This document shows, piece after piece, positions 1 through 64,000 of a stretch of DNA of 64,000 bases. This stretch comes from Bryoerythrophyllum caledonicum (taxonomy: Eukaryota > Streptophyta > Bryopsida > Pottiales > Pottiaceae), in the NCBI GenBank assembly GCA_963971425.1, contig OZ020524.1, positions 3,753,773-3,817,772 on the forward strand, given 5' to 3'. Position numbers and translations under genes: made by a program. Each line of letters starts with the position of its first letter. Positions within the stretch are counted from its first letter, which is position 1. The notes under the pieces were generated by a model. It was given only the letters and a program-made list of their open reading frames with translations, did not search any database and was not told where the DNA came from.

Positions 1-117
1 ATAAAACAAGTTTTTGTGCTCTTAGTAAAAATCTTCATCAAAAGTAAAGACTTATAGCATTTATAAGTCATTTATTGTGCATGACACTAAACATAAAATT
101 TAGTGTAGTGATTGCAT
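1..117. mobile_element. Partial palindromic MITE cut by the window edge
   Basis: This is the reverse complement of one half of the MITE at 44,238-44,458. It ends with AAAATTTAGTGTA at 105-117. The other half would lie left of position 1. It belongs to the shared inverted-repeat arms, so it probably predates the duplication. Confidence 0.6.
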
Positions 118-1818
118 GGTCATTAAAGGGTTATTTTCAAAAAAATCCCTCCGTTGATCTGCATAGCATTTGCAATAACATACATGGATAGGAAAAAGAA
201 ACACGTGATAGATACATGATAAAGAAATTCATGTCAATGGAGTAGACAAAACATGAAAATTCTAGTCAAAGTCAACCGTCTCTAACAGATTTAATCAGCT
301 GTAAATACTCTCCTAGTGTCTAATAATTTCTTGACACAATGGCACCAAGCAAAATGGTATCGTTACTCATCCCTTGCACAAGTTATAATAAGCTAAGTTA
401 CGGACGCTACTAAGTTCTTAATCCTTTGTTAACTTATAACCTCTCCTAAGTTATAATCTTTGTTGACGTGTAACCTCTGCTAAGTTTTAACCCCAACCTA
501 ATTTTACCACACCCATCCACTGGCACCATTCTTAGCAATAACTCATATGACTGTAGTCACTTTCTTCAAGAAATTTTTCCTCTTTATCCATGTTCTTCAT
601 AATTTCAATAAACTCTGCCATGCTTACTGAACACATTGAGCAACAACAAAACATGTGAAATATGATTTTTTCTTTCTTTCTATATTAAAGTTATTTGAAA
701 AGTCACTCAAAGTTGTTATAAGGTACTCTCCTCCCTTTTTTTCTTCCCATTTTGAATGGTTGAAATATGCTCTTAACAGTTCTCAATTCATCTAAGAGGA
801 GTATAAAGAGAGAAAAACAACTAATAATCATGATATGTCATGTAATTTCTTTCTTCAATCTAAGTGCTACTTAAACTTGAGTTTAGAGACCAACTTTGAT
901 TGAGTTGAAGGATTCTTATTGAAACACCACCAAATTCTTGAACTAATCCATAAATTATTTAGAATAACAAAATAGAGATTAAAATGATAAAAAAGGGAGT
1001 CAGCTTATTGAAACTTTGAGTGATGGCATATTCTAGTTTCTTTAACAAGTAATCACTCATGTCTCACAAAACTTGCTGAGCACAACATTCAAATTAGATG
1101 ATACTCTCTTTGATGATACAATCTACTCATATACAAATTTCAATTTTTTTCTTACAAACTAGTTCCAAACTTTGATATAATGAAAGGAAAAGAAGTGGGT
1201 TTGTTGAGAAGCTTACTTTCTCCGTCGGTGTCCTTGTCAATTGCAAAAATACAATAAGAACATATTGTTTAAGAACATATTGTTTAAGAACATATTGTTT
1301 AAGAACATATTGTTCGTGAACAAAGCAAACATAGGTCAATATAGGTCGTGGATCATATACTCTACGAAGACTTAGCAACTTGCACACTTCTATAGAACTT
1401 TATATAAAGCGAGGTAAAATTTCCTATAATTTTGTCCCTCTTCTCATTTCCAATCATTAAAGTTAACCTTAAACAACTCTAAATATTTATATTTAGTTCA
1501 AGGACAAAAACACAGCTAAGATTCATCATACAACAAGACCTTTCCTTTTCACTCTCAAAGACCGCAAAAAGTACTTCTCAAAATCACCAATTATCTCTTC
1601 TTTACTTAATAAGGACTTTACATGAGAAACCACCAAACTCTTCCACACCTAATTAGAGCTACAATTAAGAGTAAAAGATACTAATGTTTTAAATCAAAAG
1701 ACAAGTATCTAAATGCAAGTTTGGGTGACTTTACCAATGACTTCAATAGATTATTGCTAAATGAAAAAGCTTACAATTCTCAACCATGGTGATGAGTTCT
1801 TCATCCGTGATATTCTCA

Positions 1819-1850
1819 TTAAATGCCACATTTAAGTAAATCTGGACTTT
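1819..1850 (+). repeat. Left TTAA target duplication and 28-bp terminal inverted repeat
   Basis: TTAA lies at 1,819-1,822. The element starts at 1,823 with ATGCCACA and continues with AAGTAAATCTGGACTTT to 1,850. It matches the reverse complement of the right end at 27 of 28 positions; the one difference is at base 7. Confidence 0.9.
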
Positions 1851-2456
1851 GAGATGAATCTTGGACTCTGGCACATTTCTATGAGTAAGTGGCTGGACCG
1901 GGAGATCCTCCAATGATACCGGTGCGACAGAATATTTGCATCAAGTAGTATGAAAGTTATGAAGTGATGTAGGGTCGAAGCAATAGATAAGCAAAAAATG
2001 CAACATATAGGGTTTAGGGAAATGCGACATTCAGATAAGCACAAAATGCGACATCATGGTGAGCACGAAATGCGACATTCAAGTAGGCACAAAGAATCTG
2101 TTGAGAATTATCTGTAATTGAAATTCAATGAGAAGCAATACCTCTCATGAGGGATGTGGTCAAAAAATAGTTTGTAGTAATACAAGTCACATCGAGGGAT
2201 CTCCTGACTGTTATATATTCTATTGAGAATTAACTGTAATTACAGTTCAATGAGAAGCAATGCCTCTGATGAGAGATGTGTTCAAAAAATCGTTTGAAGT
2301 AATCCCAGTCACATCGAGGGATCTCCCGACTGTTATACACTCAAGTAGATAGGAAGAAGAAGATGAAAATCAGTTGATGCTTTATTCATATTAATAACTC
2401 AATGACAAGTACTGATAAGAAAGATGGAGGGAGTACCTATTTAATCCACGAACCAT
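1851..2456. other. Left subterminal region of the TTAA element
   Basis: I see no gene here. A sequence of about 100 bp occurs twice in direct orientation (about 2,098-2,210 and 2,223-2,335), each containing AATGAGAAGCAAT and a block reading CACATCGAGGGATCTC. Three short repeats of an AAATGCGACAT word occur at about 1,995-2,075. Such subterminal repeats are common near transposon ends. Confidence 0.5.
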
Positions 2457-5245
2457 TTATAAAGTACGCAATACTCGCTCAAAGTGCCATGGTTCAAGTA
2501 GTCTTCGTCTAAACTTTCCATCCATCTCATGTGCACGAAGATATGCCTTCACCGAGCTAGAAGCTTGCAGGGGAAGAATGAACGGAAGCAAGGCCGTTCC
2601 AATGTTAGGTATAACGTTGCCGGCATTGGGAAGGGCCATTTCACCACGCCATGGCTTTGGAAAGTAGCAAGCAAAGTCTCCGTTGAAGACATGCCGCATT
2701 GGCTGGTCATCAACCATCAGTACTCTGTCAGGGAGACAAGAAGTCCTAGTTTTCCGATCAATTGATAGTCTCCGGAGGACCTTGTCGCAGAAAGGATAAA
2801 GATGTGGCCTTGAGCACTTGTTCCGGCCATAGACGAAAAGGAGTCGAGTCCTTATATCTTCGGGAAGGATAACATTAAGAACCTTCTTCAGGCGTGACGG
2901 AATCATAGAAGACCAAATACCGACATGAAAGGACTTCAGAAGGATTCTGAAGAACTCTAGGAGACCAGGACGAACTACAATATTATCTCGATTGAAGCGT
3001 CGTGGGGTGCAGTAATCGTATTTCTCGAAACAAAGGACTCCATTCAGGGACAATACAATAACTTTCTTCTGGTTGTGTAAAAGCTATGAACATGACAAAA
3101 GATCGGGAGGTTATAAATAACATTGACAGATCCTTCGATCATCCAGAAAAACAACGAGCGACGAATAAGGACACGTGAATGTGATAATGAAAGGGGAAAA
3201 ATTACGAAATATAACAACGGAGATAAACATGGTGGTCTTTTTTTAAATGAACGGAACATCCTTAAAGGCAAAAATATCCTTAAAAAATATAAACAATATT
3301 TACAATATTTACAATATTTAAAAAATATAGACAATATTTACGTCATCGATGAGACAGAAGTGTCATTGAAATTCTGGGATCGAGGGATCCCACTTCCGAG
3401 AACACCCTGTTATAATATTCCTAGAAAGCTCAGTCGTCCTCAACGTACGATCATCATGACATTCAGGGAGGGGATTGTTCTGAACAAACTCTGCTACATG
3501 GATGCGTGACGAAAACATTTTCGTCAGCCAAGGCTTCAGGCGCGTAGCGAGAAACTTGTCCTTCAAATCACCAGTCCAAGGGCGAGGATGTATAGCATTG
3601 AACTCGCGATTGAGGAGGTTCTTCTCCAGACTGTCGTCTATGAGCAAAGCGAGATCAATGTCCACGTGATCATGAAGCCGAGCGAGTTCCCTGAGGTCCT
3701 TCAGCATGTATCGTTTGGATGGATTCTCCTTTCTAGGAAAGGTTGACATTGTAGTATCAGCTTGGGACAGAACTAAAAGGTTAGTTGGCTTCAGGAGAGA
3801 GTTGCTCAGGGCATCTACTAACATGCTATCGACATTTGTCTTCATCGCACAGCTCCATATCACAATATTAGTGATTTTGTGCAACCACTTCAGAAAGAGA
3901 CGACAGTCGGGTCTAGGAATACTACTGCGCGGCAGAGAAGTCCTATGAATCAAAAATCCATTCAAGTCGAGGACAATAGTGTATCTCGGATGCCTTACCT
4001 TCGAATCGCCGGGGGATGCAAGCCGAGTACCTCCTCGTAATACTCCTGCAGTTAAGCGAACATGTAAGCATGAGTGAGGCGCATGGCGATCGGAGGATCC
4101 TTCGAGCAAGTCATATACAAACCAGGAACTGAAGACAGTGAAGTAGAAGAATGGACATGAAACTCACCTTCTGTAGAGGATGTCGAACCAATAGGAGGAG
4201 CGGATGATTCACCCATTCCACCAACATTAGCTATAGACGACCTTGGAATAATTCTAGGAGGGCTGAAGGCTAGAAGATCTTCGCTAGCATCTTCGAATAC
4301 GCCATGATGAACCTCTTCCTCGTCTGCATGGACAGCCGTAGAAGCTGTTTCTGTTTGGTGAAGACCTTGAGAAACTAGAATTGGCAACATGTCAACCAGA
4401 TTTGCCAAAGTCGCTGCGGCCAGTGACTCTGCTATGTTTTGCGGAGGGTCAGAAACAGATTCCACTGCGTGGCTGGAAGAAGGCTGAGATTCAAGTGCAT
4501 CCAACTCCATTGCTACAAGGCCGGATGTCGAAGGCTCAACATTGCCAGGTGGAACTAGATTACGTACAATCTTGCAAATAACTCTAGTTCGAGAACCCCG
4601 CTTGTTGCCAAAATAAATTACTGTTGGCTTGGGCGAGCACCAAGGCCTCTCAGCCCACTACGCTTCGTCTTGTTCCAACTTCTCCTCGTCAATTTTCCTT
4701 CACTCATCAGCTTCATTTCTTCTTCTTACATCCTCCTCCAGGTCATCCACCTCTAGCTCAATCCGGGTTGGCAACGGGGAGCACCAAGGCCTCTCAGCCC
4801 ACTCCGCTTCCTTCTGTTCCAACTGCTCCTCCTCAATCTGTCTCCGCTCATCAGCTTCTGCTCTTCTTCTTACATCATCCTCAAGGACATCCACCTCCGG
4901 CTCATCCTCCTCCCTCCGTACCTTCTCCTTGTCCTCTTCTTCAACCTCCTTAGGCCCTTTGCCTTCATGGTGGACCTGCAGGATATCTCTCCTTGGAGAG
5001 ACGTGGACAATGCTGGGATATTGTGCCGAAGCTGTAGCGGAGAACCCAGATTGGAGGGATCCAGGGGTATGGTATTCGGAACCAGGAAGCTGCGTCCATG
5101 AGTAACGATCAGTAAGTTCGTCGTCCCAGTCGGGATTTACAAACTCCAATCCGTCATTAAACATTAAAGTTGGGCGATAGTGGGGATCTAGTCGAAACAA
5201 CTCTGGATCGGGCAAAACATACGGCCTATTTACCGCAATGGCAAC
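2457..5245 (-). pseudogene. FCP1/NIF-phosphatase-like gene with two domains, broken
   Basis: I read three exons on the minus strand: 5,245-4,123, 4,045 to about 3,400, and 3,068-2,457. The first encodes an acidic, coiled-coil-prone region in which a unit of about 48 residues containing EAEWAERPWCSP is duplicated. TGA at 4,700-4,702 and TAG at 4,658-4,660 fall in the second copy. The second exon has an FCP1-like core: IVLDLNGFLIHR, then a VIWSCAMK segment and LLIDDS. The third repeats the fold with IVLSLNGVLC, GIWSSM and VLMVDD. FCP1/NIF phosphatases use DxDx(T/V). Here the motif reads DLNGF and SLNGV, so the second Asp is missing in both and the first in one; catalysis is doubtful. Introns at 4,046-4,122 and 3,069-3,400 hold copies of the GGATCC-centred palindrome. 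It may be the 3' part of the unit starting near 9.35 kb. Function is unknown. Confidence 0.6.
3285..3325. repeat. Short AT-rich tandem repeat
   Basis: Three to four head-to-tail copies of a roughly 10-bp ACAATATTTA word lie in the non-coding stretch between the two FCP1-like exons. Confidence 0.6.
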
Positions 5246-5668
5246 CTGATTAAAACATGCATCGTAGGTGAGACACACGGAGATCGAGGGATCCTTCGAT
5301 GATACTGTCTAACTGAGGACCAAGTCACGACTCACTGACGGACTAAATATATCAAGAAAGAAGACCCCAATGAAAGAGATCGACGGATCCTTCGATCCAA
5401 TTAACCGATTTGAGAAGTAGTGATGTGCGAACCATTATCGAAGGATCCGAAGGGGATGCACGCATGCGGCGATCATCTGCACCTTGAAATGCCTGCAGAA
5501 GGAGGGATATCGGAAATGAAAACATAGAATACCAAGAAATAGACATGAAGAGATTACCGTCCATTAAAAAAATTATCTATAACATCCAGAAAATTGTTTT
5601 ATGTCTGGTTCAGTCAAAGTTAGGAGGTAGTCGTTGTATCATACAGTGTTAGTGGTTTGCACACTTGG
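5246..5668. other. Intron-like gap with three palindrome copies and a possible micro-exon
   Basis: The stretch lies between two long exons of the leftward unit. It holds palindrome copies near 5,283, 5,378 and 5,440. On the minus strand an acceptor CTTCTGCAG near 5,495 is followed by a short frame beginning AFQGADDRRM, which may be a small exon ended by a donor near 5,463. Its phase with the neighbouring exons is not settled. Confidence 0.4.
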
Positions 5669-8600
5669 GATAGCATCACTTGCTCCTTCGTTGTTGACCC
5701 GGCGAGTCTTTCCACGGCGCGTCAGAAGCGGTTGTTCATCTTCATCCTCCACATCTTCTCCCCCCTCTCGCGGAATCTGAGTGTTTTCCACCTCGTCCTG
5801 GCCTCCATGTCCTCGGCCCCCATGATCCTAGCCCCCATGTTCTTCTGACGACCCGACAGAGTCCCTGTCCGAGCCATATTCATCAATCTTCTTTTCCTCG
5901 CGCTCCTCCCCGCCATGCTCCTCCTCGGACTCTGATGGCACATACGACTCGTTCGGCCCCGAGTCAGAGCGTCTTTGGCGGCCTTCATCTTCGTCGGATT
6001 CGTCATCACCGGCCGTCCCTGCATTTGGGGCATCAAAGTCAAGAGTCCTCTTACTTCTCGCCTCTTGCTGCCGAGTTGTCATTCTCACGGGTCTCTCCTT
6101 CTTCTTCGTCGGAGTTTTCTTCTTCTTCGAAGCCGGTGAAGATGGTGGGGGAACAACAAGGTTAAGAACCAATCGAGAGTCCCATATTTCAAGAGCTCTA
6201 CGCACGGCATCTCTCTCATCCTCCAGGGAATGGACGATCTCGATGACCTGTGCGCCTTTCGTCTACGACGCGAAAAACGAGACCACGAATGAGATACGAG
6301 CGTGCAAGGAACATGTGAATCAAAAAATTGCTATGAAACATAAGGGGAAGGAGATGAGATTGAAGGATCTTCCGATGATATTACCAGGCCAACCCAAGTG
6401 ACAGAAGCCCCTCCATCGACGTTGACAATGATAGTGTCGGCCCGCCCAAGTGTGCCAATTAGTTGGTTAACCGCATGAATATTAAAATTGGCCCTGTCCT
6501 TCTGTGCCCACTGTGTAGGAGCATCCTTAAAATCCGATGCAGATATCATATGCTGGTACGGCATGTCATTTCCAAAAAATGACCGGAAGTTGATTTCCGC
6601 ATTGGTATCAGGAGTCTGACCGTAGAGAAAGTTGAAGAACAAGCCTAAGGTGGGCTCAGGAGTTGGAGGCGTTATAAATCCCTCTGATCCTGACGTGATA
6701 TACATTGTAGAGGTTAAAATCCAAATCGGTGTTTGCAAGATCGGCTTGCCCCTCCCCGATAGCACATTTGCCAACTCCACTATTCCATCCCGGTCAGTAA
6801 TAAACACCCCAGGATTCTGAGCCCTCCTGAACCTCTGTGAATCTTTCCACTCCATAGCACCCAGAGTTTGGTTCACTTGATCTATGATACTCCATCGAAC
6901 TCCTTGTGTCTCACGATTGACGAAGCAGTAAACAAACACAACCGTCACATCCGGTTTAATCCACTTGAGGACGGAATCCTTTCTAAGGATCTTCTCAACA
7001 TCCCCTGATTTTCTCACCATCTGCTTTACTTTGTATTGGCTTACGAACGTGGGCCCAGAAGACGGCTCGACGACCACGTCCACTGAAGCAGCGGCGCTAA
7101 GTGTCCGCTGCTGATCAAATATGGCCTTCAACAACGGGGCGATGTCCTCCGACTTGCTAGAGGGGTTCAAGTTAGCCCCCCGCTTCTTGAAGAACTGACA
7201 TCCGCCATCGTCCTTCAGGAGTCTGTCATGCCACGTTTGGAGTATCTTGTCGGATACCTTCAGCTCACTGGCGAGCTCAATGTACTCCTCCTCCGAATAT
7301 AACTCCTTGACTGTCTTTGCTGGCAGGGGCTACTTTCTGAAGTAGTGCATCATCTCATTCTTCAGAAGCCGGAACTTCTTCTCGACGAGACACTGGTCGC
7401 GGAGTCCGGGAAGAATGGCTGGCTTCTTGAGTAATTTTGTTGATTTGATCAAAATCGCCTTCGCAATCACCATCCTAGCCATTTTCTCAATCTCGCTATC
7501 CCACATCGAGTACAGTGGTTGCAAATCGTTTTGCTTCAGAGCTCGAGAGGCAAATCGCTTTGCAGCCAGCCTCTTCTTCTTTGCCAAACTTCCCGCATCG
7601 TCCTCCTCGTCGTCATCGTCCTCGTCAGCGCCTGGAAAACTTGAAAACTTCCCGAACGAGTTGGGAAGCAGTCCTTCAATCCAGCTATCCTGGATACTCT
7701 TCCACATCCCAAAGAGTTGGTCGGACACGTACAGAAGAGGAAGTCTAGGCTGACCACCGTGTTGTTCCACTTCGAGCTTGTTATCTGCTCCAACGAATAT
7801 CGCGCCAAGTTTCTCCACCCACGTCTGCACAGAAACAAAGCGTCAGAATCCAAAACAAAGAACTGGAATCGAAAGATCCTTCGATCAAGAGTGGCCCAAC
7901 ATCACAGCCATAAAGAGAAATGAGACGACTTACCCTGAACTGAACGGTGTTTGGTGCGCCACGAATAGAGGGCTTGGGCCTTCCAGCATCAATCCAGCTC
8001 TTCCTTGCAGTTTCAAGTTGTCTGAGATAATTACCTTCGCTTCGATTCCCAGCGAGGTCCTGGTTCAGAACTCTCGAGTAGTAAATGAGGGTCGAAAGTT
8101 TCTCGGGTGTTGTCCACACAATTGTGACGCAAAAGCTACTAGCATCCCTTGCGTCTCCAGGATTGAGAGTTCCTTCTTCAATGAGAAAATTGTGTGCCGC
8201 TACACAATGTTGGCCACCAATTATATAGAAATGCGTCTCCTCATTGATGTCCTCCTTCATGGGTTCCTCCAAAAAATAATCCGCCACCGCCAAATCAGAG
8301 TCGTTGGGCCGCGGAGGTCCCTGTAGTGGCATCACTTAAACATGCTGCAATGATGCCTGGAAGGAAGGCATCATCCTCTTCTGGTCAACGAGTTGAATAA
8401 CTCGATGCGGATCGAGTGGACTATACACCACCACACCGTCCGGTGCTCTGTGAAGGTGAGATATATCCACTACCATGTCGGAACCAACATCGTCAACCTT
8501 GTATGGACGCCGGCCAAATATATGGAGGACCCCAAATTCCCTCTCGTACAGCTCCTTAACTTGTTGAAGGTCCTTCGGAGAGTACTTAGCCACCGTTGTG

Positions 8601-9347
8601 TGTGACAACTGCACAGCTTTTGCTAATGTCATCCCGTCTTTCTTCAGATCTGACTTCTTCCGCTGCGGCCTCTTCTTACAGGGTTCCCCTTGCGCTGCAG
8701 TACTAGTCAATGATGGCCTCTTCCGACTCTTTGGGGGTGTGGGAGGAGTAGTCTTCTTTCCGCTCTTGTTGGCCGACTTGCACTGGGCCCGCAGCTCGGC
8801 CCACCTAGTCTGAATTGATCGATCATCGGGTCCCTACGCCGATTAGGAATCCGAAATCCTTCACCGTTGTGCAACACTTAGGGCTCAATGTAGTGGTATT
8901 CATCACAAGGCCATACACCCTCGAACATCCGGAACTCGTCACGAACTCGCTAATGACAAGGAGGTACAGGTTGATGAAGTCGGATTTCACCAGGTTCAGC
9001 ACCTCAAGGTTCTTTGTCGTAAACGATATGGGATCTCCGGCTGGCAATTCTTGGTTGTTTATAAGGATAACAGGCGCAATCGAACTCTCTCCTTCGCGGT
9101 ATCTCGCTCCCATGCCAATCCCCATTCGTAGACATTATCCGCCATGAAAAACACCGCTAGGTCTTCAGGCCCATCATACTTCGTCTTCTTGAGTCCACAA
9201 CTGACCGCCATGTATAGCTTCACAGGGCACCAGTCCGGGTTTACGGAATCCGACGGGATCAAGTTAGCCCTGCGCATTCGGAGAACCACATAGATATGAT
9301 TAAGATCCGTATAATCATCAGTGAAAATACCAGGACACCATGAGATC
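5639..9347 (-). pseudogene. Large multi-exon gene of unknown function in the TTAA element
   Basis: Four minus-strand exons join with matching phase 0: about 9,347-8,838, 8,814-7,934, 7,824-6,385 and 6,247 to about 5,650. Junctions show GTAAGT at 7,933, CAG at 7,825-7,827, GTAATA at 6,384 and CAG at 6,248-6,250. The frame is open over roughly 1,100 codons except for TAA 8,336-8,338, TAG 7,330-7,332, TAG 5,828-5,830 and one frameshift near 9,120 in a run of four Gs. Visible content: a basic stretch of the KKRPQRKK type, an acidic run EDDDDEEDD, a middle part with no motif I know, and a charged Ser/Glu-rich tail with KKKKTPTKKKERP, which could be a nuclear signal. I do not recognise the family. 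Introns 7,825-7,933 and 6,248-6,384 hold the palindrome. It probably continues into the FCP1-like exons downstream. Confidence 0.6.
8815..8837 (-). other. Abnormally short intron-like gap
   Basis: Between two phase-compatible exons the minus strand reads from a GTAGGG donor to an ATTCAG acceptor over about 23-28 nt, with remnants of the palindrome (CGATGATCGATCA) inside. This is below normal plant intron size. It may be a collapsed intron or a deletion scar. Confidence 0.4.
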
Positions 9348-9585
9348 GTTCAACGAGACTGCCTAGCGGGATCGATGGATCTCTCGATCAGTCCAAAAAA
9401 TCTACTTTATTACTCACCATCCACCATTGAAAACTGGATAGATAAATTGACCCGTGGGTCTGCAACGATCGAGGGATCCACCGATCCAAAAATGCCTATC
9501 ATGGATAATGATGAATGGGGCAAGAGGACTCATATGCGAGAGATCGATGGATCAATCGATCTCATGACATAGTATATGACAAACC

Positions 9586-9796
9586 CGGGGTATCGGAGGA
9601 TCCATCGATCCCAGATGATCGGAGAGACCATCATCCTAGAAGATTGGAGGATCCATCGATCTTAGAAGATCGATGAGTCCATCAGTTCCAAATGATCGGT
9701 GGATCCGTTGATCTCAGAGGATCATGTGGTCCAGCAATCCATATAATCGGAGGATCCATCGATCCTTTTAGATCGAAGGATCCGTCGATTACAGTG
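9586..9796. repeat. Cluster of about seven GGATCC palindromes
   Basis: Degenerate copies of GATCGGAGGATCCATCGATC follow each other at roughly 30-bp spacing, just upstream of the leftward unit. The position between the gene and its likely promoter suggests a protein-binding array or an expanded repeat. No protein frame is visible. Confidence 0.8.
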
Positions 9797-10730
9797 GATG
9801 ACCCTATGCAGGGGTCGTCCGTACAGTGTAACGTATTTCTAATTCTACCCTAACATGTACATTTATACCGGCGTGCTGGAATGCAATCCAATGAAATGAA
9901 ATTGCAGCACTCCACATTGCATACTGATACTTTTGTAGATAATTCTTAAAAACTATGCATGCTAGATCCTATTTCATCTTGATGGAGAGGTTATGGATAC
10001 TTACAAATTCAGCCATTCTGGCCGCTCAATCAGTCCTGGGACCACGCCCGCCATTCTTCTATCTACAAAGCACTGCGCGCAAGAAAAATAAGATCAGAAC
10101 CACTGTTACAAGAACCCAATTTGACATACTAATGCAACAACTAATTCAAATTGAGATAAACAAAAAACAATTGTCATAGTTCCGACCGATGTGTGCATTT
10201 CTAAGTGTTGCAAATCTATATGCATTACCTAAACTTGTGAGCTGTTGAAGCAAAACTGGATGGTGCAAACCTAGGAGAAAATAAGAAACTAGTTAACAGT
10301 CTTACCTCTCAAAGGAATTCAATCGCTGCACCCTTTCGTAACGATGCGGTTGCTGATGTCGCATCCACAGAAATCGCACGCAGCTGGAGGCTAAACCAAA
10401 AACCATCCAGTTTTGCTTCTACAGACCCTGCCCTCATGAAGAAACTCAGACTTGCAAAAGCGCCACAGAATTACACTCACACTTGCAAACCGCGACAAAT
10501 TTACACTCAGAAATCGAATATGGAATCGCCCACAGTAAACTGAGCCTAATCTGAAGCTACGAGTTTGGAGAACATGGAAACCTACAGCAAAAACGGGAGA
10601 GAGAGACGAGAGAGAGAGAGAGGAGAGAGACGAGAGAGACAAAGTGAGAGTGAGGGAGAGAAAGTGGGAAACTGGAAGGATGCCGTGACACACGCGGCCA
10701 AAAATTATTACTACTCATGATAACTCGTAC
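9797..10730 (-). promoter_or_regulatory. Possible 5' region and leader exons of the leftward unit
   Basis: Read on the minus strand, a pyrimidine-rich CT tract (10,594-10,660), typical of plant leaders, is followed by a segment ending at a GTAAGA donor near 10,305. A short exon then starts after a GCGCGCAG acceptor near 10,072, contains an ATG with the frame MAGVVPGLIERPEWLN, and ends at GTAAGT near 10,003. This looks like promoter, untranslated leader and first exon of a plant-type gene reading into the unit below 9.35 kb. The connection is inferred from order and strand only. Confidence 0.35.
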
Positions 10731-10911
10731 TTAGATGTCGCCCTCGTACCGCTGAGTAGCTCGACCGCTTAGTGACAGTTAGCAGTAATCATAATGCTTT
10801 CCTCATCATGATTGCAACTGAGACTATAGTTTTCCTTTTCAATAACTAATTTTTTCTGTTAAGAATATAATTCTTCTTTTTGATTGAAGTTTAATTACAT
10901 CCAAGATTACA

Positions 10912-12543
10912 ATTTTCAATACTATCAAGTAAAAAAAAATGCCTTTCGTATTGTGAAAAATAAACTTTAAATACTATCAAGTAAAAAAAAATGCCTTTCG
11001 TATAGTAAAAAATAAATTCAATACTACCAAGTAAGAAAAAAGATTCAATACCATCAAGTAAATAGAAAGATTCAATACTATCAAATAAAACAAAAGATTC
11101 AATACTATCAAGTATAAACAAAGATTCAATACTATCAAGTATAAAAAAAATTCAATACTATGAAGTTAAAAAAAAATTGTATAGTAAAAAAAAAATTACA
11201 ATTCAATACTATCAAGTAAATAAAATGCCTTTCGTATTGTAAAAAAAAATTCAATACTATCAAGTAAGAAAATAGATTCAATACTATCAAGAACAAAAAA
11301 TGATTCAATACTATCAAGTGAAAAAAAAGATTCAATACTATCAAGTAAGAAAAAAGATTCAATACTATCAAGTAAATACAAAGATTCAATACAATCAAGT
11401 AAAACAAAAGATTCAATACTATCAAGTATAAACAAAGATTCAATACTATCAAGTAAAAAAAATGCCTTTCGTACAGTAAAAAAAATAATCAATACTACCA
11501 AGTAAGAAAATTCAATACTACCAAGTAAGAAAAGAGATTCAATACTATGAAGTTAAAAAAAATTTGTATAGTAAAAAAAAAAATTTACAATTCAATACTA
11601 TCAAGTAAATAAAATGCCTTTTGTATTGTAAAAAAAAAATTCAATACTACCAAGTAAGAAAAAAGATTCAATACTATCAAGTGAAAAAAAAAGATTCAAT
11701 ACTATGAAGTTAAAAAAAATGCCTTTTGTATTGTAAAAAAAAATTCAATACTATCAAGTAAGAAAAAAAATTCAATACTATCCAATAAATACAAAGATTC
11801 AATACTATCAAGTAAATAGAAAGATTCAATACTATCAAGTAAAACAAAAGATTCAATACTATCAAGTATAAACAAAGATTCAATACTATCAAGTATAAAA
11901 AAAATTCAATACTATCAAGTATAAACAAAGATTCAATACTATCAAGTATAAAAAAAATTCAATACTATGAAGTTAAAAAAAATTGTACAGTAAAAAATTA
12001 TTTACAATTCAATACTATCAAGTAAATAAAATGCCTTTCGTATTGTAAAAAAAAAACTCAATACTATCAAGTAAGAAAATAGATTCAATACTATCAAGAA
12101 CAAAAAATGATTCAATACTACTAAGTAAGAAAATAGATTCAATACTATCAAGAACAAAAAATGATTCAATACTACTAAGTAAGAAAATAGATTCAATACT
12201 ATCAAGTGAAAAAAAAGATTCAATACTATCAAGTAAATAGAAAGATTCAATACTATCAAGTAAAACAAAAGATTCAATACTATCAAGTAAGAAAAAAGAT
12301 TCAATACTATCAAGTAAAAAAAAAGATTCAATACTATCAAGAAAATACAAAGATTCAATACTATCAAGTAAATACAAAGATTCAATACTATCAAGTAAGA
12401 AAAAAGATTCAATACTATCAAGTAAATACAAAGATTCAATACTATCAAGTAAATACAAAGATTCAATACTATCAAGTAAAACAAAAGATTCAATACTATC
12501 AAGTATAAACAAAGATTCAATACTATCAAGTAAAAACAAATGC
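10912..12543. repeat. 27-bp minisatellite with an interspersed TGCCTTTCGTATTGT block
   Basis: Some fifty to sixty head-to-tail copies of a 27-bp unit, GATTCAATACTATCAAGTAA plus a variable AT-rich tail, fill this region. Blocks of TGCCTTTCGTATTGT interrupt it at about 10,941, 10,993, 11,227, 11,464, 11,615, 11,721, 12,032 and 12,541, giving a higher-order arrangement. Because 27 is divisible by three, long frames without stops appear on both strands; they are by-products. It lies in the core of the TTAA element. Confidence 0.93.
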
Positions 12544-12984
12544 CTTTCGTATTGTCAAAATAAATTCTTGTCTTCAGTGAAAAACAACATACTAGCCCAA
12601 GTCAATCATTTTCACACATTGTAAGACATTGTCGGGCAAGGTACCAAAAAGACTTCTTCCTTTGCTTATGAAACTTAGAGATCTTCTCATTTGTATTTAT
12701 TTCTTTTTTCAACAACAATATGTGGTATGAACCTTCCTATTGACCATAATATGGATTATCAAATAAAACCACTTGAAAATGCAACATTGTAATGCACAAT
12801 GCTTTGGTAGCTTTAAATCTCGGAGCACAAAGATGTAATTAATTTTTATTGCCAATGCAATTTTAACAAGTATTTTAACAAGTTCCACCACATTTTGGCC
12901 AACCTCACAAGTCCATGGAATTTATGAAAAATTTGGACACAAAAAAGATGCCGTAGAGGCTATGAGTATACAAGCAAATGAATA
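12544..12984. other. AT-rich spacer, start of a duplicated segment
   Basis: I see no gene. From about 12,800 the sequence (AGCTTTAAATCTCGGAGCAC onward) is repeated in direct orientation from about 14,228. Confidence 0.6.
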
Positions 12985-13510
12985 GACCCTACACCTTCAT
13001 CCCCAAATGCTAGATCGTAGACCCTACAACCTAGATTGTAGTCCCTATAACCTAGATCGTAGATTCTAGAGCCTAGATCGTAGACCCTACAACCTATATC
13101 GTAGATCCTATAACCTACATCGTAGACCCTAAAACCTAGATCATAGACCCTATAACCTAGATCATAGACCCTATAACCTAAATCATAGACCCTATAACCT
13201 AGATCGTAGACCCTACAACCTAGATCGTAGATCCTAGAGCCTAGATCGTAGACCCTACAACCTATATCGTAGATCCTATAACCTAGATCGTAGACCGTAC
13301 AACCTAGATCGTAGACCCTACAACCTAGATTATAGACCCTACAATCTAGATCGTAGATCCTACAACCTAGATCGTATATCCTATAACCTAGATCGTAGAC
13401 CCTGCACCCTGAGCCCTAAGCCCTGAGCCCTAAGCCCTGAACCCTGAACCTATGCATATTAGGTGATTATGACTCGTATTTATTCTGAACCATATCATGA
13501 AACAATGAAG
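12800..13510 (+). repeat. Copy 1 of a direct duplication of about 700 bp with a 21-bp tandem array
   Basis: A unique-looking block (12,800-12,985) is followed by about twenty copies of a 21-bp unit, TAGACCCTACAACCTAGATCG with variants (12,985-13,405), then CCCTAA/CCCTGA words and a closing block with TATGCATATTAGGTGAT near 13,451. The same order returns at 14,228-14,910. Confidence 0.85.
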
Positions 13511-14227
13511 ACTTTTAGAAATTAAAGACACGAATTATTGTGGACAATACGAAAGGAAATTTTCCACAACAATATGTGGTATGAACCTTCCCATTGACCA
13601 TTTGGATGATCAATCTAAAACATATTAAGTTTACAAAAAAATAAAACGTGCGTTGGCAATTATGTTTTAACCCCCCCTCCTTGCATAGTTGTTTTGAATA
13701 CGCTACACACCTCCTCTACATCTACAAATTGGTGAATAAGAAACTAACATCATGCTTGACATGTTGGTATTGGATTTAGATCTTCTGTAGTGCAAATTAT
13801 TATTCGACTCTATTATTGTGTATAACATTCTCATTCAATAAAATTTTGATTTCACAAATTAGTAACATTGTATCAACAATGCTTAGTAGATTTAAGATGA
13901 AACAATGAAGGCTATTAGAAATTAAAGACACGAATTATTTTTCAATGTTTAGGACATCAAGAATTTTTGACATTATGTAGGCAAATAAAATCACTTAAAT
14001 TTGATTAATGTTATGTATTGCAAATATTATCATTTGTTATTCTTGTACAAATTGTTTGAAAATGCAACATTGTTCGAGTAACTTCTGTGTAACAATGTTA
14101 TTCAAATAACTATAATTTATTGAACGACGTCAACAAACTCTTTAATAGTCCACATGAAGATATATTTGTCTCATTGAGCATTTAAGTTATTACCATGCAC
14201 ATCATCCATATTAAATATATTGCACAT
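13511..14227. other. AT-rich spacer between the two duplicated segments
   Basis: There is no supported gene. An inverted copy of the minisatellite block (ACAATACGAAAGG) occurs near 13,548. An ACAATATGTGGTATGAACCT word is shared with about 12,714. Confidence 0.6.
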
Positions 14228-14910
14228 TGCTTTGGGAGCTTTAAATCTCGGAGCACAAGGACGTAATTAATTTTTATTGCCAATGCAATTTTGAACAAGT
14301 ATTTTAAACAAGTTCCACCACATTTTGGCCTACCTCACAAGTCCATGGAATTTATGAAAAAATTTGGACACAAAAAAGATGTCGGAGAGGCTATGAGTAT
14401 ACAAGCGAATGAATAGACCCTACACCCTGAACCCTAAATGCTAGATCGTAGATCCTAGAACCTAGATTGTAGACCCCAGAACCTAGATCGTAGATCCTAG
14501 AACCTAGATTGAAGACCCTATAACCTACATCGTATACCCTATACCCTAGATCGTAGATCCTATAACCTAGATCGTAGACCCTTTAACCTAAATTGTGAAC
14601 CTTGCACCCTAAGCCCTAAACCCTACGCAAGAAACTCTAAACCCTGAACCCTGAACTTTGAGCCATGAACCCTGAACTTTGAGCCTTGAATCCTGAATTT
14701 TAAACCCTAACCATGAAACGTTGAACCTTGAACCCACATTACAAAACCCTAAACCGTATACATGATGTACCCTATTAACCGGGATGTACCGTGCACCGTA
14801 AGCCCTGAAGCTGATGTACTGTTAACTTGGTAAACACTAGACCTTAGACCCTTGTCCCTATGCATATTAGGTGATCATTACTCGTATCCATTCTGGACCG
14901 TACGATGTTC
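14228..14910 (+). repeat. Copy 2 of the 700-bp duplication, with a degenerate array and telomere-like words
   Basis: It repeats the plan of 12,800-13,510 but with fewer 21-bp units (about 14,440-14,600) and a longer tract of CCCTAA, CCCTGA and similar words (about 14,600-14,760). These resemble degenerate plant telomere repeats but are mixed and imperfect, so I do not call a telomere. Confidence 0.8.
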
Positions 14911-16192
14911 ATCTGAATTTTTTAACCGCAGGATCGCCATGATCATCCGACGTTGTCATCTCCACGGTAACATAGGAACTAGTCATTCTTTTATTCCCCC
15001 TTTGCTGGCATTTTTACTTGAAGGTACGAATTAGAATAATTAGTTATCAAGAGGCACGGAACCGATATCCACTACTTAGACAATGATGGTGAATCCCATC
15101 CCGCCAAAATGAAGTAGATTGAATCACCATCAAATTTCCCTCTCAACTTTGAAAGACGAGGGCGATTACTCTCGCACTCTTGAGGCTCTTGTTTGTTTCA
15201 GGTCAGAATTGGATGCGAGGTTTCCTGTTTCTTCAAGAACTGGACAGTTAGTGAGTGAGGTATTGAGTTCTGTCCTCCTCTAGACGAAGTAGCCTTCGTC
15301 CTACTCCGTGAGCTTCAATTCCATGCGCTTGAGCAGGTTTACTATTGTCGTCTACCATAGAATGCCTTGAGTTTATCGTCTTTGGTATTTTGCGCGGCAG
15401 GTGGGAATGTGGGTGTCCTCGTTTGATATCACAGTCCTCTTTGTTTCGCAAATCGTGCACTTGATTCACTTTCGGATTTCTCTCTTTGTAGGAGATTGTT
15501 TGTTTGTATTAGTTGGAAGCTGACTAAAGAAATATCGATGGCAAGTAGGTTATGTTGCCCAAGTGGCTGATGCTTGCTGGAGGTTTAGGTTACCGCCCTT
15601 GTTATAAGTAATTGCAACGTTCTTTGATTAATGAGCTATGCTGTGCAACATCAATAATTCTTATGTAATATTCAGCCGTTTTGCGAATGGATTTTGCTAC
15701 GATACTATTGTGTAGGGTATGTGGGATACAGATTCTGTTATGTACTGCTAAATATGACTCAACCTCATTTTATGCATCCCAAGTTTGACATCATCAGGTG
15801 AAAGAGTAGAGAATATTGATCTTGTATATATCATGCCATGAATGTGATTCCCGTTCGATCACTACCTTCCATCTTGGTTCAATATATTGTAATATATCAT
15901 TTGGTCTCGTTGCGATTACTATACAACTACTTCTCTGTTCCGTACAGTCTTACGTGGAGCTATCCCAATTTTTGCAGACCTGGGTAGGTTCCGTGGAGAT
16001 CGAAGGATCCTCCGGTCGTACATATCAATCCGTTGATCGACCGAACCCGAGGAAGATCGATAGATCGAGAGATCCTCCGATCCCTACGGTGATTGCACGA
16101 TTCTTCAATCTTGGGTCTGATACAGGGTTACTCGGGTACATAGGAAGATTTTCGACATTACCGGGTTCAAATTAGGATCGAAGGATCCATCG
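14911..16192. other. Region upstream of the rightward gene
   Basis: I see no confident exon. Palindrome copies lie near 15,998, 16,060 and 16,173, the last ending one base before the ATG at 16,193. The interval would be expected to hold the promoter and leader of the rightward gene. Confidence 0.45.
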
Positions 16193-19100
16193 ATGTCCTC
16201 ATCTGAAGGATTGCCGGATGTGTTTGCTGATCCAATGTATGGTGGTGGTGTCGCTAGCGACACTGACTAGTGTGATGAATTCAGCCCCGACATGGAAGTT
16301 ACCCTTTGCTACACAAACCATGGCTCTGTTGGGAAGGGAATTGTCATTGAAGCGATACCCACTGGGCATTGGCTTGGTGTTGACATCAATCTCACCATGG
16401 TCGCAATGTCTCTGCTTAGACCTATTGAGATATTTCATGAGGCGCGCAATCTTATTATTCGGCCGTTGCAAGAGGGCGTATCTCTCTTGGCGGATTTGAT
16501 AGGTAGAACGGTTCTCTAGGAGGCATCGCAGGTAGTGTTGCAATCGAGGGATCCTTCGATGGGCCCGGACGTAGGCAATACATCCGGTTCCACTTGCGCC
16601 CCTCCTTTTGTCCCTCAGGCAGAATGGGTGGGAATGGTGGTTCGTCGCTATGGCTGTGATGGGAATCTTATTGCCTCAGGTCGTGTCAATTGCTCTCTCC
16701 CCGATGAGCCATTCCAGGATAGTACTTTGGGGGAGTGAAACATTGGCGTTACTGTATTTGACGTATTCATCGGGGATCAAGATGACATTATGAGTCATCA
16801 AAGGTGGCCCATCCCCGAATGTAGATTCAAGGGCAGTCATGGCCTTAGCGAGACGGTTGCTCATTTCATTCGAATTCTTGAGGCATCGGACCCAAATGCG
16901 CATCTTGGTGGTCGTCCAAAAGCACCGTATCGGTTTGTTCATCGTAAGAAGAGAAGTGAGGAGAAGCTCAGTGCGTACTCAAAGAAGACTTGTCAGGATG
17001 TGGTTCAAGCAGTAAGTTCGCTATTATGCTGCCCTGACAAGTGTGTTCGATTATTCCGGCCCCAAGATACCTTGTTTATCCGACAACGGTACTTTCTGAA
17101 GGACTTTGATGACGAGCGGGAATATGGAATCGTTGTGGGCGGGCAAGTGCGTCACATGGGCAATAATCGGAAACGGACCTACGTTACTTTGCTCGATCAA
17201 GATGTCTGCGCAACAGCATGGTATAAAATTCATGGTATACCAAACTCGACATTCCACAGCTATATCGACCAATACAAAAAGGGTATCTTGTCATCAACGC
17301 ACGGAAACAGAGGCGTCAAACGTCCCCGCCTTGGAACCGTGCAAGCAATGGGTACGATTTCAGCTATCATCAATGAGAACGCCGATTACATGCCTCACCA
17401 GATGCGGACAACTGTACCAGAGCGATGGACACACTGAAGTTCTTACCGTCTGGTCATAGCTGGAAGAGGATTCAGGCTGACGCCACAGAGGTAATCATGT
17501 CCAGAAACCACCTCGAAGCTCCAATTATCCTTCTTGGTCAACCACTCCCATTGCGTGGCGATACCTGATGCTCTTAGGCTTCATTATATTTGATCGAGTA
17601 TCCACATTTGAAATTCTCATCACACAATCTTTATGCAACTTCCAATATCTGAACGATCACTTAGTCGCTCTGAAATGACTACATGTCTGTACTCACCTCC
17701 ATCTGGAAGCGATACCAGTTTTTATGTGATCGAAGGATCTTTCGATGCCAGTAGTAGCCTCAGTGTTGATGTTGCTGATACTCAGTGAATCGCTCTGTTT
17801 GCAGACAAACTTGGAGTACGGGTTGCCCAAGGTTTCTCAGTCTGCTGTTAGTAGAATCAAGAAGGAACTCTTCAACAATGTTGCTGTAAAACCCGTGGGC
17901 AGTTGATTTGCAAAGTGCACCCTCTGTGACACTCTTCAACAATTCATTAGCAAATCCGTGAAGGGCTCCGCCGAATATGTGTCATTCATTGAACAACGAC
18001 ATGCACACTTGAACCACCAAGCTTCGTGTAGGCGTGTGTACCATACCTGGAGAGAGGAGTCTAAACGCAGGAAAGGCGAAATCATTTGCATTATCCACGA
18101 TAAAATGGATACTGCCAAGACTGCCATCCCTCGTATGCGAGTTACCACGAAACAGAATTCAGGTCTTGGTCAGCTCCCGGTGAACGTCACCGGCTTGGTC
18201 ACGCATGGACAAGGAGACGGTGCCTACGCTCACTATTCTACTGACTTGTGGCCAGGAGACTCAAATTATACAATCTCGTCTATTGCGAGATTACTTCGAC
18301 GTCTCGAGGAACCACCCATTCGCGTCACAGGTCGACTTTTCCCTTACGAGCCGGCAAACTCATTCTTTGCGGCATTGCTTAAAGGGAAGTCTAGATGTAT
18401 GGACGTTTTACCTATGGTGGTACCGAACTACTCAACTGCAGCCGTCCCACTACCAAACAATCTATATTTGTAGCTAGACAACTCTGCAAAAGATAATAAG
18501 AACCAATTTCTCATGGCGTTCTTATCTATGTTGACTTACCAAAGGGTGTTCAAGGAAATCAAAGTTGGTTTCCTACTAGTCGGGCATACACATGAGGATA
18601 TTGATGCTTACTTCAGCCACTTGTCCAAGGCCTTGAAGAATAAGAATTCATTTGTCGTCGCTGATTTGATGAAGTCCTTCATGGAATCGGAGGAGATGAG
18701 TTTCATGCCCGAGTTTGTTCAGGAGGTTGCAGATTTCAAATCTTTTGTCTCTGGCTATATATGTGATGGTGCACAAAGACTTGTTGGTTTAGGAGAGATG
18801 CACCTCTTCAAATTCTACGTCGATGAAGACGGTTGGCCCGTCATGCGTTACAAGATGTTTACAATTGATCAGCATTGGCTACCTCGAAACAAGCCAGGTT
18901 TACGTCTTTGGAAGGAGGATAACGACGGCAATCCCATCATACCTTCTGGCTTCCCAAACCCAGTTCCGTTCAAGCGTTTGTGGGGAGACGAGGTTCCTTC
19001 TTCAACCGACAATCAAGTGAAGGCAAGAGAGAAAGCTGCCAAAGCACTTGATAAGAGGTCGTTCATTAAGTCTGGAATACGAGGTTATATATAATACTGG

Positions 19101-19730
19101 GAACAAGGGATGCGTTCATGTGAGGGCTTTTGAAGGGATTTTCCACCTTATGTCGATTACTGGAATGCAAAACTTGCAAAACTAGAACAACCTCTTCCTC
19201 CCACTCCTTCGGCCCTAGTAGAAGGCTTCTGGCCAATCCATGACTGGAGTGCGATAAGTCGAACTCCCTTATATCTCACTGCTAGAGGAGATGTCACACC
19301 TGAAGACGTCGAACCTGAAATTTATTGTGGTCCACGCTCGGAAAAGCCAAAGGAGTCGTTGAATCCATGGCGAGATGTCGTACCGGGATCATGGGTCCTA
19401 CTCTGTCCCTCAGACCCTGAAATATATCCTGTCTGGTAAGGGAGAGCGCATTCAGTAGTCAATAGAGAAGTTGGACATGAGGAGTATGGTAAGTTCATTC
19501 TCCAATTCTAGGAGCCAAGAAATGCGTTCAAGGACCACAAGAAGAAGTACGAGGATTATTGGACATCAACGTGGGTTCCCGAAAATGGACGTCTAGTTAG
19601 CGTTCATGTTGATGCCGTCTTGTTTGCCTCTTGGTCGAAGAAATTGGATTCGAAGACACGGACAATTCCACAGAGGGACAAAATTGCAGCAATGATTAAC
19701 CTTGCAGCCGCAAACAACGCGGACCCATGA
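16193..19730 (+). pseudogene. DUF7869-type transposase-like gene, decayed
   Basis: Three exons are visible: 16,193-16,531, 16,619-17,490 and 17,805-19,730. The product matches my memory of the DUF7869 family, widespread in mosses, lycophytes, corals and algae: FIRQRYFLKDFDDEREYG, then ATAWYKIHGIP, IIHDKMDTAKTAIPRM, LDNSAKDNKN and VGHTHEDIDAYFSHLSK. The spaced Asp/Glu residues look like an RNase-H/DDE nuclease, which would make it the element's transposase; that is inference. The frame is interrupted by stops at 16,268, 16,517, 16,736, 17,904, 18,471, 19,092, 19,131, 19,437 and 19,509 and by a frameshift near 17,415, yet family similarity continues across each. Both introns carry the GGATCC palindrome (16,541 and 17,730). 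The ATG at 16,193 was chosen because the frame and the likely N-terminus begin there. Confidence 0.75.
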
Positions 19731-20540
19731 CCACATAGTTGTTTATAATTCAATCGATGGATCCTTCGATGCAGTTGGAAACAAGGCAGGCCCTCTACCT
19801 TGTAGGAGGCCACCAATTCGTTCGAAGGATCGTTCGATCATTGTAGATCTACTTGGCCAGGGCATATGTATGAATCTCACATGTCTTCTAATTTTGGTGC
19901 ACATGCATAAACATTTTTGGCTTTCTCATTTATTGTCTACAATGTATCAGCCTTTCGTAGATACTTTTCTCCGTATTGCAATTGTGTGCATGCTACATTT
20001 GATTCTTACGTATGATGCATGAATCAACATTTGACTCCTGACATTCACGTCTTTAAACCATGTATTTCGTCGCTTCGCCGATTAATATCAACTAACGTTT
20101 TGTATGTTATCGTTTCGTTGCATCGGAGGATCCTGCGACCCTTATTTATCAATCTTGTTGCCAATAAATCTAGCCATACTATTGTTGTGCAATATTTCTA
20201 TAATAGTGTATGTCCATGTTTTTAACTTGCACGACGTTTTGTACTTCATTAATTGCAAAGCGCCAAATAACATCTGTGGGATTGAAATTGTATTCTCTCT
20301 ATATAAATTGAGTCCCATCGGTGGATCCTCCTATTGATTGACCTAGTTTGCACGCTACATCATGACTCCTTTCAATTCTTGTAATTTTACTATAACTCAT
20401 TTTCTGCTTGTCAAAAGTTTTATTCACCATCTAATCTGATCCTGTCAAAGAATCCAGCGAAGGATCCCTCGAAGCATTTCTACGCTTTGTACCATGATAT
20501 TCCTTGACTAAATCTGGACTTTGACCAATCTAGACTTTTC
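19731..20540. other. Right subterminal region of the TTAA element
   Basis: There is no supported gene. Palindrome copies occur near 19,752, 19,820, 20,126, 20,315 and 20,460. Just inside the right terminal repeat, an AAATCTGGAC word (about 20,510) stands in opposite orientation to the terminus, forming a small hairpin with it. Confidence 0.65.
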
Positions 20541-20572
20541 AAAGTCCAGATTTACTTAAATATGGCATTTAA
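20541..20572 (-). repeat. Right 28-bp terminal inverted repeat and TTAA target duplication
   Basis: AAAGTCCAGATTTACTT starts at 20,541 and the repeat ends TATGGCAT at 20,568, followed by TTAA at 20,569-20,572. The centrin exon sequence resumes at once. Confidence 0.9.
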
Positions 20573-21599
20573 GCTCCTTTGAGATTTTACGCAAGTTTTT
20601 TAGCTATAAAAGGCAAGGAGCAAGTCATGCTGTAATGGAAGCTTGGAATCATAAGGATGACAACTAATCCATTCCAATTGACAAATAAATAATTGAGAAC
20701 CTTTTTCATTTGATTATCTAAAACTAATAGTAGTTTACACTTTAAAAATACACCAAAATATAATGAATTTTAAAAACAAAGGAATAATAAGCTTATCATT
20801 ATTATTGGAAAGACAAGGTCAAAGTGGGTTGAGAGAATGCAAACACCCATGTTGATGAAATGGCAACATGTGCTAATTACTATTATGGATGTAAAGAAAT
20901 GCTTGACTTACAGAGATTTTCCCGGTGCCATCCTCGTCAAAGTATTGGAATGCATTTATCACATCCTCAGTAGGGTCTTTCTCTTTGTATTTGAGAACCA
21001 CTAACATCACATCCATAAACAATTTATGAGGATGCATAAAAATCTACACCCGACAGATGTAAAAGGCGTAGGTAATGTGCATACATAAGTAGGTACTATG
21101 TAAGTAGAACTAGTAGGTCATTTGCAAAATAGGAGTAGATAATGTGCAAATAAAGTCTGGTAATCTTGTCAAGGCTGATTATCACTTATAATCACCTTAT
21201 TAGACAATCAATCAAGAGTCACAAACAAAGGATATCACAACTTTAAACTTCACTAAAGTAGATAATCTTTCTATGGTTACTCCTTTGTTTCAATTAACGC
21301 ATCAAGTATCATTGAATCTATAGTTCAGATTGCCATATTTGGTTTAATTAGTGCTATATCCTTTGACTAACTAGAACTGGCTAACTTGGTGCATCATTTA
21401 GAAGGCACAAGTCATACTCTTTTTAATGGCCAATATAACCAATATGGCAATTTATGAAGCAATGGACATGAGTCATGAACGTAAGATTTTATGGAGGAAA
21501 ATGAAGAACTAAATTACATGAGAGATAATGTAGCCAACTCCAACTGCACTTGATAATTGTAAATGCATGTGCAAGCGACGATGACATGGGGAATGTTTA

Positions 21600-21802
21600 G
21601 ATGTTTAGTGTCATGGGTAGTAAATGACTTGTAACTGCTTTAAATTTTTACATTTGATATAAATTTTTACTAAGAGCACGGGCCACTGCAATCTATACTA
21701 CTTGAAGAGGGCAATCATAGTGGACATGGTCGGTAAAAATATTCATCAAGAGTGAAAACTAATAGCATTTACAAGTCATTTACTGCCCATGACACTAAAC
21801 AT
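21600..21802. mobile_element. MITE in the second intron of the left centrin copy
   Basis: Imperfect inverted repeats begin ATGTTTAGTGTCATGGG at about 21,601 and return as CCCATGACACTAAACAT near 21,786-21,802. The right arm lacks this segment at the matching place (about 40,575), so it inserted after the arms formed. It is related to the 44,238-44,458 MITE by shared CAGTAAATGACTTGTAA-like words. Confidence 0.65.
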
Positions 21803-22529
21803 CAAAATCACACTAGTACTTTCACAAGTTTAGTCGGAACTGATTTCCATGAACTCCTCATAATTTACTTCGTCCTCGCACTCTTTCGCGAACTTGTCGA
21901 GCAGCATCTTCACCTCCGCCTTCTTCACGTCAAACTGCAGCGCTCTCATTGCCAACTGAAACCATGGACATAGAATAACTACGCCAATCGAACACACTTC
22001 CTACAGCAAACAATTACAGAGGGTGTGCAGATCCAGTGCACAGAACATGACCGGTCAGAACATCGATGCAGCTCAGGCTAACACACGTTCGGAGGGACAA
22101 GATTATGTCTCATAATCAACAAGTTACGATCATCCTCTTTCATGATCATTCGATTGAAAAATATCTTATCTCCCATTTATTAGAAAGGACTAGAACATTT
22201 TCCATAATCAGCAGCTGGTTTGAAGTAAGGATCCAGTTGAAAAGCATAATCTGCACTCGTAGGATGATTACTTTCCATAATCAAGGGCTACATTCAGATC
22301 ACAACGCCGTTGATTGATCATCCACTCGAAGAATTTTGAGATTACGTTATGGGATCAGGTCCATGGGAGAATGCCGGGATTGTACCTTGAGCTCACGGTC
22401 GTTGAGCTTTCCGACTTTGCGAAAATCAAACAACTGGAACGCCATGCAAATTTCCTGCTTGTGCTCCTCCGTGATCCGGTGCAGGGCGTGCTTGCGAAGC
22501 ACACGCCCCGTGATGGGGCCGCCTCCCAT

Positions 22530-24268
22530 GTATGATATTGCCAGAGCCTGTGAGGGAGATGTTTGAGGAGGCCTCGACGGAGGCGACGAAGCTGAGAATC
22601 TCCTGCTGCAGCGCTCCAGATTCGCCATCACGAAACTCATGACTTACAACTGGTACTACGCAGCCAACAGGCCTGATGTTGAATGAGATTATCACCGACA
22701 TGGGCTACCAAGAGATAAAGTACTCCGGACTTGCCATTGCGCGCACTGATCACAGCTGCAACTGATACCATCCATACATATAATTCCTGATCAACTTCAG
22801 TGCCTCTCATGTCCAGCATTAGATGAGACTGTCACCGACATGGGCTTCTGACCACGGACACCTGATCAGGGTTGCAACGGGTAATTTTATGCATCAACTC
22901 GGGTCCCTGAATTGAAGGAGAGTGTACGGGCTACCCAAGACAATGCGCTTCATCTATCCTTGCCCAGCTCCTGTCGTGGCGCCCCGCCAACCCTGTGATG
23001 AACATGGATCCGAGGCAGTTTGTCCGGTACCTGAAAACACAATCACGGAAGTTTGAAGTTTTGTCTCTTTCCCACCAAGTGACCTCCCACTGAACGTGAC
23101 TACTGGTATGAATGCGAAGATGACAATGAGGACTGTAGCAATCCGAACACCGCTGCTTTTTCGTTTAACGACCGGGACTACAGAAAACGCTTCATTTCCA
23201 GTTGTCGAAAGGCTGTGAACTGTTCGAGTTACGTTCTCACATGGTACGCAAGGTCACCTTCCAGGTCGGAGTTGGGAGTGCCTCACTGAATGCTACATGA
23301 CACCAAGATCAGCTTCTTGTGCTTTCCGGTGACAGTGTCCTGTGAAGCCGGTGATCCATCACGCGTTGAATAGGCCTCAAGTAGTTATCAGATGTCTCCT
23401 TTGACATCCCACAGTACGTCAGAGAGACGGATATGAAGAAAACGAATATAACTGTTTGAATCTAAACGCTGTTCTTCATCTGCAATGTTGAAACGCTTCG
23501 TTTGTGGTTATCAAAAGAGTGGAAACTATCGAGATGTTGCAAAAGTTTACCTTCAGTGTAGCCTAGTGGTCCAGGTTGGGAAGTTTCGTTCCAGAAGTCA
23601 ATCCTGGGACCCTTGGTTCAGAGGAAGAAGTTAATCAATCGGCAACGTTCATTCGAAACTGGAATGTCATTTTGATGAGATATAAGGAACTTCGTAAATT
23701 TTGCAGCAGTGGTTACATTTTATAGTAAAAATACGGCCATGTCCGGGTGGGAACTATTGTACTCTGGCAATACAGCGGAATCACTGTGAGTGATTTTCTA
23801 TACCATGAAAATCTCTTTTCTTCAGCAATTCCACAGCTAATTGTGATCTGATCCCTCCATCTTCTCACTGCGCGCCCAGATCCTTCGACTTGTTGGTCAA
23901 TTTCGGTCCCGGAGCTCCTGAGATTTAAAGGCAGCACGTCCTGTAAACTTTTCTCTTAATTACAGTCACAAGAACTTATACATCCCAAGTGCCTTACAGA
24001 TCCAACATTGATGCCTAATCGCAAAGTGAGATTCCTTGAAGGCGGAGAAAAAACCACTTCCAAAACGAGTAGCACAAGCGTAGCGAAGTAGCATTGATGA
24101 GCTTGAAGCAAAACTACTTTATAGTCTGAGGGTATGCTATGTCGTCGTTGAAATATCCTCTGCAAATACGTGGCATTCGTTACAATGTCTGCTCCTTGTT
24201 GACTTGACCAAGTATGTTTTCTTCAAATCGTCCACGAGCTGAGTGCAAAGTTTAATGCTGCCTCAAAG
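22530..24268. other. Left-arm segment upstream of centrin
   Basis: It is paired with 38,690-40,310. No known gene is recognised. A plus-strand frame near 22,950-23,045 reads LLSWRPANPVMNMDPRQF and is kept in the other arm, which hints at a former exon of a divergently transcribed neighbour. An opposite-strand frame with a hydrophobic stretch is described at 39,715. Confidence 0.5.
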
Positions 24269-25797
24269 TTTAATGCACATCTCTTGCATACCTCGAAATT
24301 TTTAATGAACATCTAATGAATATTTAATGTACATATATATATTTCATGAAAATTTAATGAATTTTTAATGAATGCTTAAAAAATATTTAATGAAAATTTT
24401 ATGTATACTTATATATTAAAATTTATATTTGTATATTTAATATATATATATATATGTATATTTAAAGAATATTAAAAGTATATTTGTATATTGAATGTAT
24501 ATTTGTATGTTCAAAGAATATTTGCATACTTGACGAATATTTATATATTTAAAGAATATTTAATGAGTTATAAATGAGTATTTTATGACGATTTATTGTA
24601 TATTTGTATATTAATGAATAATAAATAAATAGTTAATAAATTTCTAATGTGTATATTAAATGTGTATTTGAATATTTAATTAATATTTAATTAATATTGA
24701 ATGCATTTTGAATGCATATTTAATGAATATCTAATGAATATTTAATTTATATTTCTATCTTTATTATATATTTGTTGTGTAATTATTTTGTATTTATTGT
24801 ATATTTATGTTTGTTCTCCTTTCCAATATTCCTTTCTTTTTTCACTTTCTTTCTAAAATCGAAGTTCTTATTTTTCCAATCTTGTACTTGTAATTTCATT
24901 TTCCCTCCATATGTAGAGTACATTCTTCTTTGTCCAATTTTTGGGATTTTCCTTTTGTTCCATATCTACATTCTATTTTTCCTAGTATTTCTCTTGCAAA
25001 TTCTTGTTTTTTTATGATAATCATTTATGTTTTTCTCTCCATAGATAATATTTATTCTAGGAAATGATAATGATTTTTTTCCCTCCAAAGAAAATGATTG
25101 TGATTATCTCTAGGTTTCATACATTAAATGTCCACAAGTAAAAAATCTTATGATCCACTATTAACTAGAATTGACATTTAGTGTATAGTTTTGTCACTAC
25201 ACTAATTGTAAACTTTACAATTAGTGCAAGTATTTACAGTCCAGTACACTAAGGGGGGTTTTACACTATGGTGGAGAACTCCACCGGCCAAGAATTCAAG
25301 GAAAATGGAGCTTTATGATTGGAGAACAATTTGTTCTCCATCGGATTGGGTTTACACTATGGCCAAGACTTGACCGGTGAAGAACTTCAAGCATGGATGA
25401 AAAAATGACATGGATGTCTATGTGGCAACACTTTTTTGAAGAGTTCTTCTCCTCTGGATTAGTTTTTTGTCCAACCTCAACCCCTCGGACAAGAAACCAA
25501 ACCACTGGAGAAGAAGAACTTACTTAAAATATTCTTCCCCCCCTGCAAATTCGCAATTCTGTTGCAAATCCTCAGATACAGCTTGCATCACCAAAGAGGT
25601 GTTTCTCTTTGGCTTTGCATTACTCTGCAGAAATCTTTAGTTACCAAAGTACTCTTGGTGAATTCTCTAAACATTCTGCATTAATGTTTTTTAAAAAACC
25701 TAGACTTTTTAAAATTTTCCTGCAGCTCAAGTTCTTGCTTCTTCTTCCATGAGTGTCTATTTTGAAAAAAAATTGTTGGATAACTTGCGCATTTTTT

Positions 25798-26440
25798 TCC
25801 TAGTTTGAGTGGTTCAATTTCAAGTTGATGCAATGAGTATTGAGTGAGTTACTGACATTTTAGTGGAAGGGGATCCTGCCGAAAACATTCTGGGTCAGTC
25901 TTGAACAGTCCAATTTCGGCGTGCTGTAACTTCTTGATGGAAGGTCGTTTTTCAATGTTTATTTACCTCCAAGACGCGTATTTTTGTCTAGTTTCTTTGG
26001 TACAATTTTCAAGTTGATGCGATGAGTATTGAGTGAGTTACTGACATTTTAGTGGAAGGGGGTTTTGCCGAAAACATTCTGGGTCAGCCTTGAATAGTCC
26101 AATTTTGGCGTGCTGTAATTTCTTGATAGAAGGTCGTTTTTGAACGTTTAATTTTTAAAAAGACGCGCATTTTTGTCTAGTTTCTTGGTACAATTTTCAA
26201 GTTGATGCAATGAGTATTGCGTGAGTTACTGACATTTTAGTGGAAGGGGGTTCTGCCAAAAACATTCTGGGTCAGTCTTGAACAGTCCAATTTCGGCGTG
26301 CTGTAACTTCTTAATGGAAGGTTGTTTTTGAACGTTTGTTCTTTTCAAAGATGCGCGTGTTTGTCTGGTTTGTGTGAAAAAAATTTCAAGTTAGTTCAAT
26401 GATTATTGAGTGAGTTACGTGCATTTTAGTTGAAGGAGAT
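25798..26440 (+). repeat. Tandem repeat, unit of about 186 bp, three and a half copies
   Basis: A unit with CAAGTTGATGCAATGAGTAT, AACATTCTGGGTCAG and CGGCGTGCTGTAACTTCTT recurs from about 25,798, 25,986 and 26,173, with a partial copy to 26,440. It lies directly upstream of the SANT gene and may belong to its promoter or leader. Confidence 0.85.
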
Positions 26441-26562
26441 TGTGCATATTTGAAAATTTTTATTGCTGTTGATTTTCAATTGTTCTTGAATTGTGAATGA
26501 CATGATTGTGGGGCTTGTGTTTCAGGTAGGAGTTTACTACTTGTTACTTTTTCTTTGTAAAG

Positions 26563-27660
26563 ATGGCTAATTTCCAACAACTGTTGGCTTCTAGCCAAGA
26601 GGAAGAATATGTGGGAGCTGAAAACTTTTACAGTCCTTCAATTCGAACTGAAAGTACTTTTAGGACCTACAGTGAGCATCCTTCATTGAGTACCACAACC
26701 ATGATTGGAGAAAGTGTGCCACGGGAGAACAAGATGGATGTTGGAGAGAAGGAAGCACATGAACACGAAGATTGTCAGATTGTTGAACCCACCGTGAAAG
26801 GAAGAAGTGTACTGTCAAAGAGGAAGACTCCAGTAAAGAAGAGAGCCAAAACAATGAAGAAAGCCAAGACAATGAAGGTTGAAGAAGAAGACACAGAGGA
26901 GGAGGAGAAGAAGAAGAACTGGTTAGACAGTGAAGTTGAGCAACTTATTTCAATTCGAGGTGAAATGCATGCAAAATTTGAAAGAAATGCTAAAAAACAA
27001 GGTATGCACATCATTCATTGTGACTACTTTTTTGTAAGTTTACAAGTACTTAAATTTTGAAAATAATTTTAGTGCTTGTAAATTTCTATTGATTTGGCAA
27101 TATCCAGTTTTAATATCCAATAACATTTAGATACATTCTTTGATTTTACAACGTGGTACATTTTTACAGGTGTGGATACGTGGATTCGACTTCAAGCACG
27201 AATGCTTGCCACAATTCCTAAATTCTCCCGCACCCCTGAAGCATGCAGAAAGAAGTTTGAAACCATTTTCAAGTCTTACAAACAGGACAAGCTTTTTAAT
27301 TCAATCTCGGGGAATGACAGACATGAATGTAAGTTTTATGACTCTTTAGATCAATGGTGGCATCAAGCAGGATCTGTTATGAAACATGTCAGTGCAACAA
27401 AGATGGACAATATAGATGGTAGTATACAAGATGCAAGTGAAGATGTCGCCCGTGATGATTCTCAAGATTTATTACATGATCATACCTCCCAAACTAGATC
27501 CTCACCACCTCCAAAGAAGGCCAAATTCCAAGATCAAGCTTTACTATATTTTGGAAAAATGGTAGACAATGGAGCAGTAATGCTGGAGCATTTCAGTAAA
27601 ACAAACGAATTGCTACAGAAGGTAGATCTCCAGATGGATCGTCTCATTGACAAACTCTAG
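26563..27660 (+). CDS. Harbinger SANT/Myb-like DNA-binding protein
   Basis: Two exons, 26,563-27,001 and 27,170-27,660, join GTATGC to TTTTACAG with matching phase. The protein has an N-terminal Ser/Glu-rich part, a basic stretch with KKRAKTMKKAKTMK (likely nuclear signal), an acidic run, and a trihelix/SANT domain (WLDSEVEQLISIRGEMH to FETIFKSYKQ). In PIF/Harbinger elements this second protein binds the termini and helps bring the transposase to the nucleus. The ATG at 26,563 follows a stop-rich leader. No stop or frameshift is visible. Its TAG at 27,658-27,660 overlaps the transposase stop on the other strand. Confidence 0.85.
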
Positions 27661-29083
27661 TTATCATCTATGTTATCATTTAAGTTTACAGGAAATGTTA
27701 TCGTTGATGTTCTCTCAAGATGGTCCATACAGTAGTTCTTGGCCAAGATCATGTGAGTTCGAGTAGCTTCCTGTAACATGGCTTTGATCATGTCTTCACG
27801 ATGTTGTCTTGTTTCATCTCTAATATCCATGTCTTCAAAGTTTGTTGTATCATTCTCCACAGGATCATTGAATTCCACTTGGACTACTTCATGTTGGATG
27901 CACCTCATTTCAAGTATGCTAGCTTGAAGTGCATGGAACATATCTCCATTGTTCAATATACCAAATGCCTCTGTTCTAGCCTTTTTCATATCCTCTTCTG
28001 CAGTCTTTGCCCAATCAAAATCAAATTCTTCTCCATGGATAATGCATAAATTGTGAAGACACAAGCAAGCTGTAACAATATCACGAATATTTCTAAGTGG
28101 CATATCAATCCTCTTTAATAATATCCTCCATCTCCCTTTTAAAATGCCAAAAGCACGTTCAACAGCCATTCTAGTACTAGACTGAATAAAATTTCAATGT
28201 GCCTTCTCTTTTGATAAACCTGCCTTTTCTTCCTTGAAAGGTGAATAGAACCATGGACGCATTGGATATGCAGCATCTCCAATTAATTTATAAGGTAAAA
28301 ATGCTCCCGATATGGTTTTTTTTCCAATGTCTGATTTTTGGAATAGAGTCCAATCATGTATACTTCCAGCCCAACCGAAGTCATAATCCCAAAACTTGCA
28401 CTGATAATCCACAACACCTTGCAATAATACCGAGTAAAATCCTTTTCTATAATAGTAGGAAGCCGGATCTACACTTGGAGCAGTAATTGGAATGTGACTA
28501 CCATCTACTGCTCCAAGAATATAAGGAATTCCATGCAAACTTTCAAACTCTGCACAAATCTGCTTCATTCGAGGCAAAGTAGGTCTTTGGAAAACCAATT
28601 GTTTTAAAAGAATTCTAATTCCTTCACAAGTTTCTCTAACAATGTTTGAAGCACTTGGTGTTGACATTCCATATAAATCGGCAAGTGTTTGCAAAACATC
28701 ACCAAAACCCAATCGATGCAAAGTTAAAGAAATTATGTCTTCAATTGGAATGCAATGTCTCCAACTTGTATCTTCTTGCTTAAAATGGGTGAAAGCAAAT
28801 TGCATGAGTATAAAAATGTAGGTCTATTCACCCGGATATGATTCTTGAACATTTTTGCACTATAAGATCCAAGAAGAAATTGTGAAACAAATCCACCTGG
28901 CCAATCAAATGCCCATACTTTCTTAGACTCCTTGCTCCCAAATATAAAAAATGCCATCATCATAATTGATGCATTGTGTTGATGTATAATGACTTTTTGA
29001 ACCGCCATAGTTGAAACAATAACATGCTTGAAAACCATAAGAATTGCAAGAACAAGTAAAATCTTTTCTCTCCTACCATCCAT
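27657..29083 (-). pseudogene. Harbinger DDE transposase with one stop and one frameshift
   Basis: It starts at the ATG at 29,083 and ends at the stop 27,659-27,657. The helix-turn-helix region is RLGFGDVLQTLADLYGMS. The DDE_Tnp_4 core holds ILGAVDGSHIPI (first Asp), KLIGDAAYPM (second Asp) and VERAFGILKGRWRIL (Glu). All three catalytic residues are kept. A frameshift near 28,805 separates the N-terminal part from the core, and a TGA at 28,194-28,196 stands where the family usually has Trp (KAH followed by NFIQSSTRM). The enzyme cuts and joins DNA at the element ends. Gene order and the TAA duplication agree with this identity. Confidence 0.88.
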
Positions 29084-30750
29084 AATGCTAGATTGATGTA
29101 AAAGAAATGAGAATTTGGAGAGGAGGAGCAAGAAGAAAACATGTACTATATAGTAAGGAAGAGTAGTTTTTCATACAATGAATATGGGATATCTCTTTTC
29201 CATCTTTGACTATGTTTTCTATACAAGAAGTAAATTAAATCTGGTTTACTAAAATGGGCCTATAAATTACATTGTATATTGTATATATATGAAATTTTTA
29301 CCACAGAAAGTAGACAAGTAGACGCACGTTCACCAACAACTCTTACTACATTTGAACTTTTTATGCAAAAGATATATATTTTCAAAGTTGACTGTAGCCT
29401 AAAAACTCTATGCTAGATTATGTTTTCTATACAAGAAGTAGAGTTAACCCGGTGTGATAAATGGCTCTCAAAACTACACTGTATGTTGAATTCATGTGAT
29501 CTTTTTACCACACAAATTAGACAAGTAGGACAAAATTTTCCAACAAGTTTTACTACATTTTTACACTTTATGTAAAATGTATAGATTTTGAAAGGTGATT
29601 GAGGCCAAAAATGCATGGAGGACCTTATATCATTAAGTAGATGGGAGGTATTTATCCTTTGTTCAAAGAAATCAAAAGCCAATTTGGAAAATGATTTTTC
29701 ATGTACAAAGAGTTGGGGCATTGAAGAAATTAAAAGGAAAAGACAAGATGACATTGGCAAAAAGCCAAATGGAAATTAAAAAAACAACTTATATTGATGG
29801 TACATTTTTTATTTAGAATAGTTCCTTTTGAGTTTGACCTTATATTTGGACATCAATTGTTGTCAAGGCATATCTTATCTTTATTTTGATTTTAATATTG
29901 AAATCTTTTGAGATTTCTTTTACACACTCTTCGAGTGTGCAAAAATCATTTCATTTCTATTAGTTGGGTCAATTATTGTCCAAATAAAAAAACAAAGTCC
30001 TAAAGTTTCACACAAATTTATTCTTTCAAATTGTGTGTTATTTTTCATATTTAATTTTTATAATTACTGTATTGAAAATTTTGTATACCAACTTCATATC
30101 GTCTTTTTACGATATGATCTCAAGAAGGATTGAAATTTGAAACAATATTGATTTTATGTCAATATTGATATGGAATGTGATTATGACCCATATGGAATCT
30201 ATAAGACCATAAGAAACATATATCTCTGATATGTTTTACATATTAACAAAAGTGCCTTCTATTTTCCTTGATGTAATTTTGGTAAATAAATTTTGAACAA
30301 CTGAATTGATTTTTTTTTTTTGTAGTATAAAAATTATAAAGTACAACCCATAGTAAGCACATAGATGTGTTGTTACTTAAACTAATGTCAGCATCAACAA
30401 ACCTTATGTGGTAATTGAAGAAAAGGCAAGCAAATAATTAAAAGGTTTGAAAGAGATCAAGTATAACATGGTTGTGTGTGCTAACATCATGTATATTGTA
30501 TTCATGTGAAATTTTTACCACACAAACTAGACAAGTAGGGGCTTTTTTCCCAACAACTATTACTACATAAATTAGACATTTGGTGCAAAAGATATAAATT
30601 TTTATAGTTCAACGGAGCCCGTAAAGTACATAATATGTCCATGGAGACCATTAGAAATTGTGGTTTCCATTGTCTAGCATAAACTTTCTTGGTGGTGAAG
30701 TTCACTGGTGGTCTTCACCTATTGAAGTTGGCCGGTGGACTTCACCGTTG
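29084..30750. other. Non-coding right part of the Harbinger element with a 130-bp repeat trio
   Basis: There is no gene. A segment with TTTTTACCACA, AGACAAGTAG and a CAACAA..TTACTACAT block occurs in direct orientation at about 29,262-29,400, 29,470-29,605 and 30,483-30,615. The sequence is otherwise AT-rich. Confidence 0.6.
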
Positions 30751-30925
30751 GGTGTTTACTCTACTAACCGGTGAAGACTTCTTCATGCATCACTTTATTC
30801 TTTTTTTGTCTTGTCCAACATCCACCGCTCGCCTCAAATAACCACGTCTTGGCCGAGACTTCTTGACCGGCCGGTGGAGTTCTCCACCATAGTGTAAAAC
30901 CCCCCTAAAAGCCATCTTTAGTGTA

Positions 30926-32812
30926 GCCAAAGAGCGTGACAGAGCTACGGCGGCGCAAAAAGACGAGTGTAGAATCTGTTTCGAGAGGAAATGGAAAGCA
31001 GCAATCTGAGTAATGGAAGGAAGAGTGGCCGCGAAAACCACCCGCTGTGGATGTCATCGCACTAGTGTTCATCATCATTCATCCAATTCTCCAACAGTCG
31101 GTAAAGTGTTGACTGTCTCTCTCCTCCAAGTTATAGACACTTTTCCTGTGTGTCTAGGATGTCGGAGTTTTGTTGGAGTCACGAAGAGTGGGCCATCATT
31201 CTCGCTCAGTCGCTGAGATGAGCCGCTCGTGAGTTGGAGGCGGTCCTGGTGCTGAGGAGTCCGATGGTGTCGGTCCAGGCGCTGCGAAGGCGACGTGGAC
31301 CTGGAAGATTTCGGATTGCAGGCTGGCTGATGGGATGAGCATGCACCTCGAGGTACTCTATGGTTTTGTTTCCACGGCCGGAGATGTGCTCTTGTTTTCT
31401 ACGACATGTGGTGGTAGGAATTCGAGTGTTTACGTTGTGGAAGATGAGTGGGTATGGAGTAGAACCTGTGGTTTGACAGGAGTGTAGAAGGCTTGGTTGA
31501 AGTTAGGGTTTGATAAGCCAGTGGCTGGTTCGGGCTTGTTTATATCCTGTTGCGATAACTGCTGCATTTCTTGGAGTGCGATGGTCGCGGGTGGTGTGTT
31601 GGAGGGTAGTATTCGTGTCCGATGCATGGCAGGGGCTTTGCAATGTGGTGAGCGAGGGCTTGGAAGATGGGGATGTTCCTTGTGGGATTTGTGTTTGCTC
31701 GGAGCCTGGGAGTAGGCTTGGTTCTTGTGTATGTTGATCCAGAAGTGGTTTTTGTCGTTGATTCCGAGGCTCTTAGATGTCGGCTGGGAATGCATGACCC
31801 GTATTGGAAGCCTAGTTTCTCCGTCATAGATGAGCAGAGCTTTTACTCGAGCGATGACCTGTTTCCAGGGATGCAGCATCGAATTATGTGTGTTTGTAGT
31901 AAATACATGGAGAGGAGCTGCGCAAGAGCGGAGATCTCGATCCGAAAGCAGGTGTTTTTCATTTGGGTTATTTCCAAATGCCTTCGGATTCGTTCAGTTT
32001 TCTGATGATCTGGAGGTTATCACATCCGACTGCGGACAGAGACGGTTGAGAACGTGTCACCATCATACATGTCTTAGTGCGTCTTTAAAAGATGACCAGA
32101 GCTTAAGCAGTGACAATGGCTTCAGTATCGGCGCATCTCTGCTTCTAGGAGTCGATAAATGGACAGCAACGAGGTAAGCATGAGCAGTGACGCTCATCTG
32201 AGAGCAGGTGGTTTATTGTGAGACGGGTCAATTCTTTACCGAAGCTTCGTTTTCGTTGAGTTTTTGATGAGCTAGAGTTTCCATCATCCGAGTTTGGATA
32301 CACGTCAGGGCGTTTGGTATTAGAAGATCTAGGAACCGTAGTCGTCCATTCCGTATGTCTTGACTTTGGTTTAGTTTCCTGTGAACGATTGAGTACAGAT
32401 TAAGAGGACCCTTCAAGTTATCAAGCCACGATTTGTCTTTATTGCAGTACAGCATAGTGCAGGATTTTGATGATGTTGTGGCCCCATAGTGCAGGATAGT
32501 GTTATCGGATGGTTGCAGCGCGGAAGACAAGGTAGTAAGTAGCTGAGGGGTTTTTCACCAAGTTACTTCGGCACCGTGTATTCATCTTGGCGTGAGGATG
32601 GAGATGGATTCGGGGAAAGATTTACATCTTGGTGTATGTGACTTGTGCATTTGTTCTGTTGATTTATGTATTGTCGTTTGTAGCACGCAAATCTCACACT
32701 TATGAGTCTAGTGTGATTCTGCTGCAATACGTATCTTTGTCAAGTTCTGTGACTCAGCACTGCCTAAGCGTTGCTGGGACTTGGTGTGATATGTGGATGA
32801 TATCTTCTGCAG
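30926..32812 (+). other. Innermost left-arm segment and region upstream of the receptor gene
   Basis: The arm part (30,926-31,768) has coding-like composition: frames reading MSMHLEVLYGFVSTAGDVLL and VYVVEDEWVWSRTCG (about 31,336-31,490), then LVLVYVDPEVVFVVDSEAL (about 31,710). I do not recognise a family. Relative to the right arm there is a 2-nt difference near 31,702 that shifts the frame. It may be a small gene or 5' exons of the receptor. From 31,768 to 32,812 I see no confident exon. Confidence 0.35.
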
Positions 32813-35800
32813 TTGGACAAGCGTAAAAGGAATGATGAGGGCACGAGCCTGGGCGAGGGTGCAATTCCAGACGACGGGTGAGACTTACTTGCAAACTCTA
32901 AGTGGAAGTTGAAAACAGTATCCTGAGATATTGGAAATCTAGGCAGTGACACAGTTGTAGCGGCTTCTGAAGTGGATTGGGTTCTTGCAGAATTGGGATA
33001 CCGCATATAAATTCACGATGAGTGCTGGAGTTTTGGATGTTTTGCGGGTAGAGAGAAATGGTTGGATTAAAGAACTGTTATGTCCATGTGTCCAGTAGTT
33101 TTGACGTAGTTTCATGAGAAGCTTATCGAGAGCAAGTGAGTCACACGTGTTGAAACACTTTTGTATGTTGCAGATCATGTTGTCCTCCTTTGCTTCCGAA
33201 GCACAAGATCTTTCTTAGTCACAGCGGGAAGCAAAAGTGGTTTGTGGAGAAGTTGTGTGAGGATTTGGAGGCTCGGCATCGGTTTCCATTCTTCGACAAG
33301 CGTCCATCAAGCTTGCCGAAGGGTGAGAGATTTCCGAAGTTGATACTGGAAGCTGCTGAACGATGTGAGATGGCGGTGGTGGTTGTGTCGGAGGAGTTCC
33401 TGACATCGAAGTGGCCCATGATAGAGTTGAGTACGTTCGTGCGAGCTTTGTCAGGATCCAATCCGGGATTGAAGATTCTTCCTTTGTTCTTTGGGATGTC
33501 GATAAGTGACCTTGGGAGCGAAACAAAGCAGGGTGCATGGTTGAAGTTGTGGAACGAGTGGGAGAGGAATGATCCGCGGATCACAGCAGCGGAGTTTGAG
33601 AAGGCATTGAAGGTGATGCGGTCATTCAATGGTACTGTGTTCAATGGAGATATGAACAGTGTTTGGAGCTACGAGAGGGATGTTGTGAAAAGCATTTGTA
33701 GTGTGGTTGGACCGGATGTAAAGTGGGAGGATTCCCATGTTCAAGGGCGGTCAAGTATATGTGAGGTATGTTGAAGCCCTTGTGTCACACGCTTGGTCTC
33801 TTGCTTGTGAGTAATGATTTTGGATAATGTTTTTGTGATTGTGTTTTGAATACTGGATAAGCTTACATGATATGACCTAGGATCATGGTGGATGTGGTAT
33901 GATGTAGGCAACTCGAGAGAAGATGAAGGTGATCAAGCCTGCAAAGAATGGAGTATGTGTGTTTGGGTACTATGGCGTGGGTGGCATTGGGAAGACGACA
34001 ATGTGCAAGACATTGTGTAATGAGTTGTCAGAGTTTGTGGGCAAGGTTTGTCACGTTGAACTTGGAGGCACTCAAAGTGTTGAGCAAATGTTGAAAGAAG
34101 TGGTTCAGAAATTGACAAACACAAGTGAAGAGGTGTTGGAGAGGTTAGACGAGGGCGAGGTAAGGACATTTTATTCGTATTGAGCTATATGTGTGAGTTA
34201 TGGTGTTGTTTGGATGAGGGATTGCATGGGCATGAGTATGACATGTGCACATGTGTTTGTATTCATTACAAGAGTATTGAAGATGAACGTTGGAAGTAGT
34301 TGTGGGTGATTGACATGCCTTTATACTTAACAAGCACTGGTTATGGAAGAGGAACCGGAAGTGGTGCCAACATTTGCCACCCTTTTGTAAAGGATGAGTG
34401 TCTACAAGCAGTGAGGACAATGTGCAGGCAAAATGAAGATGGGGTTTGGTGTTATCAAGCTATGCATAGATCAGATGGAAGAGGTTGTAACTTGATATGT
34501 CATACACTTTCTTGTTTTGTATATTGTACTGTACTTGTTCATGGACTTGTTATCTACCACATTGTACACTCCTTGAACAATAGAGTGTATGTATGATTAA
34601 ATGGTGATGACACCATGCGATGATGATGATCATGTTTTTGATGCATGTGCAGTACCGCAGCATCTTGAAGAATCGTAGTTCTTGGAGGGAGAGGACGTTT
34701 TTGGCAATTGATAATGTGTGGGACGACAACAAGTCAATGGTACAGGCGAAAATGTTTATGCAAGACCTAGCTTTCCATGAAGGCAGTGTGCTGATGGTGA
34801 CGAGTCGCTGTCGACGCACGCTGACGCGTGTTGGTGTAGAGGAGTCTCGTTGTTTTGGGGTGCCGGAACTTGGGGAAGAGGATGCCAGGAAGTTGTTTCT
34901 TTATCATGTTGCAGGAGAGAAACAATTTGACAATGAGGAGGACAATGTGGTGATTGACAAATGCATTGCACGTTGTCAATTTAAGAAGGGTGGGACATAT
35001 GGTTTTCATTATCTTCCGTTAGCCTTGAAGATGTTGGGTATCCATCTGGGGTTCGTGGGAAGTAGTCCAATGGAATGGTTGAAGGGCTTACCCGAAGTGA
35101 GAGATTTCAATCTGTTTGAGGGGGATAATCCGGTGTTTAGCATCATCAGGCTGAACTATGATCGGTTACCTGCACAATTTCAAGCATTGTTCATGGATGT
35201 AGTTGTGTTCCACAGAAAAGGTCTTTGGGATGGAAATTCAAAATCGAAAGGTTACTTTGGTCATTTGAGTGTTATCCATGAGCAAAAGTTGCATGAAACT
35301 CAAAGCCAGGTATGATCATCACAATATACAAGTGAATGTTTGGAGTGGGTTTGTGCATGTTGAAAGGATTGTAGTTTGGTGAGTAAGGATATGTACTACG
35401 GTATGGTTCATTGTGCCTTAATGTAGTGATATTTTCAACAATGGTATGTTGGGTGAGGCATGTGTTGAAGTGGAGTGTTTTGATAGGTGTGTGGGGTTTG
35501 TGAGAATGCAGTTACAACAATTGAAGGAAAAGGGTTTGTTGGAGGATGTGGACATGGAGTCGGAATCAGTGAGCATGCACGATCTGTACAAGGAGTTTGC
35601 AATGATGGAAGCAAAAGGGAAGTTCAACAGTTCTGCGGGTTTGAACAACCGAAAGTGGGTGTACTATGAGGGATTGTATCCATTAGATTTGGAGAGGACC
35701 CCATTTGGTGAATGTTGGGAGAACTTGATTCGGGTGCATGTCAAGGTGCAGGATGAAGATTCCGGTTCGGACTTGGATCCTGATTTGGATGGTTGTAAAG

Positions 35801-36966
35801 AAGGTCCAGTTGTTTACAACCTACAAAGAATCCAGTGGAGGTTTTTTGCAAACGTGGTATTTTTGAGTCTCAGTGTTGAGATCGAAGTATCGGGGGTTTT
35901 GAACTTGGAGGGGCTTCGGTGTTTAAGAAGTATAAAGTTATTTGGTTTTCGAGGAATTGACGGAGTTGGCGGTCTTAAAGACCTCATCAACCTGAAGTTT
36001 TTTGAGTGGTATGGTTATTTTAATGCTAAGTTGAGTGGATCGCCATCTTTGGGACAGTTACCGGAATCCTTGAGAATCCTGAGATTGTTGCATCTTGGTG
36101 TACGTTTAAGGAGTGACATGTTTGATCGTTGTACAAACTTGTCCGATCTCTTCCTTGATCAATTAGGAGCAAGTGGTTGCATTGATTTGGGGCAATGCGC
36201 ACATCTACGAAAGGTTACTGTCAGGGGTATTGGAGGGTTGCACACATTGTTAATCCCTTCCACAAGGTTACAACCTTGCCTACAGTCAATTGTGACGAAT
36301 GGCTGCAAGGACTTGAATTGCATTTTGGGATTAGGTGACCTGGTCCGATTGGAATCTTTGGGAAAATGCCATAATCCTTTGTTGGAGAATGTTCCTGATC
36401 TGGAGAAATGTATGAGTTTGCAAATATTGCGATTATGGGGTATCTCCCTCAAGAACCGTGAAGATGGAGTAAGGAAGTGCCAAATTGTGGAGTTACGTGG
36501 TCTTGGTAGTCTTGAACAACTTCGTAAAATTGATTTTGTGGACTTGGATGCAAGAAAGCTTCCCAATCTCAAGGCATTGAAGCACTTGGATGTTTTGATT
36601 CTAAGGAGCTGCAAGAAGTTGACTCTTTTGGATGGAGTGGAAGGTCTAATTGCTTTGCGACGTCTTGATCTTTTTGGGTGTCAGATGCTGTTGCGGCTGC
36701 CAAACTTGAGTAACTCGACAAAGCTGGAGACCCTTGATTTAACAGGGAGCGGAATTGAGTTGCACAAGGAAGACATTGTCATGCTTGCTGCGCTACGTGG
36801 GCTGCGGGAGGTGGAAATTGGATATTCTTTTAAATCTGGGATTAGGTGTATCAAGTTGGACCCGGTGAGGCGGAAGGTGTTGCTTCATAACTCGTATGAC
36901 TCTAGGGTGGTGGACGAGAGAGAACTTGAAACGCTTCCAATCCAACTTTATGATTATGAGTTCTAA
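32813..36966 (+). CDS. TIR-NBS-LRR immune receptor
   Basis: Exons: 32,813-32,877 (LDKRKRNDEGTSLGEG), 33,174-33,765 (TIR), 33,908-34,159 (P-loop), 34,653-35,309 (rest of NBS) and about 35,427-36,966 (linker and LRR). The TIR domain begins KIFLSHSGKQKWFVEKL and has VVVVSEEFLTSKWPMIEL. The NBS has GYYGVGGIGKTTMCK (P-loop), TFLAIDNVWDD (kinase 2), GSVLMVTSR (RNBS-B) and HYLPLALKMLG (GLPL). SMHDLYKEFA resembles the MHD region. The LRR part has ten or more leucine-rich repeats and ends at TAA 36,964. The first four exons join in phase. The last junction is not in phase at the splice sites I can see (CAG/GTATGA to ATGTAG/TGATAT), so a site, an exon or a small defect is missing there. The true 5' end is not located. 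Such receptors sense pathogen effectors and trigger defence. It fills the spacer of the giant inverted repeat. Confidence 0.85.
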
Positions 36967-37331
36967 TCCCCCAAATGTGATAGTTGATCATTAGTTTCGT
37001 TGTTGGAACCCATGTTTGATTCTCTTCATCATTATTTTGCAGAATGTATTACATTAATAGATTCAATTGTCCATAGCTAGCGTGGCCTAAAAGGGTTTAA
37101 GCCATCCTTTTTGATATTTCAATCTAATTTTCAAGTTCATGATTTTTAATCAAAATCATATGGAGGAAGCTAAAAATCAACACATCAGAAGGTGAGAAAG
37201 ATTAAACATGACTTCTCAATGTGACATTGGGTTTTGACAGATTGCGTGACAATGTTGAATTTATGATGTAGATGTAGTATAAGAAATTGATGTTTGTAGG
37301 AAAGGGAGAAGTATGCTTACGATGTTTGCAT
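36967..37331. other. Receptor 3' flank up to the right-arm border
   Basis: I see nothing beyond the probable 3' untranslated region. No gene is recognised. Confidence 0.5.
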
Positions 37332-37665
37332 CGGAATCAACGATAAAAACCACTTCTGGATCAGCATACACAAGAACCAAGCCTACTCCCAGGCTGAGCA
37401 AACACAAATCCCACAAGGAACATCCCCATCTTCCAAGCCCTCGCTCACCACATTGCAAAGCCCCTGCCATGCATCGGACACGAATACTACCCTCCAACAC
37501 ACCACCCGCGACCATCGCACTCCAAGAAATGCAGCAGTTATCGCAACAGGATATAAACAAGCCCGAACCAGCCATTGGCTTATCAAACCCTAACTTCAAC
37601 CAAACCTTCTACACTCCTGTCAAACCACAGGTTCTACTCCATACCCACTCATCTTCCACAACGTA
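37321..37665 (-). other. Right-arm copy of an unrecognised reading frame
   Basis: On the minus strand one open frame runs LGFDKPMAGSGLFISCC through GGVLEGSIRVRCMAG to GLVLVYADPEVVFIVDSDAN and stops at a GTAAGC donor (37,320-37,315). It is uninterrupted here, whereas the left-arm copy is shifted by two nucleotides near 31,702. The donor suggests a real exon whose gene was cut by the inverted-repeat breakpoint nearby. The family is unknown to me. Confidence 0.4.
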
Positions 37666-38157
37666 AACACTCGAATTCCTACCACCACATGTCGTAGAAA
37701 ACAAGAGCACATCTCCGGCCGTGGAAACAAAACCATAGAGTACCTCGAGGTGCATGCTCATCCCATCAGCCAGCCTGCAATCCGAAAACTTCCAGGTCCA
37801 CGTCGCCTTCGCAGCGCCTGGACCGACACCATCGGACTCCTCAGCACCAGGACCGCCTCCAACTCACGAGCGACTCATCTCAGCGACTGAGCGAGAATGA
37901 TGGCCCGCTCTTCGTGACTCCAACAAAACTCCGACATACTAGACACAGGAAAAGTGTCTAACTTGGAGGAGAGAGACCCAGTCAACACTTTACCGACTGT
38001 TGGAGAATTGGATGAATGACGATGAACGTTAGTGCGACGACATCCACAGAGGGTGGTTTTCGCGGCCACTCTTCTTTCCAGTACTCAGATTGCTGCTTTC
38101 CATTTCCTCTCGAAACAGATTCTATACTCGTCTTTCTGCGCCCGCGTAGCTCTGTTA

Positions 38158-38621
38158 GAGCACCTCCACCGGGGACGCACCAGCCCGGTGGAGACTGCTC
38201 TGGGGTTTTGGCCCTGAATCCTACCTCGCGGTCGGGCTGCAGCGCCAGCCGGGAGCAAGGTTATCCGGCCTGGAAACCTGTCCCTCGTAATAAAAGCCTT
38301 GCTGGGTCCTGCTGTGGAAAGTCCAAGGGGAAGTAAAGCCAAGCGAGGTACATGCTAAAACACGTAAGTGAATGGATTGTCAGTGGCAGCCACTCCCACA
38401 GCCATTGCTGCTCCACCACGTACTAGAACCAAATTGGTGGCCCAACCCGGTGAAATTTTCAGTCGCCTGCCATATTCTCTCTTTTTCCAGGCTTGCTCCC
38501 AACTCCCTCCATCCCACCTGACTGGTTTGGCGGCCTTGACCAGCGCGGTGGGGGAGCACCTTCCCCGGACCCACCAAACCTGACAGGTCTGCCGGGATGG
38601 GGGCTTGTGGTGGAGGTGCTC
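38158..38621. mobile_element. 464-bp MITE with TTA target duplication
   Basis: The ends are inverted repeats starting GAGCACCTCCACC. TTA flanks both sides (38,155-38,157 and 38,622-38,624). The left arm near 30,937 lacks it, and alignable sequence continues across the empty site. A 3-bp TTA duplication suits Harbinger-type (Tourist-like) elements. The content is GC-richer than the surroundings and shows no coding. Confidence 0.85.
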
Positions 38622-38624
38622 TTA

Positions 38625-40433
38625 GGCTCATTGGATAGTGCTTTTCTCACCGTGTTCAGCTTCTGCTCCATGTCGTGTCTGGTCTTCGAGGCAGCATTAA
38701 ACTTTGTACTCAGCTCGTCGACGATTTGAGAGAACATACTCGGTCAAGTCAACAAGGAGCAGTCATTTATTGTCACGTATTTGCAGGGGATATTTCAACG
38801 ACGACATAGCATATCCTCAGACTAAAAAGTAGTTTTGCTTCAAGCTCATTGCTACTTCGCTACACTTGTGCGACTCGTTCTGGAAGTGACTTTTCCTCCG
38901 CCTTCAAGGAATCTCACTTTGCGATTAGGTCTCAATGTTGGTTCTGTAAGGCACTTGGGATGTATAAGTTCTGTAATCAGGAGAAAAGTTTACAGGACGT
39001 GCTGCCTTTATATCTCAGGAGCTCAGGGAGCGTAATTGACCAACAAGTCGAAGGATCTGGGCGCGCAGTGAGAAGATGGAGGTCACAATTAGCTGTGAAA
39101 TTGCTGAAGTAAAGAGATTTTCATGGTATAGAAAATCACTCACACTGCTTCCGCTGTATAGCCAGAGTACAATAGTGCCCACCCGGACATGGCCGTATTT
39201 GTACTACAAAATGTAACCACTGCTGCAAAATTTACGAAGTTGTTTATCTCTCTTCTACAAAATGACTTTCCAATTTCGATTGGTGCCGATCGAGTAACTT
39301 TTCCCTCGGAACCAATGGTCCCAGGATTGACTTCTGGAACGAAACGTCCCAACCTGGAGCTCTAGAATACACTGAAGGTAAACTTTTGCAACATCTCGAA
39401 ATAGTTTCCTATCTTCTGATAACCGAAAACGAAGCGTTTCAATAATCCTGATGAAGAACAGCGTTTAGATTCAAACAGTTATATTCGTTTTCTTCAAATC
39501 CGTCTCTCTGACGTACTGTGGGATGTCAAAGGAGACAAAACCCCATCTCATCTGATTGCGTTTCTGATAACTACTTGCGGCCTATTCAACGCGTGATGGA
39601 TCACCGGCTTCACAGGACAGTCACCGGAAAGCACAAGAAGCTGATCTTGGTGTCATGTAGCATTCAGTGAGGCACTCCCAACTCCGACCTGGAAGGTGAC
39701 CTTGCGAACCATGTGTGAACGTAACTCGAACAGTTCACAGCCTTTCGATAACTGGAAATGAAGCGTTTTCTGTAGTCCCGGTCGTTAAACGAAAAAGCAG
39801 CGGTGTTCGGATTACTACAGTCCTCATTGTCATCTTCGCATTCATACCAGTAGTCACGTTCAGTGGAAGGTCACTTGGTGGGAATGAGACAAAACTTTAA
39901 ACTTCCGTGATTGTGTTTCAGGTACCAGACAAACTGCCTCAGATCCATGTTCATCACAGGGTTGGCGGGACGCCGCGACAGGATCTGGGCAAGGATAGAT
40001 GAAGCGCATTGTCGTGGGTAGCCCATGCACTCTCCTTCAATTGAGGCTTCCGAGTTGATGCATATAATTACTCGTTGCAACCGTGATCAGGTGTCGGTGA
40101 TCAGAAGTCCATGTCGGTGACAGTCTCATCTGATGCTGGACCTGAGAGGCACTGAAGTTGATTAGGAATTATATGTATGGATGGTATCAGTTGTAGCTGT
40201 GATCAGGTGCGGGCACAGGCGAGTCCGGAGTGCTATATCTCTTGGTAGCCCATGTCGGTGATAATCTCATTCAACATCAGGCCTGATGGCTGCGTAGTAC
40301 CAGTTGTAAGTGATGAACGCTGCATTGATGTTCTGACCGGTCATGTTTTGTGCACTGGATCTGCACCCTCTGTAATTGTTTGCTGTAGGAAGTGTGTTCG
40401 ATTGGCGTAGTTATTCTATGTCCATGGTTTCAG
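38625..40433. other. Right-arm segment upstream of the centrin copy
   Basis: It is paired with 22,070-24,268. No known gene is recognised. On the minus strand, 38,737-38,640 reads IVDELSTKFNAASKTRHDM, a coiled-coil-like frame partly lost from the other arm. On the plus strand, 39,715-39,900 encodes 61 residues with a basic KRKSSG segment followed by a hydrophobic stretch (VLIVIFAFIPVVTF), like a type II membrane anchor. The deletion that removed centrin exon 1 lies near 40,311-40,320. Confidence 0.45.
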
Positions 40434-43263
40434 TTGGCAATGAGAGCGCTGCAGTTCGACGTGAAGAAGGCGGAGGTGAAGATGCTGCTCGACAAGTTCG
40501 CGAAAGAGTGCGAGGACGAAGTAAATTATGAGGAGTTCATGGAAATCAGTTACGACTAAACTTGTGAAAGTGCTAGTGATCATGTGAACATTCGTCGCTT
40601 GCATATGCATTTACAATCATGAAACACAGTTGGAGTTGCTACGTTATCTCTCATGTAACTTAGTTCTTCATTTTCCTCCATAAAATTTTACGTTCATGAA
40701 TCATGTCCATTGCTCCATAAATCGCCATATTGGTTATATTGGCCACTAAAAAGAGTATGATTTGTACCTTCCAATGATGCACCAAATTAGCCAACTCTAG
40801 TTAGTAAATGGATATAGCACTAATTAAACCAAATATGGCAATGTGAGCTAAGGTAAACCCCCTAAACCCTACAAGTTAAGGAATGAGCATATACGGGGAG
40901 AGGAGATAATTATACTATTGTTTTTCACTAATAGCCAATGGAATTTCAAATCCAACCCAACTAATTTCATATTTTTCCAAGGAAAATTGAATTAGTTATG
41001 AATTTTCAAACTGTGCAGTCATGTTTAGTGGTTGGCCAGCAGTAGGTACCCCATACCTAACGACCAATAGTAAGGGTCTTAACTAAGAGCATACCTCCAT
41101 TTAGAGCTGAGTTGGTGGTAATTGGATGGAAGAGGGTTGGATATACCCCAATTTTATAGGCGTTGGCTATGGATTTTTGTTGGTTATCGGCGGGCTTACC
41201 TTATAGATTCAATGATACTTGATGCGTTAACTGAAACAAAGCAGTAACCATAGAAAGATTATCTGCTCTAGTGAAGTTTAAAGTTGTGATATTCTTCATT
41301 TGTGACTTTTGATTGATCGTCTAATAACGTGATTATAAGAGATAATCTGCCTTGACAAGATTACGAGAATTTATTTGCACATTATCTACTCCTATTTTGC
41401 AAATGACCTACTAGTTATGCTTGCGTAGTACCTACTTATGTATGCACATTACCTAGTGGGCATGGACTTAGTGGTGGAATGACCGGACACTTTATTCATG
41501 CCAGCCCCCTTCGGAGACCGGCGTTCTTTTTCTTCTTCTTCTTGCACATTACCTATGCCTTTCACATCTATGAGGTGCAAATTTTTATGTTTCGTCATAA
41601 ATTGCTCATGGATGTGATGTCAGTGGTTCTCAAATACAAAGAGAAAGACCCTATTGACGATGTGATAAAGGCATTCGGATACTTTGACAAGGATGGCACT
41701 GGGAAAGTCTCTGTAAGTCAAGCATTTCTTTTGCATCCATAATAGTAATTAGCACATGTTGCCATTTCATCAACATGGGTTATTGCATTCTCTCAAACCC
41801 ACTTTGACCTTGTCTTTCTGATGATATTGATTAACTTATTACTCCTTCATTTTAAAAATACATTCTATTTTAGTGTATTTTTAGAACGTAAACTACTATC
41901 AATTTTAGATAATCGAATGAAAAAGGTTCTCAAATATTTGTTTGTCCATTGAAATGGGTTAGTTGTCATCCTGGTGACTCCAAGCGTCCATTATAGCATG
42001 ACTTGCTCCTTGCCTTTTATAGCTAAAGAACTTGCGTAAAATCTCAAAAGAGCTTAATGAGAATATCACGGATGAAGAACTCATCACCATGATTGAGAAT
42101 TGTAAGCTTCTGAATTCTGCAATAATTTATTGAAGTCGTTTGCAAAGTCACCCAAACTTGCATTTAGATACTCGTCTTTTGATATAAAATATTAGTGTCT
42201 TTTACTCTTAATTGCAACTCTAATTAAGTGTGGAAGAGTTTGGTGGTTTCTAATGTTAAGTCCTTATTAAGTATGGAAGAGATAATTGGTGATTTTGAGA
42301 AATCATTTTAGCGGTCTTTGAGAGTGAAAAAGGAGAGGTCTTGTTGTACGATGAATCTTAGCTGCATTTTTGCTCTTGAACTAAATATAAAGATTTAGAG
42401 TTGTTTAAGGTCAACTTTACTGATTGGAAATGAGAAGAGGGTCAAAATTATAGGAAATTTTACCTCACTTTATATAATGTTCTATTAAAGTGTGCAAGTT
42501 GCTAAGTCTTCGTAGAGTATATGATCCACAACCTATATTGACCTATGTTCGCTTTGTTCACAAACAATATGTTCTTGTTGTATTTTTGCAATTGACAAGG
42601 ATGCCGATGGAGAAAGTAAGCTTCTCAACATAACCACTTCTTTTCCTTTCATTATATCAAAGTTTGGAACTAGTTTGTAAGAAAATAATTGAAATTTGTA
42701 TATGAGTAGATTGTATTATCAAAGAGAGTATCATCTAATTTGCATGTTGTGCTCAGGAAGTTTTGTGAGACATGACTGATTACTTGTTAAAAGAAACTAG
42801 AATATGCCATCACTCAAAAATTCAATAAGCTTACTCCCTTTTTTATCATTTTAATCTCTATTTTATTATTCTAAATAATCAATGGATTAATTCAAGAATT
42901 TGGTGGTGTTTCAATAAGAATCCTTCAACTCAATCAAAGTTGGTCTCTAAACTCAAGTAAAAGTAGCACTTAGATTGAAGAAAAACTTACATGACATACC
43001 ATGATTATTGATTGTTTTTCTCTCTTTATATTGATCTTAGATGAATTGAGAACTGTTAAGAGCATATTTCAACCATTCAAAATGGGAATAAAAAAAGGGA
43101 GGAGAGTATCTTATTATAACTTTGAGTGACTTTACAAATAACTCTAATATACTAAAGAAAATTCCTATTTCACATGTTCTGTTGTTGCTCAATGTGTTCA
43201 GTAAGCATGGCAGAGTTTTTTGAAATTATGAAGAACAAGGATAAAGAGGAACAAATTTCTTGA
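40434..43263 (+). pseudogene. Centrin-like gene, right copy, lacking exon 1
   Basis: Exons 2-6 are present: 40,434-40,548, 41,624-41,712 (ending GTAAGT), 42,023-42,101, 42,592-42,615 and 43,202-43,263. They read LAMRALQFDVKKAEV, then FDKDGTGKVS (third EF-hand), ISKELNENITDEELITMIEN, DKDADGE (fourth EF-hand) and MAEFFEIMKNKDKEEQIS followed by TGA. The exon with the start codon and first EF-hand, present in the left copy at 22,386-22,529, is absent. Exon 5 is preceded by GCAA instead of GCAG, as in the other copy. Exon 6 ends about 12 residues earlier than in the left copy because of a small length change. Centrin binds calcium at basal bodies and spindle poles. This copy cannot encode a full protein unless another first exon is used. 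Confidence 0.85.
40851..41201. mobile_element. 351-bp MITE with TA target duplication
   Basis: The ends are AGGTAAACCCC at left and, in reverse complement, AGGTAAGCCCG at right. TA lies outside both ends (40,849-40,850 and 41,202-41,203). The left arm keeps the unfilled site near 21,330. The TA duplication suits Tc1/mariner-type MITEs. No coding is visible. Confidence 0.8.
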
Positions 43264-44237
43264 AGAAAGTGACTACAGTCATCCCTCATATAAGTTATTG
43301 CTAAGAATGGCGCTAGTGGATGGGGGTGGTAAAAACTAAGTTGGGGTTGAAACTCGGCAGAGGTTACACGTCAATAGAGGATATAACTTAGTAGAGGTTA
43401 TAAATTAACAAAAGATCAATAAGTTAGTAGCGTCCATAACTTAGCTTATTATAACTTGTGCAAGAGATGAGTAAAGAGACCATTTTACTAGGTGCCATTA
43501 GAGTTATTTATAAAGGAAACCGGTCTTTTGTCCTCCTTTTTTCATGGAAATGAAAATCTAACTTGTATTTGAGTGTAGCCGCAAAGTAATCTTGTGAAAT
43601 ATATTCAAGATTTGAGGGTTTTATGGAGGTGTCAGTTACCACAAATGGCACAAATCTCCCAAAAACAAACAAGAACAATGTTGAACAGTGTTGATTGATT
43701 GGACCAGTGTGGTATGCATATTCAACAAAGTCGTTGACATGGCTGATTAAACAAGTGTGGTGCATACAAATGCAGAATGTCGCTGGCATGGCTGACTTGA
43801 ATAGTGTGTACCATGTGACAACACTCCGCGCTCAATAAAAGCCAAGCTCAAAGTGGAGTTTGGGAATTTTGGGGCTTAAAAACTAATCTGTCATGTATTA
43901 TATTCGAGGTCTATAGTAAAATCTTGCCAGTGGACTCGGCGACCCTGGCTTTTCCATTTCATAGGTCAGAAACTGAGGATTTGGGATATTTAACGGATGA
44001 CTCAATTGTGTCAAGAGATTATTAGACACTAGGAGAGTATTTACAGTTGATTAAATCTATTAAAGACGGTTGACTTTGACTAGAATTTTCATGTTTTGTC
44101 TGCTCAATTGACATGAATTTCTTTAATATGTACCTATCACGTATTTCTTTTTCCTACCCATGTATGTTATTGCAAATGCTATGCAGATCAACGGAGGGAT
44201 TGTTTCGAAAATAACCCTTTAGTGACCATGCAATCAC

Positions 44238-44458
44238 TACACTAAATTTTATGTATAGTGTCATGCACAGTAAATGACTTGTGAATGCTATAAGTCTTTA
44301 TTTCTAATGAAGATTTTTACTAAGAGCACATAAACTTGTTTTATTCAAAGAGGGGGATTATTGTAGACACAGTTGGTAAAAATATTCATCAAAAGTAAAA
44401 CTTTATAGCATTTACAAGTCGCTTACTGTACCTGACACTAATCATAAAATTTAGTGTA
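44238..44458. mobile_element. Palindromic MITE with TACACTAAATTTT ends
   Basis: Two halves of roughly 95 bp are inverted copies of each other; each starts TACACTAAATTTTATG and contains GTAAATGACTTGT-like words and a GCTATAA segment. The partner in the left arm is cut by the window edge. The termini share TACACTAAA with the AT-rich elements. Confidence 0.75.
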
Positions 44459-45114
44459 GTTTGTCAATAGATGGTAATTTGGCCTGTTGAATTTCTTTGG
44501 TAAGGCTAGACTCACTTTCATAGGAAAAAGGTATGGCTCTGCAATTTTTTTCCTTCAAATAATTCTGATTGAGGAGAATCTATTATAGTGGTCACATTTC
44601 ATTCCATTGGAACCAAGATGAAATTGAATGTGTTTTATTTTTAATGTTTTTATTGAAATAGTGGACCAGGTAATATGCAAGCAGCCCTTGACTACAAGAT
44701 ACAATCACATTGAGCCAAGGAAACAGCATACAACATCATTTACGGCGGTTGCACATTATTGAACAAAAAGTCAATGGATAAACTCTCGGAGTTCCATCCA
44801 ACTATTAAAAAAAGAAACAGCACACCAGTCATTGGGGAAAAAAAACGCATGAAGTTCTTTCATATAGAATCTCCTATTTGGATGATGACACAAGTTGAAA
44901 GCTCCCCCAATAGAATCTCATGGCAAAGTGCCCCCAATAAGTCATTTTCCTATACTTTTCAATCTTTTTCAATGTCAAAACGCTCATGAGTCAACTTCTC
45001 GGGATGCATGTCGCGATGGAACTTACAATAGGAAAAACATTGGAATTGGATGCTTGCAAAAGGGTGCCCATATTCTACATCTTAGATGAGCCCTACTACC
45101 TCTCTAAAGAAAGG
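44459..45114. other. Unannotated AT-rich stretch
   Basis: I see no gene or repeat I can support between the MITE and AT-rich element copy 2. Confidence 0.4.
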
Positions 45115-46509
45115 TACACTAAAGATGGCATTTAGTGTAATGGTATGAATAGTGTAATTATCCTAGTACACTATTCGTGAACAAGTTGGCAATTAGTGTT
45201 AGCCGCCATTGTCATTTAATATATCCCCCAATCATCCACCTACCTTAGTACACTATTAATAAAACAATTGATAATTAGTATTAATTCCCAATCAACCACC
45301 TACTGTAGCACATAATTTTTTTAAGAAGTTCATAATCTTAAAATAATATTAAATTCATATTAAATTCATATTAAATTCATATTTATTATATATAAATATT
45401 GAATATTCGATATTTAAACAACATATAATGTATGCATATTTAATACTTCATTAGTATGTAAATAATATAAAAATATATAAATGATAATTTATGAATATTC
45501 AATGAGTATACAATGAATATTTAATTAGTATTTAATGAATGTTTCAAGACTATTTATGAATATTTTTTAATACTTAATAAATATGTAATTAACATTTACT
45601 TCGTATTTCATGAATATAAATTGAATATTTAATGAATATTTGATGAATATTTAATTAATATTTGATTCACATTCACTTAGTATGTATTTAATATTTAAAT
45701 GATATTCAATTGGTTTTAAATATATATATATTTAATATATGTCTACTTAGTATTTAGTTAATATTTAACTAGTACGTAATAGATAATTAATGAATATTTG
45801 TGAATATTTAATGAATATAGATTGTATATCATGATTTTTATGAATATTTAAATATTTTAAAAATATAATGTAATTCTTTTGTATATTTTCTTAGTTTTGT
45901 GAATATTTAATTTTGATATATATTCATTTATCATGATCCATGATTATTTAATGTTTGTTTTTTACCAATTTCATCATTTAATATTTATTATTTTAGTATC
46001 CAATATTCTACTTAATGAACATTTATTGTATGTTTGTTTATTTAATATTTATTTAGTTTTTATTTATTTTATGTTTTTTTAATTTTCCAATGTATCTTTC
46101 TTCTCTCACTTTCCTTTGAATTCCAATTTCTTATTTTTCCAATCTTGTATATGCAAATTCATTTCCTTCCATATGCACATTCTATTTTTTTCTACTTTTG
46201 AGATTTCTTTTTTGTTCCATATCCAGGTTATATTTTTTCCAATCTTTTGTTTGCAAATTGTTTTTTTTCAATGCACTCGTAACCTTCTTTACTTTGATGC
46301 TCAAAATGTGCACGTAATCATTTTCTATGATTCATACACTAAATGCCCACATATAAAAAAACCTAAATTCCACTATTTACTAGAATCAACATTTAGTGTA
46401 GTAGTTGACATTTAGTGTATAGTTTTGTCACTACACTAATTATAAAGTTGACAATTAGTGTATGGGTTTGCATTTAGTGTCCACTACACTACATGCCATC
46501 TTTGATGTA
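45115..46509. mobile_element. AT-rich element, copy 2
   Basis: The terminal inverted repeats are TACACTAAAGATGGCATT at the left and, in reverse complement, TACATCAAAGATGGCATG at the right. The interior is dense in AATATTTAATGAATA-like words, then a T/C-rich block (46,080-46,280) and several TTTAGTGTA words near the right end. It matches 24,290-25,252 plus 30,906-30,925 in order. No transposase is visible, so it is non-autonomous. I could not identify a target duplication. Confidence 0.75.
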
Positions 46510-49500
46510 GTCCTACAATAATTGAACTATATATTTTGATCCCTTTGCAAATTTGTCATATTTTATCCCTGGAGTATAGTCACGGTGCATTTATTGGGAG
46601 TGCTACTTGAAAAAAATGTTGGGGTTCAGGGTTACCAAATACGAAATCAATGTATTCAAGGAATATAGCGGAATACAATGTACATGTATTTCAGTTGTTC
46701 AAGTACAATTGGCTTCCTTTACAACAGCCTCGGTGGTTTTGCCTCCTATATTGAGAGGCTGTTATAATGGAAAGGGGGGTAAACAAGTGTACTCCAAGTG
46801 TTGCTGTTATAAATGGAGAAGATTGGTTCTCATTTCAATTGGCTGTTATAACTAAATTGTTGTTATATGAGATGCCAGTATATTGAGAGCTAAGTTGATT
46901 GTACACGTATTCAATAACCTTAGAGGGGTTTGTTGTCTTTGTGTTTACATATGGAAACGAGGCTCCATGTCCAAGAAACCTTGAAGTGAATCTCATCCAA
47001 TATTCATAATCCTTATTCACATTTATTTAAATACACTAGGATATTTTTTTCCCCAAATCATGCTTTGTGGTACTTTAAAAAGAAAGTGAATAAGTGTGTA
47101 GGGCCTTTGGTATTTGACATCAATATCCATGTTTTTTAAATTTTAGTTTTTTGCCACCAAAAGTATGGAGGGAAGAGACCAATGGACTAGATGTGGAGGG
47201 AGCAAGTTTGGTTGGCTCATACATAGCAGGTGGTGCCAGAAAGGAAAAAAATAATTGAAAAACAAAGAAAAAATAAAAGAGTGCCAATACTATACCCAAG
47301 GATTGGATTTGGCAAAAATAATTCTAAACTTTTCAAAAAATTCAATTTCTTAACTTGGTGAAAATTTGGAATTAGACATAATAATTGTTTGACCCTCAGA
47401 TATAGTATGTGTTTCCTACCTCGGTTGAAAGTAATGTGTAGAATATGGGTCTTAAACCATAATTGACAATGACTATGATATTTTTTGAAATTTGGGTGTC
47501 TTGGAAATAACTCAATTGTTTTTGAAAGCATATTGACCCTTTAGCACCGAGCATGTCGATATAGAGTTGCTTTAGGCGTATTTTGAGGTATAGCTTGTTG
47601 TATGTCAATTAGATGCATTGTTTTTGGTCGCAGTGTGTCTGATACTAGTGATTACCCTTCAAATGGAACAAATGAATCTCCAATCCCTATAGGCATTAGC
47701 AAACTACAATAATTTTTGTAAAATGGGGTCGTGCTGAGATGTACCCACTACATAAGATGATGTTCTACCTAATCTATTACACTCGTAGATTCTCCCAGGC
47801 TCTCATGGTCCACTTCGGCAATTACAATTTCATACTCATCCATTAACTGTTTGTAAGAGTCCGGGAGAGGCAAACATGGAGTTGTGTGACATCCCACAAA
47901 ATTTGCGTTCCATGTTTCCAGCCCATTCATCACCAGTTGGCACACCTTTCTTCCACCCACATCTAGTGTTCGTACCTATCCATAACATTCTCCATTTTAC
48001 AGAGGCTGTCAAACAGGAGAGATGAGTGAAGAGTAAGCTCCGAGTTTTTAAGTGAGGGTGCACTAAGGAGTTAGCCATTTGTTGCAACTTAGGGTTACTA
48101 AGAGCAACTAGATCTTGGTAGTGCGTCCACCTAAGAGCAGATTGCATCAAAGCAAAGTGAAATTAGTGCATATAAACATGTTGGAAGGACATATGGAGGA
48201 TGATCTCCTTGAGGGTGTGTGTTTGATGCTGAGAGTTTGAGTTTGAAAGGGATTCATTTGAATAGAGCTGGTCCGAGTGTGTTGGATACCAAATCTCAAG
48301 CTCTACAAGCCCAAAACATCACCTTCTAATCCAGATCTATTCCCATAGGATAGATCTTGTGCACTAACTCACCTCGCTCCTTGGTACCCTCAAATTGACA
48401 ACATTAGTTAGATCATATTGGCTACAATTAAAACTCCACGGCCCAAACAAGATCGATCTCTTGTATCTCAAGAGACACACAATAGTACTTGGATAGGCAC
48501 AAGTCTCACAAAAGATAGTAACAACAGCATTACTAGGACCAGTGATTGGGAGCTCCGAGAGTATCATATCATTGGTCGTCAAGAGGCGAGAGTATCAGCA
48601 ATTCCCAAGAATCTTTACAAGACGAGAGTACCATCGGGAAGCAAGAGTAATAGCGGCATTGCTAGGACCAAATTGGGAGTTCAGAGGACCATATTGGAAG
48701 TTCCAAGAGTATCAGAGGAGTTCCAAGAATATCAGCTCAACAACAACCACCTACAAAAACAAATTAGCGGCAGCCTGTAGCAAAAGCCACGGCCACCAAC
48801 CTGCACCCGATAACTCCACACTAGAAAAAGGCAGCTTGGAGCAACGTCAACAACACCAGTCCACCAAATCCCGCATTGCACGTAAGGAGCAGAAGATCAG
48901 ACTTGCTACCAAACAACACACGACAACAACCAAAGATTAGAAGGCAAACTTTCCTCACATCTCTCTCATTTGTATTTTGCTCCCTCACTCTTTTAACGAG
49001 TCCATATCACACAATGGAATTGTTTACACACTCAAAACCTGATAGTGAAACACCTAAAAAACACGCATTATCTATCAGGCACCAAAAAAATTCTAGAATC
49101 ACCTACGTTGTGCGGAAGCGCTGGCCGATTTAGTACTAATCTCGAGTGGTAATCCCAAATCAGCAACAAAACCCTAGCACCGCCCAAGCAACAATAACAA
49201 AGGTTTGAGATAAAAAAAAACACGTACAAATAGAACAGTGGAGGAAAATTTGGTGTTCACGTCCTAGTTCAAACACAAAAGCCCTTGGTGGTGCCGGAGT
49301 GTCCCATGCTGCGCGCAGCCGCCACACACACTGCAACATGCCGCCGATCAAACATCATCAGCCCTTGCATTAACCATAACTGTAATCTACATCTCACCCT
49401 ACTCTTTTTTTCATAGTAGACACACACTATTCTTCCTATCTCTTATTCTCCCCCACCTCCTTACCAACATTACTGCAACACTCACTCACGTAGACACAAC

Positions 49501-50330
49501 ACCACGACTTAGCACTACTAGAAAGGAACACCCTTTCTCCCTCTACTTCTATCCCCTACCTCCCAACATCTTTCAAACTTGAGCCCTACACATAGCTGTC
49601 GTAAACTACCCCCAGAGGGCCACCTCAATAAAATCCATTAACCCAAGTAAATGAAAGTACAAAACAAAATCCTATGGCATGAATAGCTTAACTCCCCTTG
49701 TCCTCGTACAGCACAAGAGCACACCCGCAACTAGAGACCAAACACCTGCAAATAAGAAGACCCTATAGCGGAGCAAATCAACCCCTTGAGTTCGACCCAC
49801 ACCAACACTCACGAACAACAAACCCTGCCAAGAATAGTGACGGCATCCAAAAAAATCTCAAGGACAAGAAGCGCACCAAGACACCTGGAAATCACACAAA
49901 CAACAAATCCAAACACCGGAGTGGTACTCCCTGCAAGCGAAGTCCTTTGTCCCGCCAACTTCTGCTAGTGCCCCGGAGATACACAGCGGCCGCTTTGGAG
50001 ATACACAACACCCCGCTTCCGAGACACACAATGCCCGCCTCGAAGACACATAGCGCCCCGCTTTAGAGACATACAGCGCCCGCCACTAACTCATCGGAAA
50101 TCCCCGCCCCGACTCACCCATACTTCCATCCCAACACAAACTAGTCGAAGCCCAAGGACATCCCACATGAGCACAAATCTTTATCAGAGGAGCAAAACAA
50201 AGAACCTTCTAGGTTCTACAGAATCAATAGCCACCGACTTCAAAGAGGAAAAAAGATAAACGCATGAGGTCCCGCCCCTTACTCTCGACATAGAAATCCA
50301 AAAGCCTTCCCTGTACTTTGCTCTCGCACC
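46510..50330. other. Long stretch without a supported gene
   Basis: Open frames here (for example 47,836-48,150 minus and 48,418-48,780 plus) show no family I know. Between 48,480 and 48,740 an AGGACCA..TTGGGAG word and TTCCAAGAGTATC-type words recur, a degenerate internal repeat. From about 48,800 the strand becomes C/A-rich like the LINE downstream, so the LINE's 5' region may begin here. Confidence 0.4.
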
Positions 50331-52011
50331 ATGACGGAACCATCACTCGAAACCCCACATACCAATGCAGAGACAACTACAGCTAAAATGGACATAGAAA
50401 CTCTCGCTCTTACTCTGCAGAGTATAATTGAAAACATCCCTAACCACTCTACAACTGAGATTCAGAACCCTACCAAGAAATTCAAAGGAAGCTACTATAA
50501 TACCCCAACCCCCGCCTCCCCTCCCAATCTCACAGCATTTAAATATTGGCTCGGCTTCTCCACCATGGAGAACCCGGCTAAGGAAGCCGACCTAAAATCA
50601 CTTTCTAGTGGAGAAAGCATAACTGCCATGATAGCAAGAGGAGTCCCCAAGTCAGAAGCTAAGGAGGCTCTATGCGCCACAACTGCCTTCTCCGTATTCC
50701 ACAGGTATTGTATCCAAAAATGAGAGATGATGGAGTTGAAGGAAAACACTTCAACCTCACTCAAATCCCTTTTGACATCCCCACTAATCCCGAAATTGGT
50801 CTTTCACATGATTTCCATGTTGCTATCTCGTTTGATTTATTCAAAATTCCATTGTTCCATGATAAGGTCAAAAAACATGCACATGCTTGGCTAATTAAGA
50901 TGGATATTAAGCTTGGTAATAAGTTTTTGGAGCCCCCTGCAATCCATTGCAAAGGGGTGAAGAAAGAAGGCAAGAAACATGTCTTTTCAGTATTGATCAA
51001 ACTACACCTACTCCACCCGGAAATAGATGGTCTCTCCCTACTCCAAGGCACGAGGTATTTTGTATTGCAACTTGATCCCATGGGATCGGCATCCTTTGGG
51101 AAAGTTTGCAAGACATGACAATCCGTAGCCTGGCTTGGTCTCTTTGTCAACATCAGAAGCTACAACCTCCGTGGCATCCCGGCACACATTCTCTTCCACA
51201 ACATTATACTCACCGCAAGCTTGAGTTTGAAGTCACCAATGTCCAGAAGCAAGAACGGGAGGCCAATGCATGGATAGTCGCGCCTACCCCAACACAAGCC
51301 AAGAAATTGGAGCTACACCAAGTAACAACCTTCCAAGAGATCATCCCCGCAAAGCCTAGTAACAACGATGCTTTCTCCACTTCCGAGCGACCAAGCACAA
51401 TGCGCTCACCCTCACCTTCTCTCAACTCTCCATCCTATTAAGCGTGGCAGAAACCACGGAGACTATCAAAAAGATTTACAACGCCCAAAATGTGGTATCC
51501 ATTTGGTTCCACAAGCAAGTTGATGGCAAACATAATAGCTCTGTCAATGTGCAAGTCATCAACCCGATTGTCTATAGACAATTCTTACACAAGACTTTCA
51601 ACCTTGGTTGTCACCAAGTTTGAAATCCACCCTCACCGCAAGAGTGTTGAGGGCACTCATCCCCCTTCCTCCACCTTGGTAGAGAAATGGGGATTTAACA
51701 ATATCAATATAGTTGTGGTGAATACGGTAGGCACCATCAAACCCACTGCCACACCCACCTTCAACATACGAGAGGAGATGGCCGCCATTCTGGCAGACGG
51801 CCACAAACAACTCCAATTGGAGTTAGCTACCCTTAAGAACGAGATCATACGCAAAACCCGGGAATACACCGACGCTTGTAATGCCGAAGTACACTCCAAG
51901 CTAGATGACGTTGAAAAGCTAATGAACGTTGTTTTGTCAGTGATGAAGGGTATAAAGTCCAACCATGAGGCACTTGCCGTCCCCCCAAATGACCCTTCAA
52001 ACGTGGATTGA
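50331..52011 (+). pseudogene. LINE ORF1-like protein, frameshifted
   Basis: Frames in order: 50,331-50,723 (KYWLGFSTMENPAKEADLKS), 50,690-51,118 (LTQIPFDIPTNPEIGL, then KMDIKLGNKFLEPPAIHCKG), a short third frame near 51,120-51,270 (NIRSYNLRGIPAHILFHN), then 51,490-52,011, where VSIWFHKQVDGKHNSSVNV leads into a coiled coil (QLQLELATLKNEII to VEKLMNVVLSVM). The layout of a central nucleic-acid-binding part and a C-terminal coiled coil suits an RNA-binding ORF1 chaperone. At least three frame changes make it non-functional. Confidence 0.6.
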
Positions 52012-52559
52012 CCGCGGACCGCCCACGACTTCCCCACCTACTAGGTGGTTCTTGGCTCTCCTTCCAGGCTAGTACTATATGTTTTGTTAGATGTATCTCC
52101 TCTCCTTGTAGTGCCTCTCCCTCTTGTTCTATCACTACTCTATCTTCATTCTAAAGTTTTGGTAATACCTCTTCTCCCTCTAGAGATATACCATTGCTTC
52201 CTTCCTACTTTTATTATACACACAAGCTCGCTTTCTTCCCTCCTATCCCTAGCACTTGCTTTCTATCTCCTTAAATATCTCTATACATAGATATGTCCTA
52301 AGATTGAGAGTACAGTCATGGAAAGACTCCCTTTTTTTACATGGACCTCTCCCTACTATGCTACATTGTTTTGTACTCATCAACAATACCTCAATATACA
52401 CGATACTTGTCAATTTCATCGGCAATGGTATCATTACACCTATTGGAATAACCTCCATACTATTCACATACCACAAACCAAAAAACAACCAAAATCCTCC
52501 ATTTTTCACCATAAACAATGGGCATTGCCCACAACCAACACCTCCAAGACCTCCCACGA

Positions 52560-52690
52560 ACACAAACACGCACAAAAACGCAAATACACACACACACACA
52601 TACAAACACACATATACAACCACAAGAATATACACATACACACAAACACACACACATACAAGCACACGTACACATCAATAGAACATACAA
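52560..52690. repeat. (CA)n-rich simple repeat
   Basis: Runs of CACACA mixed with ACAAACAC and ATACAC fill this stretch in the gap between the LINE frames. Long frames without stops on both strands here are low-complexity by-products. Confidence 0.85.
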
Positions 52691-52780
52691 ACGAAAACGG
52701 AAACCACCTACACCCTAACAAACTTTCTACACACACTTCTACATCTACTTGGAGGCGACATAAAAAAAAACACTAGACCA

Positions 52781-53186
52781 ATGCCAAAATTACTAAATAG
52801 ACACCCACCACTACATCAAAAAAATGCAAAAATATACTTCATCCCTAGCACCATCAAACTCTACCCAGAATACCAGCATATCTTCAAAACCTTTGCCCCC
52901 CTTCTAGACAACACACATACATTACACAACACCATAAACAACACATTCCTCCACATCGCACAATACATACAACAAAAACACACCCACCCACCACTGCACC
53001 TTCTCTACGCCATAGTAATCATACTTCATCCCTCATTAAAAAAATGCAATCTCCTACTAGTATCACAAAGCTCTAAGACAACCCTGTGGATCAACACCCT
53101 CCTTGATAAATTATCCAACTTACATAACCCTCCAGAAAGACACATCCGCACTAAACACCCATACAAAAAAATTCTTAACAAGACAT
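52781..53186 (+). pseudogene. Fragment preceding the LINE endonuclease
   Basis: This is an open frame of about 135 codons, Thr/His/Lys-rich, with IKLYPEYQHIFKTFAPLL. It is cut by the Mutator-like element, and downstream LINE sequence resumes at 56,555. It probably belongs to ORF2's N-terminal part or a short preceding ORF. No domain is recognised. Confidence 0.45.
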
Positions 53187-54254
53187 CCTCCTACAAGGAA
53201 AAGCTTGTTGTGAGTGGTGAGCAGTGAGCAGGGAAAGAAAGCAAACTTTTAAGGATTTTACATAGAGTTAATGAACAAGGGGGCCCCTATTACGGTGGGT
53301 TACTTTTTTAAAACTTAAATTTTTTGCATTTGAATGTATTTTCTTGGTATATTTATAGATATTAGGGCTGACATCATCATGAACGTTTATTAAAAAGAGT
53401 GACATCACCATGTACAAATTTAATAGAGTGATGATGTCATCATGAATGATTTGAATATAAGATGACATCATCATTGGTATAAAATTGTGGCCACTCACTA
53501 CCTCTCAAAACATGTACAAAACGAGTACGACATTTATAGTTGGATTTGGGACGGGTTAGAAAAAGATGAACAAATCATTTCAAATGTGCTTGAATTAATT
53601 TTTGTAGCTAGAATGTCAAATCAGTTTTTGAAAAAATAATGTCAAATGAATTACAAGATAGTGATTACTTGTTGAGTTTGAGTACTGATAGCAATCTTGA
53701 GTACAAAACAACGACAACTAATTTAATTCAGAAATCTAATCTAAATGAACAAATAGGTCCATGATGTAAACACAATCGCGGTGTCCATGATGCAACATAT
53801 CACACACTAAAACTTGTCGAGTGTGGTTTAGGGTACTTACTCAAAGCCGCCCAAGACTACTCACTCATGAGACCTCTCGCACACTCGGAATCATCAAGTA
53901 TACCGCAGTATTCAATTATGAAGGGCCTCCCAAGTGTGCAATTCGTCTCGGAACCGCGACAAGACACCTAACATACATTTGAATTTAATTTCACACAATT
54001 TTCAATGATGTAAACGAAGTACGTTCGAAAGGTATAAGATAGTTGGAGTGGATGGAATGTCACATTGCGGCGTTGGAGAGAACAACCTTGGTGACGATTG
54101 ATCTTGGCAATAGAGTTTAGAGGTACGTTTCAACTTGCATTTTTAACTTGCGTCGTCACTTTTGCTATGCATTTAGTTGGAGAGGTCAAATGTGGAGAGG
54201 TTTAGGTTTAGGAGGGTGGAGAGAAGAGGACTGAGCACACACTGTTGGCAGAGA

Positions 54255-54725
54255 GACGTTGGAGAGGTTAGAGCCGACAGTGTGGGCATGGACAAGCCCA
54301 CACTGCCGGCAGGGACGGCGTGGAGCAGGGGAGAGAGTCAACAGTGTTGGCGATGGCTTGCCAACACTGTTGGCAGAGAAGGGGTCGGGAGATGGGATAT
54401 GAACCTCACGGAATCGGAAGATGGCATATGACACTCTTGGAATGGAGAAGGTCATCCTAGAGAGGAGGACAAAGTCGACAATGTAGGCATAGACAAGCCT
54501 ACACTGTCGGTAGCGACGCCGTGGAGCGGGGAAGAGAGCCAATAGTGTTGGTGAGGGCATGCCAACATTGTTGGCAGAGAAGGCGTTGGGTGAAAGGATA
54601 TGACCCTCTCGGAAACGAGTAGGTCATCTTGGAGAGGAGGACAGAGCCGACAATGTGGGCATGGACAAGCCCACACCTTCGGCAAGGACGGCGTGGAGCC
54701 GGGAAGAGGGTTATGGAGGGTTAGT
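54255..54725 (+). repeat. Tandem repeat of about 180 bp inside the Mutator-like element
   Basis: Three copies start near 54,270, 54,470 and 54,640. Each has GGGCATGGACAAGCCCACA-like wording, a GACGGCGTGGAGC block and, in the first two, an AACA(C/T)TGTTGGCAGAGAAGG block. It is GC-rich compared with the flanks, and open frames across it are by-products. A G-rich, GTGAGG-repeating tract continues to about 55,060. Confidence 0.8.
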
Positions 54726-55111
54726 CGGCCGGGGGGGATGAGTGAGGCACGGAGGGTGGATGAGGAGGGGAGGGAGGATGAGCCGAGGAGGGTAGGTGAG
54801 ACGGAAGGGTGCCTAAGCTAGGAAGTGTGAGCGGGGGAGTATGACCCTCTTGGAACCAAGAGAGCCATAGAGGCTGAGTGGGCCGAGGGGATGAGTGAGG
54901 CGGGGAGGGTGGGTAAGGAGCGGAGGAAGGGTGAGCCGAGTAGGGAGGGTAAGGCGGCGAGGGTGCCTGAGCAGGAGAGAATTTAGGAGCCGGGAAGTGT
55001 AGGCCGAGGCGGGTTTAGAAGACGGGGCGAGTTCAGGAGCCGGGGAGGGTGGACGAATGGAAGTTTGCCCTCTCGGATTTGAGAGGGTCATGGAGGGTAG
55101 ATGATAGAGTT

Positions 55112-55588
55112 ATGAGAGGTGCGACAATTAGTGAAACTAATGACATGAATATCTGCGGATTGGTAGAAATGGGTGACAACAGGCGTGAGATTCCCTCCGA
55201 TCAGTCGCGACGTCATGATATTATGGAGCACGATGACACATCAAAGGATGATATTCCTATGGATGATGATTTCCTACAGCCGGAGGAATTCGATCTCATT
55301 CCTGGATTAGTGGATGATGTGGTTGTGCATGGGATCTGGTCACGCATCGCACGGAGTCTGTGGAATTTGACCACAAATAGTAGCGATGCGGAGGTGCGGT
55401 CAGTGGTGCGACAATTTACATCATTGCGGATGAGCAGTCGCCGGTGGTGGTTGATGGTAACTCCGACGTTAGAGGCCACTGCAATTCGAGCCACACTCGC
55501 AATGTCCAGAGTGTATTCGGGCCGCAGCACGCAAGGTCACATTCTTTGGGTGCTGCGTTTAGGAGGTCAATCCATCGAAACCTATTGA
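55112..55588 (+). other. Open frame with weak F-box-like wording
   Basis: The frame has 159 codons: an acidic segment (MDDDFLQPEEFDLIPGLVDD), then HGIWSRIARSLWNL, EVRSVVRQFTSLRMSSRRWW and a tail that runs into a frame break near 55,590. LIPGLVDDVVVHGIW and LRMSSRRWW faintly resemble the start and end of plant F-box domains. It may be a captured host gene fragment. I chose the first ATG that precedes the coding-like part. Confidence 0.35.
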
Positions 55589-55709
55589 TGCGGAAGTAGA
55601 AGGTGAAGAAGAAGAAGAAAAAGAATTATTTGTGGATGTTACATCCATATCTTGCCTGGAGTTCAGATGGGAGCTACATCAATATGGAGCATTTAATCTA
55701 ATTATCTTC

Positions 55710-56147
55710 CTATTTCTCCTTCCTAGGCCTCTTTCTAGATGGCACAAGGCCCCTACGTGTACACCACAAGGGAGGTTCATCATACTTTCTAGTAATATGC
55801 TCTGATTCTAGAATACACATGGCAGAGTATGGATATGAGTAGTCTCTCCTCCTCTCTTGTAATGGAATCGTGGACCAATCAATGTTAGGTGGAGGAGCAA
55901 TAGCCCTATGATATGCCGTCAGTAGCTTGGGATGAACTTCTACATCCTCATCTCCTTCCTCCACAATAGGCTCAGCCTCTTCCAAATCAATCACCACTGC
56001 TCCTGCCCTCTTAAGCTTGATCAAGGTACCACAATCTGTATCATAAGAGTCCTCCACTGCAAGCACCACAACCTCCTCTTCTCTATCAATTTCATCTAAA
56101 AATTCTTCTATGAGTCTTGATGGTATGTAGACATCTTCTAAGGACAA
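55710..56147 (-). other. Open frame of unknown family in the Mutator-like element
   Basis: The frame has 145 codons on the minus strand, with an acidic first half (LIEEFLDEIDREEEVVVLAV) and a basic end (SRKRPRKEK). No domain is recognised. It is convergent to the F-box-like frame. Confidence 0.3.
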
Positions 56148-56769
56148 AATCTAATCTTCACTAGTGTTCGCCATCCCGACAATTGTAGTAGCCAATGCCC
56201 TTTCAATTCCTTAAAACTGAGCATCATTAGGAGAGAGAGACAATCATTATGAGTTTTCAAATCCAAAAAAATTAGTCATGTATGCCTACGAAAACAAATA
56301 CTTAAGGCAAAGATGGTAGGAAGAACTTGGAACTTCTAAAATCCTAGCGAAAATGGTTCCACGATCTTAGGTAATAGGTCCCAAAAATTACTTTTTTAAG
56401 AACAAAAATAGTTTCTAAAAATAAATCAAACATTCGAAGAATATACAAATATATCAAGAATATCCTCATAATGTTCGAATATTCTTTGTTCACTACGGTT
56501 GAATTTTCTGCTCACCGCTCACCGCTCACATACAAGACTTTTCCTCCTCCTACATAAAGTCTCAATACATGACGCACTCTATAGTTTTCTACATAGAAAA
56601 GATCTGCCCCATTACGCACTAATCCAACAAACCTCCCATTCCTCCCTCAGGAACTCATGAGTGAAACCCTACGCTGCCTTGAATCCATATTAGAATACTT
56701 TCATGCACCTCCACCGCCCCCTTATATTCCTCCATCTATCTAAAACCCCCTCAACCTCTATAACGACAC

Positions 56770-57560
56770 GCATGTAATCACATGGAACGCCTCATTCCTT
56801 AACACCGCCCTTCCATGTCTTCAAAATATAACCTCACATACCTCAACCCCTCTAGCATTCATCTACATTCAAGAAACAAAAATCACCTCCACCAAATCTA
56901 CCAAATATACCCAACGACTCTTCCCCGATTACAAATTAATCTTCAACATGACACACGCTTTCACAAGATGCATACAATAAAGACTACCATACACTCTAGG
57001 CCGCGGCGGTCTGTTAACACTAATACACAAAAACTATGCGTTTCTTGGTAACATCACCAAAAGCCCCACCCCAATGCACATATCTCCATACTTACAAATT
57101 TTTAAAATAAACAACCAACCACTTCAACCATGGCTAACAATTCAACCGTACATGCGATTCCACCAAGAAGACATTAGACTCATCACGATCCCACCAAGAA
57201 GACATTAGAGTCATCACGATCCCACCAAGAAGACATTAGACTCATCACAGACATCAAAAACACCATTACCACCCTAATTAACAACAATCCAAACCACACA
57301 TATCTACTATGTGGAGATTTTAATAGAGGCATTGCACTAATCGGTAGACAATACACAGACCGATTTTTCCGCCACAACCTGCTAACCAACATTGGCAAGA
57401 CTTCACCAATAACCTAAACTTTACATATATCCCCACAGATACAAGATACTCTAGACAAGGTGGATATGATTATAAAGACTTAAGTCTAATAGACGGTTTT
57501 TACATTCATAATGCCAACCACGCACAATATATGTGTACAACAAAAACAAATATTATCCTA
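56770..57560 (+). pseudogene. LINE APE-type endonuclease region
   Basis: Fragments read VITWNASFLNTALPCLQNI, AFIYIQETKI (catalytic Glu motif), GRGGLLTLIHKNYAF, YLLCGDFNRGIAL (GDFN motif) and KLDHSPIQSN (DH motif), in the order of APE endonucleases that nick target DNA. An in-frame stop near 56,978 and a 31-bp triplication at 57,155-57,247 break the frame. Confidence 0.7.
57155..57247 (+). repeat. 31-bp triplication
   Basis: Three head-to-tail copies start CGATYCCACCAAGAAGACAT, differing at one or two positions. The unit is not a multiple of three, so each copy changes the reading frame of the endonuclease region. Confidence 0.9.
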
Positions 57561-58449
57561 AAGTTGGACCACTCACCAATTCAATCAAATATCCCACACA
57601 ATACACTTATTAGAAGAACACCCACAAGACCACAAAAAACAAATGGTCGAATACTTAATCCCATTCCAAAAACCAATGCAATGTTTTCTGAAGAAAACTT
57701 TATACAAATAGACTTTCAACAACAACAAACAACTCTCACAAAACCAATGGCTTCAAGCTTGTAATACACTAATAAATAATATCTCCAACACCCTAGAGAA
57801 AACATGTAAAGCCCCATCCATATCTCAACTAACAAATAGAGCATCCAAACAAGGAGGATACTTACCACAAAAACTTTCAAAAAAGTGGAAACATCAAACC
57901 ATTTAAAAAACAATCAAAATTGTTAAAAACAACCCACAATGGTCTACTCACCCCATTTGCCAAGAAATACAAACTCTCCAACACACACAAATCCGACCAC
58001 GGCCTCTATCCCACACATCACCAAGTGAATGGTTACATAATATTGCACTAATTGCCAATAAACAAGCCAAGAAAATAACTACCAAGTATTCCAGAGATAA
58101 TGTCAAAAAAACCATCTCTAAATACATGCAATTATATGAAACCAGCCCTAAAAAAATTAATAGAAGAGTCTTCAAAAATAATGATTCTCCACCACTAGAT
58201 TGTATCACCAACCAACATAACAATGTCTAAACTAGTCCAGAAGACATTGCCAATGAGATTTACAACCAACAAACAAAAAACAACAGACCTACCGTACCTA
58301 CATGTTACTACTCACGAGACCACCCACCTACATGTACATGTGCCGTAAGACAATATCCATGGCACGATCTTGACGGCTTCACCATAGATAAACTGGGTGA
58401 ACCGCAAATCCCACTACACACTTATTTTAATCATACCACATATGATGCA

Positions 58450-59742
58450 TGCCTCAAAAATTTAGGCAACAACAAAGCCCCAGAATCAGACCGCATCCCA
58501 AACTCTATATTAAAACTAATGCCCCAGAGATTCCACATACTTCTCTCCTTATTTTTCTCCCAGTGCTACAAACAAAAATAAATTTCCATGTCATGGAAAA
58601 CCAGTTATACAATACTACTATACAAAAAAGGGACCCTCCAATGCTTCCAAAACATAGACCAATTGCCTTAGCTAACACTATCTATAAACTCTTCACAAGC
58701 ACAATCACATCCATATTATCTTCATATGGAGAAAAACACCAAATCCTATATTACGGTAGCCAAGAAGGATTTTGTGCAGAAAAAAGTACCGCTATGCAAC
58801 TCCAAACCATAATAGCAGCTCTTGAAGACGCACGTCTTACAAACCAAGACATATATATCATATAAATCGACTTCAAAAATGCATTTGGCTTCATTGACCA
58901 TGTAAGACTACTAACAATTATATCTGACCTCGGATAGCCCATCGACGCAGTTGGACTAGTTTGTAATATTTACTCCCACTCATCTACTTCAAAGTTCATA
59001 CGTAGGAGAATATTTTGGAACAACTTGCCCTATCCCCATACAAAGAGGCACTATACAAGGCGATACCTTAAGCCCATATCTATTCATTATTTTCCTCAAA
59101 TCTTTACTCAGATGGATGCAAAGGGGAAATAACGGATACACCTTTGGAACATCACAAGTCACCATTAACTCGGCCGCCTATGCTGACAACCTTGCCACCA
59201 TAGCCAATAACGTAAAATCACTACAAACTCAACTCCATAAAATTGACAAATTCTGCAATTGGTCCGGTATGGATGTTGGCACCCAAAAATGCGCCGCCAA
59301 GGGATGTCCAAATAAATCCAAAATGAACCCCACTGCATTCAAAGCCCTTATGCAAACCGCCAACATAAAATATCGTAACCAACCCATCCCTACTCTACAC
59401 CAAAATGAATTGTACATACTATACCTAGAAACACACCTTGTCCCCTCACTAAAATGGAGGATACAAATTCACATCACTACCACAAAACTTACTAAACAAT
59501 GCAAAGAATTACTACCATGCCTAGCCACCATGAAACAAAAAATAAAAATGGTAGACACAGTACTTAGACCCGGAGTAGCATACAATTTCTACGCAGTTCC
59601 ATACTCCATGCCTGCTATAAAAAAACTAGACAAAAAAATCATAGCCATACAAAAATCCATTTGTGGCCTCCCTAAATGTATGTCAAATGTCATAACCCAA
59701 CTCCCACAAAATTTATTTGGACTAGAAGCTTTTTCTCTTTAA
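58450..59742 (+). pseudogene. LINE reverse transcriptase, broken
   Basis: Motifs in order: NNKAPESDRIPNSILKLMP (about 58,468), RPIALANTIYKLFTS, GFCAEKSTAMQLQ, IDFKNAFGFIDH, QRGTIQGDTLSPYLF (about 59,042) and SAAYADNLATIANN (about 59,170). The polymerase box reads YADN instead of YADD, and IDFKNAF has the usual first Asp. Several stops and frame changes occur (for example near 58,580, 58,863 and 58,990). The enzyme would copy LINE RNA at the nick; this copy is inactive. Confidence 0.8.
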
Positions 59743-60230
59743 AACGCTTACCTCCGATGTATAGGCGAACAACTTCAAAATGCACTAAATGACAAAGGTA
59801 GACTTGGCAAGATTTACAAAGGACTCATCCACTCCATCCTTGCCAAATATGGTGGCGCTAAAAATATCCTTAGAATAAACAAAGTCGATTATATTGGATC
59901 ACCAATCACCCGAACACTTTTCCTACTAGAAAATGAAGCTAATGTGTACTCTAGAAGCACACTCACGGACTTCCTTTTAGAATCCTCACCTTTGGAACAA
60001 GTGTGGCTACAAGAGCCTCAAAATGACACAAGAATTAATCAACACTTCCCCCAAAAACTCCTACATAAACTTCTTTCACTAAATATTACTGACTTAAAAC
60101 AAATTACACTACCAAATGGAACACACATTATGAACCACAACAACTTCAAAACATTTCATGCTACATGTACAGTGATTTTTCACCACTCTAAGGAAATACC
60201 CAAGTATACCCACCTCTCATAGGATTCGTT
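59743..60230 (+). pseudogene. LINE ORF2 C-terminal remnant
   Basis: The frames after the reverse transcriptase read NDKGRLGKIYKGLIHSILAK and LLSLNITDLKQITLPNGTHI. They have the style of LINE C-termini without a zinc knuckle I can see. The frame ends at the TAG near 60,220. Confidence 0.5.
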
Positions 60231-62407
60231 ACGGGGATGATCATACGCCTAGTTTTAAGTAATTAGAGCTTAATTGTGTAGTTGAAAGCTATCCTTTTGG
60301 TTAATTCTTAAGGTTATCTATCTATTCTTAGGAAATTAGGGCTGTTAGCATCACTCTTAAGGGGCCCACAACAAAGTCTAAAACCCAAGGATCTCTCGTG
60401 CCTTAAAAAGGTACATTAGTCCTTTTAAGATTGTGCTTATGCCACTAATTCTTAAGCATATGCCTCACTGGGCTAATGGAAACTTCCATTAAGTCTCATT
60501 GCATTGGTTCCTTAATTACAGTCTTTAAGAATTCAAATTCTTACCTCATGCAACAATTGCTCCACTTTACACGTCCGTCCACTCGGCCCATGCAGATACG
60601 TTCTTAAGCAAGTGTTAGTTTCACAAACTACACAAAGTAAGAGTGATCTTAAGACAAGCACTTCCCGTGCTCTATTCTTAAGAACTACTCTTTAAGACTT
60701 AAGGACTTAAGACAACAACTACACTCACACACATCTATCTTCTTTAGAATCTAACATTCAAATATTTAATGATGACTCTCCATCATTCACATGCTTATCT
60801 TTAATTCTTATTACATTAACTTAAAGACAATTATGCATGATTAATTCAATCCCAATAATTAATTCAATGTTACATTAATTCCACATATTCAATTATGATT
60901 TATTCATGAAGTACATAATAACACATAATTAATCCACAATGATTAGAGTATTTCTCTAATCTATAACATGAAGTTCAAAATGTAATGCATTTATGCATAA
61001 TACTTGACTCACAATCAAGACATGATGCAATGCAATTTACAATTATAAATTAATTACATTCACAACACAAAACAAGTAAACAACAATATTCAATTAACTT
61101 GAGATTCTTACAACCATAAGATCTCTCATACTAGCAACACGAGCTAGGGCTCATTCCATCTTCACTCGAGGTAATGGCAAAGAATGCTAAAAATTCAAGC
61201 TAGTCATTCAACTCAACATCCAAGAGGTACACCTCTTGGAAAGAGGTTTTCCCTAGTATTAACCATTAAGATTAATTCCACTAAATCTTCACATCTCTTC
61301 ATATCTATTCATGAAAAGGTACACCCTACCCAAAGGGTGCGAGTTCAACCCTTTTCCCATTATTTCCTTATTCTTGGATATGAATAGGTACTTTCCACTT
61401 AATTAACTACTTAGTGTAACTTAATCATTAATTTTTTAATTCTTCATATATCTACAACCCTTTTTACACTTAATTTTTGGAAAAAAGCTAATTTTGTCAT
61501 TTTGGCTCTACATAGCCCTCCTCTTAGCTTGGAGACGTCCTCGTCGACTTCAACGACTTTTGTCCTTGAACTTGATCTTTCGCACTCCATCTTCCTTTCT
61601 ATCATTTTCTTGTAGTCTCTTTAAGCTCCATATAGATTTCTTCTTACTTGTCTTTATTCTCTAAGAATTATTGATTTTCTTTATTTGCTTTCCATTGTTC
61701 TCCTCTTTAATGAGTAAGTCTCATACATACTTGGCTTCAAGTTTCTCCTTTTAACTTAACTCTTTTAGTTAAGTCTTCCATTTGTAGATTTCCATAATTT
61801 TTTCATTTTAGCTTTGAATTTTTTCATTCTCTTTTAAATCTTCATTTTTAATTTCCATTGCTTTCCAAATTTTTCTTTTCAATTTATTTTTTCTTCCATA
61901 TCTTCCTTTATATTCCACTTGCAATCATTTTTTATATTTTTATTTTTTTTAATTTTTTTCTTTTCACTTCATTCATCATTTTTTCTTCAAATTTAGAAAA
62001 TTAACACTTATTAGTCCTCACATCTCTTGATTAGTAAATTAGTAGTGCATCCTCACAACTAATTACTAATCCTAGATTACTAATCTTCTTTCCACAATCT
62101 TTTATTTCTATTTTCTAACTTGTGTGAGCTATCCTATCATACAATTCAAGTAGTGTGTGTATTACTTCACCACTAATCGTCTCATCTACATTACTCACAT
62201 TGTTTTCCATAGCCTTTTTGCTTCATCTCTCAATATTATCATGTTCTCTCTTATTTTTCCCTTTCATGATACTCTCTCATTAGAATTATCATGTTCTCTC
62301 CTTCTTATTTTTCCTTTCTTTAATTCTAATTGCTAAGTTCTAACAATTCTTTCTTATTTTCGACTCAACATCTTTTAGTTATTATTATTATTATTATTAT
62401 TATTATT

Positions 62408-62460
<53 letters not shown>

Positions 62461-63585
62461 ATTAATTAATTTATTTATTTTTAAATTATTTTTTATATAT
62501 ATTTTTTTACACAAATTGTTAAAAAACAATTTGTTATTTTCTGTGTAAAGATTTATCATTAATTACATGGATAGTTTAAGGTCATCTCGGACCAATTCTT
62601 AATCTCATACAAACTTCTTCTTGGTTATAAGATAGGTGACTATCTTAATTGTTCTTACTTTTCTAACTATCAACTCTTAGGTTTTAAGCCTATCTTGTTC
62701 TTTTTTAGACTATAAACTAGGTTTCATGGTTTGCAGCTCTCAATTTTTGGTTAACTCAGGTTCTAATCAAATTGTTCTTTTTAAGGCAAGATCACTAAAC
62801 TTCGTATTATTTAAAGATTTATGTTTTTGAAATACTATTCTTAAGACATTGTTCTTAAGACATTGTTCTTAAGATTTGGTCCTTGAGGTTCTGTTCTTAA
62901 GGTTTTTAGACTTAAGTTATTTTGGAACAGAGTTTTAAAGACATACTCTCATGGCATATGTGAAGAGCTACCTTAAAACATATTCTTAAGGCAACATACT
63001 GCTACCTTCACCACTTAAGATTTTGGAGGTTGCTTAAGGCATGGTCGGTGTATTCCATTTTCATACATCATGTTTGGAATTTCCAGCCACATAGAACGCA
63101 GTTGAACTTTTCTTAACAGCATCAATTATTTTCACAAATTCTTCTAGTCTAAATACTCAGCAGCACTATGCAACTTCCGGAACTTTATCTTTAGTTTCAT
63201 GATAAACCAATGTTATTTAAAAATAATGTGTTCTTTATAACAACTTGTTGTTTCTCTGTATATAAGTGTGTATAAAGAACACAGTGTAATGTCATCTTCC
63301 TCATGATCATCGTCATTCTTCAGGTGAATCCTTCATAGCTGGTTCCATAATTTTCAGTGTCTATCTCGATACAATCTCATCGGATGCAGATTGATAATCA
63401 CTTCATAATTACATTTAAAAGAATCAGTTTGTGACATTCTTTTCATGGTTTGTCAAAAAGGTTTGTCTTTAATGCACAGTTAATAGCAGTTTACTACACT
63501 TCTAGGTGCAAAGGTTACAGAAAATCAGGTTATGTTCCTCATGCAACCGAAAAATAACTAATAAGAGTGACTTTGGTTGCTGCCA
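60231..63585. other. AT-rich non-coding region with many TTCTTAAG words
   Basis: I see no gene in about 3.3 kb. Words such as TTCTTAAG, TTAAGAC and their complements recur far more often than expected at 60,290-60,720 and again at 62,780-63,030. The first cluster includes a CTTAAG-rich AGACTTAAGGACTTAAGACA stretch near 60,694. The purpose is unknown. Confidence 0.5.
62378..62456. repeat. (TTA)n and (TTTA)n microsatellites
   Basis: About nine TTA units are followed by about thirteen TTTA units. Confidence 0.95.
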
Positions 63586-63588
63586 TTT

Positions 63589-63632
63589 ATCCCATATCGT
63601 TTGTCAAGGCTCCTGGAGTCGAGTATATATAT
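63589..63632 (+). promoter_or_regulatory. Plant snRNA-type promoter (USE plus TATA box)
   Basis: ATCCCATATCG at 63,589-63,599 matches the plant upstream sequence element RTCCCACATCG at 10 of 11 positions. TATATATAT lies at 63,624-63,632, 24 bp after it. That spacing is the Pol III type (U6, 7SL, plant telomerase RNA); Pol II snRNA genes have roughly ten more bases. Confidence 0.55.
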
Positions 63633-63656
63633 GGTCACGATACCAAGGTCTTCGTG

Positions 63657-63810
63657 AATCGGCCTAGGTGGCCTGGTCATCTTGAGATGCGAGTAGCGTA
63701 CTGACGTGGCAGCCCCTGGGCGCTTGTGCCGGGTACAGCTCAACTCTCAGATCCCGCCCCACCTCGCTTTAGTAGAGCCTGTAGATACAGGGAGCTGTAG
63801 TGCAGCTTTT
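63657..63810 (+). ncRNA. Candidate Pol III small RNA gene
   Basis: A GC-rich island of about 155 bp begins at the expected distance from the TATA box and ends in CAGCTTTT, a Pol III stop. Likely hairpins: CCTG-TAGATA-CAGG and AGCTG-TAGTG-CAGCT directly before the T run. I do not recognise the RNA; it lacks U6, U3 and 7SL words I know and has no visible telomerase template. Start and end are inferred from promoter spacing and the terminator. It could instead be a gene fragment. Confidence 0.4.
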
Positions 63811-63815
63811 CCTTC

Positions 63816-63817
<2 letters not shown>

Positions 63818-63848
<31 letters not shown>
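63818..63848. repeat. Run of 31 thymines
   Basis: This is an uninterrupted T tract just after the candidate small RNA gene. It could act as a second Pol III terminator. Confidence 0.95.
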
Positions 63849-63852
<4 letters not shown>

Positions 63853-64000
63853 ATTTAGCTTCAACCGGATAGTATCACTGTTTCTGAATCCACCTATAAA
63901 CTCCAATTTTTTCTCATGTATATTCTTTGTTGTCACCATGGATACAACCATTTTAAGCCAAACAAGTTCAAATTGGATCATACAGCGTAGGAGCTGAAGT

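Follow-up and report, generated by a model that had tools for sequence, protein, structure and literature searches.

The 64,000-nt window, by which we mean the whole stretch of Bryoerythrophyllum caledonicum DNA that was analysed, contains an 18.7-kb transposon whose inverted ends agree in 27 of 28 bp and which has TTAA on either side. We consider it quite probable that it represents a family of large cut-and-paste DNA transposons of autonomous build, which would combine a DUF7869 transposase with a palindrome-binding regulator and non-catalytic FCP1-like modules. The observed basis of this reading comprises defined ends, varied 4-bp duplications, an unoccupied target site, numerous copies and blocks of conserved genes. 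The features of the window are as follows:

1819..1822, no strand: left copy of the target duplication, 4 bp, TTAA in the window copy
1823..1852, + strand: left terminal inverted repeat, ATGCCACATTTAAGTAAATCTGGACTTTGA
2457..3083, - strand: FCP1-like module 1; NIF domain at about 2667-3065; motif I VLSLNG, with the catalytic Asp replaced by Ser
3363..4045, - strand: FCP1-like module 2; NIF domain at about 3516-3983; motif I VLDLNG (DxN)
4046..9134 (limits approximate), - strand: remainder of the minus-strand unit with its several exons, among them the 'GQH' exon
About 7934-8833 and upstream, - strand: the 'GQH' exon, with one stop and one frame change in the window copy
3122..20473, no strand: 24 copies (at most 4 mismatches) of the 18-bp palindrome ATCGAAGGATCCTTCGAT, starting at 3122, 4089, 5283, 5379, 6359, 7868, at eight positions in 9371-9772, and at 15999, 16064, 16177, 16543, 17729, 19753, 19821, 20122, 20317 and 20456
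10915..14735, no strand: block of internal tandem repeats (units of 27 bp and 21 bp), in which coding evidence was not found
16190..19730 (limits approximate), + strand: transposase gene; DUF7869 at about 18153-18308 and 18474-18863; intron 17491-17804
20539..20568, - strand: right terminal inverted repeat
20569..20572, no strand: right copy of the target duplication, 4 bp, TTAA
42054..42057, no strand: empty target site in the paralogous arm, one TTAA

Taken with the flanking tetranucleotides, the inverted ends (1819-1852 and 20539-20572) are 34 nt long and 97% complementary. When they are compared from the first base past the TTAA, the sole mismatch in the first 28 lies at base 7 and the matching extends to base 30. 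Read as the reverse complement of 41991-42120, the paralogous arm is uninterrupted and carries a single TTAA at the insertion point of the element. The ends, their TTAA flanks and the empty site are thus all as an earlier note on this DNA had described them. Just inside the right terminal inverted repeat, at 20504-20531, the end sequence recurs in imperfect form. Inspection by eye set the limits of four introns within the window (4046-4167, 6263-6383, 7825-7933 and 17491-17804). The transposase and GQH frames are interrupted by stops and frame changes in the window copy, and genomic copies in which the exons of both are open do exist; judged by its sequence, the window element is a decayed copy.

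A genome-wide search with a 33-base end pattern, allowing at most 3 mismatches, recovered 37 places (24 forward and 13 reverse) as against none for the reversed control, which argues that the ends are not a chance feature. Searches by end, of the kind the earlier note had proposed, uncovered many further copies: they gave 44 rows for the left and 67 for the right end, from which 24 same-orientation pairs were assembled by eye. Both flanks were examined in 16 of these pairs: 14 have exact 4-bp duplications, one agrees at 3 of 4 positions and one shows no match. Besides TTAA, the duplicated sites are TTAC, GACA, GAGT, GAAT, ATAT, ATTC, GCTC, AAAT, TCAA, CATG, ATGT and TGGT. A sister subfamily has exact 4-bp duplications in 6 of 8 copies, and a distant, 12.3-kb DUF7869 family has terminal inverted repeats with the 4-bp duplications TATT and ATAT (two of two copies). 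Pooled over these three DUF7869 groups, the exact duplication is found in 22 of 26 copies and is absent in 4.

The TTAA flanks of the window copy had led the earlier note to call the element TTAA-duplicating, and they are what would favor a TTAA-specific element akin to piggyBac or Kolobok. The duplication census refutes such specificity, since sister copies duplicate other 4-mers: TTAA accounts for just one of the 14 exact duplications in the window family, the other 13 being varied, and for none of the eight in the other two groups. Moreover, the transposase exons match neither the piggyBac nor any other named transposase model in Pfam at E-values up to 1. With Kolobok/KolobokP the element shares the 4-bp length of the duplication, and some lineages of that group have accessory proteins (PMC9587614). 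However, Kolobok is TTAA-specific with 5'-RR ends, whereas the duplications here vary and the ends begin with ATGCC, as in the window copy, or with ATGCG or AACAC. We hence regard a TTAA-specific element as vanishingly improbable.

The DUF7869 protein is likely to be the transposase of the element. Two pieces of the plus-strand gene match DUF7869 (PF25273) with 27.0 and 111.3 bits (cut-off 26), in keeping with the earlier identification of a DUF7869-type gene, and the domain is present in all three groups. Three Asp motifs, I.D.MD, DN....NKN and VGHTHEDID, are invariant in all five aligned DUF7869 proteins, and dN/dS between subfamilies is 0.17. In Pfam, four plus-strand ORFs retrieved DUF7869 and, at an E-value of 0.37, DUF7501, but nothing else; a long relative retrieved DUF7869 and one weak match (E 0.077). 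A PDB search with the transposase profile found no sequence relative, and the AlphaFold model of a transposase piece has a mean pLDDT of 34.9, too low for a reading of the fold, which in a DDD transposase would be that of RNase H. Among viral contigs 23 pattern stretches were obtained, none of them confirmed. A literature search made largely outside the subscription journals found no paper naming the domain. The proposal that DUF7869 is tied to a mobile element with precise ends stands, while the tie to a TTAA element does not. The earlier note had counted DUF7869 genes lying outside TTAA-flanked units against its own proposal; in the families followed to both ends the genes do, literally, lie outside such units, and the mobile role is nonetheless strengthened because they sit in terminal-inverted-repeat elements of their own with other 4-bp duplications.

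A known superfamily comes close to this description, and it is an evenly balanced question whether the element is simply a Sola transposon (probably Sola1) with extra genes, DUF7869 being the Sola transposase under another name. Sola elements have 4-bp duplications, a DDD transposase and a size of 2-9 kb, sometimes above 15 kb, and are reported to occur in the moss Physcomitrella, from which Sola1 is known (PMC10741241; PMC9033089); some Sola2 elements combine AT-rich 4-bp duplications with a captured extra gene (PMC3627910). The 22 of 26 copies with exact 4-bp duplications that are not confined to TTAA agree with this. The comparison is one with published descriptions of Sola. However, while Sola has also been described from bacteria (PMC10741241), the DUF7869 alignment picked out 497 pattern stretches in prokaryote genomes, of which none was confirmed. 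By analogy with Sola in duplication length and size, the earlier statement that no named superfamily fits is doubtful. A recurring non-transposase gene is also a feature of the fungal TET/JBP dioxygenase transposons, which differ in enzyme family, host group and transposases (PMC12730594).

Returning to the genes that accompany the candidate transposase, two minus-strand ORFs match the NIF/FCP1 domain (PF03031) with 35.5 and 53.2 bits, each above the curated cut-off of 21.8; this sustains the earlier recognition of two FCP1-like domains in a multi-exon unit. All four relatives scanned match this domain too. The NIF phosphatases, which include FCP1, SCP and TIM50, have the catalytic motif DxDxT as motif I. 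In contrast, module 1 has Ser in place of the catalytic Asp (SxN) in all ten sequences read, and module 2 has DxN in all four (the window, C10, C1:42.58 and C6:1.36). With the full motif absent from both, the two modules are probably catalytically inactive. A PDB search with the profile of module 1 alone found no relative, and among the papers listed in the literature search none reports FCP1 or CTD phosphatase genes in a transposon.

It is very unlikely that these genes are passengers acquired by chance capture from the host, despite the fact that transposons do capture host genes and that an FCP1 domain is missing from the second protein of the distant DUF7869 family. Among the 150 genome matches listed, of 1739 first-look candidates, identity ranges from 61 to 100%, and the same Asp-to-Ser change recurs in all ten module-1 sequences read. 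The gene order is fixed: FCP1-like modules 1 and 2 and then the GQH gene share a strand, with the DUF7869 gene divergent from them. Of the 150 rows listed for module 1, 90 are accompanied by a GQH row lying no more than 60 kb upstream in the same orientation (controls 6 and 3), and the transposase and GQH genes diverge in 82 of 150 (controls 11 and 5). Between subfamilies, dN/dS is 0.17-0.20 for module 1, and 0.20 and 0.42 for two pieces of module 2, the latter piece being less constrained. Given the genome matches, the fixed GQH linkage and dN/dS values close to that of the transposase, the FCP1-like genes are, on sequence grounds, conserved core genes of this element's branch rather than stray cargo, so that the earlier phrase 'unusual cargo' understated their place. 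As nothing in Pfam matches the distant family's second protein, they look to be core to the window element's branch only.

The GQH gene has dN/dS values of 0.18 and 0.24 in two of four pairs between subfamilies, the remaining two being saturated. Its profile found no relative in the PDB; a single-sequence PDB search gave three weak matches, the best being an ankyrin-repeat protein (E 0.0076), and the AlphaFold model of the exon (mean pLDDT 36.6) is too low in confidence to read a fold. Its short motif GGQH..AA is one that we take, by eye, to resemble the ParB/sulfiredoxin fold. Pfam, NCBIfam, PDB-profile and genome searches gave GQH no match to ParB_N (PF02195) or related models, and no paper on ParB with a eukaryotic transposon was found in the literature search; we retain the ParB-like fold as a mere lead. 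Likewise, we do not claim homology at the GGQH motif for the second gene of the distant family (blastp E 0.26 to 0.31), whose protein scores sub-threshold with the HMM (0.011 for the whole protein) and has a negative domain score at the motif.

Allowing up to 4 mismatches, the element contains the palindrome ATCGAAGGATCCTTCGAT 24 times and the remainder of the window lacks it; allowing up to 5, the counts are 27 and 1; resampling gave a mean of 0.22 and a maximum of 3 (100 runs). Genome-wide, at up to 1 mismatch, there are 132 places per strand versus 81 for the reversed pattern, a weak control. Ten of the 13 exact sites listed fall, by eye, between paired left and right ends or no more than 4 kb from a left end of the family; C1:53781795, C7:22253776 and C10:20822287 are left unplaced. 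In the sister subfamily the palindrome is changed symmetrically at positions 5/14; among four further subfamily pieces it was not found in two. Since this symmetrically altered version occurs in the same kinds of places, the palindrome would be a dyad binding site for an element-encoded protein, probably a regulator. Each of the four eye-delimited introns contains one palindrome, as might be expected of splicing or RNA-structure signals, yet eight sites form a cluster at 9371-9789, on the upstream side of the minus-strand gene, and another five are close to the right end. The arms, moreover, pair at positions 6/13 in just 8 of the 24 sites and at 5/14 in 14. A role in RNA instead of as a protein site on DNA thus appears rather unlikely.

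In the transposon reading that we favor, the DUF7869 protein, as a putative three-Asp transposase, would bind the ends, excise the element and reinsert it with a 4-bp stagger. The weakest step is that both FCP1-like modules would bind a partner without catalysis, perhaps the phosphorylated tails of RNA polymerase II or else some other nuclear component, and would thereby aid expression of the element or avoidance of silencing. More tentatively, it is conceivable that this branch of giant transposons has as core genes a dead pair resembling RNA polymerase II tail phosphatases, which might dock the machinery for expression or insertion on chromatin that is being transcribed, or blunt silencing, with a regulator encoded by the element co-evolving by subfamily with the dispersed palindrome.

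DUF7869 gains a role in mobile elements, most likely as a transposase. For binding specificity, a natural experiment is provided by the palindrome and the element having changed as a pair. Finally, a branch of DNA transposons holds two FCP1-like domains under constraint despite the loss of their catalytic motif, and the use by a transposon of a module of the host-transcription type can now be tested.

The window element is one copy of a large DNA transposon family with many copies in the host genome. The earlier note had proposed a transposon with near-perfect inverted ends, TTAA flanks and an empty site, and all of these are present:

1823–20568, window element: the first 28 bases of the inverted ends match at 27, with TTAA on both sides
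42054–42057, paralogous arm: empty site with a single TTAA

Searches of the 437-Mb genome with the left and the right 500 bp of the element returned 44 and 67 rows, respectively, several of which are fragments of one copy or stem from the right end's internal repeat. Matched by eye, these gave 24 pairs of equally oriented left and right ends with spacings of about 11–83 kb, the longest of which probably contain later insertions. Both flanks were inspected for 16 of the 24, and 14 of these window-family copies have identical 4-bp flanks: TTAA (the window), TTAC, GACA, GAGT, GAAT, ATAT, ATTC, GCTC, AAAT (twice), TCAA, CATG, ATGT and TGGT. A copy on contig C14 agrees at three of four bases (GTGA/GTGG), while that at 11.5 Mb on C3 shows no agreement (TTAT/CAAA). 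The target duplication is four bases long and variable in sequence. The label 'TTAA-duplicating' is hence true of a single copy, the exact duplications being mostly other 4-mers, and TTAA is incidental to the family.

A sister subfamily has a slightly different left end, ATGCGACATTTAAG..., and exact 4-bp duplications in six of the eight copies inspected (TCAC, CAAA, TTAT, TCAT, GAAA and ATAT; absent at C1:14.0 Mb and C14:1.37 Mb), the right flank having been read, in seven of the eight, as the four bases next to the end-pattern match. The part order in the sister copy on C10 is the same as that of the window element: left end, FCP1-like module 1, module 2 and GQH, and then, close to the right end, a DUF7869-type gene in divergent orientation. 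Among named superfamilies, piggyBac is ruled out by the 4-bp duplication of varied sequence, and Kolobok, as defined in an excerpt of PMC9587614, by both the duplication and the terminal bases. The best structural fit is Sola, for which excerpts of two publications describe 4-bp duplications, a DDD transposase, sizes up to more than 15 kb and presence in moss (PMC10741241, PMC9033089); on these described features the family is a candidate Sola.

A Pfam search of the genome for DUF7869 (PF25273) gave 3612 first-look candidates, of which the best 150 were all above the cut-off; many of these lie within a single long open frame, often of 1066–1087 codons. One such family, distant from that of the window, is represented by the following copy:

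C8:28487462–28499771, 12.3-kb element: ends AACACGCAATTAAGCAATTATGCACTTGGCC, duplication TATT

Another copy, on C4, is flanked by the duplication ATAT. This family encodes two divergent genes, one transposase-like (1074 codons) and the other a 1363-codon frame with no match in Pfam. A further, 1087-codon family was traced to its right end only, whose core, TAAATATGCACTTGG, is by eye shared with the window end (TAAATCTGGACTTTG) at the same offset. The motifs I.D.MD, DN....NKN and VGHTHEDID are invariant in five aligned proteins (the window, the sister subfamily and three from other families). The proposed link of DUF7869 to a mobile element is borne out: in the three groups followed, these genes are carried by TIR elements whose target duplications are four bases long. 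Transposase is therefore the natural reading, and the DUF7869 protein is likely to be that of the family.

The window element is also rich in a palindrome, ATCGAAGGATCCTTCGAT, with 24 sites at up to four mismatches and none in the remaining window (27 and one, respectively, at up to five); 100 first-order resamplings of the element averaged 0.22 sites and never exceeded 3. One site lies in each of four introns delimited by eye, and eight more lie upstream of the minus-strand gene. Across the 24 sites positions 4 and 8–11 are invariant and there is free variation at 6 and 13, where the halves pair in only eight. This low pairing favors a putative dyad site for a protein over an RNA hairpin. The palindrome of the C10 sister copy is ATCGTAGGATCCTACGAT, with T/A at positions 5/14 in 19 of 29 generic sites; in the window the commonest class there is A/T (14 of 45). 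Four further pieces were checked: two have the T/A form and two have no such palindrome. The symmetric change, seen at scattered sites, points to a putative element-encoded binder that changes along with the palindrome. Separately, a different, perfect 24-bp palindrome, GAGGGGTCGAGGCCTCGACCCCTC, occurs three to four times, with one near-copy of its core, upstream of the transposase in the 1087-codon family (L075 with L069 and L076 with L070, handles of that family); the left end of this family was not found, and the palindrome may or may not lie within the element.

The window itself contains a large inverted duplication (1–31700 and 37396–44344; listed arms 87–99% alike), whose left arm holds the 18.7-kb element and, from the arm shift, about 6 kb extra between 24.1 and 30.9 kb. 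Within the latter, two divergent ORF groups at 26530–29170 resemble, by eye, a PIF/Harbinger transposase paired with its Myb-like protein. Near the center of the duplication, between 552-nt arms 99% identical, TIR domain, NB-ARC and LRR-like ORFs at 33154–36966 appear by eye to form a plant disease-resistance-type (TIR-NBS-LRR-like) gene, which fits a plant genome, and ORFs at 57348–60222 resemble a LINE reverse transcriptase, again by eye. Across the genome, matches to the element branch are concentrated at about 12.6–64.8 Mb of C1 (65.2 Mb, 14.9% of the assembly), which has 96 GQH, 84 FCP1 and 83 branch transposase rows of the best 150 of each, and 22 of the 44 left-end rows; only eight of the best 150 DUF7869 rows (mostly other families) are on C1, all at 2.8–11.8 or 61–65 Mb. 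C1 could be a sex chromosome or else a large block that does not recombine.

The minus-strand genes near the left end of the window element contain the two FCP1-like domains that the earlier note had recognized, and both modules still score as NIF (PF03031). Genome searches with module 1 (best 150 of 1739 first-look candidates, 61–100% identity), the GQH exon with its GGQH motif (151 matches from the best 150 of 913, 150 of which were used for the counts) and the transposase of this branch (best 150 of 3281) revealed that the parts are linked. A listed GQH row lies within 60 kb upstream on the same strand for 90 of the 150 best module 1 rows, with 65 of these pairs spaced 4.4–6.5 kb (as controls, the opposite strand gave 6 and the wrong side of the same strand 3). 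Of the 150 best transposase rows, 82 are in divergent orientation to a GQH row no more than 60 kb away (against 11 on the same strand and 5 in convergent orientation as controls); as these are counts of the best rows, unpaired ones may have partners among the other matches. Between subfamilies, dN/dS is 0.17 for the transposase exon and 0.17–0.20 for the four module 1 pairs. GQH gave 0.18 and 0.24 in two unsaturated pairs (two others being saturated), and two pieces of module 2 gave 0.20 and 0.42. The window and C14 copies, compared with each other, give higher ratios (0.34–0.63), as would be expected of copies in decay.

At motif I, where known phosphatases have DxDxT, module 1 has (L/V/C)S(V/L)N in all 10 sequences read, that of the window being taken from its ORF as its row was trimmed in the alignment. 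In module 2 the motif is (V/I)LDLNGFL in all four, with the first Asp kept and the second replaced by Asn. Constraint together with lost catalysis points to modules that bind rather than hydrolyze, and we propose that they would dock on the CTD. The surprising part of this transposon family is the FCP1-like pair, which belongs to the conserved core of the window-element branch.
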